DNA of 64,000 nucleotides from a virus, in the IMG/VR virus record IMGVR_UViG_3300047509_000037, positions 32,152-96,151 of that record; one strand, written 5' to 3'. Below the pieces are notes generated by a model, which was not told the origin of the DNA, did not search any database, and saw nothing but the letters and a program-made list of their open reading frames with translations. The position numbers were made by a program, and so were the translations under genes. Numbering within the stretch: position 1 is the stretch's first letter; the number at the start of each line of letters is the position of its first letter. This document shows, piece by piece, positions 1-64,000 of this stretch.

Positions 1-300
1 CTGAAGATGAAAGCCTACGGTCTCGACGCAAACCAGGACGTTCCGAACATGGACGACTGGACTGGTCGTGACGTTGACAACTGCGCTCGTAAGGCGCTCA
101 CGCTGGGTATCGACTTGGACAACGCGTCGAAGTTCATCGTGCCACTGCTCCAGTCACACGGGGCGCAGATGGATGCACTGCGGCAATCCGCCAGCGGTCG
201 CTTCCTCGCAGCCAACAAAGAAGGCGTGTACAAATACAGTCCTCCTGTTAAGAAACCTATTGTCACCGTCACAAACCCTGAGGGTAGGAAAGTCAGGTAG
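1..300 (+). CDS. AAA+ ATPase, C-terminal fragment (runs off left edge)
   Basis: The reading frame is open from base 1 and the first ATG at 7 is internal, so the gene begins outside the window. The WTGRDVDNCARKA stretch followed by DALRQSASGRFL resembles the lid and sensor-2 end of phage AAA+ ATPases; the Walker motifs would lie upstream. It precedes DUF1257 and DUF2997 genes, the partners this ATPase type often has in phages and cyanobacteria. It ends in GRKVR, a tail seen again in later genes. Family assignment is from memory of the pattern. Confidence 0.65.
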   Translation: MKMKAYGLDANQDVPNMDDWTGRDVDNCARKALTLGIDLDNASKFIVPLLQSHGAQMDALRQSASGRFLAANKEGVYKYSPPVKKPIVTVTNPEGRKVR

Positions 301-302
301 GT

Positions 303-683
303 ATGCGCGATATTAAGAAACTGAAAGCGAAATGGTATCGCCATGCTCACTCCATCGGTGGAAAGTATCGAAACACTCGGGCGAGTGCTAAGAGACGAGG
401 ACTCCAATTCACTCTTACACTCGCGGAGTTTAGGGCTATCCTAAAGAAGCCGTGTGCCTACGGTGATGCCATCCACAGTCTGAAGTTACACGTCGGCATC
501 GACCGGAAGGACAACCAGCGCGGGTACGTTCGAGGTAATTGCGTGGCGTGTTGTGGAAAGCACAATCACATCAAAGGCACGTGGGCGTCGTATCGCCAGA
601 TGCGTTCTCTGATGCAAGAGTGCAAGAACAAAGCATTCACCACTTGCCAAGACAACGTGGGCGGGCGTAAAATTCCATCTTAG
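303..683 (+). CDS. HNH-type endonuclease
   Basis: The 126-residue protein has a basic N-terminus, then GIDRKDNQRGYVRGNCVACC, the D-R-x-D-N-x-x-G-Y block of phage HNH nucleases, followed by CGKHNHIK. It probably acts as a free-standing homing nuclease. It lies between the ATPase and the DUF1257/DUF2997 pair, so it may have inserted into that module. The start is ATG 303, just after the upstream stop. Its tail (GGRKIPS) echoes the GRKIR tail of neighbouring proteins. Confidence 0.75.
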   Translation: MRDIKKLKAKWYRHAHSIGGKYRNTRASAKRRGLQFTLTLAEFRAILKKPCAYGDAIHSLKLHVGIDRKDNQRGYVRGNCVACCGKHNHIKGTWASYRQMRSLMQECKNKAFTTCQDNVGGRKIPS

Positions 684-693
684 GAGCATTCAC

Positions 694-1107
694 GTGAAAG
701 CATTCCCGAAGACAGAGCGAAAGATTCTGACGGTCACCATCGACGAGAACGGTGACATGTTATATCTAAAAACTGATTCGTGCGATGTGCTTCTCGAACT
801 CGGTGAGACAGTCACGAAGCGTGCGAGTCACGTTGAGCCTGTGAGCGTGCCCCTGCGGTACGCGTTCAGGTTGCTCCGCATGTTCGGAGATAAGACACGC
901 GTGGCAGAGTGGACGCGTCACTGGCAATGCGAATGGCTGGTGGACACGAGACCCGTCGGTGGTCCGGTGCTCACGTATGCCGATGTCGAGCCGCGCTACA
1001 AAAACTTGAGTGCGCCAATCGGCAAGCGCATCGCAACATGGCGCAATCGCCAGGACGCGATTGACGCCGAAATTATTTTCTTGAACGAATGGTTCCTCAC
1101 GCGGTAG
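694..1107 (+). CDS. Conserved hypothetical phage protein
   Basis: The 137-residue protein starts with GTG behind TAGGAG. The middle reads TKRASHVEPVSVPLRYAFRL, then EWTRHWQCEWLVD, a pattern I associate with unnamed phage proteins. No catalytic motif is visible. It lies just before the DUF1257 gene, in the same transcript. Confidence 0.7.
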   Translation: MKAFPKTERKILTVTIDENGDMLYLKTDSCDVLLELGETVTKRASHVEPVSVPLRYAFRLLRMFGDKTRVAEWTRHWQCEWLVDTRPVGGPVLTYADVEPRYKNLSAPIGKRIATWRNRQDAIDAEIIFLNEWFLTR

Positions 1108-1134
1108 AATCCAATTCTCGAAGGGAGCAACACC

Positions 1135-1569
1135 ATGAGCGAGTATCGCAAGAGCACGACGAACTGCAAAGACCGGGAAGTGCTGATTGGCGCACTGATT
1201 GAGATGGGCTACAAGCGTGAGCACATCGAAATCCACGAGCAAGCCCAGCAGCTAATCGACTTCCAAGGGCACCCCACACGCTACATCGACCCGACAGGCG
1301 ACAAGGCGAACGTCATCGTTCGTCGCAGGCATGTGGGCGGCGCTGCGAACGACCTTGGGTTCAAGCTGAATCCAGAGACGGGCACCTACGACGCAATCAT
1401 CAGCCGCTACGACAGCGGCAAGCACAATGCGAAGTGGCTTGCTGGTCTGAAGACGAACTACGCTGAGAAGGGCTTGGCGAAGACCCTGAAGAAACAGGGC
1501 TTCAAATATCTCGGCAAGGAAATCGTCAACGGCAAGATTCAAATCAAGTACATGGACATGAAGGCGTAG
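1135..1569 (+). CDS. DUF1257 (Ycf35-like) protein
   Basis: The 144-residue protein opens with S-x-Y-R-K-S-T-T-N-C-K-D and an LIGALIEMGY helix. It continues with a DLGFKLNPETGTYDAIIS block and a C-terminal GFKYLGKEI strand, all typical of the DUF1257/Ycf35 family. The biochemical role is unknown. The DUF2997 gene follows directly and an AAA+ ATPase lies upstream, matching the usual three-gene neighbourhood. Start ATG is preceded by AGGGAG. Confidence 0.8.
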   Translation: MSEYRKSTTNCKDREVLIGALIEMGYKREHIEIHEQAQQLIDFQGHPTRYIDPTGDKANVIVRRRHVGGAANDLGFKLNPETGTYDAIISRYDSGKHNAKWLAGLKTNYAEKGLAKTLKKQGFKYLGKEIVNGKIQIKYMDMKA

Positions 1570-1604
1570 AGCCAACATCCAAATTCAACCAGGAGAAAAA
1601 CATC

Positions 1605-1799
1605 ATGGCGAAAATTCTGACAGCGACGATTGACCCCGCGACCGGAGAGATGGAAGTTGACCTCTCCGGCTACAAGGGCAAAGGTTGCCACGCGGTTCAA
1701 GAGGCAATCAGCAAAGCGATGGGCAGCACGACCATCGAAGACAAACGCAAGCGCGAGTACAACGACGTGGAAGTGAGCAAGGTCTGCGTCCGGTCGTGA
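1605..1799 (+). CDS. DUF2997 family protein
   Basis: This 64-residue protein has the short beta-strand pattern ILTATIDPATGEMEVDLSGY and then a helix, KGCHAVQEAISKAMG, as in DUF2997. The family is typically encoded beside DUF1257; function unknown. An AGGAG lies upstream of the ATG, and the TGA stop overlaps the GTG start of the next gene. Confidence 0.75.
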   Translation: MAKILTATIDPATGEMEVDLSGYKGKGCHAVQEAISKAMGSTTIEDKRKREYNDVEVSKVCVRS

Positions 1800-2161
1800 A
1801 CCAGCCCGCATACAAGGGACACGTCGTCGAGTATCGTGCATACCACGATGCCCGACGGCGATGTCTGAATCCGAAATGCGCAGACTACCCGAACTACGGC
1901 GGACGTGGAATCCAATTCCTGTTTGCATCGTTCGAGGAGTTCTTCGACGTGCTAGGCGAACGCCCGCCGGGGAAGATGCTTGACCGCATCAACAACGATG
2001 GGCACTACGAGAAGGGCAACGTCCGGTGGGCGTCTCGTGCCGTGAGCCTCAAGAACCAGAGGCATCCGAAGATTGCCAGCCTAGCGAACTTCACAACGTC
2101 CGAACTGCTGGCGGAACTCGCCAAGCGAATCTCCAAAGGGGAAATCAAATGTTCATTGTAA
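1796..2161 (+). CDS. HNH endonuclease (YGGRGI type)
   Basis: The GTG at 1796 overlaps the upstream stop; a longer reading starting at 1685 would run out of phase through DUF2997. The 121-residue protein contains YRAYHDARRRCLN, YGGRGIQF, DRINNDGHYEKGNVRW and a closing QRHP. This is the ordered signature of phage HNH nucleases that carry a YGGRGI loop. Likely a homing-type nuclease inserted after the DUF2997 gene. Confidence 0.75.
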   Translation: MNQPAYKGHVVEYRAYHDARRRCLNPKCADYPNYGGRGIQFLFASFEEFFDVLGERPPGKMLDRINNDGHYEKGNVRWASRAVSLKNQRHPKIASLANFTTSELLAELAKRISKGEIKCSL

Positions 2162-2544
2162 CGCCAAACGGAGTAATCATCGACGCTCAAGAGTACGCAC
2201 GCATCATCACCCGCCTTGCCTTCAAGGTGCTGAAGTCCAGCATCGAAGACAAAGACATCCAGCGTTTGCTGCCCTTCCAGACCTCTCTGGAACTCGGCAA
2301 CCACGTCCACATCGTGAACGAATCAGCCTACGCGGTTGAGACGAAGTACCACGTCATCACCGACGGCGATACGCTCTGTGCTCGTGGCGGTCGTCCGCGT
2401 GGCACCGTGACAGGCACAGCGCCCACGTGCCCAGGCTGCTTGGCGAAGGCTCAGGGCATCGTCGTCAACCACCTGCTCGACCAAGCGGCGGGAGATTTTC
2501 TCGCGGTCGCTTACAAACTTCAGGAGGTTGCTGAGGGCAACTAA
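2149..2544 (+). CDS. Hypothetical protein with Cys/His cluster
   Basis: The start ATG 2149 has AAAGGGG upstream and overlaps the end of the HNH gene. The 131-residue protein has a helical N-terminal half and a C-terminal HVITDGDTLCARGG then TCPGCLAKA segment that could bind a metal. No known family is recognised. Confidence 0.6.
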   Translation: MFIVTPNGVIIDAQEYARIITRLAFKVLKSSIEDKDIQRLLPFQTSLELGNHVHIVNESAYAVETKYHVITDGDTLCARGGRPRGTVTGTAPTCPGCLAKAQGIVVNHLLDQAAGDFLAVAYKLQEVAEGN

Positions 2545-2566
2545 TGACCGAGCACTAGGAGACCCT

Positions 2567-2713
2567 ATGAAATTATTTTTCTTCGCAGGCGGCAGTATCG
2601 TGTATGCTCTGTGTGTGGTCGTAGCCGGAAGATTTTTGAAACTGGTTCGCACTCCCCCAACTCCAACACCGGAGAAACCAAGTGCCACTAGCAACATTCG
2701 CCGGAGTGCCTGA
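2567..2713 (+). CDS. Small single-pass membrane protein
   Basis: The 48-residue protein starts at an ATG behind AGGAGACCCT. Residues 3-22 are hydrophobic (FFFAGGSIVYALCVVVAGRF), and the tail is proline-rich and basic. Probably one membrane helix with the tail in the cytoplasm. The 3' end overlaps the next gene. Function unknown. Confidence 0.5.
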   Translation: MKLFFFAGGSIVYALCVVVAGRFLKLVRTPPTPTPEKPSATSNIRRSA

Positions 2714-3044
2714 TGGTCCCGTCATCGCATTGGCAAAACTGAGGCTGGAGAAATCCAAACTCAAAATGCCGTGCGAGACGCGGGCGCAAGCACTGAACAT
2801 CCTGCGTAGCATTCAACCAGCACCAGCGAAGAATGCGCCGCTCAACATCAAATCAGCCTCGGTCGTGCATGACGCGTGCCGCAACTGTGGTAAGCCAATA
2901 CCGTTCGGGACTCCATGCAAGGTGTGCTTCAACGGCGAACTGCCAGAGCACATCTCGTGCAAGAAAGTCAGCAAGACCAAGCGGCAAGAGGAAGCGGCAT
3001 TGCGTAAGTTGTACCTCGAAGCCATCAAACAAGTCTCGTGGTAA
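2682..3044 (+). CDS. Zinc-ribbon-like hypothetical protein
   Basis: GTG start behind GGAGAAACCA, overlapping the membrane-protein gene. The 120-residue protein has CRNCGKPIPFGTPCKVC at about residues 66-82, two CxxC knuckles that fit a zinc ribbon, followed by a lysine-rich helix. Role unknown; it is one of many short zinc-ribbon genes in this arm. Confidence 0.55.
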   Translation: MPLATFAGVPDGPVIALAKLRLEKSKLKMPCETRAQALNILRSIQPAPAKNAPLNIKSASVVHDACRNCGKPIPFGTPCKVCFNGELPEHISCKKVSKTKRQEEAALRKLYLEAIKQVSW

Positions 3045-3078
3045 TTCGCATTTCAACTCAGCCCTGAGGAGGGTCATC

Positions 3079-3252
3079 ATGCCTGGATACGGAGCGAAGG
3101 AAGCACGCATCAACAAAGAGCGCCAGCCGCGAGTCAATCTGTGTACCTGCGGGAAAGAAATTGACAACGGTGCGCTCCTGTGTCAAGATTGCTATGAGGA
3201 GATTCATGGACAATCAAACACAGAAGTTAACGAGGGGCGCGAAGTCTCGTAG
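3079..3252 (+). CDS. Small zinc-ribbon protein
   Basis: 57 residues, ATG behind GAGGAGGG. Contains CTCGKEIDNGALLCQDC, a compact zinc ribbon, near the centre. The 3' end encodes the GAGGAG used by the next gene, whose start lies 47 bases inside it. Confidence 0.55.
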   Translation: MPGYGAKEARINKERQPRVNLCTCGKEIDNGALLCQDCYEEIHGQSNTEVNEGREVS

Positions 3253-3727
3253 GAAATGGCGTAGTCGTTGTATCGAACAGGGTTTGTGCGTGGGGTGTGG
3301 GCGAACTCCCAACACGGGTGGTCCGCCGCACATGTGCGAACCCTGTGCAACGCGCCAGAAAAATTATGGAACTGAACGTCGTGCGCGGGCAAAGTCAATC
3401 GGGCTGTGTACCCTTTGCGGTAAGAACCCTCCGATTGTTGGACGACGTTTATGTTCCGCGTGCGTGCTCTACCACAAGTTAAGCGATTTGAGGAGTGCGG
3501 GTTTATCGGAAGCTGAGGTAGACCGTGCCCATCATGCCGTCATAAATTTTCAAAACCTGTGCGATGCGTGTGGTCGCAATGACTGTGGAAGGTGGTGTCT
3601 AGACCATGACCACGACAGAAAAATCTTTAGAGGAATCGTCGGAAACAAGTGTAACCTCGCCCTTGGGCACGCCCGCGACAATGCAGACACCCTACGGCTA
3701 CTCGCCGCATACATCGACCGAAGATGA
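3206..3727 (+). CDS. Recombination endonuclease VII-like protein
   Basis: The 173-residue protein starts at ATG 3206 behind GAGGAG. It has several CxxC knuckles (residues 28-31, 47, 68-71, 83-86, 119-122), then WCLDHDHDRKIFRGIVGNKCN and an LALGHARDN...LLAAYI tail. The DHDH block and RG-x-x-x-x-x-CN order are those of phage endonuclease VII (His-Me finger). The first Cys of the usual RGLLCxxCN is Gly here, so one zinc ligand appears lost. It may be a junction-resolving or homing nuclease. Confidence 0.7.
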   Translation: MDNQTQKLTRGAKSRRKWRSRCIEQGLCVGCGRTPNTGGPPHMCEPCATRQKNYGTERRARAKSIGLCTLCGKNPPIVGRRLCSACVLYHKLSDLRSAGLSEAEVDRAHHAVINFQNLCDACGRNDCGRWCLDHDHDRKIFRGIVGNKCNLALGHARDNADTLRLLAAYIDRR

Positions 3728-3751
3728 GGGTGAGGAAGCGCGGCGGACCCG

Positions 3752-3919
3752 ATGACGTGCAAACGTTGTGGACTCGCCCGCCCAGAGCGTTACGGCATAG
3801 GCTGGCGCTGTGGGTGCTGCGGGTTGTTATATGTAACAGACGGGGTTGGGGTAGTGGTATCGGCAGGGTCTCCAAAGCCCATGCCAGCAGGTTCGACCCC
3901 TGCCAGCCCCGCCAAATAG
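3752..3919 (+). CDS. Possible small zinc-ribbon protein overlapping a tRNA
   Basis: A 55-codon frame with CKRC near the N-terminus and CGCC at residues 20-23, followed by proline/serine-rich sequence. Its last 26 codons run through the tRNA-like sequence at 3842. The nearest GAGGAAG is about 12 bases before the ATG, which is far. Real translation is uncertain; the knuckles resemble other microproteins here. Confidence 0.3.
   Translation: MTCKRCGLARPERYGIGWRCGCCGLLYVTDGVGVVVSAGSPKPMPAGSTPASPAK
3842..3914 (+). tRNA. tRNA-Trp-like (anticodon CCA), atypical
   Basis: A 7-bp acceptor helix (GGGGTTG with CAGCCCC), a perfect 5-bp T arm with loop TTCGACC, and an encoded 3' CCA are clear. The anticodon loop CTCCAAA at 3870-3876 gives CCA (Trp). 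The D arm is poor, and the anticodon stem either has an A-A mismatch or extends to 8 bp with a bulge. It is therefore either a divergent functional tRNA or a decaying one. Confidence 0.6.
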
Positions 3920-4032
3920 CCAGAAATGCCACTTTCCCGCCCCCGCCCTGAGGGTTTGGGCGTCGGATGGGTCTTAGCCTACCCTGGCACGCCGGAGGGC
4001 TTAAATCGACCGCAAACGCAAAACGGAGGGCT

Positions 4033-4275
4033 ATGAGCCAAGCTGAGAGTAACAGGACGCGCCGGGGTGCCATATCCGAGCTACAAACCGCCGCCGACCT
4101 GAGCGACGACTGGCGAATGGCGTCATCATTCGACCGAAAGGAATCCATGAGCTACTGGACAGAAAAAATCGGATGGCGTGAGAGCATCACGACGCTGTGC
4201 GGCTGGCTGAATGAAATCATCCCGCTCATCGCGTTCGCGTTTCTCATCGCGCTGTGGATGAGTGGTGCCCGATGA
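4033..4275 (+). CDS. Small membrane protein
   Basis: 80 residues from the ATG behind CGGAGGG. The last 20 residues (IIPLIAFAFLIALWM) form a transmembrane helix and the rest is polar. A second ATG at 4147 with GAAAGGA upstream would give a 42-residue form; both are possible. The stop overlaps the next microgene (ATGA). Function unknown. Confidence 0.5.
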   Translation: MSQAESNRTRRGAISELQTAADLSDDWRMASSFDRKESMSYWTEKIGWRESITTLCGWLNEIIPLIAFAFLIALWMSGAR

Positions 4276-4349
4276 GTTGTAATCGACAACAGAAATATGA
4301 TGCACAAACCTTAGAACGGTTAGCAAAATACTTGAGGAGGCGAACATGA
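4272..4349 (+). CDS. 25-residue coupled microprotein
   Basis: A tiny frame joined by ATGA overlaps at both ends, to the membrane protein upstream and to the gene at 4346 downstream. It encodes a basic helix ending LAKYLRRRT, and its last codons contain the AGGAGG of the next gene. It may be a real peptide or mainly a translational coupler. Confidence 0.4.
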   Translation: MSCNRQQKYDAQTLERLAKYLRRRT

Positions 4350-4537
4350 GTTTCACAGCCTTCTTTCAGGCAGATGGTGAACTGCGCTACACCATCGGCA
4401 CGACGAAGATGCAACACACCGCAGACTTCGCCGCAGAGAATTTCATCAAGCGCATGACGCACCCTGAGGTTGGTATCTGGTGGGTGTGGGTCGAGGAGAC
4501 CAATGACCCGGACGACGAAGCAAAAAGAAATCGCTAG
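4346..4537 (+). CDS. Hypothetical protein
   Basis: 63 residues, ATG behind GAGGAGG. Contains YTIGTTKMQHTADFAAENFI and WWVWVEE; acidic C-terminus. No family recognised. The next gene starts 35 bases before its end. Confidence 0.55.
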   Translation: MSFTAFFQADGELRYTIGTTKMQHTADFAAENFIKRMTHPEVGIWWVWVEETNDPDDEAKRNR

Positions 4538-4700
4538 TCATTGCACGTGCCCGCATTGTAAGCTGGCTCACAAGATGCCCGCCTACGTCTACGCACATTG
4601 GGAAGACGCGTTCACCGTGACGTGTGCCGATGAAGGCGAGACCAAGGGATGCGGCAAACAGTTCGAGATGTTTCAGGGAGAGACCGAATGTATAAACTGA
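4503..4700 (+). CDS. Small zinc-binding protein
   Basis: 65 residues, ATG behind GAGGAG. CTCPHC near residue 16 and C...GCGKQF near residues 46-56 suggest a four-Cys zinc site around a short beta sheet. Function unknown. Confidence 0.55.
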   Translation: MTRTTKQKEIASHCTCPHCKLAHKMPAYVYAHWEDAFTVTCADEGETKGCGKQFEMFQGETECIN

Positions 4701-5329
4701 ACGGTAAGAACCTCAGCCTCGCACGTCTCATCCCACGAGGGAAAGACGCGGACAAGCGTTTGAAATATCTCCACGTCAACAACAAGGGCGTCACCGCTGT
4801 CAGCCCCGAACTGGTCGCACGCGTCACACTGCCTGACGGTGTAGCGCAGCCCCAGCAGTCGGTCATCTACCCGCAGGAGTCTCTTGATTCGATTCCGATG
4901 GGAGCACGTGCGCCGGAGAGCAACGAACTGGTGACACTGACTGGAGACAAGCCCGCGTTCACAGGTCCGCACTATCTCGTGCCGATGGTGGACAAGTGCT
5001 TCCCAGAGCCGACAGAGACCACCGCGACGTTCACGTGCAACGGAGAACTTCTCCGCAAGCTGCTCACGGTCGCGTGCGAAGTGTGCAACGACAGCAACAA
5101 GACTCTGCGTCTTCGCATCGTTGACAACGGCAAGGCTCTACGCGTGGACACGTATCGCCAGCCGGGAGAACAAGAATTTTGTGGCGTCATCAAACCAATT
5201 GAGTACGACGGCGATTACATCCCCGGCGAGATTCCATCAGGTACGCCGAAGGTCGAGAAGAAACCTCAGCAGACAGGTCTGTTGCTGAAGACCAGCGCCG
5301 GGAGGAAAATCCGAGGCGAGGGTGAGTAA
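4688..5329 (+). CDS. Possible sliding-clamp-like protein
   Basis: The start ATG 4688 follows CAGGGAGAG. The 213-residue protein has KYLHVNNKGVTAVSPELVARV, which resembles the strand pattern of beta-clamp-like phage proteins. It also has RLRIVDNGKALRVD and EFCGVIKPIEYDGDY. No catalytic residues are seen. If correct, it would act as a processivity factor; a fast-diverging unknown family is equally possible. The tail is GRKIRGEGE, encoded by a junction repeat. Confidence 0.4.
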   Translation: MYKLNGKNLSLARLIPRGKDADKRLKYLHVNNKGVTAVSPELVARVTLPDGVAQPQQSVIYPQESLDSIPMGARAPESNELVTLTGDKPAFTGPHYLVPMVDKCFPEPTETTATFTCNGELLRKLLTVACEVCNDSNKTLRLRIVDNGKALRVDTYRQPGEQEFCGVIKPIEYDGDYIPGEIPSGTPKVEKKPQQTGLLLKTSAGRKIRGEGE

Positions 5330-6518
5330 CGGTTGCTTCCATGAGATGCAGAATGGCGCTACCGCCGTCATCCGGCATCAAATGATTAACGGAGACATCT
5401 GGGTTAGGTGTCTTCGATGCGGCGACACGTGGCACTCCGAGGAGGAGTTCGCAATGAGCACAGGCACGGGGAAAGCGAAATGCAAACACACTCAGTGGAC
5501 CACCGACAAGGTGACCGGGGTGAAGATGTGTACGGATTGCGGCACTGACCTTGCCAAACATCCGAAGTGCAATCACGCCCTGGCGAAAATCGTCATCGAA
5601 AATGGAATGACGAAGACGCAATGTGAGAAGTGCGGAGTGATTGTCACAGAGGGTCCGGTGCAATCCGTGAAGGTTCCGCTGGGCTATGAGAAGCGATTGC
5701 TCCCGATTCCGAACGTGCGCCCCGTCGGACAGTGGGTCAAGGAAGGATTCGGAGCATTCCAGCCGAAGACACGACAGCAAGCGCAGATTCTCATCGACGA
5801 GTGGAACGAAGCATGTCAGACGAACGGCATGAAAGTTGAGTACCGCCTGCCCGTGGTGAATGTTGACTTACGTTGCAAGAAATGCGATACTCTCGTGAAC
5901 GAGACGTACAAGGGCGATGTCTGCCTCTCGTGTCACCTTCAGGAGAAAATGGCAATGGCGAAAGAACCTAAGGTCTCGAAGTCGAACCCCGATTTTGATA
6001 TTTACGGAATGCCTGTCTGGAAGACCAAGAACAAACCCGCGTTCAACGTTAACAGCACTCCGGCGAAACCTGTCACGAAGAAACCAACTCTCATGGTCGT
6101 GCCGAAGGCTCCTGTCGTTCACACCGAGGGAGACATCTGGGAATTACCACACGTCAATGCTCCGTTTATGAGTAAGCAATGGGCGTACCAAGGCAGCGCA
6201 TCGACGCCGTATGTCATCACGCACTACCAGACCAAGCGCGATGGCGCGGTGACGAAAGATGGTTGGGCTTGCTCGTGCATGAATTTTACGCGGAAGACCC
6301 CACGCACCGAATGCAAGCACATCCTGAAGACGATGATGAAGAACGGCACGAAGCCCACGGCTGATGCGAAGCTGGCGGCGGTACCCGATGAGACCCTGAA
6401 GGCGTTCCAGAAGTGGCAGCGCGAACAAGCGGCGGCGGGCGTCCCGGTCGGTGCGGGCGTCGGCGCTGAGAAGGGCAAGCTGAACATGTTTGAGAACAAG
6501 GGGAGGAAAATCCGATGA
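5322..6518 (+). CDS. Multi-zinc-finger protein with SWIM motif
   Basis: 398 residues, starting at GTG 5322 overlapping the previous stop. ATG 5454 behind GAGGAGGAG is an alternative start. CxxC knuckles occur near residues 30-33, 69-72, 98-101 and 186-205, and a SWIM finger (CSC...CKH) near 318-333. The N-terminal HQMINGDIWVRCLRCG is almost identical to a segment in the late gene at 56863, so the upstream start is probably used. Likely binds nucleic acid; exact role unknown. Ends NKGRKIR. Confidence 0.6.
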   Translation: MSNGCFHEMQNGATAVIRHQMINGDIWVRCLRCGDTWHSEEEFAMSTGTGKAKCKHTQWTTDKVTGVKMCTDCGTDLAKHPKCNHALAKIVIENGMTKTQCEKCGVIVTEGPVQSVKVPLGYEKRLLPIPNVRPVGQWVKEGFGAFQPKTRQQAQILIDEWNEACQTNGMKVEYRLPVVNVDLRCKKCDTLVNETYKGDVCLSCHLQEKMAMAKEPKVSKSNPDFDIYGMPVWKTKNKPAFNVNSTPAKPVTKKPTLMVVPKAPVVHTEGDIWELPHVNAPFMSKQWAYQGSASTPYVITHYQTKRDGAVTKDGWACSCMNFTRKTPRTECKHILKTMMKNGTKPTADAKLAAVPDETLKAFQKWQREQAAAGVPVGAGVGAEKGKLNMFENKGRKIR

Positions 6519-6829
6519 AGCATATCGCAATTTTCAGGGTAGAGGGGTACTCCAAAACGGGAACCGACCAGGCTTTCGTCACGGGGAAAGGCGAGGAGTC
6601 AGTGACCACGCATCTCAAGGCGGACAGTTGGAATCCCGGCGCACGCATCGGAGCGTTCACACTGCACTCGCTGGAGAGCAAAGCACCTGAGTGGAAGGAT
6701 GGTTTCATCGTCACTCTGGAACCGTTGCCACCAAAGCCCGAAGGCGCGGACTACACCGGATATCTAAAGCAGGTAATCGCGGAGAAGCTAGACCCAACTC
6801 CAGCACCGAGCGGGAGAAAAATCCGATGA
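6515..6829 (+). CDS. Hypothetical protein
   Basis: 104 residues. ATG 6515 overlaps the previous TGA, and the Shine-Dalgarno GGGAGG lies inside the previous gene. Beta-rich start (HIAIFRVEGYSKTG) and an APSGRKIR end. No family recognised. Confidence 0.6.
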   Translation: MKHIAIFRVEGYSKTGTDQAFVTGKGEESVTTHLKADSWNPGARIGAFTLHSLESKAPEWKDGFIVTLEPLPPKPEGADYTGYLKQVIAEKLDPTPAPSGRKIR

Positions 6830-7104
6830 CGGACAGAGACGCACTCATTCAAATCGGCAACCTTGTGGGCGCACCCACGTCGGCATACTTCCCAGAGCAA
6901 GAGCGCAAGCAACTGGTGAAACGTCTTCAGGACATCAGCGCCATTGTACAGGCCCAGCTAGGCGTTCCGACGCCGCCTGCGAAGCACCCAGACGACACTA
7001 GACAGAACCCCGGCATCGGTGCTATATTGAATGGGTCGTTCTATCGTCCGAGCCGATTCAACAAAATCGACGAGGAAGACAACGGGAGGGACATCGGAAA
7101 ATGA
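6826..7104 (+). CDS. Hypothetical protein
   Basis: 92 residues from ATG 6826, coupled by ATGA to the upstream gene, whose end supplies a CGGGAG. A predicted helix (RKQLVKRLQDISAIVQAQLG) is followed by a proline-rich linker. Ends NGRDIGK, related to the GRKIR tail. Confidence 0.55.
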   Translation: MTDRDALIQIGNLVGAPTSAYFPEQERKQLVKRLQDISAIVQAQLGVPTPPAKHPDDTRQNPGIGAILNGSFYRPSRFNKIDEEDNGRDIGK

Positions 7105-7247
7105 GCATGTCAGCCAAGGCAGTTCTGGCGCGGTTCGGCGGCAACGTCACCGCAGCCTGCGATTATTGCGAAACGATGGCGCGAACCTACGCCAACCTGA
7201 CCACGGAGTATCGTGGATACCGTGAGGAGATTCTGAGCCATGTCTAA
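7101..7247 (+). CDS. Small hypothetical protein
   Basis: 48 residues. ATG 7101 overlaps the previous TGA, and GGGAGGG lies upstream. Helical, with AVLARFGGNVTAACDYCE. Its end overlaps the DNA ligase start at 7240, so the two are probably co-translated. Confidence 0.5.
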   Translation: MSMSAKAVLARFGGNVTAACDYCETMARTYANLTTEYRGYREEILSHV

Positions 7248-8154
7248 ATTCCCAAAGCCCATGCTTGCTGAAGCGGTCGAGAACTTCGCCGCTCTCACTT
7301 TTCCGAAGATGGCGTCACCGAAACTCGACGGCATTCGTGGCACCGTTCACGCGGGCATTCTCCGCTCACGGTCACTGAAAGATATTCCGAACGTTCACGT
7401 GCAGAAGAAATTCGCGGGACTCCGCGAAGGGCTGGATGGTGAGTTCATCGTCGGTGACCCGTATGGTCCTGAGGTCTACGACCGCACTCGCCGCGTCATC
7501 ATGGAGTCGGGTAAGAAGACCAACGCGGACGACGTTCGCTACTACGTCTTTGATTCCCAGCCTCAGGATGACGCGCTGCCTTTTCACGTGCGCTACGACT
7601 CCCTGCCGAACGCAGCCGCCGGGAAGACGGATGTCATCGTCGTGCCCCACATTGTTATAAGTAACTTGGAAGAACTGGAGCAATACGAGAACGCGATGTT
7701 GTCGAAGGGCTTCGAGGGCGTCATGCTCCGTGACCCTGTCGGACCCTACAAGCACGGTCGGTCCACCGAAGCGGAGGGCTGGCTTGTGAAGGTGAAGCGT
7801 TACGTCGATGACGAGTGCCGCGTGCTCTCGTGCTACGAGGAGATGGGGAACAACAACGAATCGTTCACCAACGAACTTGGACGCACCGCACGGTCAGCAT
7901 CGAAGGCTGGCAAGACTGGCAATGACACGCTGGGCGGATTCAACGCCGTCGGTCTCACCGGGAAGTACAAGGGCGTCGAGTTCCAAGTCGCGGTCTCCAG
8001 CCTGAAGCACCCAGAGCGCAAAGCAATCTGGGACACGCGTGATGAACAGGTCGGAAAGATTCTGACCTACAAGTGGTTCCCAATCGGTAGCGAAGAAAAA
8101 CCACGTCACCCGATGTTCAAAAACTGGCGAGAAGTCATAGATATGAGCGAATGA
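7240..8154 (+). CDS. ATP-dependent DNA ligase
   Basis: The 304-residue protein has the nucleotidyltransferase motif I SPKLDGIRG (Lys28 would be adenylated). It also has LDGEFIVGD (motif III region), GFEGVMLRD (motif IV) and WLVKVKRY (motif V), then an OB-like C-terminus with VGLTGKYKGVEFQV. Size fits compact phage ligases. It seals nicks in duplex DNA during replication and repair. The start overlaps the preceding small gene. Confidence 0.9.
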   Translation: MSKFPKPMLAEAVENFAALTFPKMASPKLDGIRGTVHAGILRSRSLKDIPNVHVQKKFAGLREGLDGEFIVGDPYGPEVYDRTRRVIMESGKKTNADDVRYYVFDSQPQDDALPFHVRYDSLPNAAAGKTDVIVVPHIVISNLEELEQYENAMLSKGFEGVMLRDPVGPYKHGRSTEAEGWLVKVKRYVDDECRVLSCYEEMGNNNESFTNELGRTARSASKAGKTGNDTLGGFNAVGLTGKYKGVEFQVAVSSLKHPERKAIWDTRDEQVGKILTYKWFPIGSEEKPRHPMFKNWREVIDMSE

Positions 8155-8181
8155 TGTACGACCCAAAGACCCACAAGTTTG

Positions 8182-8211
8182 TTGACAAAGCCAGAGCCGC
8201 CGTGGTAGGCT
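8182..8211 (+). promoter_or_regulatory. Possible promoter for the recombinase gene
   Basis: TTGACA at 8182-8187, an 18-base spacer and TAGGCT at 8206-8211. The next ATG is only 7 bases downstream, so a transcript would be nearly leaderless. The -10 match is weak. Confidence 0.35.
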
Positions 8212-8218
8212 TGTAGGC

Positions 8219-8725
8219 ATGTTGAAATCAATGACACGCGAAGAACTGGACAGGCTGCTCGAAGTCGCCAAGCAAGAGTCCTTCATGGACTACCTGATGA
8301 TGCTCGTGACGTTTCTCCACGGGCTTCGAGTCTCCGAGACGTTGTCGCTGACAAAAGACAACATCGTCAACGGCTACATCGTCGTGAAGCGCGGCAAGGG
8401 TTCGCACAAATGCGAACATCCCCTCTTACTCACGCCGAGCGAAGCCGAGCACCTGTCCAGTATCGAAGGCAAGTTCTTCACGATGTCGCGCATCACGTTC
8501 TGGCGCAGGATGCAGAAATACGGTGCGACCGCTGGGCTGGCTCCATACCTGAGGCACCCGCACACGCTGAAGCACACGTGCGGCAGGCTGGGGTTTAAGG
8601 GCGGCATGACGGTGCCCGACCTCGTCGAGTGGCTTGGTCACAAGAATCCAGCGATGGCTCTGGTGTATTCCGCCAGTGATATTGACACGGCGTCACGAGC
8701 GTTCGCCGCTGCGGTGGGACGCTGA
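8219..8725 (+). CDS. Tyrosine recombinase, catalytic domain only
   Basis: 168 residues. GLRVSETLSL carries Arg I (Arg37), VVKRGKG the beta-hairpin Lys, HTLKHTCGRLG the second box (Lys118 in place of Arg), and WLGHKNPAMALVY the His141 and nucleophile Tyr150. The N-terminal core-binding domain is missing. It could integrate the phage, resolve dimers or be a remnant. No attachment site or repressor gene is evident nearby. A 20-codon frame (8154-8216) precedes it. Confidence 0.8.
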   Translation: MLKSMTREELDRLLEVAKQESFMDYLMMLVTFLHGLRVSETLSLTKDNIVNGYIVVKRGKGSHKCEHPLLLTPSEAEHLSSIEGKFFTMSRITFWRRMQKYGATAGLAPYLRHPHTLKHTCGRLGFKGGMTVPDLVEWLGHKNPAMALVYSASDIDTASRAFAAAVGR

Positions 8726-8928
8726 TGGACGGCTTGGCGTGGTTGCTCAAAGACATGAAGCCTATGCCGCCGGAAGTGAAAGAGGCATACAAGGGGACTG
8801 AGTTCACGTGTGAGTGCGGCGGGATGGTCATCCCGCAAACGATGGATGACGGCATCTGCTTTTCTTGCAAAGCAATTCTGAAACTCGCGGAATGCGAATA
8901 CGAGGAGGCTAACGATGACACCACCTAA
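8725..8928 (+). CDS. Small zinc-ribbon protein
   Basis: 67 residues; ATG overlaps the recombinase stop (TGATG). FTCECGGMVI...GICFSCKAIL gives two CxC/CxxC knuckles. The 3' end overlaps the next gene and provides its GAGGAGG. Function unknown. Confidence 0.55.
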   Translation: MDGLAWLLKDMKPMPPEVKEAYKGTEFTCECGGMVIPQTMDDGICFSCKAILKLAECEYEEANDDTT

Positions 8929-9967
8929 AGGGCGCTACGCATGGTTTGGACCGGACGAACCCGTACACCGGGAGAAGTCGCAAATTCCGTGGGGGAGAGC
9001 AATCATCTGGTTTATTCTTGCGGCGCTGGCGGTCTGGGCGGTAGATGCCCACGGGCAAGAAAGGCTCTATGACATCGAAGACGGCACAACAGCGGTATCT
9101 CCATTCACCCAGGGGTCGAGCGGCGACCGACCGGAGACATGCGCGGTATCGCACGCGACCCAAGAACAAGTTTCGCATCTACCAGTATCGTGCGACCCGT
9201 CTTCTCAAGGTGGAATTTTCTTTGGGGTTCGAGCATTTCTGCAATCTGATTGCACAAGCGTGCCGTTACTGTGGAGACCCTGCGACGGGGATAGACCGAC
9301 TCAACAACGCCGAAGGCTACACCGCGACGAACAGCGTCCCCTGTTGCGGGATGTGCAATCGCATGAAACTCAAATGGGGCGAGGACTTGTTTCTTGCTCA
9401 AATCGAGAAGATTTATCGGCATCGGTTCATGCCGTCGCCTGTGCAATCGCTAGAACTGAAGGCTTCTTTACCAAGAGAACAAAACCCAATCGCTACAACA
9501 ATCCGGGGGACATCCGAGGGTTTGGCGAGACGCGATACGCCGGGGAGATTGGACGAGACCGATTCGGTTATGTGATTTTTAAGTCCTCAGCGTTCGGCTG
9601 GGCTGCATTGACGCGGAACCTCCAGCGCATCGTGGACGGCACGAGCACGTACTACTCGACCGACCCGACGTTCGCAGAGATTGCGAAGGCATACGCGACC
9701 GACAAACGGTGGGGCAAGAGCGTGTGCAAGATTCTCCAAATCAATCCGCGAGCAACGATGCGGGAGTACCTTGGGCTGGCTCCACTGGTGAGGATGACAT
9801 GGAACTCAAATGCGGACATCTTGAAGCGCATACTTGCACCGCTTGCGGACAGTGTCGGGCTTGTCGCCACACCTACGTTGAGCGTGCGGACGGGTGGGTT
9901 TGGTGTCGGTGTCCTAATCTCAGATGGAGGCGGGTATTACAAATCCGAAACATATCAACGACCGTAA
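8915..9967 (+). CDS. Membrane-anchored peptidoglycan hydrolase gene interrupted by an HNH ORF
   Basis: The frame is open for 350 codons but has three parts. Residues 1-48 are a real-looking N-terminus with a transmembrane segment (AIIWFILAALAVWAV). About 49-170 is low-plausibility sequence lying opposite the HNH gene at 9069. From about 171 the sequence reads CAIARTEGFF, NRYNNPGDIRGF, FGWAALTRNLQ and ATDKRWG, as in phage lysozyme/transglycosylase-like hydrolases (Glu of RTEGF likely catalytic). The original gene was probably a signal-anchor lysin. Whether the fusion or a short downstream protein is made is unclear. The C-terminus overlaps two further genes. Confidence 0.55.
   Translation: MTPPKGRYAWFGPDEPVHREKSQIPWGRAIIWFILAALAVWAVDAHGQERLYDIEDGTTAVSPFTQGSSGDRPETCAVSHATQEQVSHLPVSCDPSSQGGIFFGVRAFLQSDCTSVPLLWRPCDGDRPTQQRRRLHRDEQRPLLRDVQSHETQMGRGLVSCSNREDLSASVHAVACAIARTEGFFTKRTKPNRYNNPGDIRGFGETRYAGEIGRDRFGYVIFKSSAFGWAALTRNLQRIVDGTSTYYSTDPTFAEIAKAYATDKRWGKSVCKILQINPRATMREYLGLAPLVRMTWNSNADILKRILAPLADSVGLVATPTLSVRTGGFGVGVLISDGGGYYKSETYQRP
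9069..9575 (+). CDS. HNH endonuclease nested in the lysin gene
   Basis: ATG 9069 with AAGAAAGG upstream. Basic N-terminus, then ACRYCGD, GIDRLNNAEGYTATNSVPCC and MCNRMK, a complete HNH/zinc-ribbon nuclease. The nuclease part ends near 9425; the rest of the frame is the out-of-phase lysin sequence. It lies entirely within the frame of 8915-9967, which suggests a free-standing homing insertion. Confidence 0.7.
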   Translation: MTSKTAQQRYLHSPRGRAATDRRHARYRTRPKNKFRIYQYRATRLLKVEFSLGFEHFCNLIAQACRYCGDPATGIDRLNNAEGYTATNSVPCCGMCNRMKLKWGEDLFLAQIEKIYRHRFMPSPVQSLELKASLPREQNPIATTIRGTSEGLARRDTPGRLDETDSVM

Positions 9968-10005
9968 ACGAAACACATGTCTTCGATGCGCCCAAACTTT
10001 CTTAA
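9799..10005 (+). CDS. Small Cys-rich protein
   Basis: 68 residues, ATG behind GAGGATGAC. CGHLEAHTCTACGQCRACRH has four or five closely spaced cysteines. It overlaps the lysin end and the HNH start. The part after residue 45 may be out-of-phase sequence. Confidence 0.45.
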   Translation: MELKCGHLEAHTCTACGQCRACRHTYVERADGWVWCRCPNLRWRRVLQIRNISTTVNETHVFDAPKLS

Positions 10006-10460
10006 CGTACTTTCGATTAGAGAGTGGACGATACCTGAATTGCGCGAATCGAAAACTGTGTTTCGAGTGCAACCCTTTGAAGTCCGGCAAACACTACGCA
10101 GAAAGAACACCCGCCTGCGAGAAATGTGGTGCGACAGAACCTAGCGGGAAATGGTGTGACTCTTGCTACCGGAATCAACGACGGTGGGCACACAAACGTC
10201 GCGCAGTGGAACTGTTGGGCGGCAAATGTAATCGCTGCTCGTGGTCAGGACACATCGCAGGTTATGACTTCCATCATCCTGCGGACGATAAAGAATTTAC
10301 GCCGAGCCAGATGCTATCTTTCAGTTGGGAGAAATTCTGGAGTGAGGCGCAGAAGTGCGAACTACTCTGTGCGATTTGCCATCGCATCGAACACTCAAAA
10401 TTCGAGGAGGAGCCACATGAAGGGATTGAAGGAAGCAACCAAGAACCTCAAGCTAGTTGA
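9924..10460 (+). CDS. HNH endonuclease with N-terminal zinc fingers
   Basis: 178 residues. CLRCAQTF, CANRKLCFEC and CEKCGA...CDSCYRN knuckles lead to a nuclease domain: KRRAVELLGGKCNRCSW, YDFHHPADDKEF, SWEKFW, KCELLCAICHRIEH. This is the long phage HNH type with DFHH and CxxCH. Start is weakly marked and overlaps upstream genes. Confidence 0.75.
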   Translation: MEAGITNPKHINDRKRNTCLRCAQTFLTYFRLESGRYLNCANRKLCFECNPLKSGKHYAERTPACEKCGATEPSGKWCDSCYRNQRRWAHKRRAVELLGGKCNRCSWSGHIAGYDFHHPADDKEFTPSQMLSFSWEKFWSEAQKCELLCAICHRIEHSKFEEEPHEGIEGSNQEPQAS

Positions 10461-10623
10461 CACCGACGCGATTGCCGCGAAGGGGAAGCTGGCATACCGG
10501 ATGGGCATCGAACGCCGGAACAACCCGGAGAACACACCGACCGCACGCACCGTGTGGGAGCGTGGCTGGGATGCGGCGAAGGTCGAGTTCGAGGCGATGC
10601 AACTCCGCTGGAAATCTCTGTAA
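10417..10623 (+). CDS. Small protein resembling the Rmf/CrpP fold
   Basis: 68 residues, ATG behind GAGGAGG. The helix-turn-helix spacing AYRMGIERRNNPEN...TVWERGWDAA resembles the ribosome modulation factor/CrpP family (G-x-x...NP...W-x-x-GW). If right it might bind ribosomes or other nucleoproteins. Similarity is by eye and weak. Confidence 0.45.
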   Translation: MKGLKEATKNLKLVDTDAIAAKGKLAYRMGIERRNNPENTPTARTVWERGWDAAKVEFEAMQLRWKSL

Positions 10624-10736
10624 ACCGTTTCACAATTAGGTGACGACCTACGTCGATGTATTGGAGTTCACAATGGGAAACGATTCTGTTTCTGCTTTTC
10701 CTCGTGTCGCGCACGGGGAGAAAATTCGGAGTAATT

Positions 10737-11003
10737 TTGGGCATCTATCAGAAGAACCACTACGACCGACGCATGGTCGAATACCAGCGGTTGAAGTCTA
10801 AGCCGTGTCGAGATTGCAAGAAAAAGTTTCATCCGGTGTGCATGGATTGGGACCATCGACCACGCACAAAGAAACTCGCAGATGTCTCACGTTTGGTCAT
10901 CGCCCGCTGTTCGTGGAAGCGTGTCCTTGCGGAGATTAGAAAGTGTGACCTCGTGTGCGCGAACTGCCACAGACTTCGCACGTTCAGAAGGGAACAATAC
11001 TAA
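10737..11003 (+). CDS. HNH endonuclease
   Basis: 88 residues from TTG 10737 behind CGGAG; a longer reading from 10656 adds odd hydrophobic residues. CRDCKKKF, MDWDHRP, SWKRVLAEIRKCDLVCANCHRLRTF is the compact HNH signature. A different frame from ATG 10673 (GGAG upstream, 42 codons) enters it from the left and may be what remains of the gene it interrupted. Confidence 0.7.
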   Translation: MGIYQKNHYDRRMVEYQRLKSKPCRDCKKKFHPVCMDWDHRPRTKKLADVSRLVIARCSWKRVLAEIRKCDLVCANCHRLRTFRREQY

Positions 11004-11004
11004 T

Positions 11005-11181
11005 ATGCCTTGGGACGATTCTTTAAGTGCGGTCCACAACGATGACACGAAAGTCGTTGGTCGCGCACTCAACGCAGTAAACTTTATCGAAGTCGATTGG
11101 GAAGCCGTCGAACGCCGGAACGCCGGATACCTCGCGGTCAACATCGCCAACAGCCGAAAGCGAGAACAAGATGCCAAGTAA
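11005..11181 (+). CDS. Small hypothetical protein
   Basis: 58 residues, ATG behind AGAAGGGAAC at the end of the HNH gene. Acidic start, then VDWEAVERRNAGYLAVN and a basic tail. No family recognised. Confidence 0.5.
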   Translation: MPWDDSLSAVHNDDTKVVGRALNAVNFIEVDWEAVERRNAGYLAVNIANSRKREQDAK

Positions 11182-11458
11182 AAAGCGCAAGCTGCTACAA
11201 GCTGAAATCGAATACCTCGACCCGCTCAACTGCGGCTCGACACTCGGCTACAACATCGTCGACGGTCGCCGGGGACTCTATGGCGACGTGGACATCACTG
11301 ATTGCAATCGCAAGGTGACGTGGAACTTCAGCGTCAGCGACGAGAATCCGCTGGCGAAAATCGACTGTGCTATCGGTCTGCTCATTCGATTCCGGTCGAA
11401 GCTGGACCTAGAACTTTCCAAGGCGAAGAAGCGCCGCCCGCGAAAACCGAGGGCTTGA
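11171..11458 (+). CDS. Hypothetical protein
   Basis: 95 residues, overlapping the previous gene by 11 bases. Central GRRGLYGDVDITDCNRKVTWNF, then a very basic tail (KAKKRRPRKPRA) that could bind nucleic acid. Function unknown. Confidence 0.55.
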   Translation: MPSKKRKLLQAEIEYLDPLNCGSTLGYNIVDGRRGLYGDVDITDCNRKVTWNFSVSDENPLAKIDCAIGLLIRFRSKLDLELSKAKKRRPRKPRA

Positions 11459-11473
11459 CACGCGTGGTATACT
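11455..11473 (+). promoter_or_regulatory. Possible extended -10 promoter
   Basis: TGGTATACT at 11465-11473 is a good extended -10 element 20 bases before the start of the gene at 11493. A TTGACA at 11455 is too close to serve as its -35. Confidence 0.4.
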
Positions 11474-11492
11474 AGTGTCTGGAGGATTTCTC

Positions 11493-11768
11493 ATGGACAA
11501 AGAAAAATCGGTCAAGGTCGTCACGCTCGAAGGCACATTCCCTGAACTGGTCGTGAAGCACGTGTACCAGCAAGGGCGGGGCACCGGGAGCAACATCCGT
11601 GCCGCTGCCGCCGCTGCCATTCGGGATTTGATGAGTAAGCCGGGATTGAAAGCCCGCCGCATCACATCTGCGAAGTTGACAATGAGCATTGGAACGCGTA
11701 TAGTCGATTCAGTCGAATCCACGGAGGGCACCAATGTCGCTGATGGTCTACAAAAATCGAACGGTTGA
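11493..11768 (+). CDS. Hypothetical protein
   Basis: 91 residues from ATG 11493, which follows TGGAGGA. Contains GTGSNIRAAAAAAIRDLMSKPG, an alanine-rich helix, between beta strands. No family recognised. Confidence 0.6.
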   Translation: MDKEKSVKVVTLEGTFPELVVKHVYQQGRGTGSNIRAAAAAAIRDLMSKPGLKARRITSAKLTMSIGTRIVDSVESTEGTNVADGLQKSNG

Positions 11769-12243
11769 AGTCATCGAAACGTCCGGCTCGTTGTCCAAGA
11801 TTAACGACGACGGCAACGAGTACAGCGTGAAAACCGCCAGCCTCAAGGCACCGAAGACGCCCCGGCGTCCCAAGAGCCTGAACATCGTCACCATCACGGA
11901 GAGCATGAAGCCCTTTGTGACATATCTGCTCACCGCTCAGGCGAAGACCTTGCTCACGCTGGAAGCACAGTGTGAGGAGATGGACTTCGCGGTTCGCAAA
12001 CAGTACACCGCTCTGACGGGCGGCGACGAACTGGTCGAGGGTGCGGGCTACCACGTCGCGCCGGAGTCAGCCAAGAAAGAAGGCTGCGAGGGTAGTGTCA
12101 CATTCGTCATGCCAACCGACGAGTCCATCATCACACCGGAGATTACCGCCATGATGACACAGCGTCCCGGTCTCATCAACCGAATCGGTTTCGTGTGGGC
12201 TTTGGTCGAAGCCGGATTCAAGGTGGCGCGGGTTCTCGGATAG
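11734..12243 (+). CDS. Hypothetical protein
   Basis: 169 residues; start overlaps the previous gene and lies behind GGAGGG. A beta-rich N-terminus (VEVIETSGSLSKINDDGNEYSVK) is followed by a helical region. It precedes the exonuclease gene by 7 bases, in the same operon. Function unknown. Confidence 0.6.
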   Translation: MSLMVYKNRTVEVIETSGSLSKINDDGNEYSVKTASLKAPKTPRRPKSLNIVTITESMKPFVTYLLTAQAKTLLTLEAQCEEMDFAVRKQYTALTGGDELVEGAGYHVAPESAKKEGCEGSVTFVMPTDESIITPEITAMMTQRPGLINRIGFVWALVEAGFKVARVLG

Positions 12244-12250
12244 GAGTCGC

Positions 12251-13324
12251 ATGGCTCTCAAGATTCACAAATACCCGGACCTGTCGGGACCTCTGTACCA
12301 TTACAACAATAGCGTCAAGCTGAGATTCAGCCCGAAGCACTGGCTCTATCTGCTCGAAGGTGCCGACGGTTCCCTGACTCCAATCTCCGGCGTCACGAAT
12401 ACGCTGAAGATTGTGGACAAGAGTCAGGCACTCATCGGCTGGGCGACTCGGCTGTTCATGGAGAAAGCCGTCGCGCTTCTTCAAGAGTGTCGCCGGGGAA
12501 ACATGGTCGAGGTCGAGTACGAAGACTTGATTACGATTTTGATGAAGGCGAAGGACGAGCACCGCAACGTGCTCGAAGCGGCGGGAGACACCGGACACAG
12601 CGCACACGCGTTCGTCGAATCTCTCATCCGTGCGACCGCAGTCGAAGACGAGAACCGTCGGCTGGAGATACTGGCGAAGTTCCCTGAGGATGAGCGTGCA
12701 TCGAACGCGGCTATCGCGTGCTTGGCGTTCTTCGCGGAGCACAACGTCCGGTACATCGCGGCGGAGCAACGCGTCTTCTCACTGGAGTGGTTAGTCGCGG
12801 GGATGATGGACGGCGACGTTCTGATGGACTCGTGCGACGATGCCGACTGTCCCTGCCAGCAACACGCACCGTTCAAGGACAGGCGCATGGTGCTGGATTT
12901 GAAGACCAGCAACCAAGTCGTAGCGACGTACTTCGCGCAAGCGAATTTCTATTGGAAGGCGAAGGTCGAGGAGTTCCCCGACACCAAGTTTGACGGTGTC
13001 GTCATCCTCAGGCTGGGCAAAGACGACGCGGCTGAGTTCGAGCCGTGGATTCACTTCGGAGACGAAGCGCACGAGCGGCATCTGCGGTTCTTCAAGCGGG
13101 CACTGGACCTGAAGCAATCGGTCGAAGAAGTCGAAGGCGAGATGAAGTCGGTCAAGGCAGCCCTACGCGCTAAGGCGCAGGCGGCGAAGGACGCGGCGAT
13201 GCGTATCGCGTGCCCCAAGGCGAAGGTCTATAAGGGCAGCCGCAAGAGCAAGTGCTTCGACGACGGCACACAATGTGAGGCGTGCGCGAAGATTTACTTG
13301 ACAGCCAATAGCACGAAAGTGTAG
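12251..13324 (+). CDS. PD-(D/E)XK exonuclease (RecB/Cas4-like)
   Basis: 357 residues. GDTGHSAHAFVE near 112-123, AEQRVFS near 172, GMMDGDVL (acidic Asp) near 187 and VLDLKTSNQV (D-x-K) near 217 form the RecB-family nuclease core. YFAQANFYWKA follows. Two Cys clusters (CDDADCPCQQH and the C-terminal CFDDGTQCEAC) could bind iron-sulphur or zinc. Probably acts in phage recombination with RecA. GGAG lies upstream of the ATG. Confidence 0.75.
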   Translation: MALKIHKYPDLSGPLYHYNNSVKLRFSPKHWLYLLEGADGSLTPISGVTNTLKIVDKSQALIGWATRLFMEKAVALLQECRRGNMVEVEYEDLITILMKAKDEHRNVLEAAGDTGHSAHAFVESLIRATAVEDENRRLEILAKFPEDERASNAAIACLAFFAEHNVRYIAAEQRVFSLEWLVAGMMDGDVLMDSCDDADCPCQQHAPFKDRRMVLDLKTSNQVVATYFAQANFYWKAKVEEFPDTKFDGVVILRLGKDDAAEFEPWIHFGDEAHERHLRFFKRALDLKQSVEEVEGEMKSVKAALRAKAQAAKDAAMRIACPKAKVYKGSRKSKCFDDGTQCEACAKIYLTANSTKV

Positions 13325-13327
13325 TAT
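13298..13327 (+). promoter_or_regulatory. Probable promoter
   Basis: TTGACA at 13298-13303, an 18-base spacer and TAGTAT at 13322-13327, 19 bases before the gene at 13347 and overlapping the exonuclease stop codon. Confidence 0.5.
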
Positions 13328-13346
13328 TGAAAGAGTGGAGGGACAC

Positions 13347-13562
13347 ATGACTATCGGCAAAGTAGGGAACATAGCAGTCAGCGGAGTGGTCGAAATTGCG
13401 CAGCGGTACGAAGCTGCTGGTAACCGTCGTATCGCGTGTCAAGCCGCAATCGACGAGTACCTCGACCGTCCTGAGTACAAAAAACTTTGCAAGGCTTTGC
13501 GGGATGCCGACGCTGCATGGCGTGCGGCAGGAGCCGAATATGAAACTGGTCGTTTGGTCTAA
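13347..13562 (+). CDS. Hypothetical protein
   Basis: 71 residues, ATG behind GGAGGGACAC. Helical, with EIAQRYEAAGNRRIACQAAIDEY and a second Ala-rich helix. First gene after a probable promoter. Function unknown. Confidence 0.55.
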   Translation: MTIGKVGNIAVSGVVEIAQRYEAAGNRRIACQAAIDEYLDRPEYKKLCKALRDADAAWRAAGAEYETGRLV

Positions 13563-13574
13563 CGGGAGGGATAC

Positions 13575-13871
13575 ATGACTTTTGCAAAGGATGCACTCAG
13601 GCAGGCGAAGCGCCTTACACGCAAAGAGCGCAACAAGGCGGGCAAGCTGGCGAAAGCCGCTGCACGTGAAGCTGCTACCAAGATTCCCACCATCGAAGTT
13701 CCCCCGGTGCCGCGTAGTGTTTCGTCGCTGGCATTTCTGGGCGGCAAGCAGTACCGCCAGCACGGTCTGAGCATGAAGAACCGCCCCGGCAATCACATGC
13801 TGCACGAGGAAGCGGAAGCTGAGAACCACGCACGTTCACTGACGGCGTATCAACCGAGCGCGGAGTTATAA
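13575..13871 (+). CDS. Basic hypothetical protein
   Basis: 98 residues, ATG behind GGGAGGG. The first 40 residues are rich in Lys, Arg and Ala and suggest nucleic-acid binding; the rest is loop-like. No family recognised. Confidence 0.55.
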   Translation: MTFAKDALRQAKRLTRKERNKAGKLAKAAAREAATKIPTIEVPPVPRSVSSLAFLGGKQYRQHGLSMKNRPGNHMLHEEAEAENHARSLTAYQPSAEL

Positions 13872-13876
13872 ATAAA

Positions 13877-14026
13877 ATGAACTTCTTCAAATACATGCGA
13901 CCAGAGAACGAAAAAATTTCTTCTATCCTGTTCGCCATGCTTGACAACAAGGATGTGCGTCCGGTAATCTGGAAGAAGGTTAAGCACGTGACCGCCGGGG
14001 GTCAACCCGATGGTCGATTCGCATAG
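13877..14026 (+). CDS. Small hypothetical protein
   Basis: 49 codons starting MNFFKYMRPENEK, with ILFAMLDNKDVRPVIWKKV in the middle. The Shine-Dalgarno (GGAG) is 12 bases upstream, inside the previous gene's end. Too short for a family call. Confidence 0.45.
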   Translation: MNFFKYMRPENEKISSILFAMLDNKDVRPVIWKKVKHVTAGGQPDGRFA

Positions 14027-14046
14027 CCTCTGAGGAGGGACACATC

Positions 14047-14424
14047 ATGGCAACTTCAAAAACCAAAACCGGAGCCACACTCGTCTCGACCATCGGCGGT
14101 CGTGTCAAGTATCGCTTCACTTCCATCCTGATGAAGCAGGTCCAAAGCAGATACGCCTACTTCGCAACCAAGAACGAGATTTTCTCGCTCATCAACAGCC
14201 TGTTCCGCACGGAAGTCGCTGAGTTCCCGACGATTGTTTACACCGGGACGCAGGGTCGCACGACCTACAACGCCCGCAAGAACAGCTACGGTGGATTCAG
14301 CATCGGCTGTCAAGACTTCGACCGCAACACGGTTCGCGCTATCGCAGCCAGCGTCGGTCACTCGAAGTCATTCATCAACGCGTACCTGCCCCGGTTGGCG
14401 AAAGCCGCTGCCGCTGGTCGCTAG
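14047..14424 (+). CDS. Hypothetical protein
   Basis: 125 residues, ATG behind GAGGAGGG. Mixed alpha/beta, with a Gly/Tyr-rich middle (TYNARKNSYGGFSIG) and a basic C-terminal helix. No family recognised. Confidence 0.6.
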   Translation: MATSKTKTGATLVSTIGGRVKYRFTSILMKQVQSRYAYFATKNEIFSLINSLFRTEVAEFPTIVYTGTQGRTTYNARKNSYGGFSIGCQDFDRNTVRAIAASVGHSKSFINAYLPRLAKAAAAGR

Positions 14425-14531
14425 ACTGTACAGCAGGGAGCCTGAACTACCAGCCCTGTCACTCGCGTTGAAACGGTAGACTGATGCGGCGAATAACACG
14501 CGTGCCAAATTCAAATTCAGGAGACACAAAC

Positions 14532-14768
14532 ATGAGCATGACATCGAAAGTAATCAACCTGCTCCGGCTAGCAATTCTCAATGCTCTGGCGAACGGTTCG
14601 AGCGCCAGCAACCAAAGTCTTCGCTCCGTCGTCGGCAGTGTTTACTCACTGCGTTCGATTCAGGAAGCGACCCAGAAGATGACCAAAGAGGGACTGCTCG
14701 TCGCGTCCACTCGTGGTGTCTACAAGTTGAACACGAACGTCCCGCAGGCAATTGGCGCGACGGCGTAG
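14532..14768 (+). CDS. Possible winged-helix protein
   Basis: 78 residues from ATG 14532 behind CAGGAGACAC. LLRLAILNALANGS, SVYSLRSIQEATQKMTKEGL and LLVASTRGVYKL follow the helix-helix-wing order of small winged-helix DNA binders. Target unknown. The 107 bases before it contain no clear gene. Confidence 0.45.
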   Translation: MSMTSKVINLLRLAILNALANGSSASNQSLRSVVGSVYSLRSIQEATQKMTKEGLLVASTRGVYKLNTNVPQAIGATA

Positions 14769-14831
14769 TCCCTTCGAGGGGCGTGGTTCCTCACGAGATG
14801 GGGACTAACGCGGAGGATGCGAGCCTCCCGC
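14766..14831 (+). promoter_or_regulatory. Hairpin-rich leader before groES
   Basis: TAGTCCC (14766-14772, containing the upstream stop) pairs with GGGACTA (14801-14807) around an inner CGTG/CACG hairpin. CGGAGG (14811-14816) pairs with CCTCCCG (14824-14830). No run of T follows, so a terminator is less likely than a folded leader. Seen by eye only. Confidence 0.4.
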
Positions 14832-14861
14832 CACATTGTTGTTTGATTCAGGAGAGTTCAC

Positions 14862-15317
14862 ATGGCTCGTGCAGGAAAGAAAGACGTTCTCGCCGCAGGC
14901 GGGAGCAAGATGGTCATCGCAGGCGGCATTGGAGAGAGCGACCCGCTACGCAACGTATCGAAGGAAGGGCGTGACGACACACCGATTCCAGCGTTCGAGA
15001 AACCTGTCGAACCCAAGATGGAGTTCATCCCCAAGAACGGTCACATCCTCGTTCGCCGCGACACCCCGGTCGAAGCGAAGGGTCTGGTCGAACTGGTGCA
15101 GGACGAAGCCGCGAAAGAAAAACCTGCTCAGGGCATCGTGCTTGAGACGAATTGTGTTGACTACGTCGTCGGCACTCGTGTAGTGTTTGGAAAGTATTCG
15201 GGCACTGAGTTCAAGCTGAACGGCGAGTTGCTGCTCATCATGCGTGACGAAGACGTTCAAGGGCTGCTCGTGCAGGCGGAACCCGACAGCGAAGTAGAAA
15301 TCGAAATCCTTCCGTAG
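14862..15317 (+). CDS. GroES-like co-chaperonin
   Basis: 151 residues. The last 100 follow the Cpn10 fold: PKNGHILVRRDTP at the first strand, KEKPAQGIVLETN in the usual glycine strand, VGTRVVFGKYSGTEFKLNGELLLIMRDEDV in the second half. The N-terminal 50 residues are an extension. It would form a lid on the host GroEL to help fold phage proteins; no GroEL gene is present here. Confidence 0.85.
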   Translation: MARAGKKDVLAAGGSKMVIAGGIGESDPLRNVSKEGRDDTPIPAFEKPVEPKMEFIPKNGHILVRRDTPVEAKGLVELVQDEAAKEKPAQGIVLETNCVDYVVGTRVVFGKYSGTEFKLNGELLLIMRDEDVQGLLVQAEPDSEVEIEILP

Positions 15318-15328
15318 AGGAGTCCAAC

Positions 15329-16075
15329 ATGGAGAAAGCTGCAATCGTCGGAGACGCGGACGTATCTCGCGCAACACACGTCCGCCGCCGCATCACCAAT
15401 CTGGTCAAGGCAGCCAACACGAGCGACTTTGACCTTGCCGAATTGTTCCACGAGTCAAAGAAGAACCAGTACCCCGCGATGTGGGGCTTCGAGTCCTTCT
15501 CTGCTTACGGCAAGGCTCTGGCGAAGGACTACAACTTCAAGTGGACGAAGGTCTACTACCTGACTCGCATTGCTGAGAACATGGAAGCCGCGAAGCTGGA
15601 GCGTTCGCAGTACGAACCCGTTGGCAAGACCAAGCTGCGAATGATTTCCCGGCTGAAGCCTGACACCGAGTTCAACGGCGTCTCCGTCTCTATCCTGATT
15701 CGGGAACTGACGCTGAAGGCTGGGCAGATGTCACCAGACGAAGTCCAGTACGAGGTCGATAAGATTCTCGGACTGACGGAAGATGAGTCGATGTCATGGC
15801 TCAACATCCGTGTGAAGAAGATGGCGAAGGACAACGTCATCATGCCGTCCATCGCTCTCGCAAAGAAACACATCGGGAGCGTTGGGCAGGACGAAGAAGG
15901 ACAGTCGCAGGACGCAAGTGAAGGTCGCTGTCTCGAACTCATCTGTGCGAACTTCCTCGCGGACCCGAACTACAACAACGAGCAACCGCCGGATACCGCC
16001 GCGAAGATTCAAGCAGCCGCCGATGCAACCGAGGCGGCGCAAGAGGAAAACGAACAACCAACCAACGACGAATAA
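15329..16075 (+). CDS. Hypothetical protein with DNA-binding-like helices
   Basis: 248 residues, ATG behind AGAGGAG. WGFESFSAYGKALAKDYNFKWTKVYYLTRIAENM resembles the helix-turn-helix region of phage and plasmid regulators with a DUF3102-like core. The tail is Glu/Ala-rich and disordered. Directly precedes the ClpB-like ATPase. Confidence 0.5.
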   Translation: MEKAAIVGDADVSRATHVRRRITNLVKAANTSDFDLAELFHESKKNQYPAMWGFESFSAYGKALAKDYNFKWTKVYYLTRIAENMEAAKLERSQYEPVGKTKLRMISRLKPDTEFNGVSVSILIRELTLKAGQMSPDEVQYEVDKILGLTEDESMSWLNIRVKKMAKDNVIMPSIALAKKHIGSVGQDEEGQSQDASEGRCLELICANFLADPNYNNEQPPDTAAKIQAAADATEAAQEENEQPTNDE

Positions 16076-16088
16076 CTGGAGGGTGCCA

Positions 16089-17129
16089 ATGCCATTCCGA
16101 AAGCTGGACATCACCCGCAAGACTGGTGAGGCAACCGCTCTGGCAACGAAACTCGAAGGACTCATCGTGGGACAGCGGGCACCTAAAGACGCTCTCCTGT
16201 CGGTCGTAGACCGCATCCAAAGTGGGTTCTATGACAAGACGAGACCCGTCGGCATCTTCCTCTTTCTCGGACCCACCGGGACGGGAAAGACCGGAGTAGC
16301 CGAGGCGTTCACGATGGGTCTGTTCAATAACCCGAAGATGTTGATGAAGGTGGATTGCGCAGAGTTCCAGCACTCGCACGAGATTGCGAAGCTAGTTGGC
16401 AGCCCTCCCGGTTATCTGGGACACCGCGAGACGCATCCGTACTTCACCAACAATTCGCTCAAGGCGCATCGCACCGATGCCTTTCCATTCACGCCGATTC
16501 TGTTCGACGAGATTGAGAAGGCAAGCGACTCACTCTGGAATCTCCTGCTGGGTATTCTGGATAAGGGCACGCTCACGACGGGCGCCAACGAAGTCGTGGA
16601 CATGAAGCCCACAATCATTTTGATGACCAGCAACGTCGGGGCGTCGGAGATGTCGGAAGACAAGTCTCTGGGCTTCGTCGGCAAGACCACAGTTGATGAT
16701 GCCAAGCTGGAGTCAATCGCTCTGGCGGCGGCACGGCGGAAGTTCTCGCCGGAGTTCCTGAACCGCATCGACTACATTTTGAACTTCAAGACTCTGACTG
16801 AAGACGAACTCAAACAGGTTCTCGCGCTTCAGTTGCAATTGCTTCAAGACCGCATCGTCGTTGACTCGAAGGTGCTCTTTGAACTGCGTGTCTCCAGCCG
16901 GGGACTCGCGCAATTGCTGGTGGATGGTTATGACCGTCGCTACAACGCACGGCATCTCAAGCGGACGATAGACAAACACATCTCCGCTCCGCTAACGAGT
17001 CTTGTCGCCACGGGGCAGATAATGAACGAAGACGTTGTCATCGTTGACTACCTCGAAGGCGACTGGCGATATGTGGCAGTACCGAGGGCGAATGCTCCCC
17101 AAGGCGATTTCTCAGGCAGTCTACCGTAG
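16089..17129 (+). CDS. ClpB/ClpA-like AAA+ ATPase, single domain
   Basis: 346 residues from ATG 16089 behind GGAGGGTGCC. Walker A GPTGTGKT at 61-68, Walker B ILFDE at 137-141, sensor-1 TSNVG near 180, arginine-finger region PEFLNRID near 221-228, and a C-terminal YDRRYNARHLKRTI (sensor-2 type). It matches the second nucleotide domain of Clp unfoldases but lacks the N-terminal and first ATPase domains. Probably remodels protein complexes; partner unknown. Confidence 0.85.
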   Translation: MPFRKLDITRKTGEATALATKLEGLIVGQRAPKDALLSVVDRIQSGFYDKTRPVGIFLFLGPTGTGKTGVAEAFTMGLFNNPKMLMKVDCAEFQHSHEIAKLVGSPPGYLGHRETHPYFTNNSLKAHRTDAFPFTPILFDEIEKASDSLWNLLLGILDKGTLTTGANEVVDMKPTIILMTSNVGASEMSEDKSLGFVGKTTVDDAKLESIALAAARRKFSPEFLNRIDYILNFKTLTEDELKQVLALQLQLLQDRIVVDSKVLFELRVSSRGLAQLLVDGYDRRYNARHLKRTIDKHISAPLTSLVATGQIMNEDVVIVDYLEGDWRYVAVPRANAPQGDFSGSLP

Positions 17130-17418
17130 AGACGGCTGGAAATGTCGTTCCTGCAACAACCGCAATGGGCTTGACCCGCACCACGTCATATTCCAAAGCG
17201 CAGGCGGACCCGACACACTGGACAACCTGCTGGCGCTCTGCCGCAAATGCCACGATGACATTCACGCCGGGAGACTGGTGCTGGAAGTCCTTCGTAAGCT
17301 GGAGAGCAACCTTGACGTTCGATTCTGGAAGCGTGCTGCGTGGGAGATTTACAGGAGTGTAAATGAAGACTTGCACCAAGTGTCAAACATCGAAGAACCC
17401 GAAAACGGATTTTCATAA
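17071..17418 (+). CDS. HNH endonuclease (classical)
   Basis: 115 residues from ATG 17071, overlapping the ATPase by 59 bases. AVYRRDGWKCRSC, LDPHHVIFQSAGGPDTLDNLLALCRKCHDDIH is the canonical HNH core with both CxxC pairs. Free-standing homing-type nuclease. Confidence 0.85.
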   Translation: MWQYRGRMLPKAISQAVYRRDGWKCRSCNNRNGLDPHHVIFQSAGGPDTLDNLLALCRKCHDDIHAGRLVLEVLRKLESNLDVRFWKRAAWEIYRSVNEDLHQVSNIEEPENGFS

Positions 17419-17845
17419 GGATAAGAGTACGAAAGACGGGTTGCGCTATTGGTGTAAGGCGTGTGCGCGACCCGCTGCGGTGAGCTACGCTCGACGAAAT
17501 CCTGAGGAAAAGACGCATCGTCACCGAGACTACAAGCGAGACAACCCTGAACACTACTTATTGTGGCAGGCGAAACATCGCGCCAAGCGGAATGGTCTAG
17601 TCTTTGAGTTAGTGCCGGGAGATATACAAATCCCGCCGACCTGTCCGGTGTTGAAGATACCCATCTATCCGGGGAAACGAAACTCTCCGAACTCACCGAG
17701 TCTCGATAGGCGGGACAATGACGAAGGCTACACGAAGGCGAACACTCAAGTGATTTCGTATCGGGCGAATGTACTTAAACGAGACGCCACGGTCACTGAG
17801 TTGAAATTGTTCGCGGACTGGATTGTGGGGACGTATGGAACTTAG
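17363..17845 (+). CDS. Zinc-finger HNH-like endonuclease
   Basis: 160 residues, ATG behind CAGGAG, overlapping the previous HNH by 56 bases. N-terminal KTCTKCQTSKN...GLRYWCKACAR is a zinc ribbon seen in phage nucleases. Then CPVLKIPI, SLDRRDNDEGYTKANTQVIS forms the nuclease part. Two nuclease genes in tandem here. Confidence 0.7.
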   Translation: MKTCTKCQTSKNPKTDFHKDKSTKDGLRYWCKACARPAAVSYARRNPEEKTHRHRDYKRDNPEHYLLWQAKHRAKRNGLVFELVPGDIQIPPTCPVLKIPIYPGKRNSPNSPSLDRRDNDEGYTKANTQVISYRANVLKRDATVTELKLFADWIVGTYGT

Positions 17846-19502
17846 GAGTTACCAGCAGGACGCACTCAATTCCATCGTTACAAACTATGACGCGGGGGCG
17901 AGAAAACTTCTCATTCAATCGGCAACTGGAACAGGGAAAACGATAATTTTCGCATCCCTGTACGAGCGCATGAAGTCCCGAATACCCGGACAGATGTGGG
18001 TTCTGTCTCACACGGAAGAACTAGTTGTCCAGAATTTGAAGAAACTCCAACAGGTGAACCGAGCCCTGAAGGTAGGCAAAGAGATGGCGGGGAGTTATGC
18101 CGACCCTGATTGCGATATAATCTCGGCGTGCGTGGCGACAACAGGTAGACACGGAACGAAACGCAATGACAGATTTAATTGGGGGAATGTTTCCCTGCTC
18201 ACAATCGACGAGGCTCATCACTCCACCGCTGACGCATACGGACGAGTCATCGACCTTGTCGGCATTAACAGCCCCGGCTCGAACAAACTTCTGGTCGGCG
18301 TTACGGCAACGGCTCAACGTCCTGACGGCAAGGCTCTGTCTGAAGTTTTCGACAAAGTTGCCTACGTGTATGGGATGCGGCAAGCCATCGAAGAAGGATG
18401 GCTCGTGCGTGTTCGGGGATACCGAGTATCGACGGACACATCCGTGGACGACGTATCGGTTTCATCTGGGGACTTCTCCGTCACCAAGCTGGCGGCACGT
18501 GTCAACACGGAAGCACGAAATCGACAAGTCGTAGAGGCATGGGCGAAGCTGGCGGGCGACCGCCGAACGGTTGTGTTCTGCGCCGACATCGACCATGCGA
18601 AGGCAATGGCTGAGGAGTTTAAGAAGTCAGGCGTACTCGCGGAAGCTGTCTGGGGTGAAGACCCGGAGCGCGAGTCAAAACTGGAGACACACCGTGCGGG
18701 AAAAATTCAAGTTATTTGTAACTGCGCTGTACTCGTGGAAGGCTACGATGACCCAAGCATTGCGTGCGTTGTACTGGCTCGTCCTACCACGTCTCCTGTC
18801 CTATTTTCCCAGATGGTAGGACGCGGGACTCGTCTCGCAGAAGGCAAGAAAGACCTTATCGTCATCGACGTGGTGGACGCATCGTCCAGCCACTCGCTCA
18901 TCACCCTGCCGACGCTGTTGGGCCTGCAAGGCATCCTAGACCTTCGTGGGCGCGACGTGCTCACGGTTGTTGAGGAGATGGAGGAGATTCAGTTAGCGAA
19001 CCCCGGCATCGACCTGTCGAAGCTGGACGACGTTGCGAAGCTGAAGACCCTCGTCGAACAAGTCAACCTGTTCACCATCCGGTTCCCGGCTGAAGTCGAA
19101 GCGAACAGCGAGTTGACTTGGTTCAAAGCGATTGACGGCGGCTACAAGATGCTCGTGCCGAAAGATGGACCGGAGCCTGCGGGCTTCATGCGAATTTACC
19201 AGAACCAACTCGGCTCGTGGGACATCATCGGGAGCATCAAAGGCAGGGCGCTTCAGGCGAACCGCGCCACGATGGAAGACGCGTTCAAGGCGACTGATGA
19301 ACAGATTCGTAAGCGGCTGTCGAAGATGGCTCTGTCTTACGTGAAACGTGAGGCTACATGGCACGGCAAACCAGTCACGAGTGGACAGATAAAAATGCTG
19401 GCGCGGTTGTTCCCGAAGAAGTTGTTTCCTTTGGAGTCGATGACATCGGGGATGGCGTCCAAGATAATCAGCGAACGCCTAGCACGCAAGCACAAAGGTT
19501 GA
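17835..19502 (+). CDS. SF2 DNA/RNA helicase
   Basis: 555 residues from ATG 17835. RSYQQDAL (Q-like motif), SATGTGKT (motif I), LTIDEAHH (DEAH, motif II), GVTATAQRPD (motif III), VVFCADIDHA and QMVGRGTRL (motif VI) show a complete superfamily 2 core like UvsW/RecG-type enzymes. The C-terminal 200 residues are helical and unassigned. Likely acts on branched or unwinding DNA in replication/recombination. Confidence 0.9.
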   Translation: MELRSYQQDALNSIVTNYDAGARKLLIQSATGTGKTIIFASLYERMKSRIPGQMWVLSHTEELVVQNLKKLQQVNRALKVGKEMAGSYADPDCDIISACVATTGRHGTKRNDRFNWGNVSLLTIDEAHHSTADAYGRVIDLVGINSPGSNKLLVGVTATAQRPDGKALSEVFDKVAYVYGMRQAIEEGWLVRVRGYRVSTDTSVDDVSVSSGDFSVTKLAARVNTEARNRQVVEAWAKLAGDRRTVVFCADIDHAKAMAEEFKKSGVLAEAVWGEDPERESKLETHRAGKIQVICNCAVLVEGYDDPSIACVVLARPTTSPVLFSQMVGRGTRLAEGKKDLIVIDVVDASSSHSLITLPTLLGLQGILDLRGRDVLTVVEEMEEIQLANPGIDLSKLDDVAKLKTLVEQVNLFTIRFPAEVEANSELTWFKAIDGGYKMLVPKDGPEPAGFMRIYQNQLGSWDIIGSIKGRALQANRATMEDAFKATDEQIRKRLSKMALSYVKREATWHGKPVTSGQIKMLARLFPKKLFPLESMTSGMASKIISERLARKHKG

Positions 19503-19523
19503 AGAAGCTGGAGGAAGACAAGG

Positions 19524-19637
19524 GTGGTCGTCGATGTGATGATTGCCGCCGGGGATTTGAACCCGGACGCGATTGAGACAGCCAAGCACGAGAAGGCTCT
19601 CACCATCTGGAAGTACCTGCATCATCAGGAGGGCTAG
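19524..19637 (+). CDS. Small hypothetical protein
   Basis: 37 codons from GTG 19524 with GGAGGAAG upstream. Helical (TAKHEKALTIWKYLHH). Its last codons carry the AGGAGG used by the TTG start of the next gene, so it may couple translation. Confidence 0.4.
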   Translation: MVVDVMIAAGDLNPDAIETAKHEKALTIWKYLHHQEG

Positions 19638-19973
19638 TTGCTGACACCGGAAAAAGAACAACGCATTCAAGAAATCACCGCAGAGATTGCGGCAGAAGTG
19701 ACCCGCGCCACGAGGATGTTTGAACCGATGAACTCTCCGCATGAAGCCGAGGGTGTCATCCGTGAGGAGTTCGACGAGTTCTGGGATGAAGTGAAGGCGT
19801 ACAATCCCCGCAAGAACCGCGACACCCGTCCCGCGATGCGAACCGAGTTGATTCAGTTAGCAGCGATGGCAACACGAGCAGTGCTTGATGTCATCGACTT
19901 TGGGAAGCACTACGAGGCGCAACCATGCTACAACCCCGTTCCGACGCAACCTACTACCGAAACTTCCAACTGA
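19638..19973 (+). CDS. MazG-like nucleotide pyrophosphohydrolase
   Basis: 111 residues, TTG start behind AGGAGGGCTAG. NSPHEAEGVIREEFDEFWDEV and MRTELIQLAAMATRAVLDV carry the E-x-x-E...E/D helices of all-alpha NTP pyrophosphohydrolases common in phages. Likely hydrolyses (d)NTPs to monophosphates; substrate not deducible. Confidence 0.6.
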   Translation: MLTPEKEQRIQEITAEIAAEVTRATRMFEPMNSPHEAEGVIREEFDEFWDEVKAYNPRKNRDTRPAMRTELIQLAAMATRAVLDVIDFGKHYEAQPCYNPVPTQPTTETSN

Positions 19974-20266
19974 GCAAATTTCAGGTGGGCATCCTCAAGC
20001 GCCTTGCCAACGGTAAGGTCAAGGTCTACTGTATGCCTGCCGGGACGCTGCGCGACAAGCGCCGCGACGAGATGAACATCCAGTTCAACGAGGTTCTGCA
20101 ACTCGTGGAGATGGGGATGGTCAACGACGTGAGCGACGGTGAGAAGTTCAAATCCATCGTCGAACAGCATCGCGTGAACGAAGGGCGCGACGTTGTGGTC
20201 GTGTGGCTCAACGGATTCGGGCAAGAGATGTGGGGAAGGACTCCGTGGGACAAACAACGAAACTGA
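19925..20266 (+). CDS. Hypothetical protein
   Basis: 113 residues overlapping the MazG-like gene by 49 bases. Contains VYCMPAGTLRDKRRDEMNIQFNEVLQLVEMGMV. No family recognised. The next gene begins inside its end. Confidence 0.5.
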   Translation: MLQPRSDATYYRNFQLSKFQVGILKRLANGKVKVYCMPAGTLRDKRRDEMNIQFNEVLQLVEMGMVNDVSDGEKFKSIVEQHRVNEGRDVVVVWLNGFGQEMWGRTPWDKQRN

Positions 20267-20805
20267 ACACGAAGGACCGAGCCAAAGCAAAGCGGCTCAT
20301 GGATACTTACCAGCAAACTCTGGAGGAACACAATGCAAAGCGAACAGACCAAACCAACGCCTGCGCCATCTGCCGCCGACCGTTCAGCCAGTATCAAGCC
20401 TACCAAGACCACGACCATAAGTGCTGTGCCCGTCCCCGGAAAAAAGAAGGTCGGTACTGTGGTAAGTGCAACCGTGGACTCCTGTGTTTTCTTTGCAACA
20501 AGAAAGCCGTAGCGTGGCTGGAGCAACTAGCGAAGTGGGGCATCGACATTGAAAAGGTGCTTGAATACATTCGCTTCTGGACAAGAGAGATTACGTTGAA
20601 AGGTGGATATGCCTCTAAAGCCCCGAAAGCAAAAACCCCGCGAAAGCGAAAGTCCAAAGCCGGAGTACCGCGCAAACAAAAAAGCGTTCGACCAAGTTCT
20701 GAGCCGAGTGCGCCAGAACGGGGAAGTGACAGTGGGTCCGGTGAAAGCAGTGAAGTCAAGTGGTGGCGGTGGGAAGCCAGCGGCGATGAACCCAGCCGTC
20801 CCTAG
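20245..20805 (+). CDS. Endonuclease VII-like protein
   Basis: 186 residues from GTG 20245 behind GGGGAAGGA. CAICRRPFSQYQAYQDHDH, GRYCGKCNRGLLCFLCNK and the following helix have the order of phage endonuclease VII. The C-terminal 60 residues are basic and Ser/Pro-rich, and overlap the next gene in another frame, so the true end may be functionally earlier. Confidence 0.65.
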   Translation: MGQTTKLNTKDRAKAKRLMDTYQQTLEEHNAKRTDQTNACAICRRPFSQYQAYQDHDHKCCARPRKKEGRYCGKCNRGLLCFLCNKKAVAWLEQLAKWGIDIEKVLEYIRFWTREITLKGGYASKAPKAKTPRKRKSKAGVPRKQKSVRPSSEPSAPERGSDSGSGESSEVKWWRWEASGDEPSRP

Positions 20806-21070
20806 CATGGTCGAATTTCTGTGCGACGTGTTCCTCGCGGTGAAGCGTGTGCTCCCGCGTGACATCTCGTTCGAGAAGTTCCGTCAGGCTTACACGTTCC
20901 CCATCACCGATGACTACATCGAACAGGAGCGGTTCGCTCAGTTCGTTCTCCGCGACCGTCGGCATAGTGCAGAGCAACGCATCGGCGCTGAGTTCATTCG
21001 CGTCGGGATTTTCCCACTGACCAAGTACATGAAGTGTCCCCGCAAGCCGCGACCGAAGAACGCGGTCTAA
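20609..21070 (+). CDS. Hypothetical protein
   Basis: 153 residues from ATG 20609 (AAAGGTGG upstream; GTG 20603 is an alternative). A basic N-terminus and Gly-rich linker lead to a helical C-terminal domain (MVEFLCDVFLAVKRVLPRDISFEKF). No family recognised. Confidence 0.5.
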   Translation: MPLKPRKQKPRESESPKPEYRANKKAFDQVLSRVRQNGEVTVGPVKAVKSSGGGGKPAAMNPAVPSMVEFLCDVFLAVKRVLPRDISFEKFRQAYTFPITDDYIEQERFAQFVLRDRRHSAEQRIGAEFIRVGIFPLTKYMKCPRKPRPKNAV

Positions 21071-21105
21071 ATTTTTGTGTCAAATCCAACCTGAGGTACA
21101 ACGCA

Positions 21106-21465
21106 ATGACAGCTACAGCGGTACTCCACAAGGAACGTAAACGTAGGGAACGCAAGACGAAGCGAGGGGCGGTGACTCTCGAAGTCAACGTGAAGCGGCA
21201 ACTCTCGGCTGAGATTGGCGAAGACGAATTGCCGCAGGGTGAGAAGTTCATCCTGCTTCAGAAGTACGGAGTGGCGGCTCCACGCATTGACCGTCTCGTG
21301 ACAAAACCCGTTTGGATGGAGGAACGTTTATGGCGACAGAAGAACAACGATTGGATGCGGGCAACGAAGGGTCTAGTGCCAGCGAAGCAGCAACCGCGAA
21401 CGCAGGCGCAACAGAGGCACCAACAGTCACAGCGCCCGACTACTCGAACCTCCCGCCAGAGCTAA
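21106..21465 (+). CDS. Hypothetical basic protein
   Basis: 119 codons from ATG 21106. The first 75 residues look protein-like (LEVNVKRQLSAEIGEDELPQG); the last 45 are Gln/Arg-rich and lie opposite the next gene, so they may be a readthrough into its frame rather than a folded domain. Confidence 0.45.
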   Translation: MTATAVLHKERKRRERKTKRGAVTLEVNVKRQLSAEIGEDELPQGEKFILLQKYGVAAPRIDRLVTKPVWMEERLWRQKNNDWMRATKGLVPAKQQPRTQAQQRHQQSQRPTTRTSRQS

Positions 21466-21860
21466 GACCTGACGCAGACGGCAACCCGCCCGTGCTCACC
21501 GAAGCCCTGATGCGGAAACTCCGGGGGGAGTATTTCACGGTCAAACATGCGAGGCTCGACAACTGCGAACACCGCATTGACCTGATTACGGAGCCACGCA
21601 CGAATTGTCAGAACTGCTGGTGGAATTGGTTCAACATCCACCCGCAGTTGATTGAAACCACCGACCAGTTCTTTCGGACTAAGGGGAAGGAACCGCTCAT
21701 AGCCATGAGGGGCAAACGCTACTTCAAAATGTTTCTTCGGTTCATGAGCACGGTGTGCCAACTTCAGAAAGAACAAGAGGCACTCAATGCCAAGCAGATA
21801 CGTGAAGCGAACCCGCCGAGCGTTGAAGATGAACGAAATATGGAGGATATGTGGCGCTAA
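21330..21860 (+). CDS. Hypothetical protein with zinc motif
   Basis: 176 residues from ATG 21330 behind GGAGGAACGTTT. A disordered Ala/Thr-rich N-terminus, then CEHRIDLITEPRTNCQNCWWNWF, which may bind zinc, then helices. Stop overlaps the recA start. Role unknown. Confidence 0.5.
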   Translation: MATEEQRLDAGNEGSSASEAATANAGATEAPTVTAPDYSNLPPELRPDADGNPPVLTEALMRKLRGEYFTVKHARLDNCEHRIDLITEPRTNCQNCWWNWFNIHPQLIETTDQFFRTKGKEPLIAMRGKRYFKMFLRFMSTVCQLQKEQEALNAKQIREANPPSVEDERNMEDMWR

Positions 21861-22975
21861 CAGCGGGAGTCAAATCGACGGCGGCAACGCCGGAGAAGTC
21901 GGAGGAGAAGTCGTTCGTGAAACCACAGACCAAGGCGGACAAGTTGCAAGCGGTCTCGTCGGCGGCGAAGTCACTCAATAACACGTACAAAGACCCGAAG
22001 TTAGTCCAGAAGCTAGGGAAGAAGGCAGGCGCACTCCGCTTGCCTTCTCTCGCGCTTGGACTACCGACGGTAGACGAAGATGTCATCGGTTGCGGCGGAT
22101 TGCCCGACGGTCGCATCATCGAAATCTATGGACCGGAGTCGGCTGGTAAGACTGCCATCTCCCTGCACGCAATCGCGCAGGCGCAGGCTGGTGGTGACCT
22201 AGCTGCCATCGTGGATGCCGAGCACGCACTGATGCTCTCGCACGCGAAGACTCTGGGCGTCAACATCGACGAACTCATCATCTCGCAGCCTGACTACGGT
22301 GAGCAGGCATTGGAGGTTGTCCTTGGTCTTGCTGAGACTGGCGCGGTGCGTCTTATTGTCGTTGATTCGGTATCCGCACTCGTCCCGAAAGCCGAGTTGG
22401 ACGGAGATATGGGAGACAGCCACATGGGTCTCCAAGCGCGACTGATGTCTCAGGCGATGCGGAAACTCGTGGGCGTCTCTGCGAAGACGGGCACGACAAT
22501 CATCTTCATCAACCAAGTGCGCGAGAAAATCGGCGTCATGTTCGGCAACCCGGAGACCACAACGGGCGGGCGTGCTCTGAAGTTTTACGCGTCACTCCGC
22601 TTCGAGGTTCGGCGTCTGTCGAAGACTGACGGCGGTGAAATCATCGACCCCGTGACCAAGCTGCACATCGGTCACCGGATGCGTGTGAAGAACGTCAAGA
22701 ACAAAGTAGGCTCACCATTCCGCGAGACCTGCGTGGACTTGCTCTACGATAAAGGGTTTGACAAACGGGCGGACACTCTGGAATACTTGCTTGGGCAGGA
22801 CGTTGTCATCGTCGGAGACATGACGAAGGACAACAAGGGCAACGGCGTGTCGAAGGGTTGGCTGGGGTTCGAGGGCGAGAGCTACCGAAAATCGGACTTG
22901 ACATTGGACCCCGTTTACGATAAGGTTGCACTAGCGGCGAAGAAGGTCATCGACGCGAAACTTCAACAGCAGTAA
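21851..22975 (+). CDS. recA: RecA recombinase
   Basis: 374 residues; GTG start with GGAGGATAT. Walker A GPESAGKT at 94-101, DAEHAL region, VDSVSALVP (Walker B region) and FINQVREKIGVMFGNPETTTGGRALKFYAS are hallmark RecA sequences. The N-terminal extension is about 45 residues and the usual acidic C-tail is short. It would drive strand exchange in phage replication and repair along with the exonuclease and helicase. Confidence 0.95.
   Translation: MALTAGVKSTAATPEKSEEKSFVKPQTKADKLQAVSSAAKSLNNTYKDPKLVQKLGKKAGALRLPSLALGLPTVDEDVIGCGGLPDGRIIEIYGPESAGKTAISLHAIAQAQAGGDLAAIVDAEHALMLSHAKTLGVNIDELIISQPDYGEQALEVVLGLAETGAVRLIVVDSVSALVPKAELDGDMGDSHMGLQARLMSQAMRKLVGVSAKTGTTIIFINQVREKIGVMFGNPETTTGGRALKFYASLRFEVRRLSKTDGGEIIDPVTKLHIGHRMRVKNVKNKVGSPFRETCVDLLYDKGFDKRADTLEYLLGQDVVIVGDMTKDNKGNGVSKGWLGFEGESYRKSDLTLDPVYDKVALAAKKVIDAKLQQQ
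22898..22926 (+). promoter_or_regulatory. Possible promoter inside recA for the downstream RNA
   Basis: TTGACA at 22898-22903, a 17-base spacer and TAAGGT at 22921-22926. A start near 22933 would produce a transcript entering the structured region at 22980. Confidence 0.35.
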
Positions 22976-22979
22976 ACAC

Positions 22980-23170
22980 GTGGGTGCTCCGTTCCGTAAG
23001 GACGGGGAGTTCGCCAAGCGTGCGGCATAGCCGCGAGAGTGGCTTGGTGATTGGATACACCCACCTTAGCGGGCGGTAGTTGAATATGTCACAACACCGG
23101 GAACGCAGGGCAGTGCTCTACGAAAGCCTGCTCGTGCCCTCGGAAGCGTTGGTTAAAACCCAACCCGCCC
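22980..23170 (+). ncRNA. Candidate structured RNA downstream of recA
   Basis: The 216 bases between recA and the next gene have no convincing ORF but strong pairing. Domain 1 is closed by GTGGGTG (22980-22986) with CACCCAC (23058-23064). It holds a hairpin with a GTAA tetraloop (22987-23009) and a second arm CCAAGC/GCTTGG (23014-23019/23042-23047) carrying GCGGC-ATA-GCCGC. Domain 2 is closed by GGGCGG (23071-23076) with CCGCCC (23165-23170). It contains AACGC/GCGTT and AGGGCA/TGCCCT. I do not recognise a known RNA family. Confidence 0.5.
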
Positions 23171-23191
23171 CATCACTTTCTGGAGGGTGCC

Positions 23192-23548
23192 ATGAGCAAG
23201 AAGAACCGTGTCGTGCCGAAGACTGTCAACCTGAAGGACGCCGTGTTCGCGTACTTCTCCATGTGCTGCAATGAAATTGCCGAGAAGCCTTCCTGCGTCG
23301 TGCCTCAGGGCGAACGTGTGGGAACGTATCTCGGTGCGGTGCCCGACCCTGCCAAGCGCAATCTGACGCTGGGCACGTGGCGCTGCTCGAAGTGCAAGAA
23401 GAAGTGCAAGGTGACCCGGACGGCAAAGAGCGCCGGTGCCCAGTCCAGACCACCTTCGCGGGATAGTTCCCGTGCGGTAACATTTTCTCAATCTCGCGCC
23501 TTAGACGCGCAATTATTCCCGAACGGGAACATTCTGGAGGAACCATGA
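23192..23548 (+). CDS. Zinc-ribbon hypothetical protein
   Basis: 118 codons, ATG behind TGGAGGG. SMCCNEIAEKPSC and WRCSKCKKKCKV give four or more cysteines; the last 40 residues are Ser/Arg-rich. It overlaps the RNA ligase start by 4 bases (ATGA). Confidence 0.5.
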   Translation: MSKKNRVVPKTVNLKDAVFAYFSMCCNEIAEKPSCVVPQGERVGTYLGAVPDPAKRNLTLGTWRCSKCKKKCKVTRTAKSAGAQSRPPSRDSSRAVTFSQSRALDAQLFPNGNILEEP

Positions 23549-24735
23549 GCCACGCAGACCATATGATGGGGTTAAGCCCATCGCAACCTCGTGACACCCA
23601 CGCGGTACGCATCATCGTCGTAGGACCGATTCTGCCTCACCCGAACGCCGACAAGTTAGAAATAACAATGGTCGGCGGCTATCAAATCGTCACCGGGAAG
23701 GGCAACTTCAAAGAGGGCGACCTCGCGGTCTACATCCAGCCCGACAGCGTCGTTCCACAGACCGAGCCGTTCAAGTTCATCTGGGCTGACCACGTCGGCA
23801 TCGACGGCAAGGTGCCAGAGAAGCGCCGCCGCATCACGGTGAAGCGTCTTCGCAAAGAGTACAGCGAAGGACTGCTCATGCCCGTGACGGATTTCCCGAC
23901 CGAGTTGGTGTGTGGAATCCTACAGCAACGTGCCAGCCTCAACCTTCGGGTCGAAGGCATCGACGTTGCCGAACTCCTCGGCATCACGCACTACGTCCCT
24001 GAGTTCGACAAGGAATCGACGAAGGCGGACATCGCTGTGTCCCCGAAGCGCCGCTACCCGAAGACCCTGCGTGGATGGTTCTATTGGACCCTCCGCAAGA
24101 TTGGGTTCAAGAATGCGGGCGGTCGGAGCTACGCTGAGGAAGTCAGCTTCCAACTCCCGGTCTACGACATCGACGCTCTGAAGAACCACAAGAACTGGTT
24201 CGACGAGACCGACATCGTTCAGGTGACCGAGAAGATTCACGGCAGCAATGCGCGGTTCACTTTCATCCTCGACGATGAAAAGCAGGTTCTCGGTCCCGGC
24301 AAGTTCTACGTCGGCTCCCACGAGCAGTGGAAGATGGACGGCGCGAACGTGTGGTGGAACGTTGCCCGTGCCTTCCCTCAGATTGAGGAGTGGTGCGTGC
24401 AGAACCCCGGCAAGGTTCTCTATGGCGAGGTTGGTCCGACTCAAAAGGGCTATCGCTACGGAGCCGAGCAGGGCGAGACGTTCTTCTTCGCGTTCGATGT
24501 CTACGACCCGAAGACGAACAACTGGACGTGGGCTGGTAATGAAGGCTTTGCGCCAACCGTGCCCATCCTCTACGTCGGCTCTTATGACTTCGAGAAGGTG
24601 AAGGCTCTGGTCGACGGAAAGAGCACCGTGCCTCAGGCTCAGAACATCCGTGAGGGTGTCGTAGTTCGCCGCCTCTCCGACAGTCGCAAGCTGAAGATTG
24701 TCAGCAACAGTTATCTAGAAAGTGACGCTAAGTGA
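23545..24735 (+). CDS. RNA ligase (DraRnl/DRB0094-like)
   Basis: 396 residues. An N-terminal OB-like domain (VGPILPHPNADKLEI...GDLAVYIQPDSV) precedes a nucleotidyltransferase domain with motif I EKIHGSNARF (Lys230), YGEV, FFFAFDVYD, REGVVVRR and LKIVSNSYL. This is the Deinococcus-type RNA ligase layout. Possible role: repairing host or phage tRNA breaks caused by defence nucleases. Confidence 0.85.
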   Translation: MSHADHMMGLSPSQPRDTHAVRIIVVGPILPHPNADKLEITMVGGYQIVTGKGNFKEGDLAVYIQPDSVVPQTEPFKFIWADHVGIDGKVPEKRRRITVKRLRKEYSEGLLMPVTDFPTELVCGILQQRASLNLRVEGIDVAELLGITHYVPEFDKESTKADIAVSPKRRYPKTLRGWFYWTLRKIGFKNAGGRSYAEEVSFQLPVYDIDALKNHKNWFDETDIVQVTEKIHGSNARFTFILDDEKQVLGPGKFYVGSHEQWKMDGANVWWNVARAFPQIEEWCVQNPGKVLYGEVGPTQKGYRYGAEQGETFFFAFDVYDPKTNNWTWAGNEGFAPTVPILYVGSYDFEKVKALVDGKSTVPQAQNIREGVVVRRLSDSRKLKIVSNSYLESDAK

Positions 24736-25073
24736 ACTTGAAGATATGCCCGCACACCGGACAACCGGGGCGGTCAAAATGCAATCTGTGCATCAACGAT
24801 TTGCGTAAGAAGCACCGAGCCGCCGACCCCGAAACATATAGAGGGTACTCCCGAAAGTGGCATCGTAAGAAGTACGGCGTCAACACAGGGGAGCGGCGGG
24901 TGGGAACTTGCCCTTTATGTGATGCGGAAGGCGTCGAACTCCGACCCGACCACAATCACGAAACCAATAAGTTGCGGGACTGGATTTGCGCCCGCTGTAA
25001 CATGGCGTTGGGCTTCATGGAGCAGAACTCGAACCTCCGAAGACTACTCGCATACTTGGAGAAACACAAATGA
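24732..25073 (+). CDS. Endonuclease VII-like protein
   Basis: 113 residues, GTG start overlapping the RNA ligase stop. CPHTGQPGRSKCNLC near the N-terminus, then CPLCDAEGVELRPDHNHETNKLRDWICARCNMALGF, the endonuclease VII core (DHNH in place of DHDH). Free-standing nuclease. Confidence 0.75.
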   Translation: MNLKICPHTGQPGRSKCNLCINDLRKKHRAADPETYRGYSRKWHRKKYGVNTGERRVGTCPLCDAEGVELRPDHNHETNKLRDWICARCNMALGFMEQNSNLRRLLAYLEKHK

Positions 25074-25483
25074 AGAAGACCATCGGTTGGTTTATCATCC
25101 TTGCCGCTCTGTTCCTGTGTCTAGCTGGGTTGATGATAGGGACCGGGCATGCTTCGACCACGTCTAGGACCAACGCATTCGGTGCCCAGACGATTACCAG
25201 CGACCCAAACGTCACTCTGGTTGCTTCCTTACTCGGTGGAGAGGTTCACAAGGACAGCGACGGGCGTCTAGGCTACAATCTGCGCCTGCATCCCAAGTAC
25301 ACGTTTGGTCTCTATGACGAGAGCATCATGTTCTGCGGCGACATCCGGGGACAGATGGACGGCAAGCAGACGACGTTTCAGGCTTACACCTATCGTCGCG
25401 CAGCCAGCCGACTCATCGACGGCATACCGTGCCACGCTCTCGTTGGCGTGGACGATGTGAAAAATGAGAAAGGGATTCAGTGA
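25070..25483 (+). CDS. Exported or membrane-anchored protein
   Basis: 137 residues; ATG overlaps the previous stop. Residues 1-29 (KKTIGWFIILAALFLCLAGLMIG) are a signal peptide or anchor. The rest is beta-rich with two cysteines. It overlaps and precedes the L,D-transpeptidase-like gene, so it may work in the periplasm with it. Confidence 0.6.
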   Translation: MKKTIGWFIILAALFLCLAGLMIGTGHASTTSRTNAFGAQTITSDPNVTLVASLLGGEVHKDSDGRLGYNLRLHPKYTFGLYDESIMFCGDIRGQMDGKQTTFQAYTYRRAASRLIDGIPCHALVGVDDVKNEKGIQ

Positions 25484-25866
25484 ACTTCAAATTTGAAATC
25501 AAGACGGGCATCCTGTACGGACTCGACGGCAAGAAGGTTTGGGCTGGGTACGCGGGCGGAAACTGTGGGAAAAATCCTGAGGCAATCAACAACCCGGACT
25601 TCATCAAAGTCAAGAGCGTCGGTCCACTCTGCCCCGGCATCTACACGTTCGGCACGCCCGTGGCTCAGTCGCACCTTGGACCGTTCGCCATTCCACTCAT
25701 CCCTGACCCAAGCAACGAGATGTACGGTCGCGGGGACTTCTTCTGCCACGGCGACACAACGCCATCCGGCAAGGCTTCTGAGGGTTGCGTTATTATGCCG
25801 CGATGGGTCCGCGATATGCTCTGGGCGTCACCGTGCCACACGATTGAAGTAGTCATCTCACTCTAG
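25480..25866 (+). CDS. L,D-transpeptidase-like (tlde1/DUF2778) protein
   Basis: 128 residues from GTG 25480. GIYTFGTP, FFCHGDTTPSGKASEGCVIMPRWV: the H-G...S-x-G-C block (His90, Cys103) matches the catalytic part of DUF2778/tlde1 enzymes that cut or exchange peptidoglycan cross-links. No signal peptide, so export would need another route. Probably a cell-wall-acting function. Confidence 0.75.
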   Translation: MNFKFEIKTGILYGLDGKKVWAGYAGGNCGKNPEAINNPDFIKVKSVGPLCPGIYTFGTPVAQSHLGPFAIPLIPDPSNEMYGRGDFFCHGDTTPSGKASEGCVIMPRWVRDMLWASPCHTIEVVISL

Positions 25867-25876
25867 GAGCGCACAC

Positions 25877-26278
25877 ATGGATTCTGTCGGCAGCAAACCG
25901 GACCTATTCGGTGTGGGAACCCGTTACGACCACTACGTCGAATTGCGAGAGGTCTTCGCGCTAGGCTCAGAGGTCATTGACGGGCTGGAGAAAACCAACC
26001 GCATCTGCGAGGCTGACAAGGTGCTGCGGACCAAGTTACAGGGAGCCGTCGAGGTTATAAATAAACGGCTCTCGTACCTGAGCAACTTCGAGCAACTGAC
26101 GGTCTACAGTTCTGCGCTGGCTACGATGACTCGTGTCGTCGAACTCCAGCGCAAGGCGGGCAACTTGCCGGAGACCAAGAGTGGGAAGTTCGGAGCGACC
26201 AATGAGCAAGCAGCGGCGCAAGATGTCAATCAAGTACGTCCTGAAGAAAGTAAGGGCGGCGAAACCCTCAACGCCTAA
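25877..26278 (+). CDS. Hypothetical protein
   Basis: 133 residues, ATG behind TAGGAGCG. Mostly helical (VINKRLSYLSNFEQLTVYSSALATM). The kinase-like gene starts inside its last 77 bases. Function unknown. Confidence 0.55.
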   Translation: MDSVGSKPDLFGVGTRYDHYVELREVFALGSEVIDGLEKTNRICEADKVLRTKLQGAVEVINKRLSYLSNFEQLTVYSSALATMTRVVELQRKAGNLPETKSGKFGATNEQAAAQDVNQVRPEESKGGETLNA

Positions 26279-26690
26279 AGAGTTCCGTGCCCTCGGTCTT
26301 ACGCTGCGTGCGATTGGCTCCGGCGCATTCCGAGACGTGTTCAAGGTCACCAACTGCGACCTAGTCGTGAAGTTCCCGATGGAAGGCAGGACGTGCGGCA
26401 AGAAGCATACGCTGTCTGAAGTGCGGCGGCTCACGCGGCTGAGGAAGTCACGAGTGATGCGACCGCATCTGCCAGAGGTCTTCTATCTCGACAAGCAGCA
26501 CGGCGTCGTCATCATGCGCTACTACCCTGAGTACGAGTCGTTCGAGACGCAGGCTGGCTCTATGGGGAACCTGATTCAGAGGCTCATCTATGCACACACC
26601 CGCGTTCGCACTAGCGACATTCACACAGGCAACGTTCACAAACGGAGAACGAACCATGAGCAATCTGTCATTATCGACCTTGGTTATTGA
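26202..26690 (+). CDS. Minimal protein-kinase-like protein
   Basis: 162 residues from ATG 26202. IGSGAFRDVFKV is a glycine-rich loop, LVVKFP has the ATP Lys57, SEVRRL has Glu73. VVIMRYYPEY fits the hinge, DIHTGNV (Asp139, Asn144) the catalytic loop and IIDLGY (Asp159) the DFG position. The N-lobe is nearly complete but the C-lobe is cut off after the DLG. It may be an active minimal kinase or a pseudokinase. Confidence 0.65.
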   Translation: MSKQRRKMSIKYVLKKVRAAKPSTPKEFRALGLTLRAIGSGAFRDVFKVTNCDLVVKFPMEGRTCGKKHTLSEVRRLTRLRKSRVMRPHLPEVFYLDKQHGVVIMRYYPEYESFETQAGSMGNLIQRLIYAHTRVRTSDIHTGNVHKRRTNHEQSVIIDLGY

Positions 26691-26880
26691 CCCGCACTTC
26701 TGGCAGTCGTTCCAGTACCAGTACCAGTACAACCGACCAGACACGAAGGTGGGCGAGAAGACGACCATCTACGGACGCTGGTTCTGCGCTGGCGTCAAAT
26801 GCGACGAGTGCATGGTACGCTGGTCTTGCTCTCTCGAAGCCGACGGACCAACGTTCGAGCCATGCGAGATGCACCGATGA
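26656..26880 (+). CDS. Small Cys-rich protein
   Basis: 74 residues from ATG 26656 behind CGGAGAACGAACC, overlapping the kinase end. FQYQYQYN comes from a tandem CAGTAC repeat; CAGVKCDECMVRWSC is a cysteine cluster. Function unknown. Confidence 0.45.
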   Translation: MSNLSLSTLVIDPHFWQSFQYQYQYNRPDTKVGEKTTIYGRWFCAGVKCDECMVRWSCSLEADGPTFEPCEMHR

Positions 26881-27239
26881 GATTCGCCAACGGGCGCTAC
26901 CCAATCGCACACGACCAAGAGCAGGAACCGATTGACAACCCATCGCAGCGTCTCATCCTCCAAGACGATTCGCTGAAGATGCGGAAGCGACCGGACTACG
27001 CTTACGACACCGAGAACGGATACGCCCGCGTCTGGACGTGGTGGTACACTCCCAAAGACTGTACCGACATGATTAAGGACGTGCGGGCGAAGGGGCTTGC
27101 GAAGGGCTTGCTGAAGATGGAGATTCTCATCGCGCAAGAGGCTTACGCTGAGTCGATGGATTGGTTCACACGAAATGGATTTGAGCGCGACGAGGGACGT
27201 GGGTCAGGCGACCTACTCTCTTTCGTTCGGGCGCTGTAG
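26877..27239 (+). CDS. Hypothetical protein, possibly GNAT-like
   Basis: 120 residues; ATG overlaps the previous TGA. AKGLLKMEILIAQEAYAESMDWFTRNGFERDE resembles the last helix-strand of GNAT acetyltransferases, but the acetyl-CoA loop is not visible. It ends 1 base before tRNA-Leu. Confidence 0.4.
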   Translation: MRFANGRYPIAHDQEQEPIDNPSQRLILQDDSLKMRKRPDYAYDTENGYARVWTWWYTPKDCTDMIKDVRAKGLAKGLLKMEILIAQEAYAESMDWFTRNGFERDEGRGSGDLLSFVRAL

Positions 27240-27240
27240 T

Positions 27241-27327
27241 GCGGTTGTGGCGGAACTGGTAGACGCACAGCGTTGAGGTCGCTGTGGGAGCAATCCCGTG
27301 AAGGTTCGAGTCCTTTCAACCGCACCA
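27241..27327 (+). tRNA. tRNA-Leu (anticodon GAG)
   Basis: 87 bases. Acceptor GCGGTTG/CAACCGC, D-loop with CTGGTAGA, anticodon arm CAGCG-TTGAGGT-CGCTG (GAG), long variable arm GGGAGCAATCCCG, T arm GAAGG-TTCGAGT-CCTTT and encoded CCA. All canonical. Confidence 0.95.
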
Positions 27328-27337
27328 AAAGAAAAAG

Positions 27338-27392
27338 AGGCCCGCTGTCAATATAGTTCCATCATGAAACCATATTTGACAGTGGGCCTTTT
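27338..27392 (+). terminator. Bidirectional hairpin terminator
   Basis: AGGCCCGCTGTCA (27338-27350) pairs with TGACAGTGGGCCT (27377-27389), extended by AT pairs. TTTT (27389-27392) is on the + side; AAAAA on the other side gives a T-run for - transcripts. It ends the tRNA-Leu transcript. Its right arm also contains the -35 of the next promoter. Confidence 0.75.
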
Positions 27393-27404
27393 GCATGTTA
27401 AGAT
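27376..27404 (+). promoter_or_regulatory. Promoter for the outer-membrane-like gene
   Basis: TTGACA at 27376-27381, a 17-base spacer and TAAGAT at 27399-27404, with TAGGAGG 11 bases later. The best promoter in the window; it overlaps the terminator's 3' arm. Confidence 0.7.
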
Positions 27405-27427
27405 GTGGTAAGTTCTAGGAGGAACCC

Positions 27428-28126
27428 ATGAAAACTTTGTTTCGGATGTTCGCCGTTCTTTCGCTGCTTGTAATGTCGGCGGTTGCCCAGATTCCAACGC
27501 CGTACGTCTACGCCGGGGGAATTATTAACGGCTCTGGATATTCTACCGTTGCAAGTCTGGCGGGAGTCGGCCTCTCGTCGGAGTCAAACCATTTCTCTTG
27601 GCGTGCGGAAGCGGACTACGATAACGCCAAAAAGGTCGATGACGGAGTCAACGGAATCTCGGGACATAACACAGGACGCGACCGAGGGCTACGCACGTCG
27701 GTCTACTATCGTTTTAGCAATGGCTGGATGTTTGGCCCCGGTGCTCGATGGTCCGAGCTATCAACAACAGGCTATCAAAAACAATCGTGGCACGGAACGA
27801 TGGGCGTAGGAAAAGACTTCATCAGAGACAACTATTCTTTCCGATTGACCGCCGACGTTCTTGTGCCAAGGATTGGTTCAGAGCATGTCAACCAACAGGG
27901 CTGTACAATCCCTAAAGGGCAGTGTACGAGTGGGCCACAAGGTGTCGATGTTCATTACGTCCTGCCATCTCCAGCACTCCACGGACATTTCTTTTTCATG
28001 GTCGATGCTGGCGTATACGTCGTTCACACGACAGTGACCAGCACCGACCCGAAGTTGACCGCCCTGCAAATCGCCGCGAAACAAACGACCGGAAGCACAT
28101 CATTCACATTACTAGTTCGATTCTAG
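27428..28126 (+). CDS. Exported outer-membrane beta-barrel-like protein
   Basis: 232 residues. Cleavable signal peptide (residues 1-20, ending MSAVAQ). Alternating hydrophobic strands (WRAEADYDN, SVYYRFSNGWMFGPGARW, SFRLTADVLVP) and a last strand SFTLLVRF ending in Phe, the signal for outer-membrane insertion. It has its own promoter behind a terminator, the arrangement of a moron gene that alters the host surface. Stop overlaps the convergent gene by 3 bases. Confidence 0.65.
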   Translation: MKTLFRMFAVLSLLVMSAVAQIPTPYVYAGGIINGSGYSTVASLAGVGLSSESNHFSWRAEADYDNAKKVDDGVNGISGHNTGRDRGLRTSVYYRFSNGWMFGPGARWSELSTTGYQKQSWHGTMGVGKDFIRDNYSFRLTADVLVPRIGSEHVNQQGCTIPKGQCTSGPQGVDVHYVLPSPALHGHFFFMVDAGVYVVHTTVTSTDPKLTALQIAAKQTTGSTSFTLLVRF

Positions 28127-29838
28127 CTTGCTTTTTGGAGAACAAATACAATAGTGACATGGACAGTGACGGTGTTGAGACTCAAGGTAAGAGTCCACGC
28201 CGTCGCTGCCGTTGTAGCCGGAAGGGGCGGGTCGAAACTCACATTGATGACCGTTGGGTCCGCTGTCGCAGCCGCCAGAGCACCTGTGTCCATATCGAAA
28301 ATATACGTGTTCGTTCCATCACTCAGACTAGCAGTGAAGGCTAAGTCAGTCGTCGCCGCCGGAGTGACTGTCAAAACCAGAGTCGAGATGTCCGCAAAGA
28401 TTCCCGCCGCTTGAGCCGCAACAACAGTTGTCGCTACACTGGAATTCGTGATAGTGGTTGCTTGCCCCTTTGTCTGGCCGCGACGATACGGCTTCACGAA
28501 CACACTGCCTTGATAATCAGACTGGATAGCTACTGATTGGCCCGCTGCGAGAGACGGTGCAGTAGTCTGGTTAACACTCAGAGTCGCAACAGCATTCGCT
28601 GGGGCCGTGGCTGCGGTAATGACCGCGTCCAGAGCCGCTGCGGTCGAACCGCTGATACCAACTTTCTGTACACCTGAAGCCGCCGTTGAAACAGCCGCGT
28701 TACCGATGTTCTTTGTATTGTGGTCGAGAACCCCCGCTGTGGTTTCGAGACTCGTTCCTGCACGACCTTCGATACCGACAAGCTGGACGCCCGCCGCCGC
28801 AGTGCTGCAAGCAATGCCCACAACAGAGGACAAATCCCCCTTCAGGGCAGTAGTTGCCGCGATAACAGCAGCTTGTGTGGTGCCGTCCCAAATCTTGACC
28901 TGTGAGTCGTTAGATACCGTGACACGAGGAGCACCCGTGCCGGAGACACCAGTCCCCGTCAGAATTGCATTTCCCGCAATCTGGTCGAGACTCTCCCGAA
29001 TAAACCCATTCGGGGTACTCAGCAACGGCTTGAATCCCGTCACCGCCCCGCCCGCGTTCGTGGTATATGACCCACCCAGAGAAATCGCGAGTGGTACAGT
29101 TTCCACAACCGACAGAGTAATAGTACCTTGAGTAGTGACTGTACTCAGCCGTGCTCGAAGTTGACCAAAGCCGACATTACGAATTTCATATGTAGCCGTG
29201 GCTGCAGTCCCTACCGGGTTAGATGAACTGAAGAACGAACTCGACGGGACCAGAATATCTTGAACATTGGTCGCGGTCCATGTCGCTCCACCATCAGTCG
29301 TGTACTCGAAGGTGATAGCCCCGTTAGCCGAGCCTGTCTGGGTGACTTGTACTGTGACAAATGCGGGACTGTCACCCGAAACTGTGAGATTGGCAGTCGT
29401 GTTGAGCGGCGTACTGGAGTTCCACGTAGCCACACTAGTATTCACTAGGCCCGCAGGCTGTGAGGCAACGGGAGTCATGCCGGACTCACCCTGAATTGAA
29501 ATCACATCAACTGATGGAGTCCCAGCTACGCCCACTGCTGGTTGCTTCGCACTGGTTGCTGCTCCAGTCGGAGTCACAGATGCCGCGACATTGACATTAA
29601 GATTTCCAGAAGGGTCAAGAGAGACAGGCTGGAGAACTCCACTCTCGCTACCGCCAACGAGTGTAGCCGAGGAAGGTGCCCCCGCACCTATTGGAGCGAC
29701 AGAAGCGTTAGAGCCTCCACCAGAGGTCACGTTGACCTTCAGGGCACCAGTACTATCAACATCTGCGAGATTTCCCGAGAAACCTTCAATGATAGATTTC
29801 GGACCTTGCACAACAGGATTTTGAACGGGCTGAGTCAT
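28123..29838 (-). CDS. Virion-associated fibre or host-interaction protein
   Basis: 571 residues, low complexity in Ala/Thr/Ser/Val with repeated SxxPVxLDPSGNLNVNV-like and TAASGVQKVGISG/AAAGVQLVGIEG repeats. Central Thr/Gly beta region (ITFEYTTDGGATWTATN). The C-terminal PLPATTAATAWTLTLSLNTVTVHVTIVFV is beta-rich. Looks like a tail fibre or decoration protein. An A9 run lies just upstream of the ATG instead of a Shine-Dalgarno sequence. Confidence 0.6.
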   Translation of the reverse strand: MTQPVQNPVVQGPKSIIEGFSGNLADVDSTGALKVNVTSGGGSNASVAPIGAGAPSSATLVGGSESGVLQPVSLDPSGNLNVNVAASVTPTGAATSAKQPAVGVAGTPSVDVISIQGESGMTPVASQPAGLVNTSVATWNSSTPLNTTANLTVSGDSPAFVTVQVTQTGSANGAITFEYTTDGGATWTATNVQDILVPSSSFFSSSNPVGTAATATYEIRNVGFGQLRARLSTVTTQGTITLSVVETVPLAISLGGSYTTNAGGAVTGFKPLLSTPNGFIRESLDQIAGNAILTGTGVSGTGAPRVTVSNDSQVKIWDGTTQAAVIAATTALKGDLSSVVGIACSTAAAGVQLVGIEGRAGTSLETTAGVLDHNTKNIGNAAVSTAASGVQKVGISGSTAAALDAVITAATAPANAVATLSVNQTTAPSLAAGQSVAIQSDYQGSVFVKPYRRGQTKGQATTITNSSVATTVVAAQAAGIFADISTLVLTVTPAATTDLAFTASLSDGTNTYIFDMDTGALAAATADPTVINVSFDPPLPATTAATAWTLTLSLNTVTVHVTIVFVLQKAS

Positions 29839-29849
29839 GATTTTTTTTT

Positions 29850-30074
29850 CTACACTTCATTCCCGAAGTGTGTAGGGTCCGGTTGCCAAGTGACCGGATT
29901 TGAGTCTAGGCTGGGGTTTGTCGCAGGAATCGGATTGCCGAAATGCGACGGATTAGGAGTGGGCCAAGTCACAGGATTACTATCATCCTTCGGACTCGCG
30001 GGAGGAACCGGATTTCCTTTTCGATAACTCTTTCCGGTCGTGTTGAGGTCAGTACGTACAACACCTTCAGGCAT
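29850..30074 (-). CDS. Small proline-rich tandem-repeat protein
   Basis: 74 residues; ATG behind AAAGG. Two ~26-residue repeats, each GNP[VI]P...DSNPVTW...P[ST]HFGN, fill most of the protein. Probably a linker or virion peptide. Adjacent to the fibre gene. Confidence 0.6.
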   Translation of the reverse strand: MPEGVVRTDLNTTGKSYRKGNPVPPASPKDDSNPVTWPTPNPSHFGNPIPATNPSLDSNPVTWQPDPTHFGNEV

Positions 30075-30093
30075 GACGACCTTTCAGAATCTT

Positions 30094-30168
30094 TGGTGGA
30101 CAGTACAGGGGTTGAACCTGCAACCTCCTGCGTGCAAGGCAGGCGCTCTCCCATTGAGCTAACCGCCC
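30094..30168 (-). tRNA. tRNA-Ala (anticodon TGC)
   Basis: 75 bases on the - strand. Acceptor GGGCGGT/ACTGTCC with two wobbles, D arm AGCTCAATGGGAGAGC, anticodon loop CTTGCAC (TGC), T arm GCAGG-TTCAACC-CCTGT and encoded CCA. Confidence 0.92.
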
Positions 30169-30283
30169 ACAGGACATGTACTGGCACGATTCCCGAGGCA
30201 CAAGGCCGCAGGGTTGACAGCCGACTCCGTAGAGTCTCCCGCATGTCCACGGGTTCTCACAGCAATCGATAGGCTATTTCGCA
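30169..30283 (-). other. Gap with tRNA-sized inverted repeat
   Basis: GGACATG (30172-30178) and CATGTCC (30242-30248) bracket 77 bases on the - strand. Inside is GACTC-TACG-GAGTC, a hairpin with a stable UACG loop. No T-loop or CCA is found, so it is not a normal tRNA. A 41-codon frame (30159-30284) coupled by TAATG to the upstream gene also runs through it. Confidence 0.35.
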
Positions 30284-30409
30284 TTACTCCATCGATGTGT
30301 AGTTGTTGTTCATCGGTGCCCGCCACAGAACGCGAATGGCTGCGTAGCCATTGGCGACATCGTCGGCGGTCATCGTGTAAATCACTTTAGTGCAATTGGG
30401 CGAAGACAT
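30284..30409 (-). CDS. Small hypothetical protein
   Basis: 41 residues, ATG behind GGAGAGGGCACC. VIYTMTADDVANGYAAIRVLW. It sits between tRNA genes. No family recognised. Confidence 0.5.
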   Translation of the reverse strand: MSSPNCTKVIYTMTADDVANGYAAIRVLWRAPMNNNYTSME

Positions 30410-30524
30410 GGTGCCCTCTCCACTCCAACACAGGACCGGAGTAGGCGAACACGTTATGACTGTGTAGTAGCCCGAAGTGCGACTAGGTTAGAACGTTCGG
30501 AGCCGTTCTCTGCTCCCGAAGTTT
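30410..30524 (-). other. Gap with a cloverleaf-like fold
   Basis: Between tRNA-Met and the small gene. On the - strand GGAGCAG and CTACTCC could pair (6 of 7) around an AGAAC/GTTCT arm and a TAGTC/GGCTA arm, but no conserved T-loop or CCA follows. Possibly a decayed tRNA. Confidence 0.3.
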
Positions 30525-30602
30525 TGGTAGCGGGAGTTGGATTTGAACCAACGTACTCTGGATTATGAGACCAGCGAGGGAACCGGACTCCTCTATCCCG
30601 CC
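30525..30602 (-). tRNA. tRNA-Met (anticodon CAT)
   Basis: 78 bases. Acceptor GGCGGGA/TCCCGCT (G-T first pair), D arm GAGG/CCTC, anticodon loop CTCATAA (CAT), T arm GTTGG-TTCAAAT-CCAAC, encoded CCA. Paired position 1-72 argues against an initiator; it could be elongator Met, or Ile if the wobble C is modified. Confidence 0.9.
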
Positions 30603-30608
30603 ATCGGG

Positions 30609-31319
30609 TTAAGGCTTGATTGCTTCACGACCGAGGAACCCGACAGCAACACCAGCCCAGAAAGTTTTCCACTTACTCCGGCGGGCGTCTTTCACGAGGG
30701 CATCCTTCTCATCTTTCCATGCCTTCGCGTTCTTGTCGTCTTCGGTCTTCATGCTGCCGATAAGTTTATCGCGGTCAGCCACTTGTGTCAAGGCTGATGC
30801 GGTATTCGCTTGCGAGTCACTCAACTGCTCTTTGGTGTCTGTCAGGTCTGCGCTACAAGCATCTGACAAAAGTTTCGTAGCGGTGAACTGCTGGAGGTCT
30901 ACCGTCGGCACGTTCGCGCCGGAGTCGGTTGCGACCAACGGCGTAGGCAGCGCCGGATACGCGGCGTTCAAATCTGCGACCGCCTCAGGCGGCGTCTTCG
31001 GTGCCGTGACTTCTACCACCTTCTTCTGGGTAGCTGCGTCACGAGCGACGATGGTCTGGACGAGCGTTGCAATCTCGGCGTCCTTCGCGGCACGCTCTTG
31101 TTGCGCGACGGCGTCGTGTTGCGCCATCGTAGCCGTCATCTGGTCAACGATTGCTTTCTGTGCGGCGGCATCCTTCGCGGAGACCGATGCTTCGATGTCC
31201 GCCTTATGTGCGGCGTAGTCGATGTACTTGGTCGTCCCCATGAACCCGACCGCGAGAACCGCTGCGATGATGATGAGACGTTCGTGTGCAACGAACCACT
31301 TCAGATACGTGTCCAGCAT
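30609..31319 (-). CDS. Membrane-anchored coiled-coil protein, possible Rz-like spanin
   Basis: 236 residues. N-terminal transmembrane helix (RLIIIAAVLAVGFMGTTKY), a long Ala/Lys/Glu coiled coil (about 35-115), a Pro-rich hinge and a second hydrophobic segment near 215-233 (WKTFWAGVAVGFLG). The N-in helix plus coiled coil fits inner-membrane spanins, though the C-terminal hydrophobic part is unusual. Follows tRNA-Met. Confidence 0.5.
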   Translation of the reverse strand: MLDTYLKWFVAHERLIIIAAVLAVGFMGTTKYIDYAAHKADIEASVSAKDAAAQKAIVDQMTATMAQHDAVAQQERAAKDAEIATLVQTIVARDAATQKKVVEVTAPKTPPEAVADLNAAYPALPTPLVATDSGANVPTVDLQQFTATKLLSDACSADLTDTKEQLSDSQANTASALTQVADRDKLIGSMKTEDDKNAKAWKDEKDALVKDARRSKWKTFWAGVAVGFLGREAIKP

Positions 31320-31327
31320 GTTGTCTC

Positions 31328-31531
31328 CTACTGATTGACGAGAAACGTTCCGTCGTCACTAATCTGCGTTCCCGGCAGACCGCTCAACTGGTCGAGTGCC
31401 TGTTGGAACACTTGACGCTTCACTTCAAGGTCGGCAGAAGCCGCCTGAATGGTTGCGAACGCCGTCTTGTACGCGGCAACCTTTGAACTGATTGCCGATT
31501 GCTGCGGTGCTGTCAACGGTGTGACCTTCAT
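31328..31531 (-). CDS. Small helical protein
   Basis: 67 residues from ATG 31531 behind GGAGAAGC. Coiled-coil-like helix (SAISSKVAAYKTAFATIQAA), then QISDDGTFLVNQ. Next to the spanin-like gene. Function unknown. Confidence 0.55.
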   Translation of the reverse strand: MKVTPLTAPQQSAISSKVAAYKTAFATIQAASADLEVKRQVFQQALDQLSGLPGTQISDDGTFLVNQ

Positions 31532-31573
31532 GCTTCTCCTGTGGTGCCAGTTTGTCCGAACTAGGAAACGGAT

Positions 31574-31652
31574 TGGGTGGCGAGTGGAAGTCGAATCCAC
31601 CAGAGGTCAGGTTCACAGCCTGCCATAACATTCCCAGAGTTATCATCGCCAC
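31574..31652 (-). tRNA. tRNA-His (anticodon GTG)
   Basis: Acceptor GTGGCGA pairs perfectly with TCGCCAC, followed directly by CCA. Read as a His tRNA, the first G is the encoded G-1 pairing with C73, and one base pair is missing. D arm ATAAC/GTTAT, anticodon loop CTGTGAA (GTG), T arm GTGGA-TTCGACT-TCCAC. Confidence 0.85.
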
Positions 31653-31928
31653 AATTTGCCGCACACGCTCACCGGGGTAACTTCGTTCTTGTCCCGCGTT
31701 GGTGTGCGGACTTAATCTGGTCCCCGTGGCAGGTGGTGTGCCCTGCGACCCTCGCCTTCCAATGGCGATGCTGACCACATTTCTCAGCTTCACGGGGTCA
31801 TAGAATTTGTGTGGGTCTTCGGCTCACGCTTCAGGTTACACCCACTGTCACCCCTGACCATTTCGCTTCTAACAGGCTGGTCAGTCCACGCTCCTGCACA
31901 TCGGGGTTCTCCCGGCAAGCAGGTTATC
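31653..31928 (-). ncRNA. Candidate structured RNA beside tRNA-His
   Basis: No supported ORF in 276 bases, but at least six perfect or near-perfect hairpins. CCGCACAC/GTGTGCGG (31659-31666/31702-31709), GGAC/GTCC (31708/31720), GCAGG/CCTGC (31729/31742), CGCC/GGCG (31753/31764). GGGGT/ACCCC (31794/31850) encloses GTGGGT/ACCCAC (31811/31840); CTGACCA/TGGTCAG is at 31854/31878. Strand unproven, assumed - like its neighbours. Phage RNAs such as GOLLD and ROOL lie near tRNAs, but I cannot match this to them. Confidence 0.4.
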
Positions 31929-32408
31929 TTACAGCGTCTTCAGGTCGAAGAACGTCTTGATGCTCTGGTACTCGTGCGGCGACAGCGGTTCTGCCGTTCC
32001 CACTTCACCCTTCTCGTTCAGAGAGGCAATCTGGTCGGGCATGTCATTCAACGTCGCTGGGCGCTTGCCCAACTTGATGAGTGTCGCGGTGAAGACGTAG
32101 CCGATGAGATTCCAAATCGCCTGAGTCGCGTGAGGTTCGTCACGCATCCCAGCCTTCAGCTTCGCCAAGTGTCGTTCGCAGGAGTCGATATACCATGACA
32201 GCGGCATACCCTTCTCCCAATTACGTGACGCGTACTTTGCCGCGCCGTCTTCGTAAATCCGGCTGACCATCCAGATGACCCAATTCGGCACGAGGGATGG
32301 TTTGCCCTTGTTTGCCGACTTGTCGCGCACTGCGCCTGTTTCCGTTGTACGACGTTCGCCGGAGTCTTTGAACCCCTCGACCATCGTCTTTGTCTCACTC
32401 CCCATCAT
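31929..32408 (-). CDS. dATP/dGTP diphosphohydrolase-like protein (DUF5664 type)
   Basis: 159 residues. KPSLVPNWVIWMVSRIYEDGAAKYASRNWEKGMPLSWYIDSCERHLAKLKAG and EPHATQAIWNLIGYVFTATLI match the all-alpha phage family with dATP/dGTP diphosphohydrolase activity. It would adjust the nucleotide pool. Overlaps the HAD gene by 4 bases and so is in one operon with it. Confidence 0.75.
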   Translation of the reverse strand: MMGSETKTMVEGFKDSGERRTTETGAVRDKSANKGKPSLVPNWVIWMVSRIYEDGAAKYASRNWEKGMPLSWYIDSCERHLAKLKAGMRDEPHATQAIWNLIGYVFTATLIKLGKRPATLNDMPDQIASLNEKGEVGTAEPLSPHEYQSIKTFFDLKTL

Positions 32409-33043
32409 TCCCCCTTCAGAACAATTTCAGCGAACTCGTTCACTGAGTAAACGCGTTGAAATTCGGGATTGACATAGTCCTGATTGTGAGACGCGTTCAT
32501 CAGAAAAACTTGACAGGTCGGGTTCGCCTTCTTGATTGCTTCACAGTTTGTCGGACGGTCGTCGATGAAGTAGTCGTACTTCAGCGCAGCCGCCAACGGA
32601 CCTTTCTCGTTCGAGACGAACACCGTCGGGAACGCGATAAGGAAATTCTTTCGGAGCCATGTTGCAGATTGGCGTCCAACGTCGATGCCGCCCTTCGTCA
32701 CCGCACGAGCCGTCGGAAAATACAACTTGGTCCGATAGTCCAGCTTGTTGATGAGTTGAGCGTCAACCCCCGGCATGACTTCGAGAGTCTGCCAGAAGTC
32801 GGGCGTGGCGATGATGACATCCCACACTGCGACGACGATTTTGTCCTTCTGCTCCGGCGTTAATGGAGTCCCGTCGAGGAACTTGCAACCGTCCCAATCC
32901 CAATTGGACTGAAGTACGTTCGGGTCCACTTGGAACAGCCGACGGGCGATGTCCATGAACGTCTTCATGAAATTCGCTAGAACGTCGTCAAGGTCCATGC
33001 CAACAATCTTGCGATTGTCTTTGATGAAGTTTGGGGCTGGCAT
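32405..33043 (-). CDS. HAD-family 5'-nucleotidase-like protein
   Basis: 212 residues. Motif I GMDLDDVLANF (Asp17, Asp19), motif II FPTARAVTKG (Thr), Lys of RKNFLI, and motif IV DYFIDDRPTNCEAI. The layout matches 5'(3')-deoxyribonucleotidases. Together with the diphosphohydrolase it suggests deoxynucleotide turnover. Start ATG overlaps nothing; stop overlaps the next gene. Confidence 0.75.
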   Translation of the reverse strand: MPAPNFIKDNRKIVGMDLDDVLANFMKTFMDIARRLFQVDPNVLQSNWDWDGCKFLDGTPLTPEQKDKIVVAVWDVIIATPDFWQTLEVMPGVDAQLINKLDYRTKLYFPTARAVTKGGIDVGRQSATWLRKNFLIAFPTVFVSNEKGPLAAALKYDYFIDDRPTNCEAIKKANPTCQVFLMNASHNQDYVNPEFQRVYSVNEFAEIVLKGE

Positions 33044-33044
33044 G

Positions 33045-33302
33045 TTAGCTCAACCCCAAATCCTTCAGAGCCGGAGGGGTCTGTTCGCCCTTCACAATTC
33101 TGAAACCCTTGATGAAGTTCATGTCGTTCATCGCCTGAAGACGCTGGGTGTGGATGAGCCAGTAGGGAACCTCGTAGGCTACCTCTTGCGTTCCACCTTC
33201 AGCGGTCTTGGTGATGATTGACATTTCACACGTAGGACCGCAGCCGTAGCTGCCATCCAACGGAATTACGAAGCCTTTCGGCTGGTCTTGGTCTTCGGAC
33301 AT
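33045..33302 (-). CDS. Hypothetical protein
   Basis: 85 residues from ATG 33302 behind GGAGGAGACT (a longer start at 33314 would use an ATG inside the SD). GSYGCGPTCEMSII, VPYWLIHTQRLQAMNDMNF. No family recognised. Confidence 0.6.
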   Translation of the reverse strand: MSEDQDQPKGFVIPLDGSYGCGPTCEMSIITKTAEGGTQEVAYEVPYWLIHTQRLQAMNDMNFIKGFRIVKGEQTPPALKDLGLS

Positions 33303-33341
33303 AGTCTCCTCCATGCTCGAACGATTTGTACTGCGAAACCT

Positions 33342-34964
33342 CTAGGCGTGCCACTTCCCGTTCTTCATCGTCACGATGGCTCGTTGCCCGTTAGGGTAGA
33401 GCACCACGTGCGAATGACTCCACGAACTCGGACCCGTCGTGTAATCCCAGCCCGTTGTCAGCTTCGACGACGTGCCAGCGACGTACAGCCCGTGATAGAT
33501 TCCGGCTGAGTGGGTGTGCGCCGTCGTTGCCTTCTTCCCAATCTTTGCGAGAGTCGCGGGGTTACCGAAACTGCCGTTGGGTCCAAGGTGACCGTGCATA
33601 CCGCATTCAACTTCAGCAATCTCGAAGGGGTCATCGGGGAGCAGGAATTGAACCGCGCCCGCTTTCAGACCAGCCTCGTTCTCCATGACATAGCGAGTGA
33701 GATTGATGTTCTTCACCATCTTCATCTGGCGCAACTCGTGGAACATGAAAGTCTGCATACGCAGGAAGATTTCAGTGTTCGGCGGGTCCACCCGATAGTC
33801 GTACTCTTGCAGCCAAGCCTTCAACCACGAGCGGTCGTGATTGGCGTCAGGCACGACGGTCTTGCACCACGGTCGGAGATAACGCTCCAGCACCGTGCGG
33901 GTCTGCTTGAACTCCTCCTCCACGCGGTGAAGCCCACGGAGCCACACGGTGAACTTCTCGTGAATGGCTTTGTGCTTCCGGTTGTGGCGGTTGAACCCAG
34001 CACCCTCAAACAAATCGTGGATGAATTGCGCCGACGGCTTGAGCGTGTCGAGCATCCCCTGAGACGCTTCGACTACTTCAGGCTGCGATGCCGTTGCGTG
34101 CAAATCGCCCCACGTAATCGCGGCGACCTTAGCGTCGGTTGATGTAATCTCCCCGCCCTGTGCCACGACTTGCAAATCTTGAATCGTGCGACCGTTCTTA
34201 CGAGCCGCAACTTGACGTACCCACCAATTGCCTTCGCTGTCCACTTCCACGAGAAGGAACGCATAGCGGTGGTGATGCTCCGCTTTGATGCCCAGCTTCT
34301 TCTGGAGATAGTTCATCAACGTCACAGCGCCCGTCGTGTAAATCATCTTCGTCGGGACATCGGGCGTTGTGGCAATCGAACGCATCTCAATCTTCGTGTG
34401 CGGGAAGACGATGCTGTCTGCGCCGCCGTAAGTCTCCAATCCCGCGATAGGATTATCTTCGGTCGGCAGAATGTTCATGTTACCGCACCAGAGGAGTCCC
34501 GGCGCGAGTTGTACCTTCTCATCGCTGATGAAGGGCACGATAGCTGGGTCGAACCACAACGTGTGGTCGTAGGCTTTCTTCGTCCCACGCTTCACCGCCA
34601 GCTTGCCGTAGTTGTTCTGATTGTACGAGAACGTTCCTACGAGAATCTGGGCGTCGTAATGCTTCGCCATCGCTTGCACGTTGTCCCAGAAAGATTTGTG
34701 GACGTGCGTGTTGTTCTGAGCCGAGGTCAGGATGTACCGTTTGATTTTCCCTGTCGCCGGAAGACTGGTCTCTGTCGGAGCCGCGTGGCGCTTGCCGCCA
34801 GCAAGGGGCTTCTTCCCCATGCCGACCGCTGCGAGGTTGCGCCGGATTGAACTGCGAGACATGCCGAGTTCTTTTGCTACGGCAGTGATGTTTCCGCTGT
34901 ACTTGTTGAACAAAGCGACCACTGTCGCACGCTGCTTCGTGAGTGCCTCTGAAGTCTTACCCAT
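33342..34964 (-). CDS. Metallophosphoesterase-like protein related to T5 A1
   Basis: 540 residues. An N-terminal helix-turn-helix (ITAVAKELGMSRSSIRRNLAAVG, about 26-48) precedes a domain with TWGDLHA, VPDANHDRSWLKAW, GMHGHLG and TAHTHSAGIYH. These are the GDxH, GNHD-like, GH and GHTH motifs of calcineurin-like phosphoesterases. The layout resembles the T5 A1 DNA-transfer/host-degradation family. AGGAG lies upstream. Confidence 0.65.
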   Translation of the reverse strand: MGKTSEALTKQRATVVALFNKYSGNITAVAKELGMSRSSIRRNLAAVGMGKKPLAGGKRHAAPTETSLPATGKIKRYILTSAQNNTHVHKSFWDNVQAMAKHYDAQILVGTFSYNQNNYGKLAVKRGTKKAYDHTLWFDPAIVPFISDEKVQLAPGLLWCGNMNILPTEDNPIAGLETYGGADSIVFPHTKIEMRSIATTPDVPTKMIYTTGAVTLMNYLQKKLGIKAEHHHRYAFLLVEVDSEGNWWVRQVAARKNGRTIQDLQVVAQGGEITSTDAKVAAITWGDLHATASQPEVVEASQGMLDTLKPSAQFIHDLFEGAGFNRHNRKHKAIHEKFTVWLRGLHRVEEEFKQTRTVLERYLRPWCKTVVPDANHDRSWLKAWLQEYDYRVDPPNTEIFLRMQTFMFHELRQMKMVKNINLTRYVMENEAGLKAGAVQFLLPDDPFEIAEVECGMHGHLGPNGSFGNPATLAKIGKKATTAHTHSAGIYHGLYVAGTSSKLTTGWDYTTGPSSWSHSHVVLYPNGQRAIVTMKNGKWHA

Positions 34965-34976
34965 TGTGCTCCTCTC

Positions 34977-35279
34977 CTAGATTTCCACTGTCGTGTCGGA
35001 GTCCCCGGTCATGTGTTGCGCCATGCGACCGATGTTCTTATCCATCGTGATGATGGACCGCTCCATGTGCGGAAAGTGGTTTGTTGCCATTGTGTCGATT
35101 TGCCCGACGGTCTTGGTGACCTGAGCCTGCGCCTGACTGGAGAATTTGCCAGCCTGCCATACAAGCCAGATGACCGTCCCCCAGCCGACGAGATGAATGT
35201 GTTGTGAAGCCCACTCGAAGGGGCTATTTCCCGCTGTCTGTTGCGCCGCTTGCGCCGCTTGCACCAGAAGATGAATCAT
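34977..35279 (-). CDS. Membrane protein, possible holin partner
   Basis: 100 residues with one hydrophobic segment (HLVGWGTVIWLVWQAGKF, about 29-46) and a helical tail (TVGQIDTMATNHFPHMERSI). Overlaps the holin-like gene upstream by 56 bases. Function by position only. Confidence 0.45.
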   Translation of the reverse strand: MIHLLVQAAQAAQQTAGNSPFEWASQHIHLVGWGTVIWLVWQAGKFSSQAQAQVTKTVGQIDTMATNHFPHMERSIITMDKNIGRMAQHMTGDSDTTVEI

Positions 35280-35481
35280 CGGAAGTTCCTTTTACTTTGC
35301 CCCACATCTGAGCGCCGCCGTGAGCCGCGAGAAACCCGTACATTGCGTACAGGGAGTTCACGTAGTTCGGACCAAGGTCTGCATGTGTCTTGACGTGAAC
35401 GACTGTAGTCACGATGAAGACGATGATGGCGATTGGGATATGTGCGTAAGTCTGCAATTTCTCTAGCACGTTAGTCCACAT
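35224..35481 (-). CDS. Holin-like membrane protein
   Basis: 85 residues with two hydrophobic helices (IPIAIIVFIVTTVVHV and SLYAMYGFLAAHGGAQMW) and a polar Ser/Gly-rich tail, the size and layout of a phage holin. It lies just after the cell-wall hydrolase gene. No sequence family recognised. Confidence 0.5.
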   Translation of the reverse strand: MWTNVLEKLQTYAHIPIAIIVFIVTTVVHVKTHADLGPNYVNSLYAMYGFLAAHGGAQMWGKVKGTSDDSSSGASGASGATDSGK

Positions 35482-35492
35482 TTCTCCCCTCC

Positions 35493-35936
35493 CTAACGCC
35501 AGAAATTAAGACCGCCCATGTTGGCGATGCGGTCGTGGTTCTCTGGAGACCGGACGATTTTTTCGAGGAACCATTCGCGTTCTACGCGGGCGAGGTCCGC
35601 CCAATAGAGTCCGCCTGATTTCCCTTGCGCTCTATCCAGTGCGCTGAGTGTAAGGTCTGAGACCGAGCCGTCGTAGATTCCATCGACGGCGTGCAACAGT
35701 TTGATGAATGCAGGTTCCCACACCGACGGATGCGTCAGCGGCGGGAGTTCGTTCTCTGCCATGAATTGCGGGATGTTATCTATAACTTGTAGCCAACTGC
35801 CCCAGCCCTGCCGCACACGATTGGCGAGTGCTTGCATGACCATCTGTCCTGCGATGTGCCCGCCCGAATAGGACTGACCGAACCGCCAGCCAGCCTGCAC
35901 CAATTGAGCCTTAATAAAATCATCCTGCTTGAGCAC
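35493..35936 (-). CDS. SleB-like cell-wall hydrolase
   Basis: 147 residues from GTG 35936. VLKQDDFIKAQL..., MVMQALANRVRQGWGSWLQVIDNIPQFM has the N-R-x-x-x-G-W-x-x-W-x-x-V-I...F order of SleB/CwlJ-like hydrolases. Probably the endolysin of the holin pair. The GIY-YIG gene overlaps its start by 17 bases and may have replaced the original 5' end. Confidence 0.55.
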   Translation of the reverse strand: MLKQDDFIKAQLVQAGWRFGQSYSGGHIAGQMVMQALANRVRQGWGSWLQVIDNIPQFMAENELPPLTHPSVWEPAFIKLLHAVDGIYDGSVSDLTLSALDRAQGKSGGLYWADLARVEREWFLEKIVRSPENHDRIANMGGLNFWR

Positions 35937-36369
35937 TTCGCCGCCTATCCCACCATGCTTGGATAGCAACACTGCGTTTGGCAATTTCTTCCGGGGATTG
36001 TTTACCCTTCGGACGACCTTTACCAATTGCTTTCTTGTTGCCTCTATGGATGGTGCTCAGAAACCGTCGATGTTCTTCGGTTCGTTTGTATCTCCCGTTC
36101 TCAGCCGCACTACCGCCAAGCCCTCCGTCTGCGTGGTTCCGCAGACATCCGGTGCTGCGGTCGATTCTACCATAGAAGTCTACGAGAAACTTCTCTGCGT
36201 CAAAGGCTTCCTGCTCATCCGCGTATTCCTGCACGATGATTCGACTCCGTGACACGGGACGATGCACGGAATGTTGAACTCGGAGGTATGCCCTTCCGCC
36301 CGTGCCTTTGCCGACATAGTACGGCGTCCCGTCTTCCCTCAACCAGAGATAGACGTAAAACTTGAGCAT
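35920..36369 (-). CDS. GIY-YIG homing endonuclease
   Basis: 149 residues from ATG 36369 behind GGAAGGG. FYVYLWLREDGTPYYVGKGTGGRAY is the GIY-YIG core, with the catalytic Arg in that strand and the Glu in EQEAFDAEKFLVDFYGR. A basic tail with RRTEEHRRFLS and RPKGKQSPEEIAKRS follows, a nuclease-associated modular DNA-binding type. It overlaps the hydrolase gene. Confidence 0.85.
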   Translation of the reverse strand: MLKFYVYLWLREDGTPYYVGKGTGGRAYLRVQHSVHRPVSRSRIIVQEYADEQEAFDAEKFLVDFYGRIDRSTGCLRNHADGGLGGSAAENGRYKRTEEHRRFLSTIHRGNKKAIGKGRPKGKQSPEEIAKRSVAIQAWWDRRRSAQAG

Positions 36370-36390
36370 AGACCCTTCCATAAACAGAGT

Positions 36391-36427
36391 AGCACGAAGG
36401 TGTGGTTACTGTCAACACCTTCGTGCT
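36391..36427 (-). promoter_or_regulatory. 13-bp dyad overlapping a promoter
   Basis: AGCACGAAGGTGT (36391-36403) and ACACCTTCGTGCT (36415-36427) are perfect inverted copies separated by 11 bases. On the - strand TTGACA (36410-36415) and TACTCT (36386-36391) flank it with an 18-base spacer, feeding the GIY-YIG gene. No T-run follows, so an operator is as likely as a terminator. Confidence 0.6.
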
Positions 36428-36454
36428 AGTTACTTTGGTTTCGCTGGTTGTTCG

Positions 36455-36655
36455 CTACTTGGTGTCTACATCTGGCGGATTCTGAAGGGCTTCCACTTCC
36501 CGTTGAAATTCCTCAGGGAGTTGGGCGATGTCTTCCGCGTCGAGAGCCTTCGGCGCGGGCGGCTTGCCCATGAATGCCCAATGCAGGTAGTTGTTCAGCG
36601 TCATCGGGACTTTCGCCCGAATCATCGCCGCCTGTACTGCGTCCTGTTTCGCCAT
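36455..36655 (-). CDS. Small hypothetical protein
   Basis: 66 residues, ATG behind GGAGGC. Helical (QDAVQAAMIRAKVPMTLNNYLHW), with an acidic C-terminal helix. No family recognised. Confidence 0.55.
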   Translation of the reverse strand: MAKQDAVQAAMIRAKVPMTLNNYLHWAFMGKPPAPKALDAEDIAQLPEEFQREVEALQNPPDVDTK

Positions 36656-36770
36656 GTGTTTGTGCCTCCAAGCACGTTCCTAGATGCAGAGTCGCCCGAC
36701 CTGACCGAATCCGAACACCGCACTCGGCACAGAAGGGCTCAACGAATCTGGAATCGAACCGCGTCTTCAT
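36513..36770 (-). CDS. Possible small zinc-ribbon protein (doubtful)
   Basis: A frame from ATG 36770 with FCAECGVRIRSG and a later Cys. It fills the 154 bases before the gene at 36455 but then overlaps it in another phase. Only the first 45 residues look plausible. Confidence 0.25.
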   Translation of the reverse strand: MKTRFDSRFVEPFCAECGVRIRSGRATLHLGTCLEAQTHGETGRSTGGDDSGESPDDAEQLPALGIHGQAARAEGSRRGRHRPTP

Positions 36771-36776
36771 GCTCAA

Positions 36777-36806
36777 AGCGTATCAGAAAGGGGCTGATGT
36801 TGTCAA
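36777..36806 (-). promoter_or_regulatory. Possible promoter
   Basis: On the - strand TTGACA (36801-36806), an 18-base spacer and TACGCT (36777-36782). It lies just after the end of the large ejection-protein gene and would serve the small genes downstream. Confidence 0.4.
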
Positions 36807-36809
36807 CCC

Positions 36810-39800
36810 CTATTCCTTGACTTTGACTATGTTCGACAGGGCATCGGTCACCTTCGAGCCTGTTGGGAAGTCCAGCGATTGATGATTCTTACCGTCCACA
36901 GTTTCGAGAACGATGCGACCATTTCGTAGTTTCCCTGCCGCTGCACGAATCTGACGTGCTTGGCTTTCAGTGATTTGTTTCGGTAGCGAGAAGACTTGCT
37001 CCTCGCCCGCACGTGACATGCGATAACGGCTACGGATGACGCCTGTGTCTTTGATGAACTGCTCACGCGTATTCTCGGTAGTTTTGCCGCCGAGCATGTG
37101 GTCGTGTTCACCAACGAGCGGAATCATGTCGCCTTCAGGTAGGATGAATCCTGCCTTCAGAACGTCTCCAGTCGTTCCATACTTCTGCTTGAGTGCGTCC
37201 GTCACTGAGCCTTCGCCAGTGCCGCCCGTTTGGATTTCGCCTTCGCCGCCGAGATGATAGACCGCCTTTTGATTGGCAGCTTTACCAGCTTTGATAGCGT
37301 CCGCACGTTTGTCATAAATCCTAGCGACATCTAACGTGTGTGCCCCCGTATCGGGGTCTTTCCACGTGCCAACAGCATGTCCGGGTTTGTTAAGAACGTC
37401 GGAGTTGATGTCTTTGAAGGCATCTATGTGGTCGGGAGTTAGTTTGCCTTTGACTTGCTGGGTTCTTTCAGGATAAGAGCCGACTGAGTATTTGTTGGCT
37501 CCCGCGAGATTGTTTCCCTGCATGTCGAAAGTCGAACCGCCCTTTTCGTTGTGCGCCGCGACCTGTTCCTCGTTCGAGAAATCCGTCGGATTGAAAGACG
37601 TGCTTTCATCTTTCAACTCACGCGTAGGTGCTTTTGTCTCAGGTAATTCATCCCCACCCATCCACGGCGGTCGAGTGAAACCCTTCGCCGCTTTCACAAT
37701 CTCTGCACGTGCTTGGTCGAGTGTCAAGTCGCCCGCCATGTGCTGGGACCAGATGCCCGTCACTGCCTTGCGGAGTTCGGGAGTCCTTTTCTCGTCGCCC
37801 ATGAGAGCCTTAACGCCTTCCCATGTTATAGATTGCAGTTCACGCGGCAAGATACCGATGCGTTTCGCTGCGTCGATATAGGCTGCGTGGTGAAGCGAGT
37901 ACATCCCCTTCTGACCCGTGGCTTTGTTCGCCGGGGCACCACCGAAGACGCCCTTGATTTCTGCGTCGTCACTACCACGAGGGATTAGCATGTCTGCGTT
38001 AGCAGCGTGCGTGTCAATCGTTGCGTGACCTTCCGGTGAGTTCGGAGAGATGATGTTGTTGTAGAAGTTCCGAATCTTGTGACCGTCACCGATGACATCG
38101 TGGATGGCGGCAGGAGTGCCGTCGCCCTTGAGCATCTCCAAGGCTTTCGCCATTGGTGCGGGCATTCCCCACTGCATGTTGAGATGTCCGCGAACGTCGC
38201 CGTTCGGAGCATACAACTCAGTTTGAGGAGCGCCGTGTGCTTGGTCTAGGATTCGCATCCACAACGCTTGCGAGAAGTTCGTCGCGTCTGGGTTCTCAGG
38301 GTCGTTGAGTTCGTCGAACGTCTTGCCACGAAGTTTGTCGAGTTCAGCGCGGAAGTCTGGTTTGATTCCCTTGCCGTTACGAATCTTCGATAGCGTGGTG
38401 TCCATCTCAGGTGACCACTCGTGACCGCGTTGGTTGACGTACATGTCAATCATACGCTTCGCCTGACCCGCGTTCACGTCCCATGCGTTCTGCGGAGAGA
38501 GCGCCGCGATAACTCCTGCGACTTTCTCTTTCGGTACGCCGTACTGGTCTGCCCACTTGATTGCCATCTGGTGAGCAGAGTCATACCAGAGTTTCGAGAT
38601 TTCACGAATCTCCGGCGGAATTTGATTGTGCAACCATTCAAGGTTGCCCGACCATCGGTCAACAACTTTCTGGAGACCCTGACGAGGATTCGCCAAGTCT
38701 TCAGGAGTCAGGTTGATTCCCAACTCAGGATACTTGTTGACTTCATCAAGCAGCTTTGCCATGTGTCCCGGCTTCAGCTTCTCAGCTTCTTCGATTGCAT
38801 CCCAGCCCGTCTTGTGTTCGGTTGGGTTGTTCTCGCCTGCGGGACGTGTGGAGATTTCACTGTCTGGGTTGTGCCCAGCGGTGACGCTGCCTTCCGGTTC
38901 GGCTTGCTTGGGGATGAAGTGCTCGACACCGCCGCCTTGTTCAGTCGGGTTGCCATCGCTATCCATCACCGGAGCGTGTTGCACATCATAGCCGCGCCGT
39001 TCGAGTTTGTTCCAGTGCCCTTCGTTCTCAGGAGAGCGGAGGTCTGGGTGGTCGGAGACGATTCGACTGTACGCGTCGGTCTTGTTCATCCGAGCGACAG
39101 CTTCGTCCATCATCTGTTGTCCAGCGCCGGGAGCATCGACTGCGGAGATGCCCGTTTGCCGGAGTTGTTTCTTGCCTTCAAACCCCGGACGCGTGTCCGC
39201 TTCAGGCTTGAGAATCATCTGGCTCGTGCCGTTCGGGTGGTCGAACTGCCATGCGCCGTCTTCACGTCGCGTGACCTTCATATCACCCGGATTGCCGCCA
39301 AGCCGCTTGACTGGCTCATTGATGTTGCGACCGACAGCGCCCTTCTCACTCGAAAGCGGAGACGCCTTGTAAGCATCGTAAGCCTTCTGGAGATAGCCCT
39401 TAAATCGTTCGGACACCGAGAGCGCCTGTGGGTTCTGGAGCGCCGCGTTGATTTCCTTTGCCGCTGGTTCGGAAGTCATGGCGTCACCGAGGAACCGAGT
39501 CATCGCCGTGGTGAGAACGTGCTCACCAACGGTCTTGCCCAGCATTGCCTCTGCGATTGCGCCGATGCCGCCGTGTCCCGCTGCGATGAACGGGATTGCC
39601 TTCGCTGCGAATTTCGCGAGCGTTCCGAACTCTGGGGAGACCTGTTGGTCTTTCAGAGTCTTGGCGAGTTCAGCCAACGTGTCGATGTGCTCTGGAGTGA
39701 AGCCAGCTTTCACAAACTGGTTCTTCTCATCAGGCATCCGGCGCAAACGGTCAATCTGTTTCGCCAGCTTGTTGCCATCGACTTGATAGCCGCCTTCCTC

Positions 39801-41183
39801 ACCCGGACCTGTCGCGCTGTCGAATGCCGTAGCAATCTTTTCCAGTGCGATAGCCTTGCGGTAGTTGCCCTTCATGGAGTCAACATCAAGACCAGCCTTA
39901 GCGAGTTCGTCGCGGTGCTTGTCGATGATTTCATCCTGAAGCGCGAGGGCTTCCTTATATTTCTGACGACCCTCAGTCGTGAAATCGTTCCGAGAGTTGT
40001 CTGCCATGTCTTGTGCGTCACTGAACGCGTTGTTGCTGACACGGTCGAGTTCCTTCATTGCGGGCACAGATTGCTCACGCATGTCGCGTGCGTGCGAACG
40101 AATGCCAAGACGGTCTTGGTCGTTGATGGTGGTCTCTGCGCGAGAGCCGACAGCTTTACCTGTGGTCTCTCCGACTGCTTGCTTGACCGCGCCTTCTGTG
40201 TTGCGTGCCGCTTCCTCGTGAACTGAGGGGTCCACTGCTTTCTGGGCTGCGTTTGCGAGTACGCCATTGCCCTCTGCGCGAACTGGAATCTGGTTGCCGT
40301 CCACGTCTTTCATCACGGGACGAACCCTCTCTTGAAGTTTCGCGCCACGTTGTGACAAGTCCTTCGCGCCCGCTGCGCCAGCTAGTGCAGCTTGACCGAG
40401 ACCGCCGAGCATCTCCTGAGTGTTCTCTGGAGTAGCGCCGTTCTCAATCATGTCCATGCCGCCGTGAGCGCCTTGGTACAGACCTTGAAGACCGAACGCA
40501 GTGCCGACGAGTGGTGACGCGACCTTGGCAATCTTACCGACCGCCTTCGCGCCTTGGACTTCCTCAGAGCCGAGTCCGAGAGTTCCGAGCGAGAGTGGGC
40601 TGGTGAATCCTGCCGCAGTGCTGGAGGTATCCGCCGCCGAACCGTTGATGAACGTGTTGACAGCCGAAGCCGCCGCCGCGTGATGGGTAAGAAATTCGCG
40701 GATTTTGTTCTTCTGGATTTTTCCGCTCTTGTCCTTTGTGAGTTCGCTTCCCGGCAAGAAGTGGTCATTCGCCTTCGTCTCGAAGTCGTTGACGCCGGGG
40801 AGATACATTTCCTGATACATCTTCTCGAACGCAGCGGCTTTGATGATGTCGCTGGTCTTCATGCCTTCAGGCAGAATGTTGTCGAAGATAGGTTGGTTGA
40901 CCCAATCCCACGCACGACGGAGCAGACCATGCTTCGCCAGTTCTTGCTTCTGCGCCAGTTCTTTCTGGGCATCAGACTGAGCCATCCCAGCTTTTGCGCC
41001 GGGAGTAAATGCGGGAGGAGCCGTGCTCACCACAGCGGAATCGACCATGTTGTCGAGTCCGCTCTTGAGACGGTCGCTGTCTGATTGCTGAGGCAGCGGT
41101 TGTTGAGTGGGTGGTTGTGAGGGAGCCGCTGGTTGAGTCGGCTGGGCTGGCTGTTTCGCCATCTGGTCTACCATGCTATCCAT
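36810..41183 (-). CDS. Large internal virion / ejection protein
   Basis: 1457 residues, comparable in size to podovirus ejection proteins. A Pro/Gln-rich start, helical and Ala-rich regions, a Gly-rich segment (GHGGIGAIAEAMLG), then AGVIAALSPQNAWDVNAGQAKRM and DTHAANADMLIPRG, a domain found in many phage proteins. The C-terminus carries GFILPEGDMIPLVGEHDHMLGG and REQFIKDTGVIRSR. It is probably injected into the cell with the DNA. Follows two other internal-protein genes. Confidence 0.65.
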   Translation of the reverse strand: MDSMVDQMAKQPAQPTQPAAPSQPPTQQPLPQQSDSDRLKSGLDNMVDSAVVSTAPPAFTPGAKAGMAQSDAQKELAQKQELAKHGLLRRAWDWVNQPIFDNILPEGMKTSDIIKAAAFEKMYQEMYLPGVNDFETKANDHFLPGSELTKDKSGKIQKNKIREFLTHHAAAASAVNTFINGSAADTSSTAAGFTSPLSLGTLGLGSEEVQGAKAVGKIAKVASPLVGTAFGLQGLYQGAHGGMDMIENGATPENTQEMLGGLGQAALAGAAGAKDLSQRGAKLQERVRPVMKDVDGNQIPVRAEGNGVLANAAQKAVDPSVHEEAARNTEGAVKQAVGETTGKAVGSRAETTINDQDRLGIRSHARDMREQSVPAMKELDRVSNNAFSDAQDMADNSRNDFTTEGRQKYKEALALQDEIIDKHRDELAKAGLDVDSMKGNYRKAIALEKIATAFDSATGPGEEGGYQVDGNKLAKQIDRLRRMPDEKNQFVKAGFTPEHIDTLAELAKTLKDQQVSPEFGTLAKFAAKAIPFIAAGHGGIGAIAEAMLGKTVGEHVLTTAMTRFLGDAMTSEPAAKEINAALQNPQALSVSERFKGYLQKAYDAYKASPLSSEKGAVGRNINEPVKRLGGNPGDMKVTRREDGAWQFDHPNGTSQMILKPEADTRPGFEGKKQLRQTGISAVDAPGAGQQMMDEAVARMNKTDAYSRIVSDHPDLRSPENEGHWNKLERRGYDVQHAPVMDSDGNPTEQGGGVEHFIPKQAEPEGSVTAGHNPDSEISTRPAGENNPTEHKTGWDAIEEAEKLKPGHMAKLLDEVNKYPELGINLTPEDLANPRQGLQKVVDRWSGNLEWLHNQIPPEIREISKLWYDSAHQMAIKWADQYGVPKEKVAGVIAALSPQNAWDVNAGQAKRMIDMYVNQRGHEWSPEMDTTLSKIRNGKGIKPDFRAELDKLRGKTFDELNDPENPDATNFSQALWMRILDQAHGAPQTELYAPNGDVRGHLNMQWGMPAPMAKALEMLKGDGTPAAIHDVIGDGHKIRNFYNNIISPNSPEGHATIDTHAANADMLIPRGSDDAEIKGVFGGAPANKATGQKGMYSLHHAAYIDAAKRIGILPRELQSITWEGVKALMGDEKRTPELRKAVTGIWSQHMAGDLTLDQARAEIVKAAKGFTRPPWMGGDELPETKAPTRELKDESTSFNPTDFSNEEQVAAHNEKGGSTFDMQGNNLAGANKYSVGSYPERTQQVKGKLTPDHIDAFKDINSDVLNKPGHAVGTWKDPDTGAHTLDVARIYDKRADAIKAGKAANQKAVYHLGGEGEIQTGGTGEGSVTDALKQKYGTTGDVLKAGFILPEGDMIPLVGEHDHMLGGKTTENTREQFIKDTGVIRSRYRMSRAGEEQVFSLPKQITESQARQIRAAAGKLRNGRIVLETVDGKNHQSLDFPTGSKVTDALSNIVKVKE

Positions 41184-41200
41184 GCGTTACTCCCTTTCAG

Positions 41201-43507
41201 TTACTTCCAACCATTTTCTTTCAGAAGTTGCTTTGCCAAGTCCGCGTTCCCGTTCGCAGCGTCAACGTACATCTTGACGACCTTCTGCGATTGAGCATCT
41301 TGCGGATTCAGTTGCGTAGGATTGTTACTGTTCCACCCACGCGGCAACTCTATGGACATCGGAGCCGATTGACTCTTAATGCCGAAGTGGTTCATCACAG
41401 AGACCGCCGCCGGGGAAATAAGTCCGGGGTAGTTCTGCTTGACCGTGTTCTGGTACTTCCAACCGAGACCAGCCGCACGAGCATCGGCGGTGTTCGTGAT
41501 TGCCTTGAGCGCCGTGAGCGCCGTCTGAGCAGTCGCGTCCTTGCCGAGCACGCCTTCCATCGCACGGATGTCAGATTCGTGTTCTGCACGATTCTGGTTG
41601 AGGAAGTTCATGTATTCCTTCAACGGTGCGATGATGGTGTCTTTGAACGTCTGGTAGTTCTGGTCGTTCGCTGCGTTCTCAGCAATCCACGAGAGCGAGT
41701 GGTTGAGAAGCGGAGAACCTGAACGAACCCAAGCATCGTTCGCGTCAAGTGCTTCTGCGGTGTGCCGCATGAGCGTATCGAACGAAGACAACTGAGCGCC
41801 GATTTTGCCTTGCGGGTCGCTGTACTCTTGGAACGTCTTGGACCGGAGTTCTTGGTTGGTCAATCCGTGCGTCACAGGGTCGAGACCACGTGCCGCGGCT
41901 TTGCGCTGGAGAAGTGAATCCATCATCAAGCGTGCGCCGCCTGAGCGAATTGTCGCCAAGTCTTTTGGACTGGAGAGACCGCCGTTGAGCATACTGTCGG
42001 CTGTCTGGTCGAGCACGGCAGGGTCTCCGGTGCGGAGGTCTTCCTGCTTCTGCTTGTCGTTCACTTCCGTGATACGGCTGCCGATACGTTCCGCTTCCCC
42101 CGTGGTCAACTGGCGGTCGCCGGGAATCATGGCTTGGAGAGTCTTGCGGTCGGTCGGGTCTTTGATGTTGTTGATGGCACCGAGGATTGCATCCTGTTGA
42201 GGTTTGCCAATCGGAGCCTTATCACCAACGCCGCCTTCTTTCGCCAGAGCATTTGCACGTTGACGTTCGAGGTCGGTGTCACGCATCCAATTATCGACAT
42301 CCTCAGGCTTGCCGAGTAGGTCGAGCATCTTGCCGCCGTCCGCCGTGCCACGAATGGCGCGAAGAACGTTGTCAGTGTCTCCAGCATCAGGACGACCGTT
42401 GCCAGCCGCGAGAGCCTTCTCCGCTGTGTCAACTGCTGCCTGATATGCCGCTGGATTCTCTTTGTACGCGGCGGCGAGGTCGATGTTACCCTTCGCCTTA
42501 GGATTGATTTCTTTCTGAGCACGATTGAGGAAATGCTCAACCGACGACAGAGTGTTCGCGGTGTGGACCGCGTCCATGTATGCGTTGATTGGAACCGTGA
42601 CGTTCCCGCCAGTCAGGTCGAACGCCTTGGCGTAGCTCTTGTTGAACTTGCCGAGTTCGTCCGTGACTTCCTTAGGGAGTTTCAGGTTCGCTTTGTTGTT
42701 GATGATTGCATAGGTCGGCTCGTCTTCGAGCACGCCCGTCTGCGGGTTGGGCTTCGTAATCATGCCGTCGATGATGACGTTGTTATCCATCAACGAGTGA
42801 TTGCCCGCGAGAACTTGGTCAGCCGTCATCCCTTTGTTGAGGAAGATGCTATCAGGCATGTCGGCGGGACGGTTCTTGTCGAAGTCCATCAGGGGCTTCA
42901 AGAAGACATCGGTGTTTCGCGCAACAGTGTCCGCGAGAACTTCGTGCTTCTGGTGAGCCATTGCAGCGGCTTGCTGCACCATCTTGGAGTTGTTCTGGAA
43001 CGTCATCAGCTTTGCAGCTTGCTGGTCGTTCGTCATTTGCTGGGCTGCGTCACGACGCTTCTGCTGGAACTCAGCGCCTTTCTCAGCCGCTCCCGCCATC
43101 GTGTTAGTCGGGTCAGCGACAGGACCATACGGCGTGTTACGATACTGAGTCGGAGCCATCAGACCCGCGAGTGCGCCCGCAAGAATTGCCCGCCCCAATT
43201 GCCCCTTAGTCTGTGGGACTTCTCGGATTGCTCCGGTCGCAGGGTCAACTACTTTGACAGGTCCACCAGACATCGTCTTGAGGATATTGTTAAAAATCCC
43301 CGACATCGGATGCGGTTTCTCTGGGGTGTTCGTGACCTCTCCTGTAGGCAACTTGTCATTTTGTCCCGGCTGAGGTTGCGCCGGAGTCGCGGAAGGAAAT
43401 ACAGTTCCCGGCTGCGTGGGCTGGGTTGGTTGAGCGGGCGGTTGGTTAGGAGTGACTTGAGTCTGTGTTGAATCTGACGTAGTAGTCTGTGCTTGTGGGT
43501 CGGGCAT
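41201..43507 (-). CDS. Internal virion protein
   Basis: 768 residues. N-terminal Pro/Thr/Gln-rich linker, then long helices with little beta structure (KRRDAAQQMTNDQQAAKLMTFQNNSKMVQQAAAMAHQKHE; TKLANALAKEG). Size and position before the giant protein suggest a partner like the T7 gp15/N4 internal proteins. No enzymatic motif seen. AGGAG lies upstream. Confidence 0.6.
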   Translation of the reverse strand: MPDPQAQTTTSDSTQTQVTPNQPPAQPTQPTQPGTVFPSATPAQPQPGQNDKLPTGEVTNTPEKPHPMSGIFNNILKTMSGGPVKVVDPATGAIREVPQTKGQLGRAILAGALAGLMAPTQYRNTPYGPVADPTNTMAGAAEKGAEFQQKRRDAAQQMTNDQQAAKLMTFQNNSKMVQQAAAMAHQKHEVLADTVARNTDVFLKPLMDFDKNRPADMPDSIFLNKGMTADQVLAGNHSLMDNNVIIDGMITKPNPQTGVLEDEPTYAIINNKANLKLPKEVTDELGKFNKSYAKAFDLTGGNVTVPINAYMDAVHTANTLSSVEHFLNRAQKEINPKAKGNIDLAAAYKENPAAYQAAVDTAEKALAAGNGRPDAGDTDNVLRAIRGTADGGKMLDLLGKPEDVDNWMRDTDLERQRANALAKEGGVGDKAPIGKPQQDAILGAINNIKDPTDRKTLQAMIPGDRQLTTGEAERIGSRITEVNDKQKQEDLRTGDPAVLDQTADSMLNGGLSSPKDLATIRSGGARLMMDSLLQRKAAARGLDPVTHGLTNQELRSKTFQEYSDPQGKIGAQLSSFDTLMRHTAEALDANDAWVRSGSPLLNHSLSWIAENAANDQNYQTFKDTIIAPLKEYMNFLNQNRAEHESDIRAMEGVLGKDATAQTALTALKAITNTADARAAGLGWKYQNTVKQNYPGLISPAAVSVMNHFGIKSQSAPMSIELPRGWNSNNPTQLNPQDAQSQKVVKMYVDAANGNADLAKQLLKENGWK

Positions 43508-43516
43508 CTTTTCTCC

Positions 43517-44227
43517 TTAACCTTGTGCGGTAGGACCGCTGTACGTACTTGGGAAGTTTCCGGGGCTTGGTGAAGAACCACCGCCCGTCAGACTCTTAGC
43601 GAATCCGCCGCCGATTCCGCCGCCGAATCCACTAGCGAAGGAACTGATTGCAGACGTGCCGAGTTTCATAATGTCGTTCATCGCCCAATTGCTTTGGGTG
43701 TCGAGGTTCTGTTGGCTGGACTCCGCTTGCTGTTGAGCATCCGTAGCTTCTTTGTTCGCGGAGGTTGCGGGGTTGAACACGTTCGTCGAGTTCTCAAGTT
43801 CGCCAGTGGCAACCTTCCAGTTCTCGTTACCCTGCTTGTAGTTCTCAATGAGGTTTTCGTTCTCTTGCGCCGCCGTATCAGCAGCCGCCTTTTGGTCAGC
43901 CGCCATGATGGTCGCCTGAGTTCCGCCAGCCGGGGTGACAACGTTTCCGCCGCCGATAGCTGCTACACCTGCCGCCGCCGACGCCTTGAGATTGCGGGCT
44001 TCGGTCGCGCCTGCTTGAACAGTGCGGGCGTCCACAGCGTTCTGCTGTGCTTGGCTCCATCCAGTTTGGCTAGGACCACCGTTCACAATCCCGGTGAGTC
44101 CGTTCTTGATGGTGTTGAACACATCGCTTGCGCCTTGGAAGATTTGACCAGCTTCGTCAGTCACCTTGCTGGAGAACTGTTGAATCTGGTTATTGATTGT
44201 TTTGAGAGCCGAAGACGGTCCACACAT
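43517..44227 (-). CDS. Small internal virion protein (gp14-like)
   Basis: 236 residues from ATG 44227, coupled to the H-N-H gene by TAATG. Helical, Gln/Ala/Asn-rich (SSALKTINNQIQQFSSKVTDEAG), with a Gly-rich C-terminus (FGGGIGGGFAKS). First of three consecutive internal-protein genes, as in podoviruses. Function by analogy. Confidence 0.55.
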   Translation of the reverse strand: MCGPSSALKTINNQIQQFSSKVTDEAGQIFQGASDVFNTIKNGLTGIVNGGPSQTGWSQAQQNAVDARTVQAGATEARNLKASAAAGVAAIGGGNVVTPAGGTQATIMAADQKAAADTAAQENENLIENYKQGNENWKVATGELENSTNVFNPATSANKEATDAQQQAESSQQNLDTQSNWAMNDIMKLGTSAISSFASGFGGGIGGGFAKSLTGGGSSPSPGNFPSTYSGPTAQG

Positions 44228-44631
44228 TAGGGTTTCACTTTCCACTGTTGCAAGTATTCGATGGCGGATGCCAGAATCGACGGGTTGTCTTTCAAGAACC
44301 CAAGCCCTGCGTTACAGTCGTTGCACAACAATCCCCGAGGGGTGTTGGTAAGATGGTCGTGGTCACATGCGGGTTTCTTGACCAGCGACTCAAATTCAAT
44401 CTTGCATATAGCACATCGACCATTCTGAGTTACCAAGAATTGGTCGTGCCGTTCTAGAGTCCACCCTGCTTCTCGCAAGTCTCTCGACTTGGCGGCGAAT
44501 CGACCCTTGGGGGTCTTTCTATAAGCGGTGTGGTTAGACCGTGAGCACATTCGACATTGGCGGAAACCCTTTGGCGAAACGTAAAGATTGTCTCCCGAAA
44601 GGGGGTGACCCCGCTTACAGAATGCCTTCAT
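44227..44631 (-). CDS. Endonuclease VII-like nuclease
   Basis: 134 residues. CKRGHPLSGDNL and CRMC at the N-terminus, then CAICKIEFESLVKKPACDHDHLTNTPRGLLCNDCNAGLGFLKDN, the complete endonuclease VII core. Inserted among virion genes; its stop overlaps the next start. Confidence 0.8.
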   Translation of the reverse strand: MKAFCKRGHPLSGDNLYVSPKGFRQCRMCSRSNHTAYRKTPKGRFAAKSRDLREAGWTLERHDQFLVTQNGRCAICKIEFESLVKKPACDHDHLTNTPRGLLCNDCNAGLGFLKDNPSILASAIEYLQQWKVKP

Positions 44632-44643
44632 GTTTTGTTTCCT

Positions 44644-45024
44644 TTAGACTTGCAGGATGTATTCGCATTTGCTCTTTTTCATCTTGAGCACCTTCTCGAA
44701 GAAGGTTGCGAGTTTATCGCTCTCGGTCGTGATGATGATTTCCGTGAAGCCATTCTCGCGGGCTTTGTTAGCCGCGTCGATAATGCCCCGGAGAATTGCT
44801 CGACCGTTGCGATGACTATCCGTCTCGTCGTTCCACACGCACGAGATGCGAAGTGATTTTGTGAAGCGCACGAACGCGATTGGTCCCTGCGAATCTTCGA
44901 TGACTTCAACCGATGCCGTGGGCTGGGTGAAGTGTTCTACCTTCCATTCGCCGGGGTGAAAGGTGTCCCGGTCAATCGCCTGCTGCAATGCGGGCAAATC
45001 GGAAGTTGTCATCTTACGAATCAT
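44644..45024 (-). CDS. GNAT-type acetyltransferase
   Basis: 126 residues from ATG 45024 behind TAGGAGGGGCT. IRKMTTSDLPALQQAI, GPIAFVRFTKSLRISCVWND, RNGRAILRGIIDAANKARENGFTEIIITTES fit the GNAT strand-helix order; the acetyl-CoA loop R-N-G-R-A is degenerate. Typical of a phage gene beside structural genes that may modify a host protein. Confidence 0.65.
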   Translation of the reverse strand: MIRKMTTSDLPALQQAIDRDTFHPGEWKVEHFTQPTASVEVIEDSQGPIAFVRFTKSLRISCVWNDETDSHRNGRAILRGIIDAANKARENGFTEIIITTESDKLATFFEKVLKMKKSKCEYILQV

Positions 45025-45032
45025 AGCCCCTC

Positions 45033-45506
45033 CTACAAGGCTTCGACGCGAATGTGAACTGCGTACTGCATTGCCGAGCCACTCGAAGCGTAACCCGTCG
45101 TAGAGAAAGACAGGTCCGTCGCGGGACCACAACTGAGGATTGCGTCGTTCTGTTGCACCGTGGTGAGCAGGTTGCCGCTTGCCGTCGGTGTGAGCGTCCA
45201 CGTTTGGAGTTGACCGTTGTTCTGGTCGGTCCACGTGAGCACGATGGACGGAAGCGTCGAGGAGACGCCGCCTGCGGTCGTGACGATGATGTAGCCAGCT
45301 ACGCGGTAGAGACCGTTCGCCGGAGCCGAGACTACCGTGGTCGAACTGATGTTCGCCGTCTGTCCGGTCAGGTCAATGTTGTCCCCGGTGAGTTCTGGTG
45401 CCGACGTGACGTAGGCGCTGATGTTGCCGCTTGAATCTTTTTGGAAGGTGACGTTCGTCGAACCCGCTGGTGCCGCTGGGAGTGTTGAGTTCAAATTGAT
45501 TGACAT
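45033..45506 (-). CDS. Virion structural protein, beta-rich
   Basis: 157 residues. N-terminal SLNSTLPAAPAGSTNVTFQKDSSGNISAY, then NGLYRVAGYIIVTTAGGVSSTLPSIVLTWTDQN, strand-rich with many Thr/Ser. Resembles the C-terminal modules of phage receptor-binding or fibre proteins. Confidence 0.55.
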   Translation of the reverse strand: MSINLNSTLPAAPAGSTNVTFQKDSSGNISAYVTSAPELTGDNIDLTGQTANISSTTVVSAPANGLYRVAGYIIVTTAGGVSSTLPSIVLTWTDQNNGQLQTWTLTPTASGNLLTTVQQNDAILSCGPATDLSFSTTGYASSGSAMQYAVHIRVEAL

Positions 45507-45514
45507 GATGTCCT

Positions 45515-45802
45515 TTACGGGGCGACGATGACGCCGTTCACTTTCACAAAGGTCGCGTTGACGAAGATGATGAAGTCGTCACTCGTCGGGTCTCCGTTGA
45601 CGAGGATGCACGCGGTCTCCAGCTTCAACTCCCACTCTGCGTCATTGAAGTTGTAGCGATAGATGTTCTGGTCAACGAGTGGACCCGCTTGAATCGGGTT
45701 GCCCTGCCAGCCTACGACCGTAACTTGTGTTGCGCCCGCCGCGCCGGAGATGTCACCATTGAGCGGCGACTGCGATGCGGGATACGTTTCTCGGTTCGCC
45801 AT
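45515..45802 (-). CDS. Small structural protein
   Basis: 95 residues from ATG 45802 behind CTGGAGACATA. YPASQSPLNGDISGAAGATQVTVVGWQGNPI, then KLETACILVNGDPTS. Stop and start overlaps tie it to the gene at 45802-46503. Confidence 0.5.
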   Translation of the reverse strand: MANRETYPASQSPLNGDISGAAGATQVTVVGWQGNPIQAGPLVDQNIYRYNFNDAEWELKLETACILVNGDPTSDDFIIFVNATFVKVNGVIVAP

Positions 45803-46503
45803 TATGTCTCCAGTGCCAGATAGGTAATCGTGACCGTCGCGCCGGAGATGCCTGCACTTGATGGATTGATGACGGAGACGTAGATGCTGGCATTCTGTGG
45901 CGACTGAGCATTCGCACCGATTCGGTTCTGCCAGTTCCACTGGTAAGGCGTCGTGTCGAACACAACGTCTGTGATGATTCCCGCTACAACCTCGAAGGGG
46001 ACGGCTGTGTCGGTCGCACGGGGTGCGTCACCACTCTGTGTGATTGGGTCCGCGTACATACGAACTTCAACCGGAGATGATGCGCCGAGTGAGAGAAGCT
46101 GAAAAGATTTCGCCATCGTCACAGTGGCGAAGTAAACCCCGCCGGGACCGAGCGCCGGAACGTTGATAGATACCGACGCGGAGACTAGCGAGGATGAAGA
46201 ACCTCCACCGCCGCCGGAGCCTTGCTGGATGATGGTCGTGTTATTGTTCGTCGTTCCACCGCCGCCGCCCGTGCTACTCGCGGGAAGTGGGATGACTCGA
46301 CGGGCTGGAATCTTTCCGTCTTCGTTGAATTGACGGAGTGTATCCGAAGTCGCGTTGAACGGAGGGAGCGGACACCGAATGAACGGGTTCCCATCAACCG
46401 CAGACCCCGGCTGTTGAGCCGGAGCCTGTGGTCGAGTTGGATTGTCAGCCGCGACGAAACCTTTTGGGGAATCGTGACGGAGTGTCTCGCTAAGAGGCGG
46501 CAT
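45802..46503 (-). CDS. Structural protein with Gly-rich linker
   Basis: 233 residues. A disordered N-terminus with TGGGGGTTNNNTTIIQQGSGGGGG (residues ~78-100), then a beta-rich C-terminal half (SASVSINVPALGPGGVYFATVTM). Likely a fibre or head decoration with a flexible joint. Confidence 0.55.
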   Translation of the reverse strand: MPPLSETLRHDSPKGFVAADNPTRPQAPAQQPGSAVDGNPFIRCPLPPFNATSDTLRQFNEDGKIPARRVIPLPASSTGGGGGTTNNNTTIIQQGSGGGGGSSSSLVSASVSINVPALGPGGVYFATVTMAKSFQLLSLGASSPVEVRMYADPITQSGDAPRATDTAVPFEVVAGIITDVVFDTTPYQWNWQNRIGANAQSPQNASIYVSVINPSSAGISGATVTITYLALET

Positions 46504-46505
46504 GT

Positions 46506-49500
46506 TTACCCTTCTACTTCATACGCTCCGAAAACTGTAAGCGTCTGAAGTTCGTTCATTGCCGTCTCCGGCGTCCACTGGAACAGGATTTGCATGTGCC
46601 GACAATATGCCACAAGGTCTTCGTCGTCCGACAAATAGAACCGTTGGGCGAGAATGGACTTGCTTGGCGGCAAGTTCGGCGGGTCATTAACCCAATGCTT
46701 CAGGGTGTCAAACGACCCCGTGTAGTACGGCAACGCCTCATCCATGATGACGCCGATGGTGAGTGGAGAGCCTACGTTGACGCTATCCGTGGTGATGAAT
46801 GAAACCTTTGCAACCTGTCCGGGTTGTGCGAGTACGATTGAACCGATGACACCATACGCCGAGTACGTCGTGCCGTTGATGTCCGTCGTTCCACCGTCAG
46901 AGGTTGCTGTGATGGAACGAGCAAGGATATTGCTGCTAGAGCTAGTTTGCCCGACAAGCAAGTTATGAACGCCGGGACTAGTCTCGACACTCTTAATCGC
47001 ACCTGCACCACCGCTGCCTGCGATGGTTGCGAATGGTGACCACGCTACGCTGCCCTGTTCAGGAGCAGGCGTTGCGATGCACTTGTACCATCCGTTTACG
47101 CCGTCTGCGAGATACCATGCTTGGTCTTCGCCGTTGATGTGCCACGCGACGTAGCACTTCGACGTGTTCCAACTCGTGCCCGCTGACCCGTTGTTGAGAC
47201 GGAGTAGGTTGCCGATTGGATAGCCGACGTATGAGAGTCCTGCGCTTGGGTTGAAGATGACGAACTGCTTGTCGGTCGTGAAGAACCCGATGAGTCCGCC
47301 GTTGATGTCCAGCGCGTTGTAGTTTGCAAGACCGACCCCGGTGAGGTACGGAATTGCGGGAAGGATTGGACTGCCCGATGTTCCACTCCCAGCAATGATG
47401 TAGACATCGCTCACAGTGAAGACCAACATACCGATTGCCGTCGGTACGAGGCGTCGAACCTGTGAAGCGCATTCCGCGAAGTTCCCCGGCGCAGTGCCGT
47501 CGGTTCCGTTTCCTACCGGAGCCAGCGGACCCGTCGTCCAGTACACCGTGTCACCGATGCTGTACCAGATGCGACCAAGATGCTGCGACAGATTGATTGC
47601 GCCCGTCGCAGGAGGAGTGTTCTCTCCGGCTTGAGCGCCTTGAACGAGATTGTTCAACTCCACGTCAGGCACAGTGTCCACGTAACCGTATCGGAGATAC
47701 TGCGTTAGCGGGACGGTGTAGGGCGAGTTGACAAAACCCGGAATGAGCAGCGGCGTCGTGAACCCGTCCGCAGAGCGGAAGATTGCGACGTAATCTGCCT
47801 GAGGGTCAATCGCGTTGATGTCCAGACCGGAGCCGGGACCAAATACGACTTGACCTTTGTTGATTGGACCTGTCGCTGCTGACACAGGACCAACATTGGA
47901 CACCGTCTGGTCGAGCGTGTTGACCAGAGCAATCCAGTAGAGCCAGCCCTGCGTGCTGAGTGCAGTGATGGTGTTGCCCGTCGATACGCTCGTAGGGACT
48001 GAACCTTCGTTCATCCATTGGAGCGGCGGGCTTGGGTCCGCGAGAATCGAACCTACCGTCGTGTTAGTCCACGTCGGCTGAGTCGTTCCCGTGATGCCTG
48101 TTTCATACGGACCTTGCTGGTTGCTGTTCGTGTCGATGATGCTTGTGGCTGGGAGTGTGTAAGTCTTCCCAGCGGTCCACACGTAATCGCTCGTTGGACC
48201 AAGATTGTTCCAGAGATACTGCTGACCAGCGGTCGATACTTCCACAACCTTGCCGCCCCACACGATTTGCTGGTGGGTCGTGTCGTAGCTTGCGCCCGAC
48301 TTCGTGAACGCCGGAAACACTGGCGCTGAAGTACCGGACTCGTCAAGACCGACTGCGAGGGTTTGTGCGGGAGCGCCGCCGGAGCCGGGGCACATGAAAA
48401 TCATAAACCCGCCGGAGTGATACCACTTGGCGAATGAGATTTCCAAACCGTACAGCCCAGCTTGCGGGAACTGCCACACAGCGGTGTCTGCCGCGTGATT
48501 GACCGATTGGTTGAACGGACCCGGACCCGTCGTTCCCGACAAATTCGTGCCGCTCATGGAAGACGCAGTGCCGTAACCCATCTTCGGGGTCATCGTCTGC
48601 GGGACGTTGTTTGCACCGCCGGATACCTTCGAGGCTCCCGGCGCGACAGTCAGAGGGTTAGTCTGTGCCGTGTCGAAAGAGAAGATGAGACCGTCGTTGT
48701 GCTGCGAAGTGAACGTGTACGTTCCGCCGCGTGGGATGTAAACCATCGTCGTGATGGTGCCGACCCACGAAGCACTCAGCCCTGAGAGAATCGTGCTCAG
48801 TGCGCCGACTTCACCAGCGCCGTTGATAGCCGCCTTCTGGAAGTCAGGTGAACCTGAGAGCGAACGTTGGAGCCACAGACCGTTCAACGAGGAGTGCGTC
48901 GGACTCTGTGACTGCCAAGAGTACGAGTAGCTTCCGGTGAAGATGTGCGGGTCAGTGCTGTTGAAATACAGGAACGCTCCCTGCCAATCTGAGTTCTGGT
49001 GGGAGTTCGGTTCTTCGAGCGAGTACAAGTCAATCGTCTGGTTAGGAGCGATGAACGGCTGGGTCTTGGGACCAAGCTGGAACAGATACTTCGTCGAGGA
49101 GACGATGAAGTCTCCGACGTTGTAGTGCGTGTGCGCCGTCCACGTCAACGATGGTGCTAGTTGAATGCACGTCCACACAGCGGTTCCGCCATGTACTGCT
49201 TCTGAGATTGTCGATGCAGCGTTCGTCTTCAGTGCTTGCCCGTACTCGCCAACGAACGCGGGGAATGACCCGATGACGTTCGTAGTGTACGGCGCTTGGA
49301 ACGTCGTAGTTGTCAGACCCGTTGCCGAGACTGTCAACTGAGTTCCGTCGAGATTCGGGAATGAACCCTGTCCCGCCGCGAAGGTACACATGTTCTGGAG
49401 AGTTACTGAGTCGCCCGCGACGAGCGCCGGAGACTGAGTCGTGGTCTGGAAGTAGATGTTCACTCCGTCAGAGACCACACCGAGGATGACTACTTTCTGT

Positions 49501-50801
49501 TGGGGCGTCGGACTTGCCGTCCACGCAGGTTCAACTGAACCAGTCGTGCCTGCGGTAGTTACTCGCCACAGGTGTCCATTGACGGGGTCGATACGCACCG
49601 AAGCCGGAGAGTAGTACGTGTTCTGTTGCCATGAAACTTCTTGCCCGCTTGCCTGATAGGTCGGAGCGGAGGTCGGCGGGTTGATGCCCCACTTCATTAC
49701 CGAAGGCTGTTGACCGTCACCATAGTTGACGCCACGGTTAATCCACACCGTGTTGCCGTCTTCCGTGAGGCTGCCCATGAACTCGTTGCCGACAGCTGGT
49801 CGAACCGTGCCCCACGTCGGAACACTGTTGCCAGTGATTGCGATGTAGGGAGTCGTGCCGCCGCCGAGGGTGCCCGTCTGGAGAACGAACGCTTGTCCAG
49901 TTTCAGACGATGAAACGTTCGCGTGCTCGAAGGCACCAATGAAAGTGCGACCGAGCAGAGTGTGGTCATACTTGGTCGTGAGCGTAAGCGTAGCGCCGTT
50001 CAGGAATGCGTTCTCGTTCATGCCCCACAATTGGAACGAAGTCCCGATTGGGTAGTCACGAGTGTCGTCCGTCACATTGATGGTCAACGTGAGAACATTC
50101 GCAGAGATGGTGACGTGCGTGACGTTGCCGATGCTGATGCCGATGAACTGCTGAAGGTTTCCCGTTGCAGGGTCTACGAGGTACGTTCCAAAGGGATACG
50201 TGCCCGCGAGACCATCGACGCCTTGAAGATTGTTATTGTTGCCCGCGCTATCGCGGACGAACAGAGACGTGAGCCATTTACGGTTGCTGACGCCATCGGC
50301 AAAGTACAGCGAGTTGCCGACCGACTGCATGTAGCTCTGACCCGCGCTGGCTGACTTCGTGTAATCAAGACCGTAGAAATACGAGGAGTCGCCGCCTCGC
50401 TGGAAGTTCTCGTCGAGAGAGTAGAGATGGTTCGTCCCGGTTCCGTCTTCGTCAATCATCGTGAAGATGGACTCAAGGGTAGTGCCGAACGCATCGCTCT
50501 GCGCTTTGTTGACGCGGAACTCCCCGAAAGCGCCGGGGTCGTTGTACGTGTGTTCTTGGTCGAAGATTGGATTACCGGGACGCCGAATGAGCGTCAGACG
50601 GTTCGACACTTCGATGTTCGAGCCTGCGATGAGAGCGTCACCCGAATTGTCCGAGTAATACTTCTCAGCAATGTGACTCGCACTAGCAGCCCGAAGCGGG
50701 GAGCGGTTTGTGTTGAGACCGTTGAAGAAACGCCCCTGATAAATCGGTGCGTACTTCGGTGCTTTCTGCGGCTGGCCGCCGCTGGCTGCAATCTGAGACA
50801 T
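46506..50801 (-). CDS. Very large tail protein with PA14-like domain
   Basis: 1431 residues. The N-terminus (YQGRFFNGLNTNRSPLRAASASHIAEKYY...NRLTLIRRPGNPIF) is a common start of podovirus tail proteins. Around residues 640-830 SWVGTITTMVYIPRGGTYTFTSQHNDGLIFSF, WQFPQAGLYGLEISFAKWYHSGGFMIFM matches a PA14-like carbohydrate-binding fold. The rest is tandem beta repeats. Probably the tail hub/adhesin or stopper. Confidence 0.6.
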   Translation of the reverse strand: MSQIAASGGQPQKAPKYAPIYQGRFFNGLNTNRSPLRAASASHIAEKYYSDNSGDALIAGSNIEVSNRLTLIRRPGNPIFDQEHTYNDPGAFGEFRVNKAQSDAFGTTLESIFTMIDEDGTGTNHLYSLDENFQRGGDSSYFYGLDYTKSASAGQSYMQSVGNSLYFADGVSNRKWLTSLFVRDSAGNNNNLQGVDGLAGTYPFGTYLVDPATGNLQQFIGISIGNVTHVTISANVLTLTINVTDDTRDYPIGTSFQLWGMNENAFLNGATLTLTTKYDHTLLGRTFIGAFEHANVSSSETGQAFVLQTGTLGGGTTPYIAITGNSVPTWGTVRPAVGNEFMGSLTEDGNTVWINRGVNYGDGQQPSVMKWGINPPTSAPTYQASGQEVSWQQNTYYSPASVRIDPVNGHLWRVTTAGTTGSVEPAWTASPTPQQKVVILGVVSDGVNIYFQTTTQSPALVAGDSVTLQNMCTFAAGQGSFPNLDGTQLTVSATGLTTTTFQAPYTTNVIGSFPAFVGEYGQALKTNAASTISEAVHGGTAVWTCIQLAPSLTWTAHTHYNVGDFIVSSTKYLFQLGPKTQPFIAPNQTIDLYSLEEPNSHQNSDWQGAFLYFNSTDPHIFTGSYSYSWQSQSPTHSSLNGLWLQRSLSGSPDFQKAAINGAGEVGALSTILSGLSASWVGTITTMVYIPRGGTYTFTSQHNDGLIFSFDTAQTNPLTVAPGASKVSGGANNVPQTMTPKMGYGTASSMSGTNLSGTTGPGPFNQSVNHAADTAVWQFPQAGLYGLEISFAKWYHSGGFMIFMCPGSGGAPAQTLAVGLDESGTSAPVFPAFTKSGASYDTTHQQIVWGGKVVEVSTAGQQYLWNNLGPTSDYVWTAGKTYTLPATSIIDTNSNQQGPYETGITGTTQPTWTNTTVGSILADPSPPLQWMNEGSVPTSVSTGNTITALSTQGWLYWIALVNTLDQTVSNVGPVSAATGPINKGQVVFGPGSGLDINAIDPQADYVAIFRSADGFTTPLLIPGFVNSPYTVPLTQYLRYGYVDTVPDVELNNLVQGAQAGENTPPATGAINLSQHLGRIWYSIGDTVYWTTGPLAPVGNGTDGTAPGNFAECASQVRRLVPTAIGMLVFTVSDVYIIAGSGTSGSPILPAIPYLTGVGLANYNALDINGGLIGFFTTDKQFVIFNPSAGLSYVGYPIGNLLRLNNGSAGTSWNTSKCYVAWHINGEDQAWYLADGVNGWYKCIATPAPEQGSVAWSPFATIAGSGGAGAIKSVETSPGVHNLLVGQTSSSSNILARSITATSDGGTTDINGTTYSAYGVIGSIVLAQPGQVAKVSFITTDSVNVGSPLTIGVIMDEALPYYTGSFDTLKHWVNDPPNLPPSKSILAQRFYLSDDEDLVAYCRHMQILFQWTPETAMNELQTLTVFGAYEVEG

Positions 50802-50812
50802 GGAGAACCTTT

Positions 50813-51985
50813 CTAGGTGGAGAACAAAATCGCCGGGACCGCGACAAAGTTGGTATGGTTAATCGGAGTAAGTGCTCCGAGTGTATTCGGGAGTGTGTTT
50901 CCGCCGACCAATCCGTTTGCCGCAATTCCGATTCGGGTCGGTCCCGATTGCGGATTGACGAAGTCGATGCCGTTAAGCAACTGTGTCAACCACTGGTAGG
51001 GGACGTGAGTGAGAACGCTGCCGTTCGCGCCTGAAGGAGCCGCGAACACGAAGTAGTAGCGAATACCCGGACGGAGTTGAATGCCGCTAAGAGTCACCTT
51101 GGAGTAGTGCTGGCTGGCGGCGAGGCTGAAAGCATTCGCCCCACAGTCGATAATCTTTGTCCCGGTGGAATCGTAGATGCCCGCCGTGAATGCGCCGTTG
51201 CTGCCCGTAACCGTGAAGGACGACGCTGCGTTGACCACGAAGCCCGCGTCGAGATACATTTCAACGGCGAACACGGTGCCAGTCGCCCAGAACCCACCAG
51301 AGTTGTCCACAACCGGACCATACGACCGCCCGCCGAGAAACCACCCGATGCCGGGGGTTTTATAGAGGGGACCGTCGAACGTGATGTCGCCGGAGCCGTC
51401 ATCCGTGAGAGTGATGCCCGACCCGTTCTGTAAATTGATAGTCGAATGCGGGGTTGGCGCTTTCTGCGTGCCGTTGACTTTAAGAATGAACCCACCCGCC
51501 GCTGCGTCAATCGTGACGCTGCCATCTCCGTTGTCGGTTAGGGTGATGTTGGTGCCGGATTCAAGGTCGAGAATGTTCTGTACTTCGTTGGGCGTGCCAT
51601 CCGTCTCTAGCAAAATGCTCGTGGAAGACGAAGGCGTCCAACTGTAAATCTGGTTCGGAACCCAGACACTCAAATCGAAAGTACCACTGCCGATGACTTG
51701 CTGATTGTTTGGTCCCCAAGCAGGCTGACCTTCGGCGGTGTATCCTGTGACGCGGTAGTACGAGTTGACGGGCGAGAGTGCGTCGTTGCCCCAGATGTCT
51801 TGCTGTGGACTGGTAACCACATTGCCGTTGGCGTCGAGTTGAATCTTAATCGTGATGCCCGCGCAGATGTTGATGCCGTTCACGTTGCTATCTTGGTTCA
51901 GTTCAAAAATCAGATAGCCGTTCGCCAGAACGTTGCCCTCCGCGTCTTGAAAGTTGCCATTGAGAAGTTGAACTGGATTTGCCAT
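50813..51985 (-). CDS. Tail structural protein (paralogous N-domain)
   Basis: 390 residues. The N-terminal ~100 residues share the FQDAEGNVLANGYLIFEL...IQLDANGN...WGNDAL pattern with the gene at 52645-53265. Middle and C-terminal beta repeats (NGSGITLTDDGSGDITFDG). The middle has ILLETDGTPNEVQ, as found at the end of the paralog. Tail/fibre role inferred. Confidence 0.55.
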   Translation of the reverse strand: MANPVQLLNGNFQDAEGNVLANGYLIFELNQDSNVNGINICAGITIKIQLDANGNVVTSPQQDIWGNDALSPVNSYYRVTGYTAEGQPAWGPNNQQVIGSGTFDLSVWVPNQIYSWTPSSSTSILLETDGTPNEVQNILDLESGTNITLTDNGDGSVTIDAAAGGFILKVNGTQKAPTPHSTINLQNGSGITLTDDGSGDITFDGPLYKTPGIGWFLGGRSYGPVVDNSGGFWATGTVFAVEMYLDAGFVVNAASSFTVTGSNGAFTAGIYDSTGTKIIDCGANAFSLAASQHYSKVTLSGIQLRPGIRYYFVFAAPSGANGSVLTHVPYQWLTQLLNGIDFVNPQSGPTRIGIAANGLVGGNTLPNTLGALTPINHTNFVAVPAILFST

Positions 51986-51994
51986 GAGAGTCCT

Positions 51995-52645
51995 TTAAGC
52001 CGACAAGAATTGGGTGAGCCAGCTTTCACCAGCGTATCCGTTGCCGCCTGACAAGACGACCGTCGAATCCGCCGTATGGTCGCCGGAGATGGTAAAGTAC
52101 GAACCTCCCGGCATACTCCCAGTTCCATTCTGTAGGAACACGACCACCGAACCACTCGTGCTGTGGAGACGAATGATGTAGTCATAGTGCGGGTCGAACG
52201 TCATGCTGAAAGTGTCTGACGTATTGACGCCCGTGCTGAGAGTTGGGGTGAAGCTACTGCCGAAAGAAATCGGAGTGCGGGAGATTACATCCCACGTATC
52301 CGGCGCAACCTTTGCGATGTTGATTGCCGAGATGGGGAAAGAACCGCTGACTACGCTGAGGGTGATTTGAGCGTGAGTGGCGTTCTGCAAAAGTCCGCGC
52401 CCTGCGAGACAGAGGAACGAAGTTCCGTTCCCTAGAAACGCCGTCGCCGGGGCGATGAATCCGCCCGTGGGTGATGTAAAGGGCAATGGGAATACGTTCA
52501 GCCCAGCGGGAACGCTTGCCGATGCGAGAGCCGCGACACTCACGGCAGTGACCCCATAGTTGACGCCGCTGCGGTCTACGGGAATGATGTCTCCCACTTG
52601 TGCGGGATTGCCGTTCGTCAACTGAGAAATTTTTTCGGATGCCAT
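51995..52645 (-). CDS. Structural protein
   Basis: 216 residues from ATG 52645, TAATG-coupled, behind TTGGAGACTTA. MASEKISQLTNGNPAQVGDIIPVDRSG opening is typical of phage tail/baseplate fibres; the rest is beta sandwich-like with Ser/Thr. Function by position. Confidence 0.55.
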   Translation of the reverse strand: MASEKISQLTNGNPAQVGDIIPVDRSGVNYGVTAVSVAALASASVPAGLNVFPLPFTSPTGGFIAPATAFLGNGTSFLCLAGRGLLQNATHAQITLSVVSGSFPISAINIAKVAPDTWDVISRTPISFGSSFTPTLSTGVNTSDTFSMTFDPHYDYIIRLHSTSGSVVVFLQNGTGSMPGGSYFTISGDHTADSTVVLSGGNGYAGESWLTQFLSA

Positions 52646-53265
52646 TAAGTCTCCAAGAGGATTGCGTTCGGTACTCCGCTTTCGAGGAGGAACACGCCGC
52701 CAGTCTCCGTCAGGAGATAATTGGGGGCGGCTTGTGAGGCAATTACTATCTCGCCCTGCCAAGCAATCGCGCCGCCGTAGCTGTATGCCACGACTTTATA
52801 CTTTGAACCTGCGGGCAAGAGTGCATCATTCGCCCAGAGCGCCACAAGCGCCGTCCCGTTCGCGTCGAGTTGCACGCTGACTTTCTTTCCGGCTGCGACT
52901 TGTGGTCCGTTGTTCCCGGCGTCGAAGGTCAACCGAAATGTCGCGGTGCCGTTCGCCAGCGGGTTCCCCTGCGGGTCTTGGAACGCATAAAGCAAGAGAG
53001 GTTTAGGTGACGCGATAGTGACAGTGCCCGTCTCCGTGTCGCTACCTGAACCGCTTGGAAAGTTCGGCGCTCCCGGTACGTCGATGGTGAACGAGCCGCC
53101 ACTGACGCCGACTACGGTGAAGGTGTTGCCATTGAGATACGTGTCGAGAGGCGTGAGAGTCAACCCCGCGAAAGAAACCCGCGTTCCGGGTGAGATGCCT
53201 GCGACGGAGTTCACGAAGACTGTTACGACTTCGCTGCTACACGTGACTGCTGAAATTGTTGCCAT
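52645..53265 (-). CDS. Structural protein (paralog of the 50813 N-domain)
   Basis: 206 residues. AFQDPQGNPLANGTATFRL, KKVSVQLDANGTALVALWANDALLPAGSKYKVVAY pattern as in 50813-51985, followed by FLLESGVPNAILLET. N-terminal half is another beta domain with a fibronectin-like feel. Tail/fibre role inferred. Confidence 0.55.
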   Translation of the reverse strand: MATISAVTCSSEVVTVFVNSVAGISPGTRVSFAGLTLTPLDTYLNGNTFTVVGVSGGSFTIDVPGAPNFPSGSGSDTETGTVTIASPKPLLLYAFQDPQGNPLANGTATFRLTFDAGNNGPQVAAGKKVSVQLDANGTALVALWANDALLPAGSKYKVVAYSYGGAIAWQGEIVIASQAAPNYLLTETGGVFLLESGVPNAILLET

Positions 53266-53267
53266 CG

Positions 53268-53885
53268 CTACCTCGTGTGATAGAACGGAGCCGTCTCATC
53301 GGTGAATGAAACGTCGGACCATTCGCACGGCTCTATGCCGAGTCGCGCCGCAACGTCTGTCGTGATTTCATCCTGTAGCGAGATTGCTTCTTCGGAACGT
53401 GTCTCCCACGGCTTGAGCAGCGGCGGGAGGAACCGATGATACGCGTACTTAGACGCGGTGTACTTTACATCGCGGAGTAAACCCGACGCGATGATTCGCT
53501 CAACCGTCTCGCGGCTGAACCCTATCGCGGGTCCACTGAGGATTCTTTCCCCGGTGTGAGTGTATCGGTACGCACAGAAAATTGGGGCGTTGGGAAGTGT
53601 TGCGGCTTGATTGACATGCGTGTCAGGGTCAACCTTAACAAGCCATTCGTCATCGGTCTCCAGAAAGAGGTTGAAGAACCGTTCGGTCCAACGCCCACTG
53701 AATTGCGACAGCTTTAGCCTTTGTCCTTCCTGATAAGCCACTCCGTTCCGGCGGCAGAAGTCTTCGTAATCCCCGACTCCCACCCCATCTGAAATAGACA
53801 GGATGGAACCTCGGTAGCACCTTTGCAAGTTTGCGATGCACGTCTGTGCGAGATGCTGGTCACGATAGACTCCCACGTAGAACAT
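53268..53885 (-). CDS. Glycosyltransferase-like protein
   Basis: 205 residues from ATG 53885 behind CGGAGCC. FYVGVYRDQHLAQTCIANLQR (nucleotide-binding start), WLVKVDPDTHVNQAATLP (DPD, the DxD metal motif), PAIGFSRETVERIIASG. GT-A-like, small. It lies in the structural cluster, so virion or host-surface glycosylation is possible. Confidence 0.6.
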   Translation of the reverse strand: MFYVGVYRDQHLAQTCIANLQRCYRGSILSISDGVGVGDYEDFCRRNGVAYQEGQRLKLSQFSGRWTERFFNLFLETDDEWLVKVDPDTHVNQAATLPNAPIFCAYRYTHTGERILSGPAIGFSRETVERIIASGLLRDVKYTASKYAYHRFLPPLLKPWETRSEEAISLQDEITTDVAARLGIEPCEWSDVSFTDETAPFYHTR

Positions 53886-54832
53886 TACTGGCTCCGAGCG
53901 TTCATCCCTTGTTGCATCTTCGCGGTGTAGCCCGCTTGCAGGGACTCCCACATGTTCAGGAAGATTTGTTTCTGTTCCTCGCTCAGACCTTCTTGCCGTC
54001 CGAGGAGTGCTGCTTTGAATTGGTTGTTCGCCCATCCAGCACGCGGGTCGTCCGCGAACTGCCACATCAATGAGAGGAAGCCCCAATCGTAAATGTACTG
54101 CATGAAATCCGGCAGCGGTGCCCAAGTCTGGTTGATGCTCGTGACTTGCGGTGCCGCAAGCTGGACATGAATCTCGACAGGGTATGCTTTATCTGGCGCT
54201 GACTGGACACGGAAGGTGATGTTCCCGCTCCCGTCTTCAATGTGTGGACCGATGAACTCTGGACGATTGGCTGAGGATTCCAACGACAGGTTGTTCTTTA
54301 CTTCCAACTGGAACCACTTGTTTGGAGTGCCGTCCGCGTTCAGGTCAAGCACGCTTGCGTGTTCGATATGTGAGAACAGCGGGACGTTCAAGCTGTAGTC
54401 CTGAGTCGTTAGACCCGTGAAGACGCCTGCGGTATCAGTCGCGTCTGCCAGCGTAGTGTTGGCGGTGAACGACGTGCTGTTTGCGGTGAGAACCTCAAAG
54501 ATGTTTCCGTTTGCCGTGGTCAGCCCACCCGCGAATGCCGAAGCGATGATTGGGTCGCCTTGCGCGAACGTGTTCGGCGCAGTGACCGTCAGGACTCCAG
54601 ACGAGATGACGGCAACCGTCGAGGTCGCTGTCTTAGGCGTCGGGTTACATGTAAAAACCAAGTCCTGATTGTTCCACCACCACTCGAACGGAGGTCCGAG
54701 GATTACCTGCATGACGATGTTGGCGCTGGTGAGAGCAGGCTCCAACGAGTTGCCGATGACAGGGTAGCGGTTGAAACTCATTCGCTTTGCCCAATTGATT
54801 GAGTCTTGAATTGTGCGGGTGGAGATTGCCAT
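53885..54832 (-). CDS. Virion structural protein (connector/tail type)
   Basis: 315 residues. MAISTRTIQDSINWAKRMSFNRYPVIGN, GPPFEWWWNNQDLVF and LPDFMQYIYDWGFLSLMWQFADDPRAGWANNQFKAALLGRQEGLSEEQKQIFLN. Such proteins recur next to podovirus connectors. Stop overlaps the glycosyltransferase start. Confidence 0.6.
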   Translation of the reverse strand: MAISTRTIQDSINWAKRMSFNRYPVIGNSLEPALTSANIVMQVILGPPFEWWWNNQDLVFTCNPTPKTATSTVAVISSGVLTVTAPNTFAQGDPIIASAFAGGLTTANGNIFEVLTANSTSFTANTTLADATDTAGVFTGLTTQDYSLNVPLFSHIEHASVLDLNADGTPNKWFQLEVKNNLSLESSANRPEFIGPHIEDGSGNITFRVQSAPDKAYPVEIHVQLAAPQVTSINQTWAPLPDFMQYIYDWGFLSLMWQFADDPRAGWANNQFKAALLGRQEGLSEEQKQIFLNMWESLQAGYTAKMQQGMNARSQ

Positions 54833-54838
54833 AGGTTC

Positions 54839-55585
54839 CTATCTCATGCCGAAGAAGTCGAACAGACTCGGCGGTCGCATCGCGGGCGGCGGTGGGGGTT
54901 CCACGTATGCCGTGAGCGACGGCGCGAAGGTGAACGCTTCAGTGATTTGTTCGTCAGTGAATGCGGGGAGGAAATCCACTGTAGACCAGTGCTTGTCCTG
55001 TTCGTTTTCTTTCCACAAGTAAGTTGTCACAGCGACGATGCTTCCGTCTTCTGCGATTACTGCGGACCCGCTGTCGCCGGGGATGACTTCCATGCCAAAC
55101 CGGACGACGCCTTGACTCTGGTCAATCTCGCTGAAGTCATCGAACGGGAGTTTGATTCCATCAAGACGCCGGGGAGGATACTGTCCTTCGCCGTCGCCGT
55201 AGATATGAACCCTCTCCCAAGACTTAGCTGGGCGGACTTTGTACTCCACGAAATTGTGAAGCGGGGGTCCGTCGATGAGATAGATGTCGTGGTCACGATT
55301 GTCAGTCAGAGTCTTCTGGATGTGATAATCGTTGAGCACGAGGTCAAGGTGAATCTTAGTCAGCTTGTCATCCTTGTTGCAATGAGAAGCCGTGAGCAAC
55401 GCGTGCGGACCAATCGCGGTCGCGGTGCATTCTCCTACCGCACGAGTGCCACGGAGGAAGACAACCATGTGGGTCGCCTTCTGCTCAATCGTAGGAGTGT
55501 TAAGGTTGGTCTGGAATTTTTGTGGCGTGGAGCAAGCAGCGAACAAAAGGGTTAGAGCGAACAACAGGCGTGGAAGCCATTTCAC
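54839..55585 (-). CDS. Exported trypsin-like serine protease lipoprotein
   Basis: 248 residues from GTG 55585 behind GGAG. Lipobox signal peptide LFAAC (Cys18 lipidated). Catalytic triad visible: TASHC (His68), DNRDHDIYLI (Asp near 100) and GDSGSAV (Ser172), as in secreted trypsin-fold proteases. Own promoter lies directly upstream. It probably sits in the host outer membrane or periplasm; unusual among tail genes. Confidence 0.7.
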   Translation of the reverse strand: MKWLPRLLFALTLLFAACSTPQKFQTNLNTPTIEQKATHMVVFLRGTRAVGECTATAIGPHALLTASHCNKDDKLTKIHLDLVLNDYHIQKTLTDNRDHDIYLIDGPPLHNFVEYKVRPAKSWERVHIYGDGEGQYPPRRLDGIKLPFDDFSEIDQSQGVVRFGMEVIPGDSGSAVIAEDGSIVAVTTYLWKENEQDKHWSTVDFLPAFTDEQITEAFTFAPSLTAYVEPPPPPAMRPPSLFDFFGMR

Positions 55586-55632
55586 GTCGGTGTCTCCAAC
55601 AGAGCATCCGGTCTACGTCGCCATTAAGAAAA

Positions 55633-55641
55633 ACTATACCA
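55633..55641 (-). promoter_or_regulatory. Extended -10 promoter for the lipoprotein protease
   Basis: TGGTATAGT on the - strand (TG-n-TATAGT) about 50 bases before the GTG start. It lies in the loop of an AGAAAAA/TTTTTCT hairpin; no -35 is obvious, as expected for extended -10 promoters. It serves the 92-base intergenic gap before the protease. Confidence 0.5.
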
Positions 55642-55677
55642 CTTTTTCTAAATGCCCTCTGTTCGACGGTACAATGT

Positions 55678-56751
55678 CTAGATGCCCCAAGGACCGTAAG
55701 GTTGCGCGGGGTTGACTGAGTTGTACGCCCAGCCTGTTTCCATAACGTTTGACATCGGGACAAAGCCCCAATCATCTTGTTCGCGGCTGCCCTGACGAAC
55801 TGCGTTGTCGAGCGCCTGCATCCACAGCTTGAACTCCATGTCGAACTTCGTTCGCAGCTTCGGGTCAGGAGAGAACCGATAGCATTGCGCGAAGAAGCCC
55901 GTCTTGATGTAGGAGAAGTAGTCGTCTGGGATTGGTTCGATGAACTGGTTCAGCTTTGTGAACTGTTGAATCTTTGCCTGTCCAATCGGAGCAATCTGCC
56001 ACACGGGTCCAGTCTGAGAAGGACCGGGGTAGATGCGGAATCCGGCTGCCTTGGGGTTGATAGCGGTCCAAGTGACACTGCCGTCCGTCACGGTCGTTGC
56101 GACGGTAGATGGTTTGGCGAGTGTTGGGAAAACAGGATTCAGGTTCGAAAGGAAGGGGTTCGTGTTGCCACACGTTCCATACGTCGTGACCAACCACAGG
56201 TTGCCGAAAGAATCTTGGACCTGAGTGATGGGGTTGGACGGCATGGACGTTGCGCCGAGCGGACTCGTATAAACCGCGCCGGGACCGGGGTTTTGGATTC
56301 CGGTAAGAGAGTTGATTTGCGAGACGCCCCACGTTCCGAACGTCATCGTGTCGTTCTGCATCCACGCGATGCGGGCGTTGTTGCTTCCGGTGGTTTGCAG
56401 GCTGGTGATAAGAACGTCGCGCCGCACATCGACTACCGCGAAGGGTTTCGGGTATTGTGTCGAGCTAGTGTTCCACGCCCCGCAACTTTCGAGCCAGCCA
56501 AGATTGACCACGTTCGATGCGTAATCTTGCTGCCACGAGTTGATGAAGAAAGGCGGAATGATGATGCGGTTGAACTTGAAATTGAACGGAGACCCTTTGG
56601 AACTCCCCGCCAGCATCGCGGTCATCGCGTCATTGATTGCGGAGAGTGCAACCGTTTCGTAAGCGCCGCCCGTTGGGAGGGTCGGTGCGAGGTCGCCCAT
56701 TGCGCGGGCGATGTCCACGAGGTTCTGCACAGTGTAGCTGGAGTTTCCCAT
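55678..56751 (-). CDS. Virion structural/connector protein
   Basis: 357 residues. SYTVQNLVDIARAMGDLAPTLPTGGAYETVALSAINDAMTAML, FFINSWQQDYASNV, YISKTGFFAQCYRFSPDPKLRTKFDMEFKLWMQALDNAVRQGSREQDDWGF. The same domain types appear in podovirus head-tail joining proteins. A 110-base gap to the next gene contains a CGGAGG/CCTCCG hairpin. Confidence 0.6.
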   Translation of the reverse strand: MGNSSYTVQNLVDIARAMGDLAPTLPTGGAYETVALSAINDAMTAMLAGSSKGSPFNFKFNRIIIPPFFINSWQQDYASNVVNLGWLESCGAWNTSSTQYPKPFAVVDVRRDVLITSLQTTGSNNARIAWMQNDTMTFGTWGVSQINSLTGIQNPGPGAVYTSPLGATSMPSNPITQVQDSFGNLWLVTTYGTCGNTNPFLSNLNPVFPTLAKPSTVATTVTDGSVTWTAINPKAAGFRIYPGPSQTGPVWQIAPIGQAKIQQFTKLNQFIEPIPDDYFSYIKTGFFAQCYRFSPDPKLRTKFDMEFKLWMQALDNAVRQGSREQDDWGFVPMSNVMETGWAYNSVNPAQPYGPWGI

Positions 56752-56862
56752 AGGTTCCTTTGAAAGTTAATCGGAGGTTTATGCGCCTTCGCCTCCGTAC
56801 ACGAGCGGCGTCCGTCATCAGCCCGAAAGCCCTAAGACACGACGCTGGCACTCGCTTGCAAC

Positions 56863-57519
56863 TTACCGAAGGTTGGTCGAGGAAATGTTCTCGCGGTAAA
56901 CGTCAGCCGCGTCAACCTTCTGACCTTGTTCGTTGAGCGTAGTGAATCGGCACTGGACCGACGTGGACATTGAGTTGCCCGTCGGATACATCACTGCCGT
57001 TTCGTACTGCTCCACAGCTTTGTCAAACTTCGCTTTGTTGAAGCTACCGTCGGCGGGAGCAACGTTGCGACCCTTCGCGTCGAAGAAAAAGTTCTTCTCG
57101 ACCGGAGGATTCCACGTCTTACCGCAACGGAGACAGCGGACCCAGATGTCGCCGTTAATCATCTGGTGCTTGATGACGGCGAACTGCTCACCGTTACCGC
57201 CAGTATGAAGAACACGATTGTCGCGGGCGTTGACTTTGCCGCCCTTGCGATGGGTGCAGATGGAGAACCGATAGTTGTCGGTCGCCTCTTGCTGTGCGAA
57301 CGTGCGACCCTGAGCAGCGCGGTCTTCCTGCAACTGCTTCTCGCGGAGTTCACGCTCTGCGATTGTCGCCTTCAAGTCCTTGATGTGGTACTTGCGTTCT
57401 TCCTGCTCCAGCTTCAGTGCTTCAAGCTGTTGTTTCTTGATTTCGAGTTCGAGTTCGCGGGCTTGCAATTCCGCCAGCTTAATCTGCTCATCGACACTCA
57501 GCGTTTCCTTGTTGCTCAT
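56863..57519 (-). CDS. Coiled-coil protein with a zinc ribbon (paralog of the 5322 finger)
   Basis: 218 residues from ATG 57519 behind GGAGGAGT. A coiled coil (residues ~12-70) precedes SICTHRKGGKVNARDN and FAVIKHQMINGDIWVRCLRCGKTW, a zinc ribbon almost identical to one in the early gene at 5322. Likely a small capsid/scaffold-associated or regulatory virion protein. Confidence 0.6.
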   Translation of the reverse strand: MSNKETLSVDEQIKLAELQARELELEIKKQQLEALKLEQEERKYHIKDLKATIAERELREKQLQEDRAAQGRTFAQQEATDNYRFSICTHRKGGKVNARDNRVLHTGGNGEQFAVIKHQMINGDIWVRCLRCGKTWNPPVEKNFFFDAKGRNVAPADGSFNKAKFDKAVEQYETAVMYPTGNSMSTSVQCRFTTLNEQGQKVDAADVYRENISSTNLR

Positions 57520-57526
57520 ACTCCTC

Positions 57527-58237
57527 CTATGATTTGTCCAACATGCTACCTTGGTTGCGGAAGTGCTGCAACGTTTGGTTGTACCGATGGAAAGCAGGCG
57601 TCGTAGCGGGCTTCCCAAAAAGTTCTTCGGCTTTCTTCTCGCTGATGACTCCCTTGAGAATCAACTGGAGAAGGCACGTGCGCCAGCCGCGATACTTCTC
57701 GGTGGTGGGCACGCCGTGCTCGTCGAAGCGCATGACGCTGAGTTCAGGTGCGAACCCAATCATGCACCAGCAGCCGACTTCCGGCGTCTGGTTGTCATGC
57801 TTCTGAATGACGAGCGTAATCTTTCCGGCTTGTGGATGCTGGCGATACCAGCACTTCACTCCGGCTTCACGCAGCTTGTTGATGAACACGACCGAGTGCA
57901 TGATGCGCCCGATTCGGTCCCCTGCGTACTTGTACTCCTCAGGAGTGACCCAGCGATATTCTTTCGCTGCGTTCTCCGAGGCTTCCTGCAATCGACAGAG
58001 TTCTTCTTGCGTTTGGCTCGACGGTTTCGCGTCACTCACGTTCTGAGCGTACTCAGCCATCGCTTCGAGCATCTCCGGGGAGTCGGTGTCGAGTTCCGAA
58101 TCGTAAGTCTCCCAAGGTGCGAGGTCGTTGGCGCGAGTCCCTTGCCGTGCCGCAATCTCCTCCGGCGTGAGGTTGGGAATAACAGCTTGTGGCGCAGCGT
58201 CTTCCCAACGCTGCATATATTCTTCGTTTGTTGGCAA
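57527..58237 (-). CDS. Hypothetical virion-operon protein
   Basis: 236 residues from TTG 58237 behind AGGAGGAAGG; the longer upstream frame has no ribosome site. Contains WVTPEEYKYAGDRIGRIMHSVVFINKLREAGVKCWYRQHP, GCWCMIGFAPELSVMRFDEHGVP. Also known from other phages near this position, but no fold recognised. Confidence 0.55.
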   Translation of the reverse strand: MPTNEEYMQRWEDAAPQAVIPNLTPEEIAARQGTRANDLAPWETYDSELDTDSPEMLEAMAEYAQNVSDAKPSSQTQEELCRLQEASENAAKEYRWVTPEEYKYAGDRIGRIMHSVVFINKLREAGVKCWYRQHPQAGKITLVIQKHDNQTPEVGCWCMIGFAPELSVMRFDEHGVPTTEKYRGWRTCLLQLILKGVISEKKAEELFGKPATTPAFHRYNQTLQHFRNQGSMLDKS

Positions 58238-58323
58238 CCTTCCTCCTAAATTGTGTCGGCTCTCACGCTGGCTCTCGAAATGGTGCGCGGAGAGCCGTCC
58301 ACAGTTGATGCGAGAATCCAGTC

Positions 58324-58665
58324 TCATTCCCCCGGGAGCAAGCCGTGGTGAGTGCTAGTGCTTTCCCCGCGTTCTAGACCGCCGGGTTCCGCCGTCGGCT
58401 CCGCTTCCGGTAATCCACCTTCCCCGGTGCCTGTTTCTGTTGCCGCATCAAATTCGCCGTTACAAAGTTGCTTGAACAATTCGTCGTTCGCTTGCGCCTG
58501 TTGAATCTGGTTTCGCAAGCTGGTTACCGAACCGCGCAGTGCGCTGTTCACACGCCGCAAAAGGCGGGCAGTGTTGCGCGAGACTTCTAGTTCTCCGCGC
58601 AGAATATCGTTGGACTCCACGAGTCCCGCGATGATGATGTCTTTGTCCTTTGTCCCCTCCGACAT
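58324..58665 (-). CDS. Coiled-coil protein
   Basis: 113 residues from ATG 58665 behind GGAGGAGCC. A helical middle (LLRRVNSALRGSVTSLRNQIQQAQA) and an acidic, Glu/Gly-rich tail. Possibly a scaffold or adaptor; not assigned. Confidence 0.5.
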   Translation of the reverse strand: MSEGTKDKDIIIAGLVESNDILRGELEVSRNTARLLRRVNSALRGSVTSLRNQIQQAQANDELFKQLCNGEFDAATETGTGEGGLPEAEPTAEPGGLERGESTSTHHGLLPGE

Positions 58666-58693
58666 AGGCTCCTCCATTTTCAATAAAGTAAAA

Positions 58694-58726
58694 GTGCTCA
58701 CTAAACTTTCTAGGTTTAGTGAGCAC
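58694..58726 (-). terminator. Rho-independent terminator
   Basis: A perfect 13-bp inverted repeat (GTGCTCACTAAAC with GTTTAGTGAGCAC) around a 7-base loop, followed on the - strand by TTTTACTTTATT. It ends the head-decoration transcript before the next gene cluster. Confidence 0.8.
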
Positions 58727-58741
58727 GATGTTGCGTCTCCC

Positions 58742-59299
58742 TTACGGGATTACCGTGACGATAATCTGGACGTAGATGAAGTTCACAGGTTCCGCTTCGT
58801 TGATGTCCGAAGGACCATTGCCAAGCGTATTATCGAAGGTCGGGAAAGAAACTTCGACAATCGCCTGACCGACGCCACGAGACGTAATCAGTCCGCTAGA
58901 ACTGACCGACACAATCTCAGCCGTGTAGCCCGCGAAGGCACTCGGCTTATACCACGCAGGCGGTGAACCCGCCGCGTTGTTGGGGTCGCCGTAAGATACG
59001 TAGACCGGGGAGCCGACCGGAGAGTATGCGTTGTTCTTCACGTCAACTTCGGTGGTGGTCAACTGGCAGGTGTTAGAGAACCCGCCCGCCGAACTCAGGC
59101 TGAGCGTCAGGGCGTATTGCGCGACCGGGAAAGTTCCGCCCGCCGTTGCACCGATACCCTGACCGTTGGTGCCCGATGCACCCGGATGAACCGTAGTCCC
59201 GCCGCTAGGACTCGTGATGCCCGTTCCAGAAACCTGAACGTATGCTGCTACACCCAAGCCGTCCGTGGGGACGTGTTGGGGATTGGGATTTCCACTCAT
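58742..59299 (-). CDS. Ig-like head decoration protein
   Basis: 185 residues. Gly/Ser-rich N-terminus, then beta strands typical of bacterial Ig-like (BIG-like) domains: FSNTCQLTTTEVDVKN, EIVSVSSSGLITSRGVGQAIVEVSFPTF, NFIYVQIIVTVIP. These coat capsids or fibres in many phages. Located next to the major capsid gene. Confidence 0.6.
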   Translation of the reverse strand: MSGNPNPQHVPTDGLGVAAYVQVSGTGITSPSGGTTVHPGASGTNGQGIGATAGGTFPVAQYALTLSLSSAGGFSNTCQLTTTEVDVKNNAYSPVGSPVYVSYGDPNNAAGSPPAWYKPSAFAGYTAEIVSVSSSGLITSRGVGQAIVEVSFPTFDNTLGNGPSDINEAEPVNFIYVQIIVTVIP

Positions 59300-59300
59300 G

Positions 59301-59924
59301 TTAAATTTCCTTTTCTGCGAGGCTCTTAGCCCGCGTGAGAATCTCGGTGACTCTCATGTCCACAAGCAGAGACGGAATCTGGTGCCCATAAGCCCTCGTC
59401 AACGCCATTTCCAACCAAGCACGAATCGAAAACTTTGACTTGCTGGCTTGACATGACAACATCGAACTTTCGGGATGTGAACTACAGCAGGGGACGAGGT
59501 TGCCGGGAATGTGACCGAGAGACGAATCAATGCGGTCTAAACCCCAAACTTTTCCTTCATCGGGAACCCGACCGCAATAAGTACACGGTCTGGGATTTCC
59601 CAACTTGTCGAGGTAATAGTGAACTGCCTCGGTAGGGTTGGAGAACCCGAAATCACGTCCTGCCACTTTGTCTGCCCAACGCATTCCAAGATACCTCTTA
59701 CGAAGTATCTTGTAATATCCGTTTGACATCTGTTTCGCACGGTTAGAAAACTCCATGCCCGCCCGCGTGTATCCTACGAGCGTCCCATCTTTTCGCCACT
59801 CAACTGCCCAGTATTCTACCGTCTCTACGGGAATTCCCGTTCGGTCAGATATTTCCTGTCGGCTTCGTCGTTGACGCAAACCTTCTAAAACTTTTTGTCG
59901 TATTTCTTCAGTGTGTGCTTTCAT
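59301..59924 (-). CDS. HNH endonuclease with N-terminal helix-turn-helix
   Basis: 207 residues. SRQEISDRTGIPVETVEYWAVEWR is a helix-turn-helix; CTYCGRVPDEGKVWGLDRIDSSLGHIPGNLVPCC carries the HNH D-R-x-D block. Sits between two head genes as a free-standing nuclease. Confidence 0.75.
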   Translation of the reverse strand: MKAHTEEIRQKVLEGLRQRRSRQEISDRTGIPVETVEYWAVEWRKDGTLVGYTRAGMEFSNRAKQMSNGYYKILRKRYLGMRWADKVAGRDFGFSNPTEAVHYYLDKLGNPRPCTYCGRVPDEGKVWGLDRIDSSLGHIPGNLVPCCSSHPESSMLSCQASKSKFSIRAWLEMALTRAYGHQIPSLLVDMRVTEILTRAKSLAEKEI

Positions 59925-59953
59925 CTTCTCTCCTTAATAGAGAACATGAAAAC

Positions 59954-59976
59954 AGGGCGTGATTAAGGCACGCCCT
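59954..59976 (-). terminator. Terminator after the major capsid gene
   Basis: AGGGCGTG (59954-59961) and CACGCCCT (59969-59976), loop of 7. On the - strand GTTTTC follows. It lies between the capsid and the HNH gene and may limit downstream transcription. Confidence 0.6.
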
Positions 59977-59998
59977 ATTTTCGTCGTTGCCGTCAGGG

Positions 59999-61027
59999 TT
60001 AGCTGATTGCAGACGCAGCGTCGATTTGACGCATACGGATTGTAGTGTCGGGACCGAGTGACGTAGTAAAATGTACGCGATACGCAGTCCACCCCGGAAT
60101 CAAACCTTCGGGGTCTGCAACACTCGGTGCGGCGTTCTGCACGATGTTGCAGGAGATGTTGCGCCAGTCGCCATCACCGTAAGCAGTGTCCTGCTTGGCT
60201 CCGAGGTTGATGGAGAAGATACCATCGCGCCCGAAGATGTAGGTGCGGAGAGCCGTCAGACCAGTCACCCCTTGGAAGTTCGAGGTCTTGGTCACGAGGT
60301 TCGTCTGGAAGAACCGAACGCCGCTGGTCGGCAGTTCAATCTGTTCCATCAAATCCACGCTGACGAGTTCGTCCATGCGTTGCTGACCCTCGACAGTGTG
60401 CTTCAGAATGTCGATAGGGCTGTCGTTGCTGTTGTCAGCCAGCACGTCGCCAAGGGCGAACGGGTGGATAACTCCGGCGAACGCTTTCCCGCCGTCGAAC
60501 GGCATGACCGAGCGACCCGCAAGCGACTGAACGCTGTTACGGATTTGGCTCAGGGAAAGAGCGGTGAAGCTGGAAGTGCTGGAAGCAGCCAGTTTCACGA
60601 GCACGGATGCGTCAATGCTGTTCGCGCCGTCAGCAGTTGCACGGACGAGAGCAGACAGGGACTCACCGAGGCGGTACGACATTTCCTTCGCGCAATTCTC
60701 GACGGTGTTGTCAATCGCCGTAGCGAGGGACAGAGACGAGAAGTTGGCGTAGTCAGCGTACTCACCAATGGTCGCGGTCGTGGTCAGCACGTTGAGGCTG
60801 AGGGACGAACCGACGGTGCCTTCGGTTGCTTGGACAGTGTTGGCTGCCAGAGGAACGTACATGTACAATTCGTACTGGTTGCCGCTGCCCACAGGCAGTT
60901 CGAGGCGCTCCGAGCAACGGATGAACGGAGTGTTTGCCTTCAGGTTCTCACGGAACTTTTTGTCGTAATACTTCACCGTGGACTGGGGCAGGTTAGAAAG
61001 CTGGTTTCCTGCGGGAGAAAAACTCAT
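59999..61027 (-). CDS. Major capsid protein (N4 gp56-like)
   Basis: 342 residues. STVKYYDKKFRENLKANTPFIRCSERLELPVGSGNQYELYMYVPL is the N4-gp56-family start, with EGTVGSSLSLNV next. The rest (SLAGRSVMPFDGGKAFAGVIHPFALGDVLADNSN) follows the HK97-fold order of that family. It would form the capsid shell. Scaffold and portal genes lie just upstream. Confidence 0.85.
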   Translation of the reverse strand: MSFSPAGNQLSNLPQSTVKYYDKKFRENLKANTPFIRCSERLELPVGSGNQYELYMYVPLAANTVQATEGTVGSSLSLNVLTTTATIGEYADYANFSSLSLATAIDNTVENCAKEMSYRLGESLSALVRATADGANSIDASVLVKLAASSTSSFTALSLSQIRNSVQSLAGRSVMPFDGGKAFAGVIHPFALGDVLADNSNDSPIDILKHTVEGQQRMDELVSVDLMEQIELPTSGVRFFQTNLVTKTSNFQGVTGLTALRTYIFGRDGIFSINLGAKQDTAYGDGDWRNISCNIVQNAAPSVADPEGLIPGWTAYRVHFTTSLGPDTTIRMRQIDAASAIS

Positions 61028-61048
61028 GTGAGTTTATCCTTGTTTGGT

Positions 61049-62212
61049 TTAGACAGTGGCTCCTGACTTCACTGCGCGGGCTTTTGCCGCTTCAGCTTCG
61101 AGCCTGTTGACCGTCTTCTGGAACTCCGGGTCACGGAGCGCCGCACGGTACTGCTCTGAAGTCATTCTGTCAATGTCTCGCAGAGTAATCGAAGACCCTC
61201 CTACTCCGGGCGTTGTGACGCCGGATGAGGCTGAAGAAATTGATTCATTCAACCCTGAGGGTACGTGACTCTGTCGCTTTGCTTGCGCCTGCGGTTGCGT
61301 CCCCAATCCGGGGGTCGTCGCTGGCAGTGCCTGCGGGTTCGGCACTTCTAGTTCCACGGGCACAACGGCAGCGGGGGCTGCGGTCGGCACGAGTGATACC
61401 TGTTGCACATCAGGTGCTTCTTTGAGCAATCCGGCTCCAGAAAGCGTGTCTTGGGCGAGTTTGAAATTTGCTACGGTCGGAGCGAGGTTTCGCTTGCCCA
61501 TCCAACGCGTAACGATTTCACGGTTCTCCGGCGAGTCAACATAACCCGAACCGGAGTTCACAAAGTCGATGTAGTTCTCGACAGCGCGATTCTGAATGAG
61601 GCTGCGTTGCACTTCATTCAGCGTGTTGGCGACAACCGAAGGCTTCTGACCGAAGACCGACTCAATCAGCTTGTCGGTTGCGCTCGCGGTCGTCTCAGGA
61701 TTCACGAGTTCGCGGGCGATAGTGAACCGCTCATCCGGCGTCAAATCGCGGGACTTGAACTCAGGAACATTCTGAAAACGTTCTGCGGTATCGGGAACTG
61801 CTTCCTCGACGCCGAGCGCCTTCTCGCGGGAGACCTTACGAAGCTGGCGCAGAATCAATTCGTTCTGCTTGACCAGTTTGGTCGTGAGTTCATCCGGCGT
61901 TTTATAGATAATAACTTGCTTCCCACCGAGCGGGCGTCCATCAGCATCCATCGGCTGATACTCGTAACGCTGGTCGGGGAGTTCCGCAACCGGGGCTGCG
62001 ACTACGGGAGTCGGTGCCGGAGTGGGAACAATCGCGGGCGATGCGCCTGCGGGGGTTTCTTCGATGATGATGGTTTCACCATTCGCACGGGCAGCGGCTT
62101 CTTTGTAGAGCCGCTCAACCGTTGCGGAAAAATCGGGGTTGCTCCGAAGGTTCTCTTTGTATTCTTCGGAAGTCATCTTGTTTACTGCGTCGAGCGTGAT
62201 AGGTGTAGACAT
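61049..62212 (-). CDS. Scaffolding protein with duplicated ends
   Basis: 387 residues from ATG 62212 behind TGGAGGAG. Helical, Pro-rich middle; lies just upstream of the capsid gene as scaffolds do. Residues ~5-43 (MTSEEYKENLR...TVERL) and ~350-385 (MTSEQYRAALR...TVNRL) are homologous repeats of one motif at both ends. Function by position. Confidence 0.65.
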   Translation of the reverse strand: MSTPITLDAVNKMTSEEYKENLRSNPDFSATVERLYKEAAARANGETIIIEETPAGASPAIVPTPAPTPVVAAPVAELPDQRYEYQPMDADGRPLGGKQVIIYKTPDELTTKLVKQNELILRQLRKVSREKALGVEEAVPDTAERFQNVPEFKSRDLTPDERFTIARELVNPETTASATDKLIESVFGQKPSVVANTLNEVQRSLIQNRAVENYIDFVNSGSGYVDSPENREIVTRWMGKRNLAPTVANFKLAQDTLSGAGLLKEAPDVQQVSLVPTAAPAAVVPVELEVPNPQALPATTPGLGTQPQAQAKRQSHVPSGLNESISSASSGVTTPGVGGSSITLRDIDRMTSEQYRAALRDPEFQKTVNRLEAEAAKARAVKSGATV

Positions 62213-62232
62213 TTTCAATCTCCTCCAGATTG

Positions 62233-62562
62233 TTAGTTCGCATTCGCCCTTCGTCGCATCAGTTCTTTCTTCCACTGATGATTCCAACACAACGTTTGGA
62301 ATTTGCCATCCGGCAGACCTTGAGCTAAGACGGAGTCATACAAATCTTTCCGTCTTGAATCCACGTTTCCGTCATCTGCTACGTGGTCAAGAGTTAGTAA
62401 GTCCGGGTCGTTGACATCACAACCAGACCAACAGCATTTCAACTTCTGGTCCTTGCCGTAGTGGGCAAGAACTCTCAGTTTGTTCTCCAACCGATACTGA
62501 CGCCGTTGCGGTCGCATTTCTCGGTCGTGGGCACGTCGCGCATCTGCGGTCTTGTATGGCAC
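62233..62562 (-). CDS. HNH endonuclease
   Basis: 109 residues. YGKDQKLKCCWSGCDVNDPDLLTLDHVADDGN and GKFQTLCWNHQWKKELMRRR form the compact LDHxxxDG / CWNHQ HNH type. Inserted between scaffold and a small head gene. Confidence 0.8.
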   Translation of the reverse strand: MPYKTADARRAHDREMRPQRRQYRLENKLRVLAHYGKDQKLKCCWSGCDVNDPDLLTLDHVADDGNVDSRRKDLYDSVLAQGLPDGKFQTLCWNHQWKKELMRRRANAN

Positions 62563-62564
62563 AG

Positions 62565-62912
62565 CTAGTTCCAGTCATCCGTCAACGGTGGGTGCTCAGG
62601 ATTCTCCGGGGTGCCAATGCCTGCGGCGGCAACTGCTTCAAGGTGCAGCAACTCAGTGAGACGCTGCATCACGCCTGCATAGAACATGCCTGCGCCCTTG
62701 GCTACTGCATGATTCGCTACAATCTCCTGCGTGTTCGCAGTCGATGTGTTCAGCAACTTGATGTTGAGCAATCGAATCTCTTGCTCCATTAACCGCTGGA
62801 GGATGTCGAATCCTTCAGACCGAACTTGCGATGAAAGCACTTGTCGGTCGCGGTCGCTCAACTCAAAGGACAGTTCAAGACCTTTGATGTTTTCCTCCGT
62901 AATCTTGAGCAT
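62565..62912 (-). CDS. Hypothetical head protein
   Basis: 115 residues. Helical (SDRDRQVLSSQVRSEGFDILQRLMEQEIRLLNIKLLNTSTANTQEIVANHAVAKG). Between portal and scaffold in the operon; likely an adaptor or assembly factor. Confidence 0.5.
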   Translation of the reverse strand: MLKITEENIKGLELSFELSDRDRQVLSSQVRSEGFDILQRLMEQEIRLLNIKLLNTSTANTQEIVANHAVAKGAGMFYAGVMQRLTELLHLEAVAAAGIGTPENPEHPPLTDDWN

Positions 62913-62969
62913 TTCTCCTCCGAAATGGTGGACAGGGTGTCAGGTGAACCTGACGACCCCGCCCGTCTC

Positions 62970-64000
62970 TTACGCAACTGTAGGCAGTTGACCTTGCAGC
63001 CCACCCGCACTCGGCACCCCTTCAACCGCTTCGCTCATGCCGCTGGCTTTCGCCGCTTCACGAGTGATGTCGCGTTTGATTCGGTTGTCCGATGCTTGGT
63101 CTTCCAACTGTTGCTTCTGTTGGAACTTCTGCTGGTCGCTTTGCTGTTTCGCCTGCATTTGCATCTGCATCACCGCAGCCTTCGAGTTGGCATCGCGCTT
63201 CTTCTTCATCGCGTCTGTCATCGGCTTGATGATGTCGTTTTTGTTCTTCCACTCCGATGCTTCGAGCCACATGGAAATGATTGGCTTGAAGTCGATGTAC
63301 TCCTCATTGATGTCAGCCAACGATTGCTGAATCTGAGGGTTGTTGAGAATCTGAGTGAGCATAACCATCGACTGAGCCATCGTCCGCTTTGCAGCGAGAG
63401 ACGAACCCGCCAGAACCTCGTATTCGATTTGAGCGTCGTGATAGTCCTGAATGTTGAACTCGTTCAGGAAATCGTTGCCCATCTCTTTGCCGAGAATGTG
63501 GAGGATTGCCGCATCGGACATGACGTTGAACACGAGCATGTCGATGATGGACAGGAATGGTTTGAAGACCTGTTCGATAAAGTTGTCGAGAGGTCCGTCA
63601 AGTCGGGTCGCACTCGCGCCTGCGAGAATGTTTGCGCCCGATGCCGAGCGTCCCATACCAGACCGAGGTCCAGCGGAACTCCCTTGGACAAGCTGCTGGT
63701 CTGCGCCCGAAGACGATTCCGTAGCCTGTTCAGATTCTTTCAGCGCCGCCCAGATGTCGGACGGAACTTTCGGAGACTCCAGCAAGCGGTACGACTTCTC
63801 AACGTTGGTCACTGACATGATTTTGCCCAAACCAGTTTTGATGGTCTGTGTCGGTGCGTTGTCGTCGCGGTTGCGGAGGTAAACCGGGTTGACTCCGTAG
63901 CTCAGAATTTTGAGGATGGAGTTGATGGTGCCTTGGTCAACACGTTGGTTCTGACCAACGATGAGTCCGAGACCCATACCGTAGAATGCTTTCGGTCGGT
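62970..64000 (-). CDS. Portal protein, C-terminal part (runs off right edge)
   Basis: The open frame continues past the right edge. SSSGADQQLVQGSSAGPRSGMGRSASGANILAG, FIEQVFKPFLSIIDMLVFNVMSD, NDFLNEFNIQDYHDAQIEYEVLAG and a Gln-rich tail (MQMQMQAKQQSDQQKFQQKQQ) match the end of podovirus portal proteins. The portal forms the DNA-packaging vertex. Confidence 0.7.
   Translation of the reverse strand, partial: RPKAFYGMGLGLIVGQNQRVDQGTINSILKILSYGVNPVYLRNRDDNAPTQTIKTGLGKIMSVTNVEKSYRLLESPKVPSDIWAALKESEQATESSSGADQQLVQGSSAGPRSGMGRSASGANILAGASATRLDGPLDNFIEQVFKPFLSIIDMLVFNVMSDAAILHILGKEMGNDFLNEFNIQDYHDAQIEYEVLAGSSLAAKRTMAQSMVMLTQILNNPQIQQSLADINEEYIDFKPIISMWLEASEWKNKNDIIKPMTDAMKKKRDANSKAAVMQMQMQAKQQSDQQKFQQKQQLEDQASDNRIKRDITREAAKASGMSEAVEGVPSAGGLQGQLPTVA

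Follow-up and report, generated by a model that had tools for sequence, protein, structure and literature searches.

A long, perfect dyad lies across a promoter-like sequence just upstream of a gene related to the GIY-YIG homing endonucleases in a viral contig of 96,151 nt (G000), of which positions 32152-96151 form the window of 64,000 nt analysed here. The question raised by this locus is whether the dyad works as DNA, as a binding site for a regulatory protein, or as RNA, as a hairpin at the junction between two operons. Positions below are those of the window, unless the contig or one of its relatives is named.

The dyad, its promoter and the neighbouring genes

The following features are found at the locus, the two elements of each promoter being predicted from sequence:
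36390-36428, no strand: perfect inverted repeat with 14-nt arms and an 11-nt spacer
36410-36415, minus strand: -35 element TTGACA, overlapping the dyad
36386-36391, minus strand: -10 element TACTCT, preceded by TGc (extended -10), with a spacer of 18
36455-36655, minus strand: small gene (66 aa) upstream of the dyad, its stop codon 26 nt before the dyad
35920-36369, minus strand: GIY-YIG homing endonuclease relative (the listed ORF begins at 36381)
35493-35936, minus strand: late gene labelled 'hyd' (147 aa), with a GTG start overlapping the end of the GIY-YIG gene
36777-36811, minus strand: second, similarly built promoter (TTGACA 36806-36801, spacer 18, TACGCT 36782-36777)

A first, sequence-only reading of this DNA described a perfect 13-bp dyad at 36386-36427. 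The dyad is real, at the place given, and its perfection was confirmed, but it is one pair longer than claimed: the arms, 36390-36403 (TAGCACGAAGGTGT) and 36415-36428, are 14 nt each and 100% complementary, with 11 nt between them. No other perfect inverted repeat with 14-nt arms (spacer 3-25 nt) is present in the contig, and a count at an arm length of 13 over the whole 96,151-nt contig, with spacers of 3-25 nt, gave four windows, versus a total of one over 40 mononucleotide shuffles. The length and perfection of the dyad are beyond chance. The double site was found in no other contig of the viral collection scanned.

The overlap of the dyad with a TTGACA...TACTCT promoter, also claimed in the sequence-only reading, was seen again, and the two hexamers make up a plausible predicted promoter on the minus strand, which also encodes the neighbouring genes. 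A simple promoter scan of 30000-44000 missed this promoter (one site was found, with a shuffle mean of 4.6) because TACTCT, by reading, matches TATAAT at three of six positions, and the rule of the scan needs four. The translation of the GIY-YIG gene probably begins at the ATG at 36369, which follows GGAAGGG, rather than at 36381. Its product matches phrog_314 (homing endonuclease) and three PHROG families without a named function, together with proteins in 33 phage records, one of the matches listed being annotated 'Seg-like homing endonuclease'. The Pfam GIY-YIG model gave no match to this protein, and no relatives of it were found in the viral contig collection; the GIY-YIG label is based on the PHROG and phage relatives and on the start of the sequence, KFYVYLW...PYYVGKG (by reading). 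The term 'hyd' is a label only, as the protein has no family match, and no relatives of 'hyd' were found in the genome contig collection.

The promoter before 'hyd' in related phages

The corresponding loci of relatives were collected via the conserved DNA-transfer protein (11 loci) and via 'hyd' (13 loci). One of these relatives, G001, is largely collinear with G000 (listed protein matches about 28-90% identical) and has no GIY-YIG gene at this place; its promoter before 'hyd' is kept, with the same 18-nt spacer, and bears a dyad, CGAAGGG/CCCTTCG, across the -35. There is no clear site of the TAGCAC-N4-GTGCTA type in G001, which keeps CGAAGG...CCTTCGTG and not the full site. In the viral collection, from which records very near the window may have been excluded, the pattern CGAAGG-N(1,2)-TTGACA-N(8,10)-CCTTCGTG was found in G001 only. 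Of 14 records compared, 5 have a match to TTGACA-N(10-25)-TCGTGNTA, G001 among them. Two CGAAGG...CCTTCG matches at 85.6 kb in G001 were attributed to chance; by reading, they lie within an HNH-like coding stretch.

Four other loci, L004, L005 (alike here), L019 and L021, have the promoter before 'hyd' and no strong dyad. Neither L007 nor L005 has a whole GIY-YIG gene there, yet both keep the promoter; in L004 the seat is taken by another GIY-YIG gene, whose promoter lacks a dyad. Since a GIY-YIG promoter is dyad-free in L004 and a dyad is present without a GIY-YIG gene in G001, the dyad does not go with GIY-YIG genes as such. The comparison of these sequences makes the promoter look older than the GIY-YIG gene, and the conservation of the promoter in L007 and L005 suggests that it probably belonged first to the next gene, 35493-35936. 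The sequence-only reading, which spoke of the promoter of a GIY-YIG gene, is thus right as to position, but the gene that this promoter serves first is probably 'hyd'. The same reading would have counted the absence of the dyad from close relatives against it, and on this point the relatives are divided, with a dyad of another sequence in G001 and no strong dyad in the four loci named above.

The whole GIY-YIG gene of L004 occupies 6447-6989, upstream of 'hyd', and L005, otherwise alike in this stretch, has at 6927-6989 a GIY-YIG remainder of 20 codons that ends over the 'hyd' start. What appears by reading to be the C-terminal remnant of a homing gene is also present in G005 (L009 about 6880-7011). 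Given this remnant and the difference between L004 and L005, homing genes may settle preferentially in the seat upstream of 'hyd', as at a hot spot.

Recurrence of the arm as a candidate operator

The reading preferred here, in which slightly more than even confidence is placed, is that the dyad consists of two inverted copies of an operator of about 16 bp, paired at the GIY-YIG/'hyd' promoter and recognized by a putative regulator. The proposed copies, with a third site elsewhere in the window, are as follows, the scores being those obtained when the arms were held out:
36390-36405, plus strand: proposed operator copy 1 (TAGCACGAAGGTGTGG), between the -35 and the -10; score 21.4, rank 6 of 192272
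36413-36428, minus strand: proposed operator copy 2 (TAGCACGAAGGTGTTG), overlapping the -35 and extending upstream of it; score 23.0, rank 1 of 192272
13309-13324, plus strand: further proposed operator copy (TAGCACGAAAGTGTAG), in a promoter spacer (TTGACA 13298-13303, TAGTAT 13322-13327)

The proposed unit, CACGAAGGTG, is present twice at the promoter; the two copies, inverted and 23 bp apart, would each be pseudo-palindromic (approximately TAGCAC-GARR-GTGYTA, core CACGADRGTG). Copy 1 sits in the promoter spacer and copy 2 over the upstream edge of the -35, and sites so placed would be expected to hinder RNA polymerase. A dimeric DNA-binding regulator, perhaps encoded by the phage itself, would bind to each copy and block RNA polymerase, shutting off a sigma-70-type promoter with an extended -10 that would drive 'hyd' together with the GIY-YIG gene before it. 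This regulator would have two further targets, the promoter at 13298-13327 and the array of sites at contig 27047-27110. Some phage or bacterial repressors have operator pairs that overlap promoters; the present locus is like them in its paired pseudo-palindromic sites around the -35 and -10 and in the array in a control region, and differs from them in that the regulator is putative and the motif has been matched to no named one.

Several control regions of G000 contain sites of this sequence. The sequence-only reading noticed no second copy in the window, but 13310-13322 matches its 13-mer with one mismatch; TAGCACGAAAGTGT, at 13309-13322, is the 14-nt arm with one mismatch and lies inside TTGACA-18-TAGTAT. 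This copy doubles as the last codons of a 357-aa ORF (12251-13324), and it says little by itself, because a second occurrence in the contig, allowing one mismatch, exists for 261 of 3000 random 14-mers. The search for further copies in the rest of the genome, proposed in that reading, yielded similar sites outside the window, but the entire dyad is present in the contig as a single copy. Three 16-bp sites lie at contig 27047, 27071 and 27095, in steps of 24 bp (CAC-N4-GTG at 27050, 27074 and 27098). They are flanked by a promoter on the minus strand (27034) and a gene on the plus strand (27171); two more sites are found at contig 26282 and 26303, the second being looser. The core CACGA[AGT][AG]GTG occurs eight times in the contig, versus a mean of 1.99 and a largest count of 8 over 200 dinucleotide shuffles. 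According to the gene calls used to place these core sites, which are mechanical and cover 88% of the contig, four of the eight are outside called genes (contig 26285, 27074, 27098 and 58893), though that at 58893 falls in an open frame of 182 codons. The core site at 27050 and both arms lie only within short, doubtful gene calls (57 and 67 aa), and the core site at contig 45463 forms part of the final codons of a 357-aa gene. A cruder ORF test puts contig 27047, 68541 and 68564 inside ORFs.

The arms scored 23.0 and 21.4 with a matrix trained without them, versus 12.1 bits for the best non-member, a result that is partly circular because the sites were picked for their likeness to the arm. 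Looser definitions of the site gave no excess: TAGCAC-N4-GTGCTA with up to three mismatches is not enriched in the contig (27 found, about 25 expected), and CAC-N(k)-GTG has no peak at k=4 (30 occurrences, with 17-40 at the other values of k from 0 to 20). There are 12 other near matches to the 14-nt arm (up to three mismatches), ten inside called genes and two outside.

The stretch at contig 25617-27170 (L003 5617-7170), about 1.5 kb in length, has only short or doubtful gene calls (46 and 57 aa, with minus-strand ORFs of 82 and 134 aa). It contains repeated CAC-N4-GTG sites and, by eye, other dyads, and its minus strand carries an apparent decayed HNH endonuclease gene. This stretch is possibly an origin or control region.

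The motif also recurs in a relative, G012, which has replication genes in common with G000. A perfect TAGCACGAAGGTGCTA is found at 6547 of G012, and GCAC-N4-GTGC occurs exactly twice more within 100 bp of it. The 14-mer seen at 13309, TAGCACGAAAGTGT, is also present in G012, next to a -10; the promoter-like stretch there, TAGCACGAAAGTGTGGTATCAT at 19496, precedes a homologue of window ORF 11475-11768, a gene that G012 and G000 have in common. All four of these sites are outside called genes. Clusters of three sites (at most one mismatch, within 200 bp) were searched for in 12 records, six of them incomplete; one cluster is present in G000 and two in G012, the only one of the 11 other records to have any. 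The first G012 cluster lies in no called gene, and the second, at 10808, within a called gene of 350 aa. Held-out G012 sites ranked 2, 2, 4 and 5 of 199,970; the weakest of them, the array site at 6625, scored 13.4, below the best non-member there (14.9). Across 2.9 million viral contigs, TAGCACGAARGTGTRGTAT was found in two, G012 and G015; the latter match, in a record of 40% G+C, was discarded as probably due to chance, since none of the proteins of G015 match those of G000 or G012.

As to the regulator, TAGCAC-N4-GTGCTA gave no match to a named one, although the motif may still be in the literature. The CIRCE element of HrcA, TTAGCACTC-N9-GAGTGCTAA, shares the half TAGCAC/GTGCTA with the proposed operator, at a spacing of 9 rather than 4, and was rejected, its best match in the contig having five mismatches. 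A tyrosine-recombinase core site, raised by an early-region protein that matches the phage integrase family, was dropped, as the distance between sites is not constant (21 to 24 bp). No helix-turn-helix family (Pfam) was found among 65 early-region proteins (taken from 80 gene calls, except for one from an ORF list), and two early-region proteins match the Srd anti-sigma factor family (PHROG, among the best 25 of 42 and the best 25 of 36 families). A weak lead to the regulator is provided by a Fis-type helix-turn-helix match near the start of the late-region DNA-transfer protein (33342-34964; residues 22-44, 21.2 bits, with a Pfam cut-off of 22). Two exact copies of CGAACNNNNGTTCG, which we take to be the Gram-positive LexA box, are present in the contig, at 45342-45355 and L002 9384-9397.

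Hairpins, other explanations and a possible switch

The main alternative, though rather unlikely, is that the dyad encodes a terminator-like RNA hairpin that ends the late operon upstream and merges with the promoter of the operon that follows. Transcripts reading through would then fold into a 14-bp stem and stop, or be protected, there, and new transcripts would begin just past the -10 that follows the stem. A stable, G+C-rich stem does follow the end of the upstream gene (predicted -22.5 kcal/mol, beginning 26 nt after the stop codon), with five T among the next eight bases. Strong stems across the -35 were detected in 4 of 62 extended -10 promoters from 12 records (G004, G010, G011, G012, G013 and G014 being incomplete, and G003, G008 and G009 not entering as whole records), namely at the dyad, 36806, G001 53584 and G005 20343; all four (shuffle p ≤0.005) are near the junction between a large structural gene and 'hyd'. 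The stem at 36806 (AGGGGTTGA/TCAGCCCCT) spans the -35 of the promoter at 36777-36811, directly at the stop codon of a 1457-aa gene, and, unlike the dyad, this stem and those of G001 and G005 begin no more than 2 nt from the upstream stop codon. The four stems differ in sequence, yet stay largely complementary.

However, the dyad has a loop of 11 nt and a tail, CTCTGTTT, that is weak compared with TTTTACTTTATT, the tail of a canonical terminator at contig 90845; a short loop with a U-rich tail is lacking at the dyad, and the tails are poor in U at all four promoters. The dyad does not figure among the terminator-like sites of a scan that accepts loops of 3-8 nt. Covariation does not clearly exceed the control across the four sequences (69.6% of cells are paired, a value reached in 40 of 500 shuffles, and the covariation score was reached in 90 of 500), and 58 of the 62 promoters have no such stem at p ≤0.01. 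The idea that dyad promoters form a general class in these phages was dropped, with 4 of 62 at p ≤0.01 and 6 of 62 below 0.05. A hairpin also leaves unexplained why the arm should recur at 13309 and at contig 27047-27110. The sequence-only reading had offered an operator or a combined terminator/promoter, and the first option is the better supported, given the further copies of the arm at a second promoter, in a probable control region of this phage and in G012. The two roles could coexist at the dyad. If the hairpin explanation were true, the junction would be a compact terminator/promoter that changes in sequence and keeps its fold among relatives.

A canonical-looking terminator is present on the minus strand at 58694-58726 (contig 90845), between two minus-strand late ORFs, with a 13-bp stem, a 7-nt loop and a U-rich tail. 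A perfect 13-bp hairpin with a U-poor tail lies between two minus-strand genes at contig 12087-12117 (L002), and no promoter was noticed there.

It is improbable that the hairpin controls the translation of the homing endonuclease in read-through transcripts. Under this explanation, long transcripts would carry the hairpin before the ribosome site, and short transcripts from the promoter would not; the position of the promoter within the hairpin implies that its own transcripts should lack it. In T4, hairpins before I-TevI, segB and other genes restrict translation, and for I-TevI and segB a promoter is placed such that its own transcripts lack the hairpin (PMC2988022). A very stable hairpin, which does not cover the ribosome site, also lies upstream of seg43 in Aeromonas phage 25 (PMC2988022). 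The present dyad is similarly stable and directly precedes the ribosome site of its GIY-YIG gene, its stem ending 10 nt upstream of GGAAGGG, but the stem leaves that site uncovered. The overlap of the -35 with the hairpin sets the dyad apart from the hairpins of I-TevI, segB and seg43. The hairpin is not tied to the homing endonuclease gene, since G001 has hairpin and promoter without a homing gene at this place, and L004 has homing gene and promoter without a hairpin. The dyad differs from the T4 and seg43 parallels in that a relative has the promoter and a dyad without the homing gene, and in that the arm recurs elsewhere.

A palindrome that arose on the promoter by chance, with no special function, would be consistent with the restriction of the double site to this contig and with the dyad-free promoters of other relatives, but is hardly likely given the length, perfection and placement of the dyad and the CGAAGG...CCTTCGTG match that G001, alone among the contigs of the collection, showed at this promoter.

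The gene behind the dyad is that of a GIY-YIG homing endonuclease relative, and a T5orf172/MUG113 protein, presumably GIY-YIG-like, is encoded about 1.3 kb from the array (L003 8445-8819, by reading). That the GIY-YIG protein itself binds the dyad and represses its own promoter is nevertheless very improbable: T4 I-TevI does repress its own late promoter via an operator overlapping it, but that operator, bound by the endonuclease, resembles the homing site (15/20 identity; PMC2988022), whereas here the site is a dyad whose arm recurs away from the gene, and the dyad-bearing promoter of G001 has no GIY-YIG gene.

If the dyad is indeed a pair of operators, it may be part of a phage-wide switch, an extension that is proposed tentatively and seems doubtful as a whole. 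One possibly novel regulator would recognize TAGCAC-N4-GTGCTA sites at three places, an early control region, a promoter of the replication region and the late promoter, where the sites form a tight inverted pair; the GIY-YIG gene, inserted behind the late promoter, would have come under phage control, and the -35 would lie in a hairpin that recurs, with other sequences, at the same operon junction in relatives. If the operator reading is right, the sites would make up a set of candidate operators in an uncharacterised lineage of environmental phages of roughly 100 kb, which would serve as bait for the regulator, and a free-standing homing endonuclease would here be using the pre-existing, regulated promoter of the next gene, bringing none of its own.
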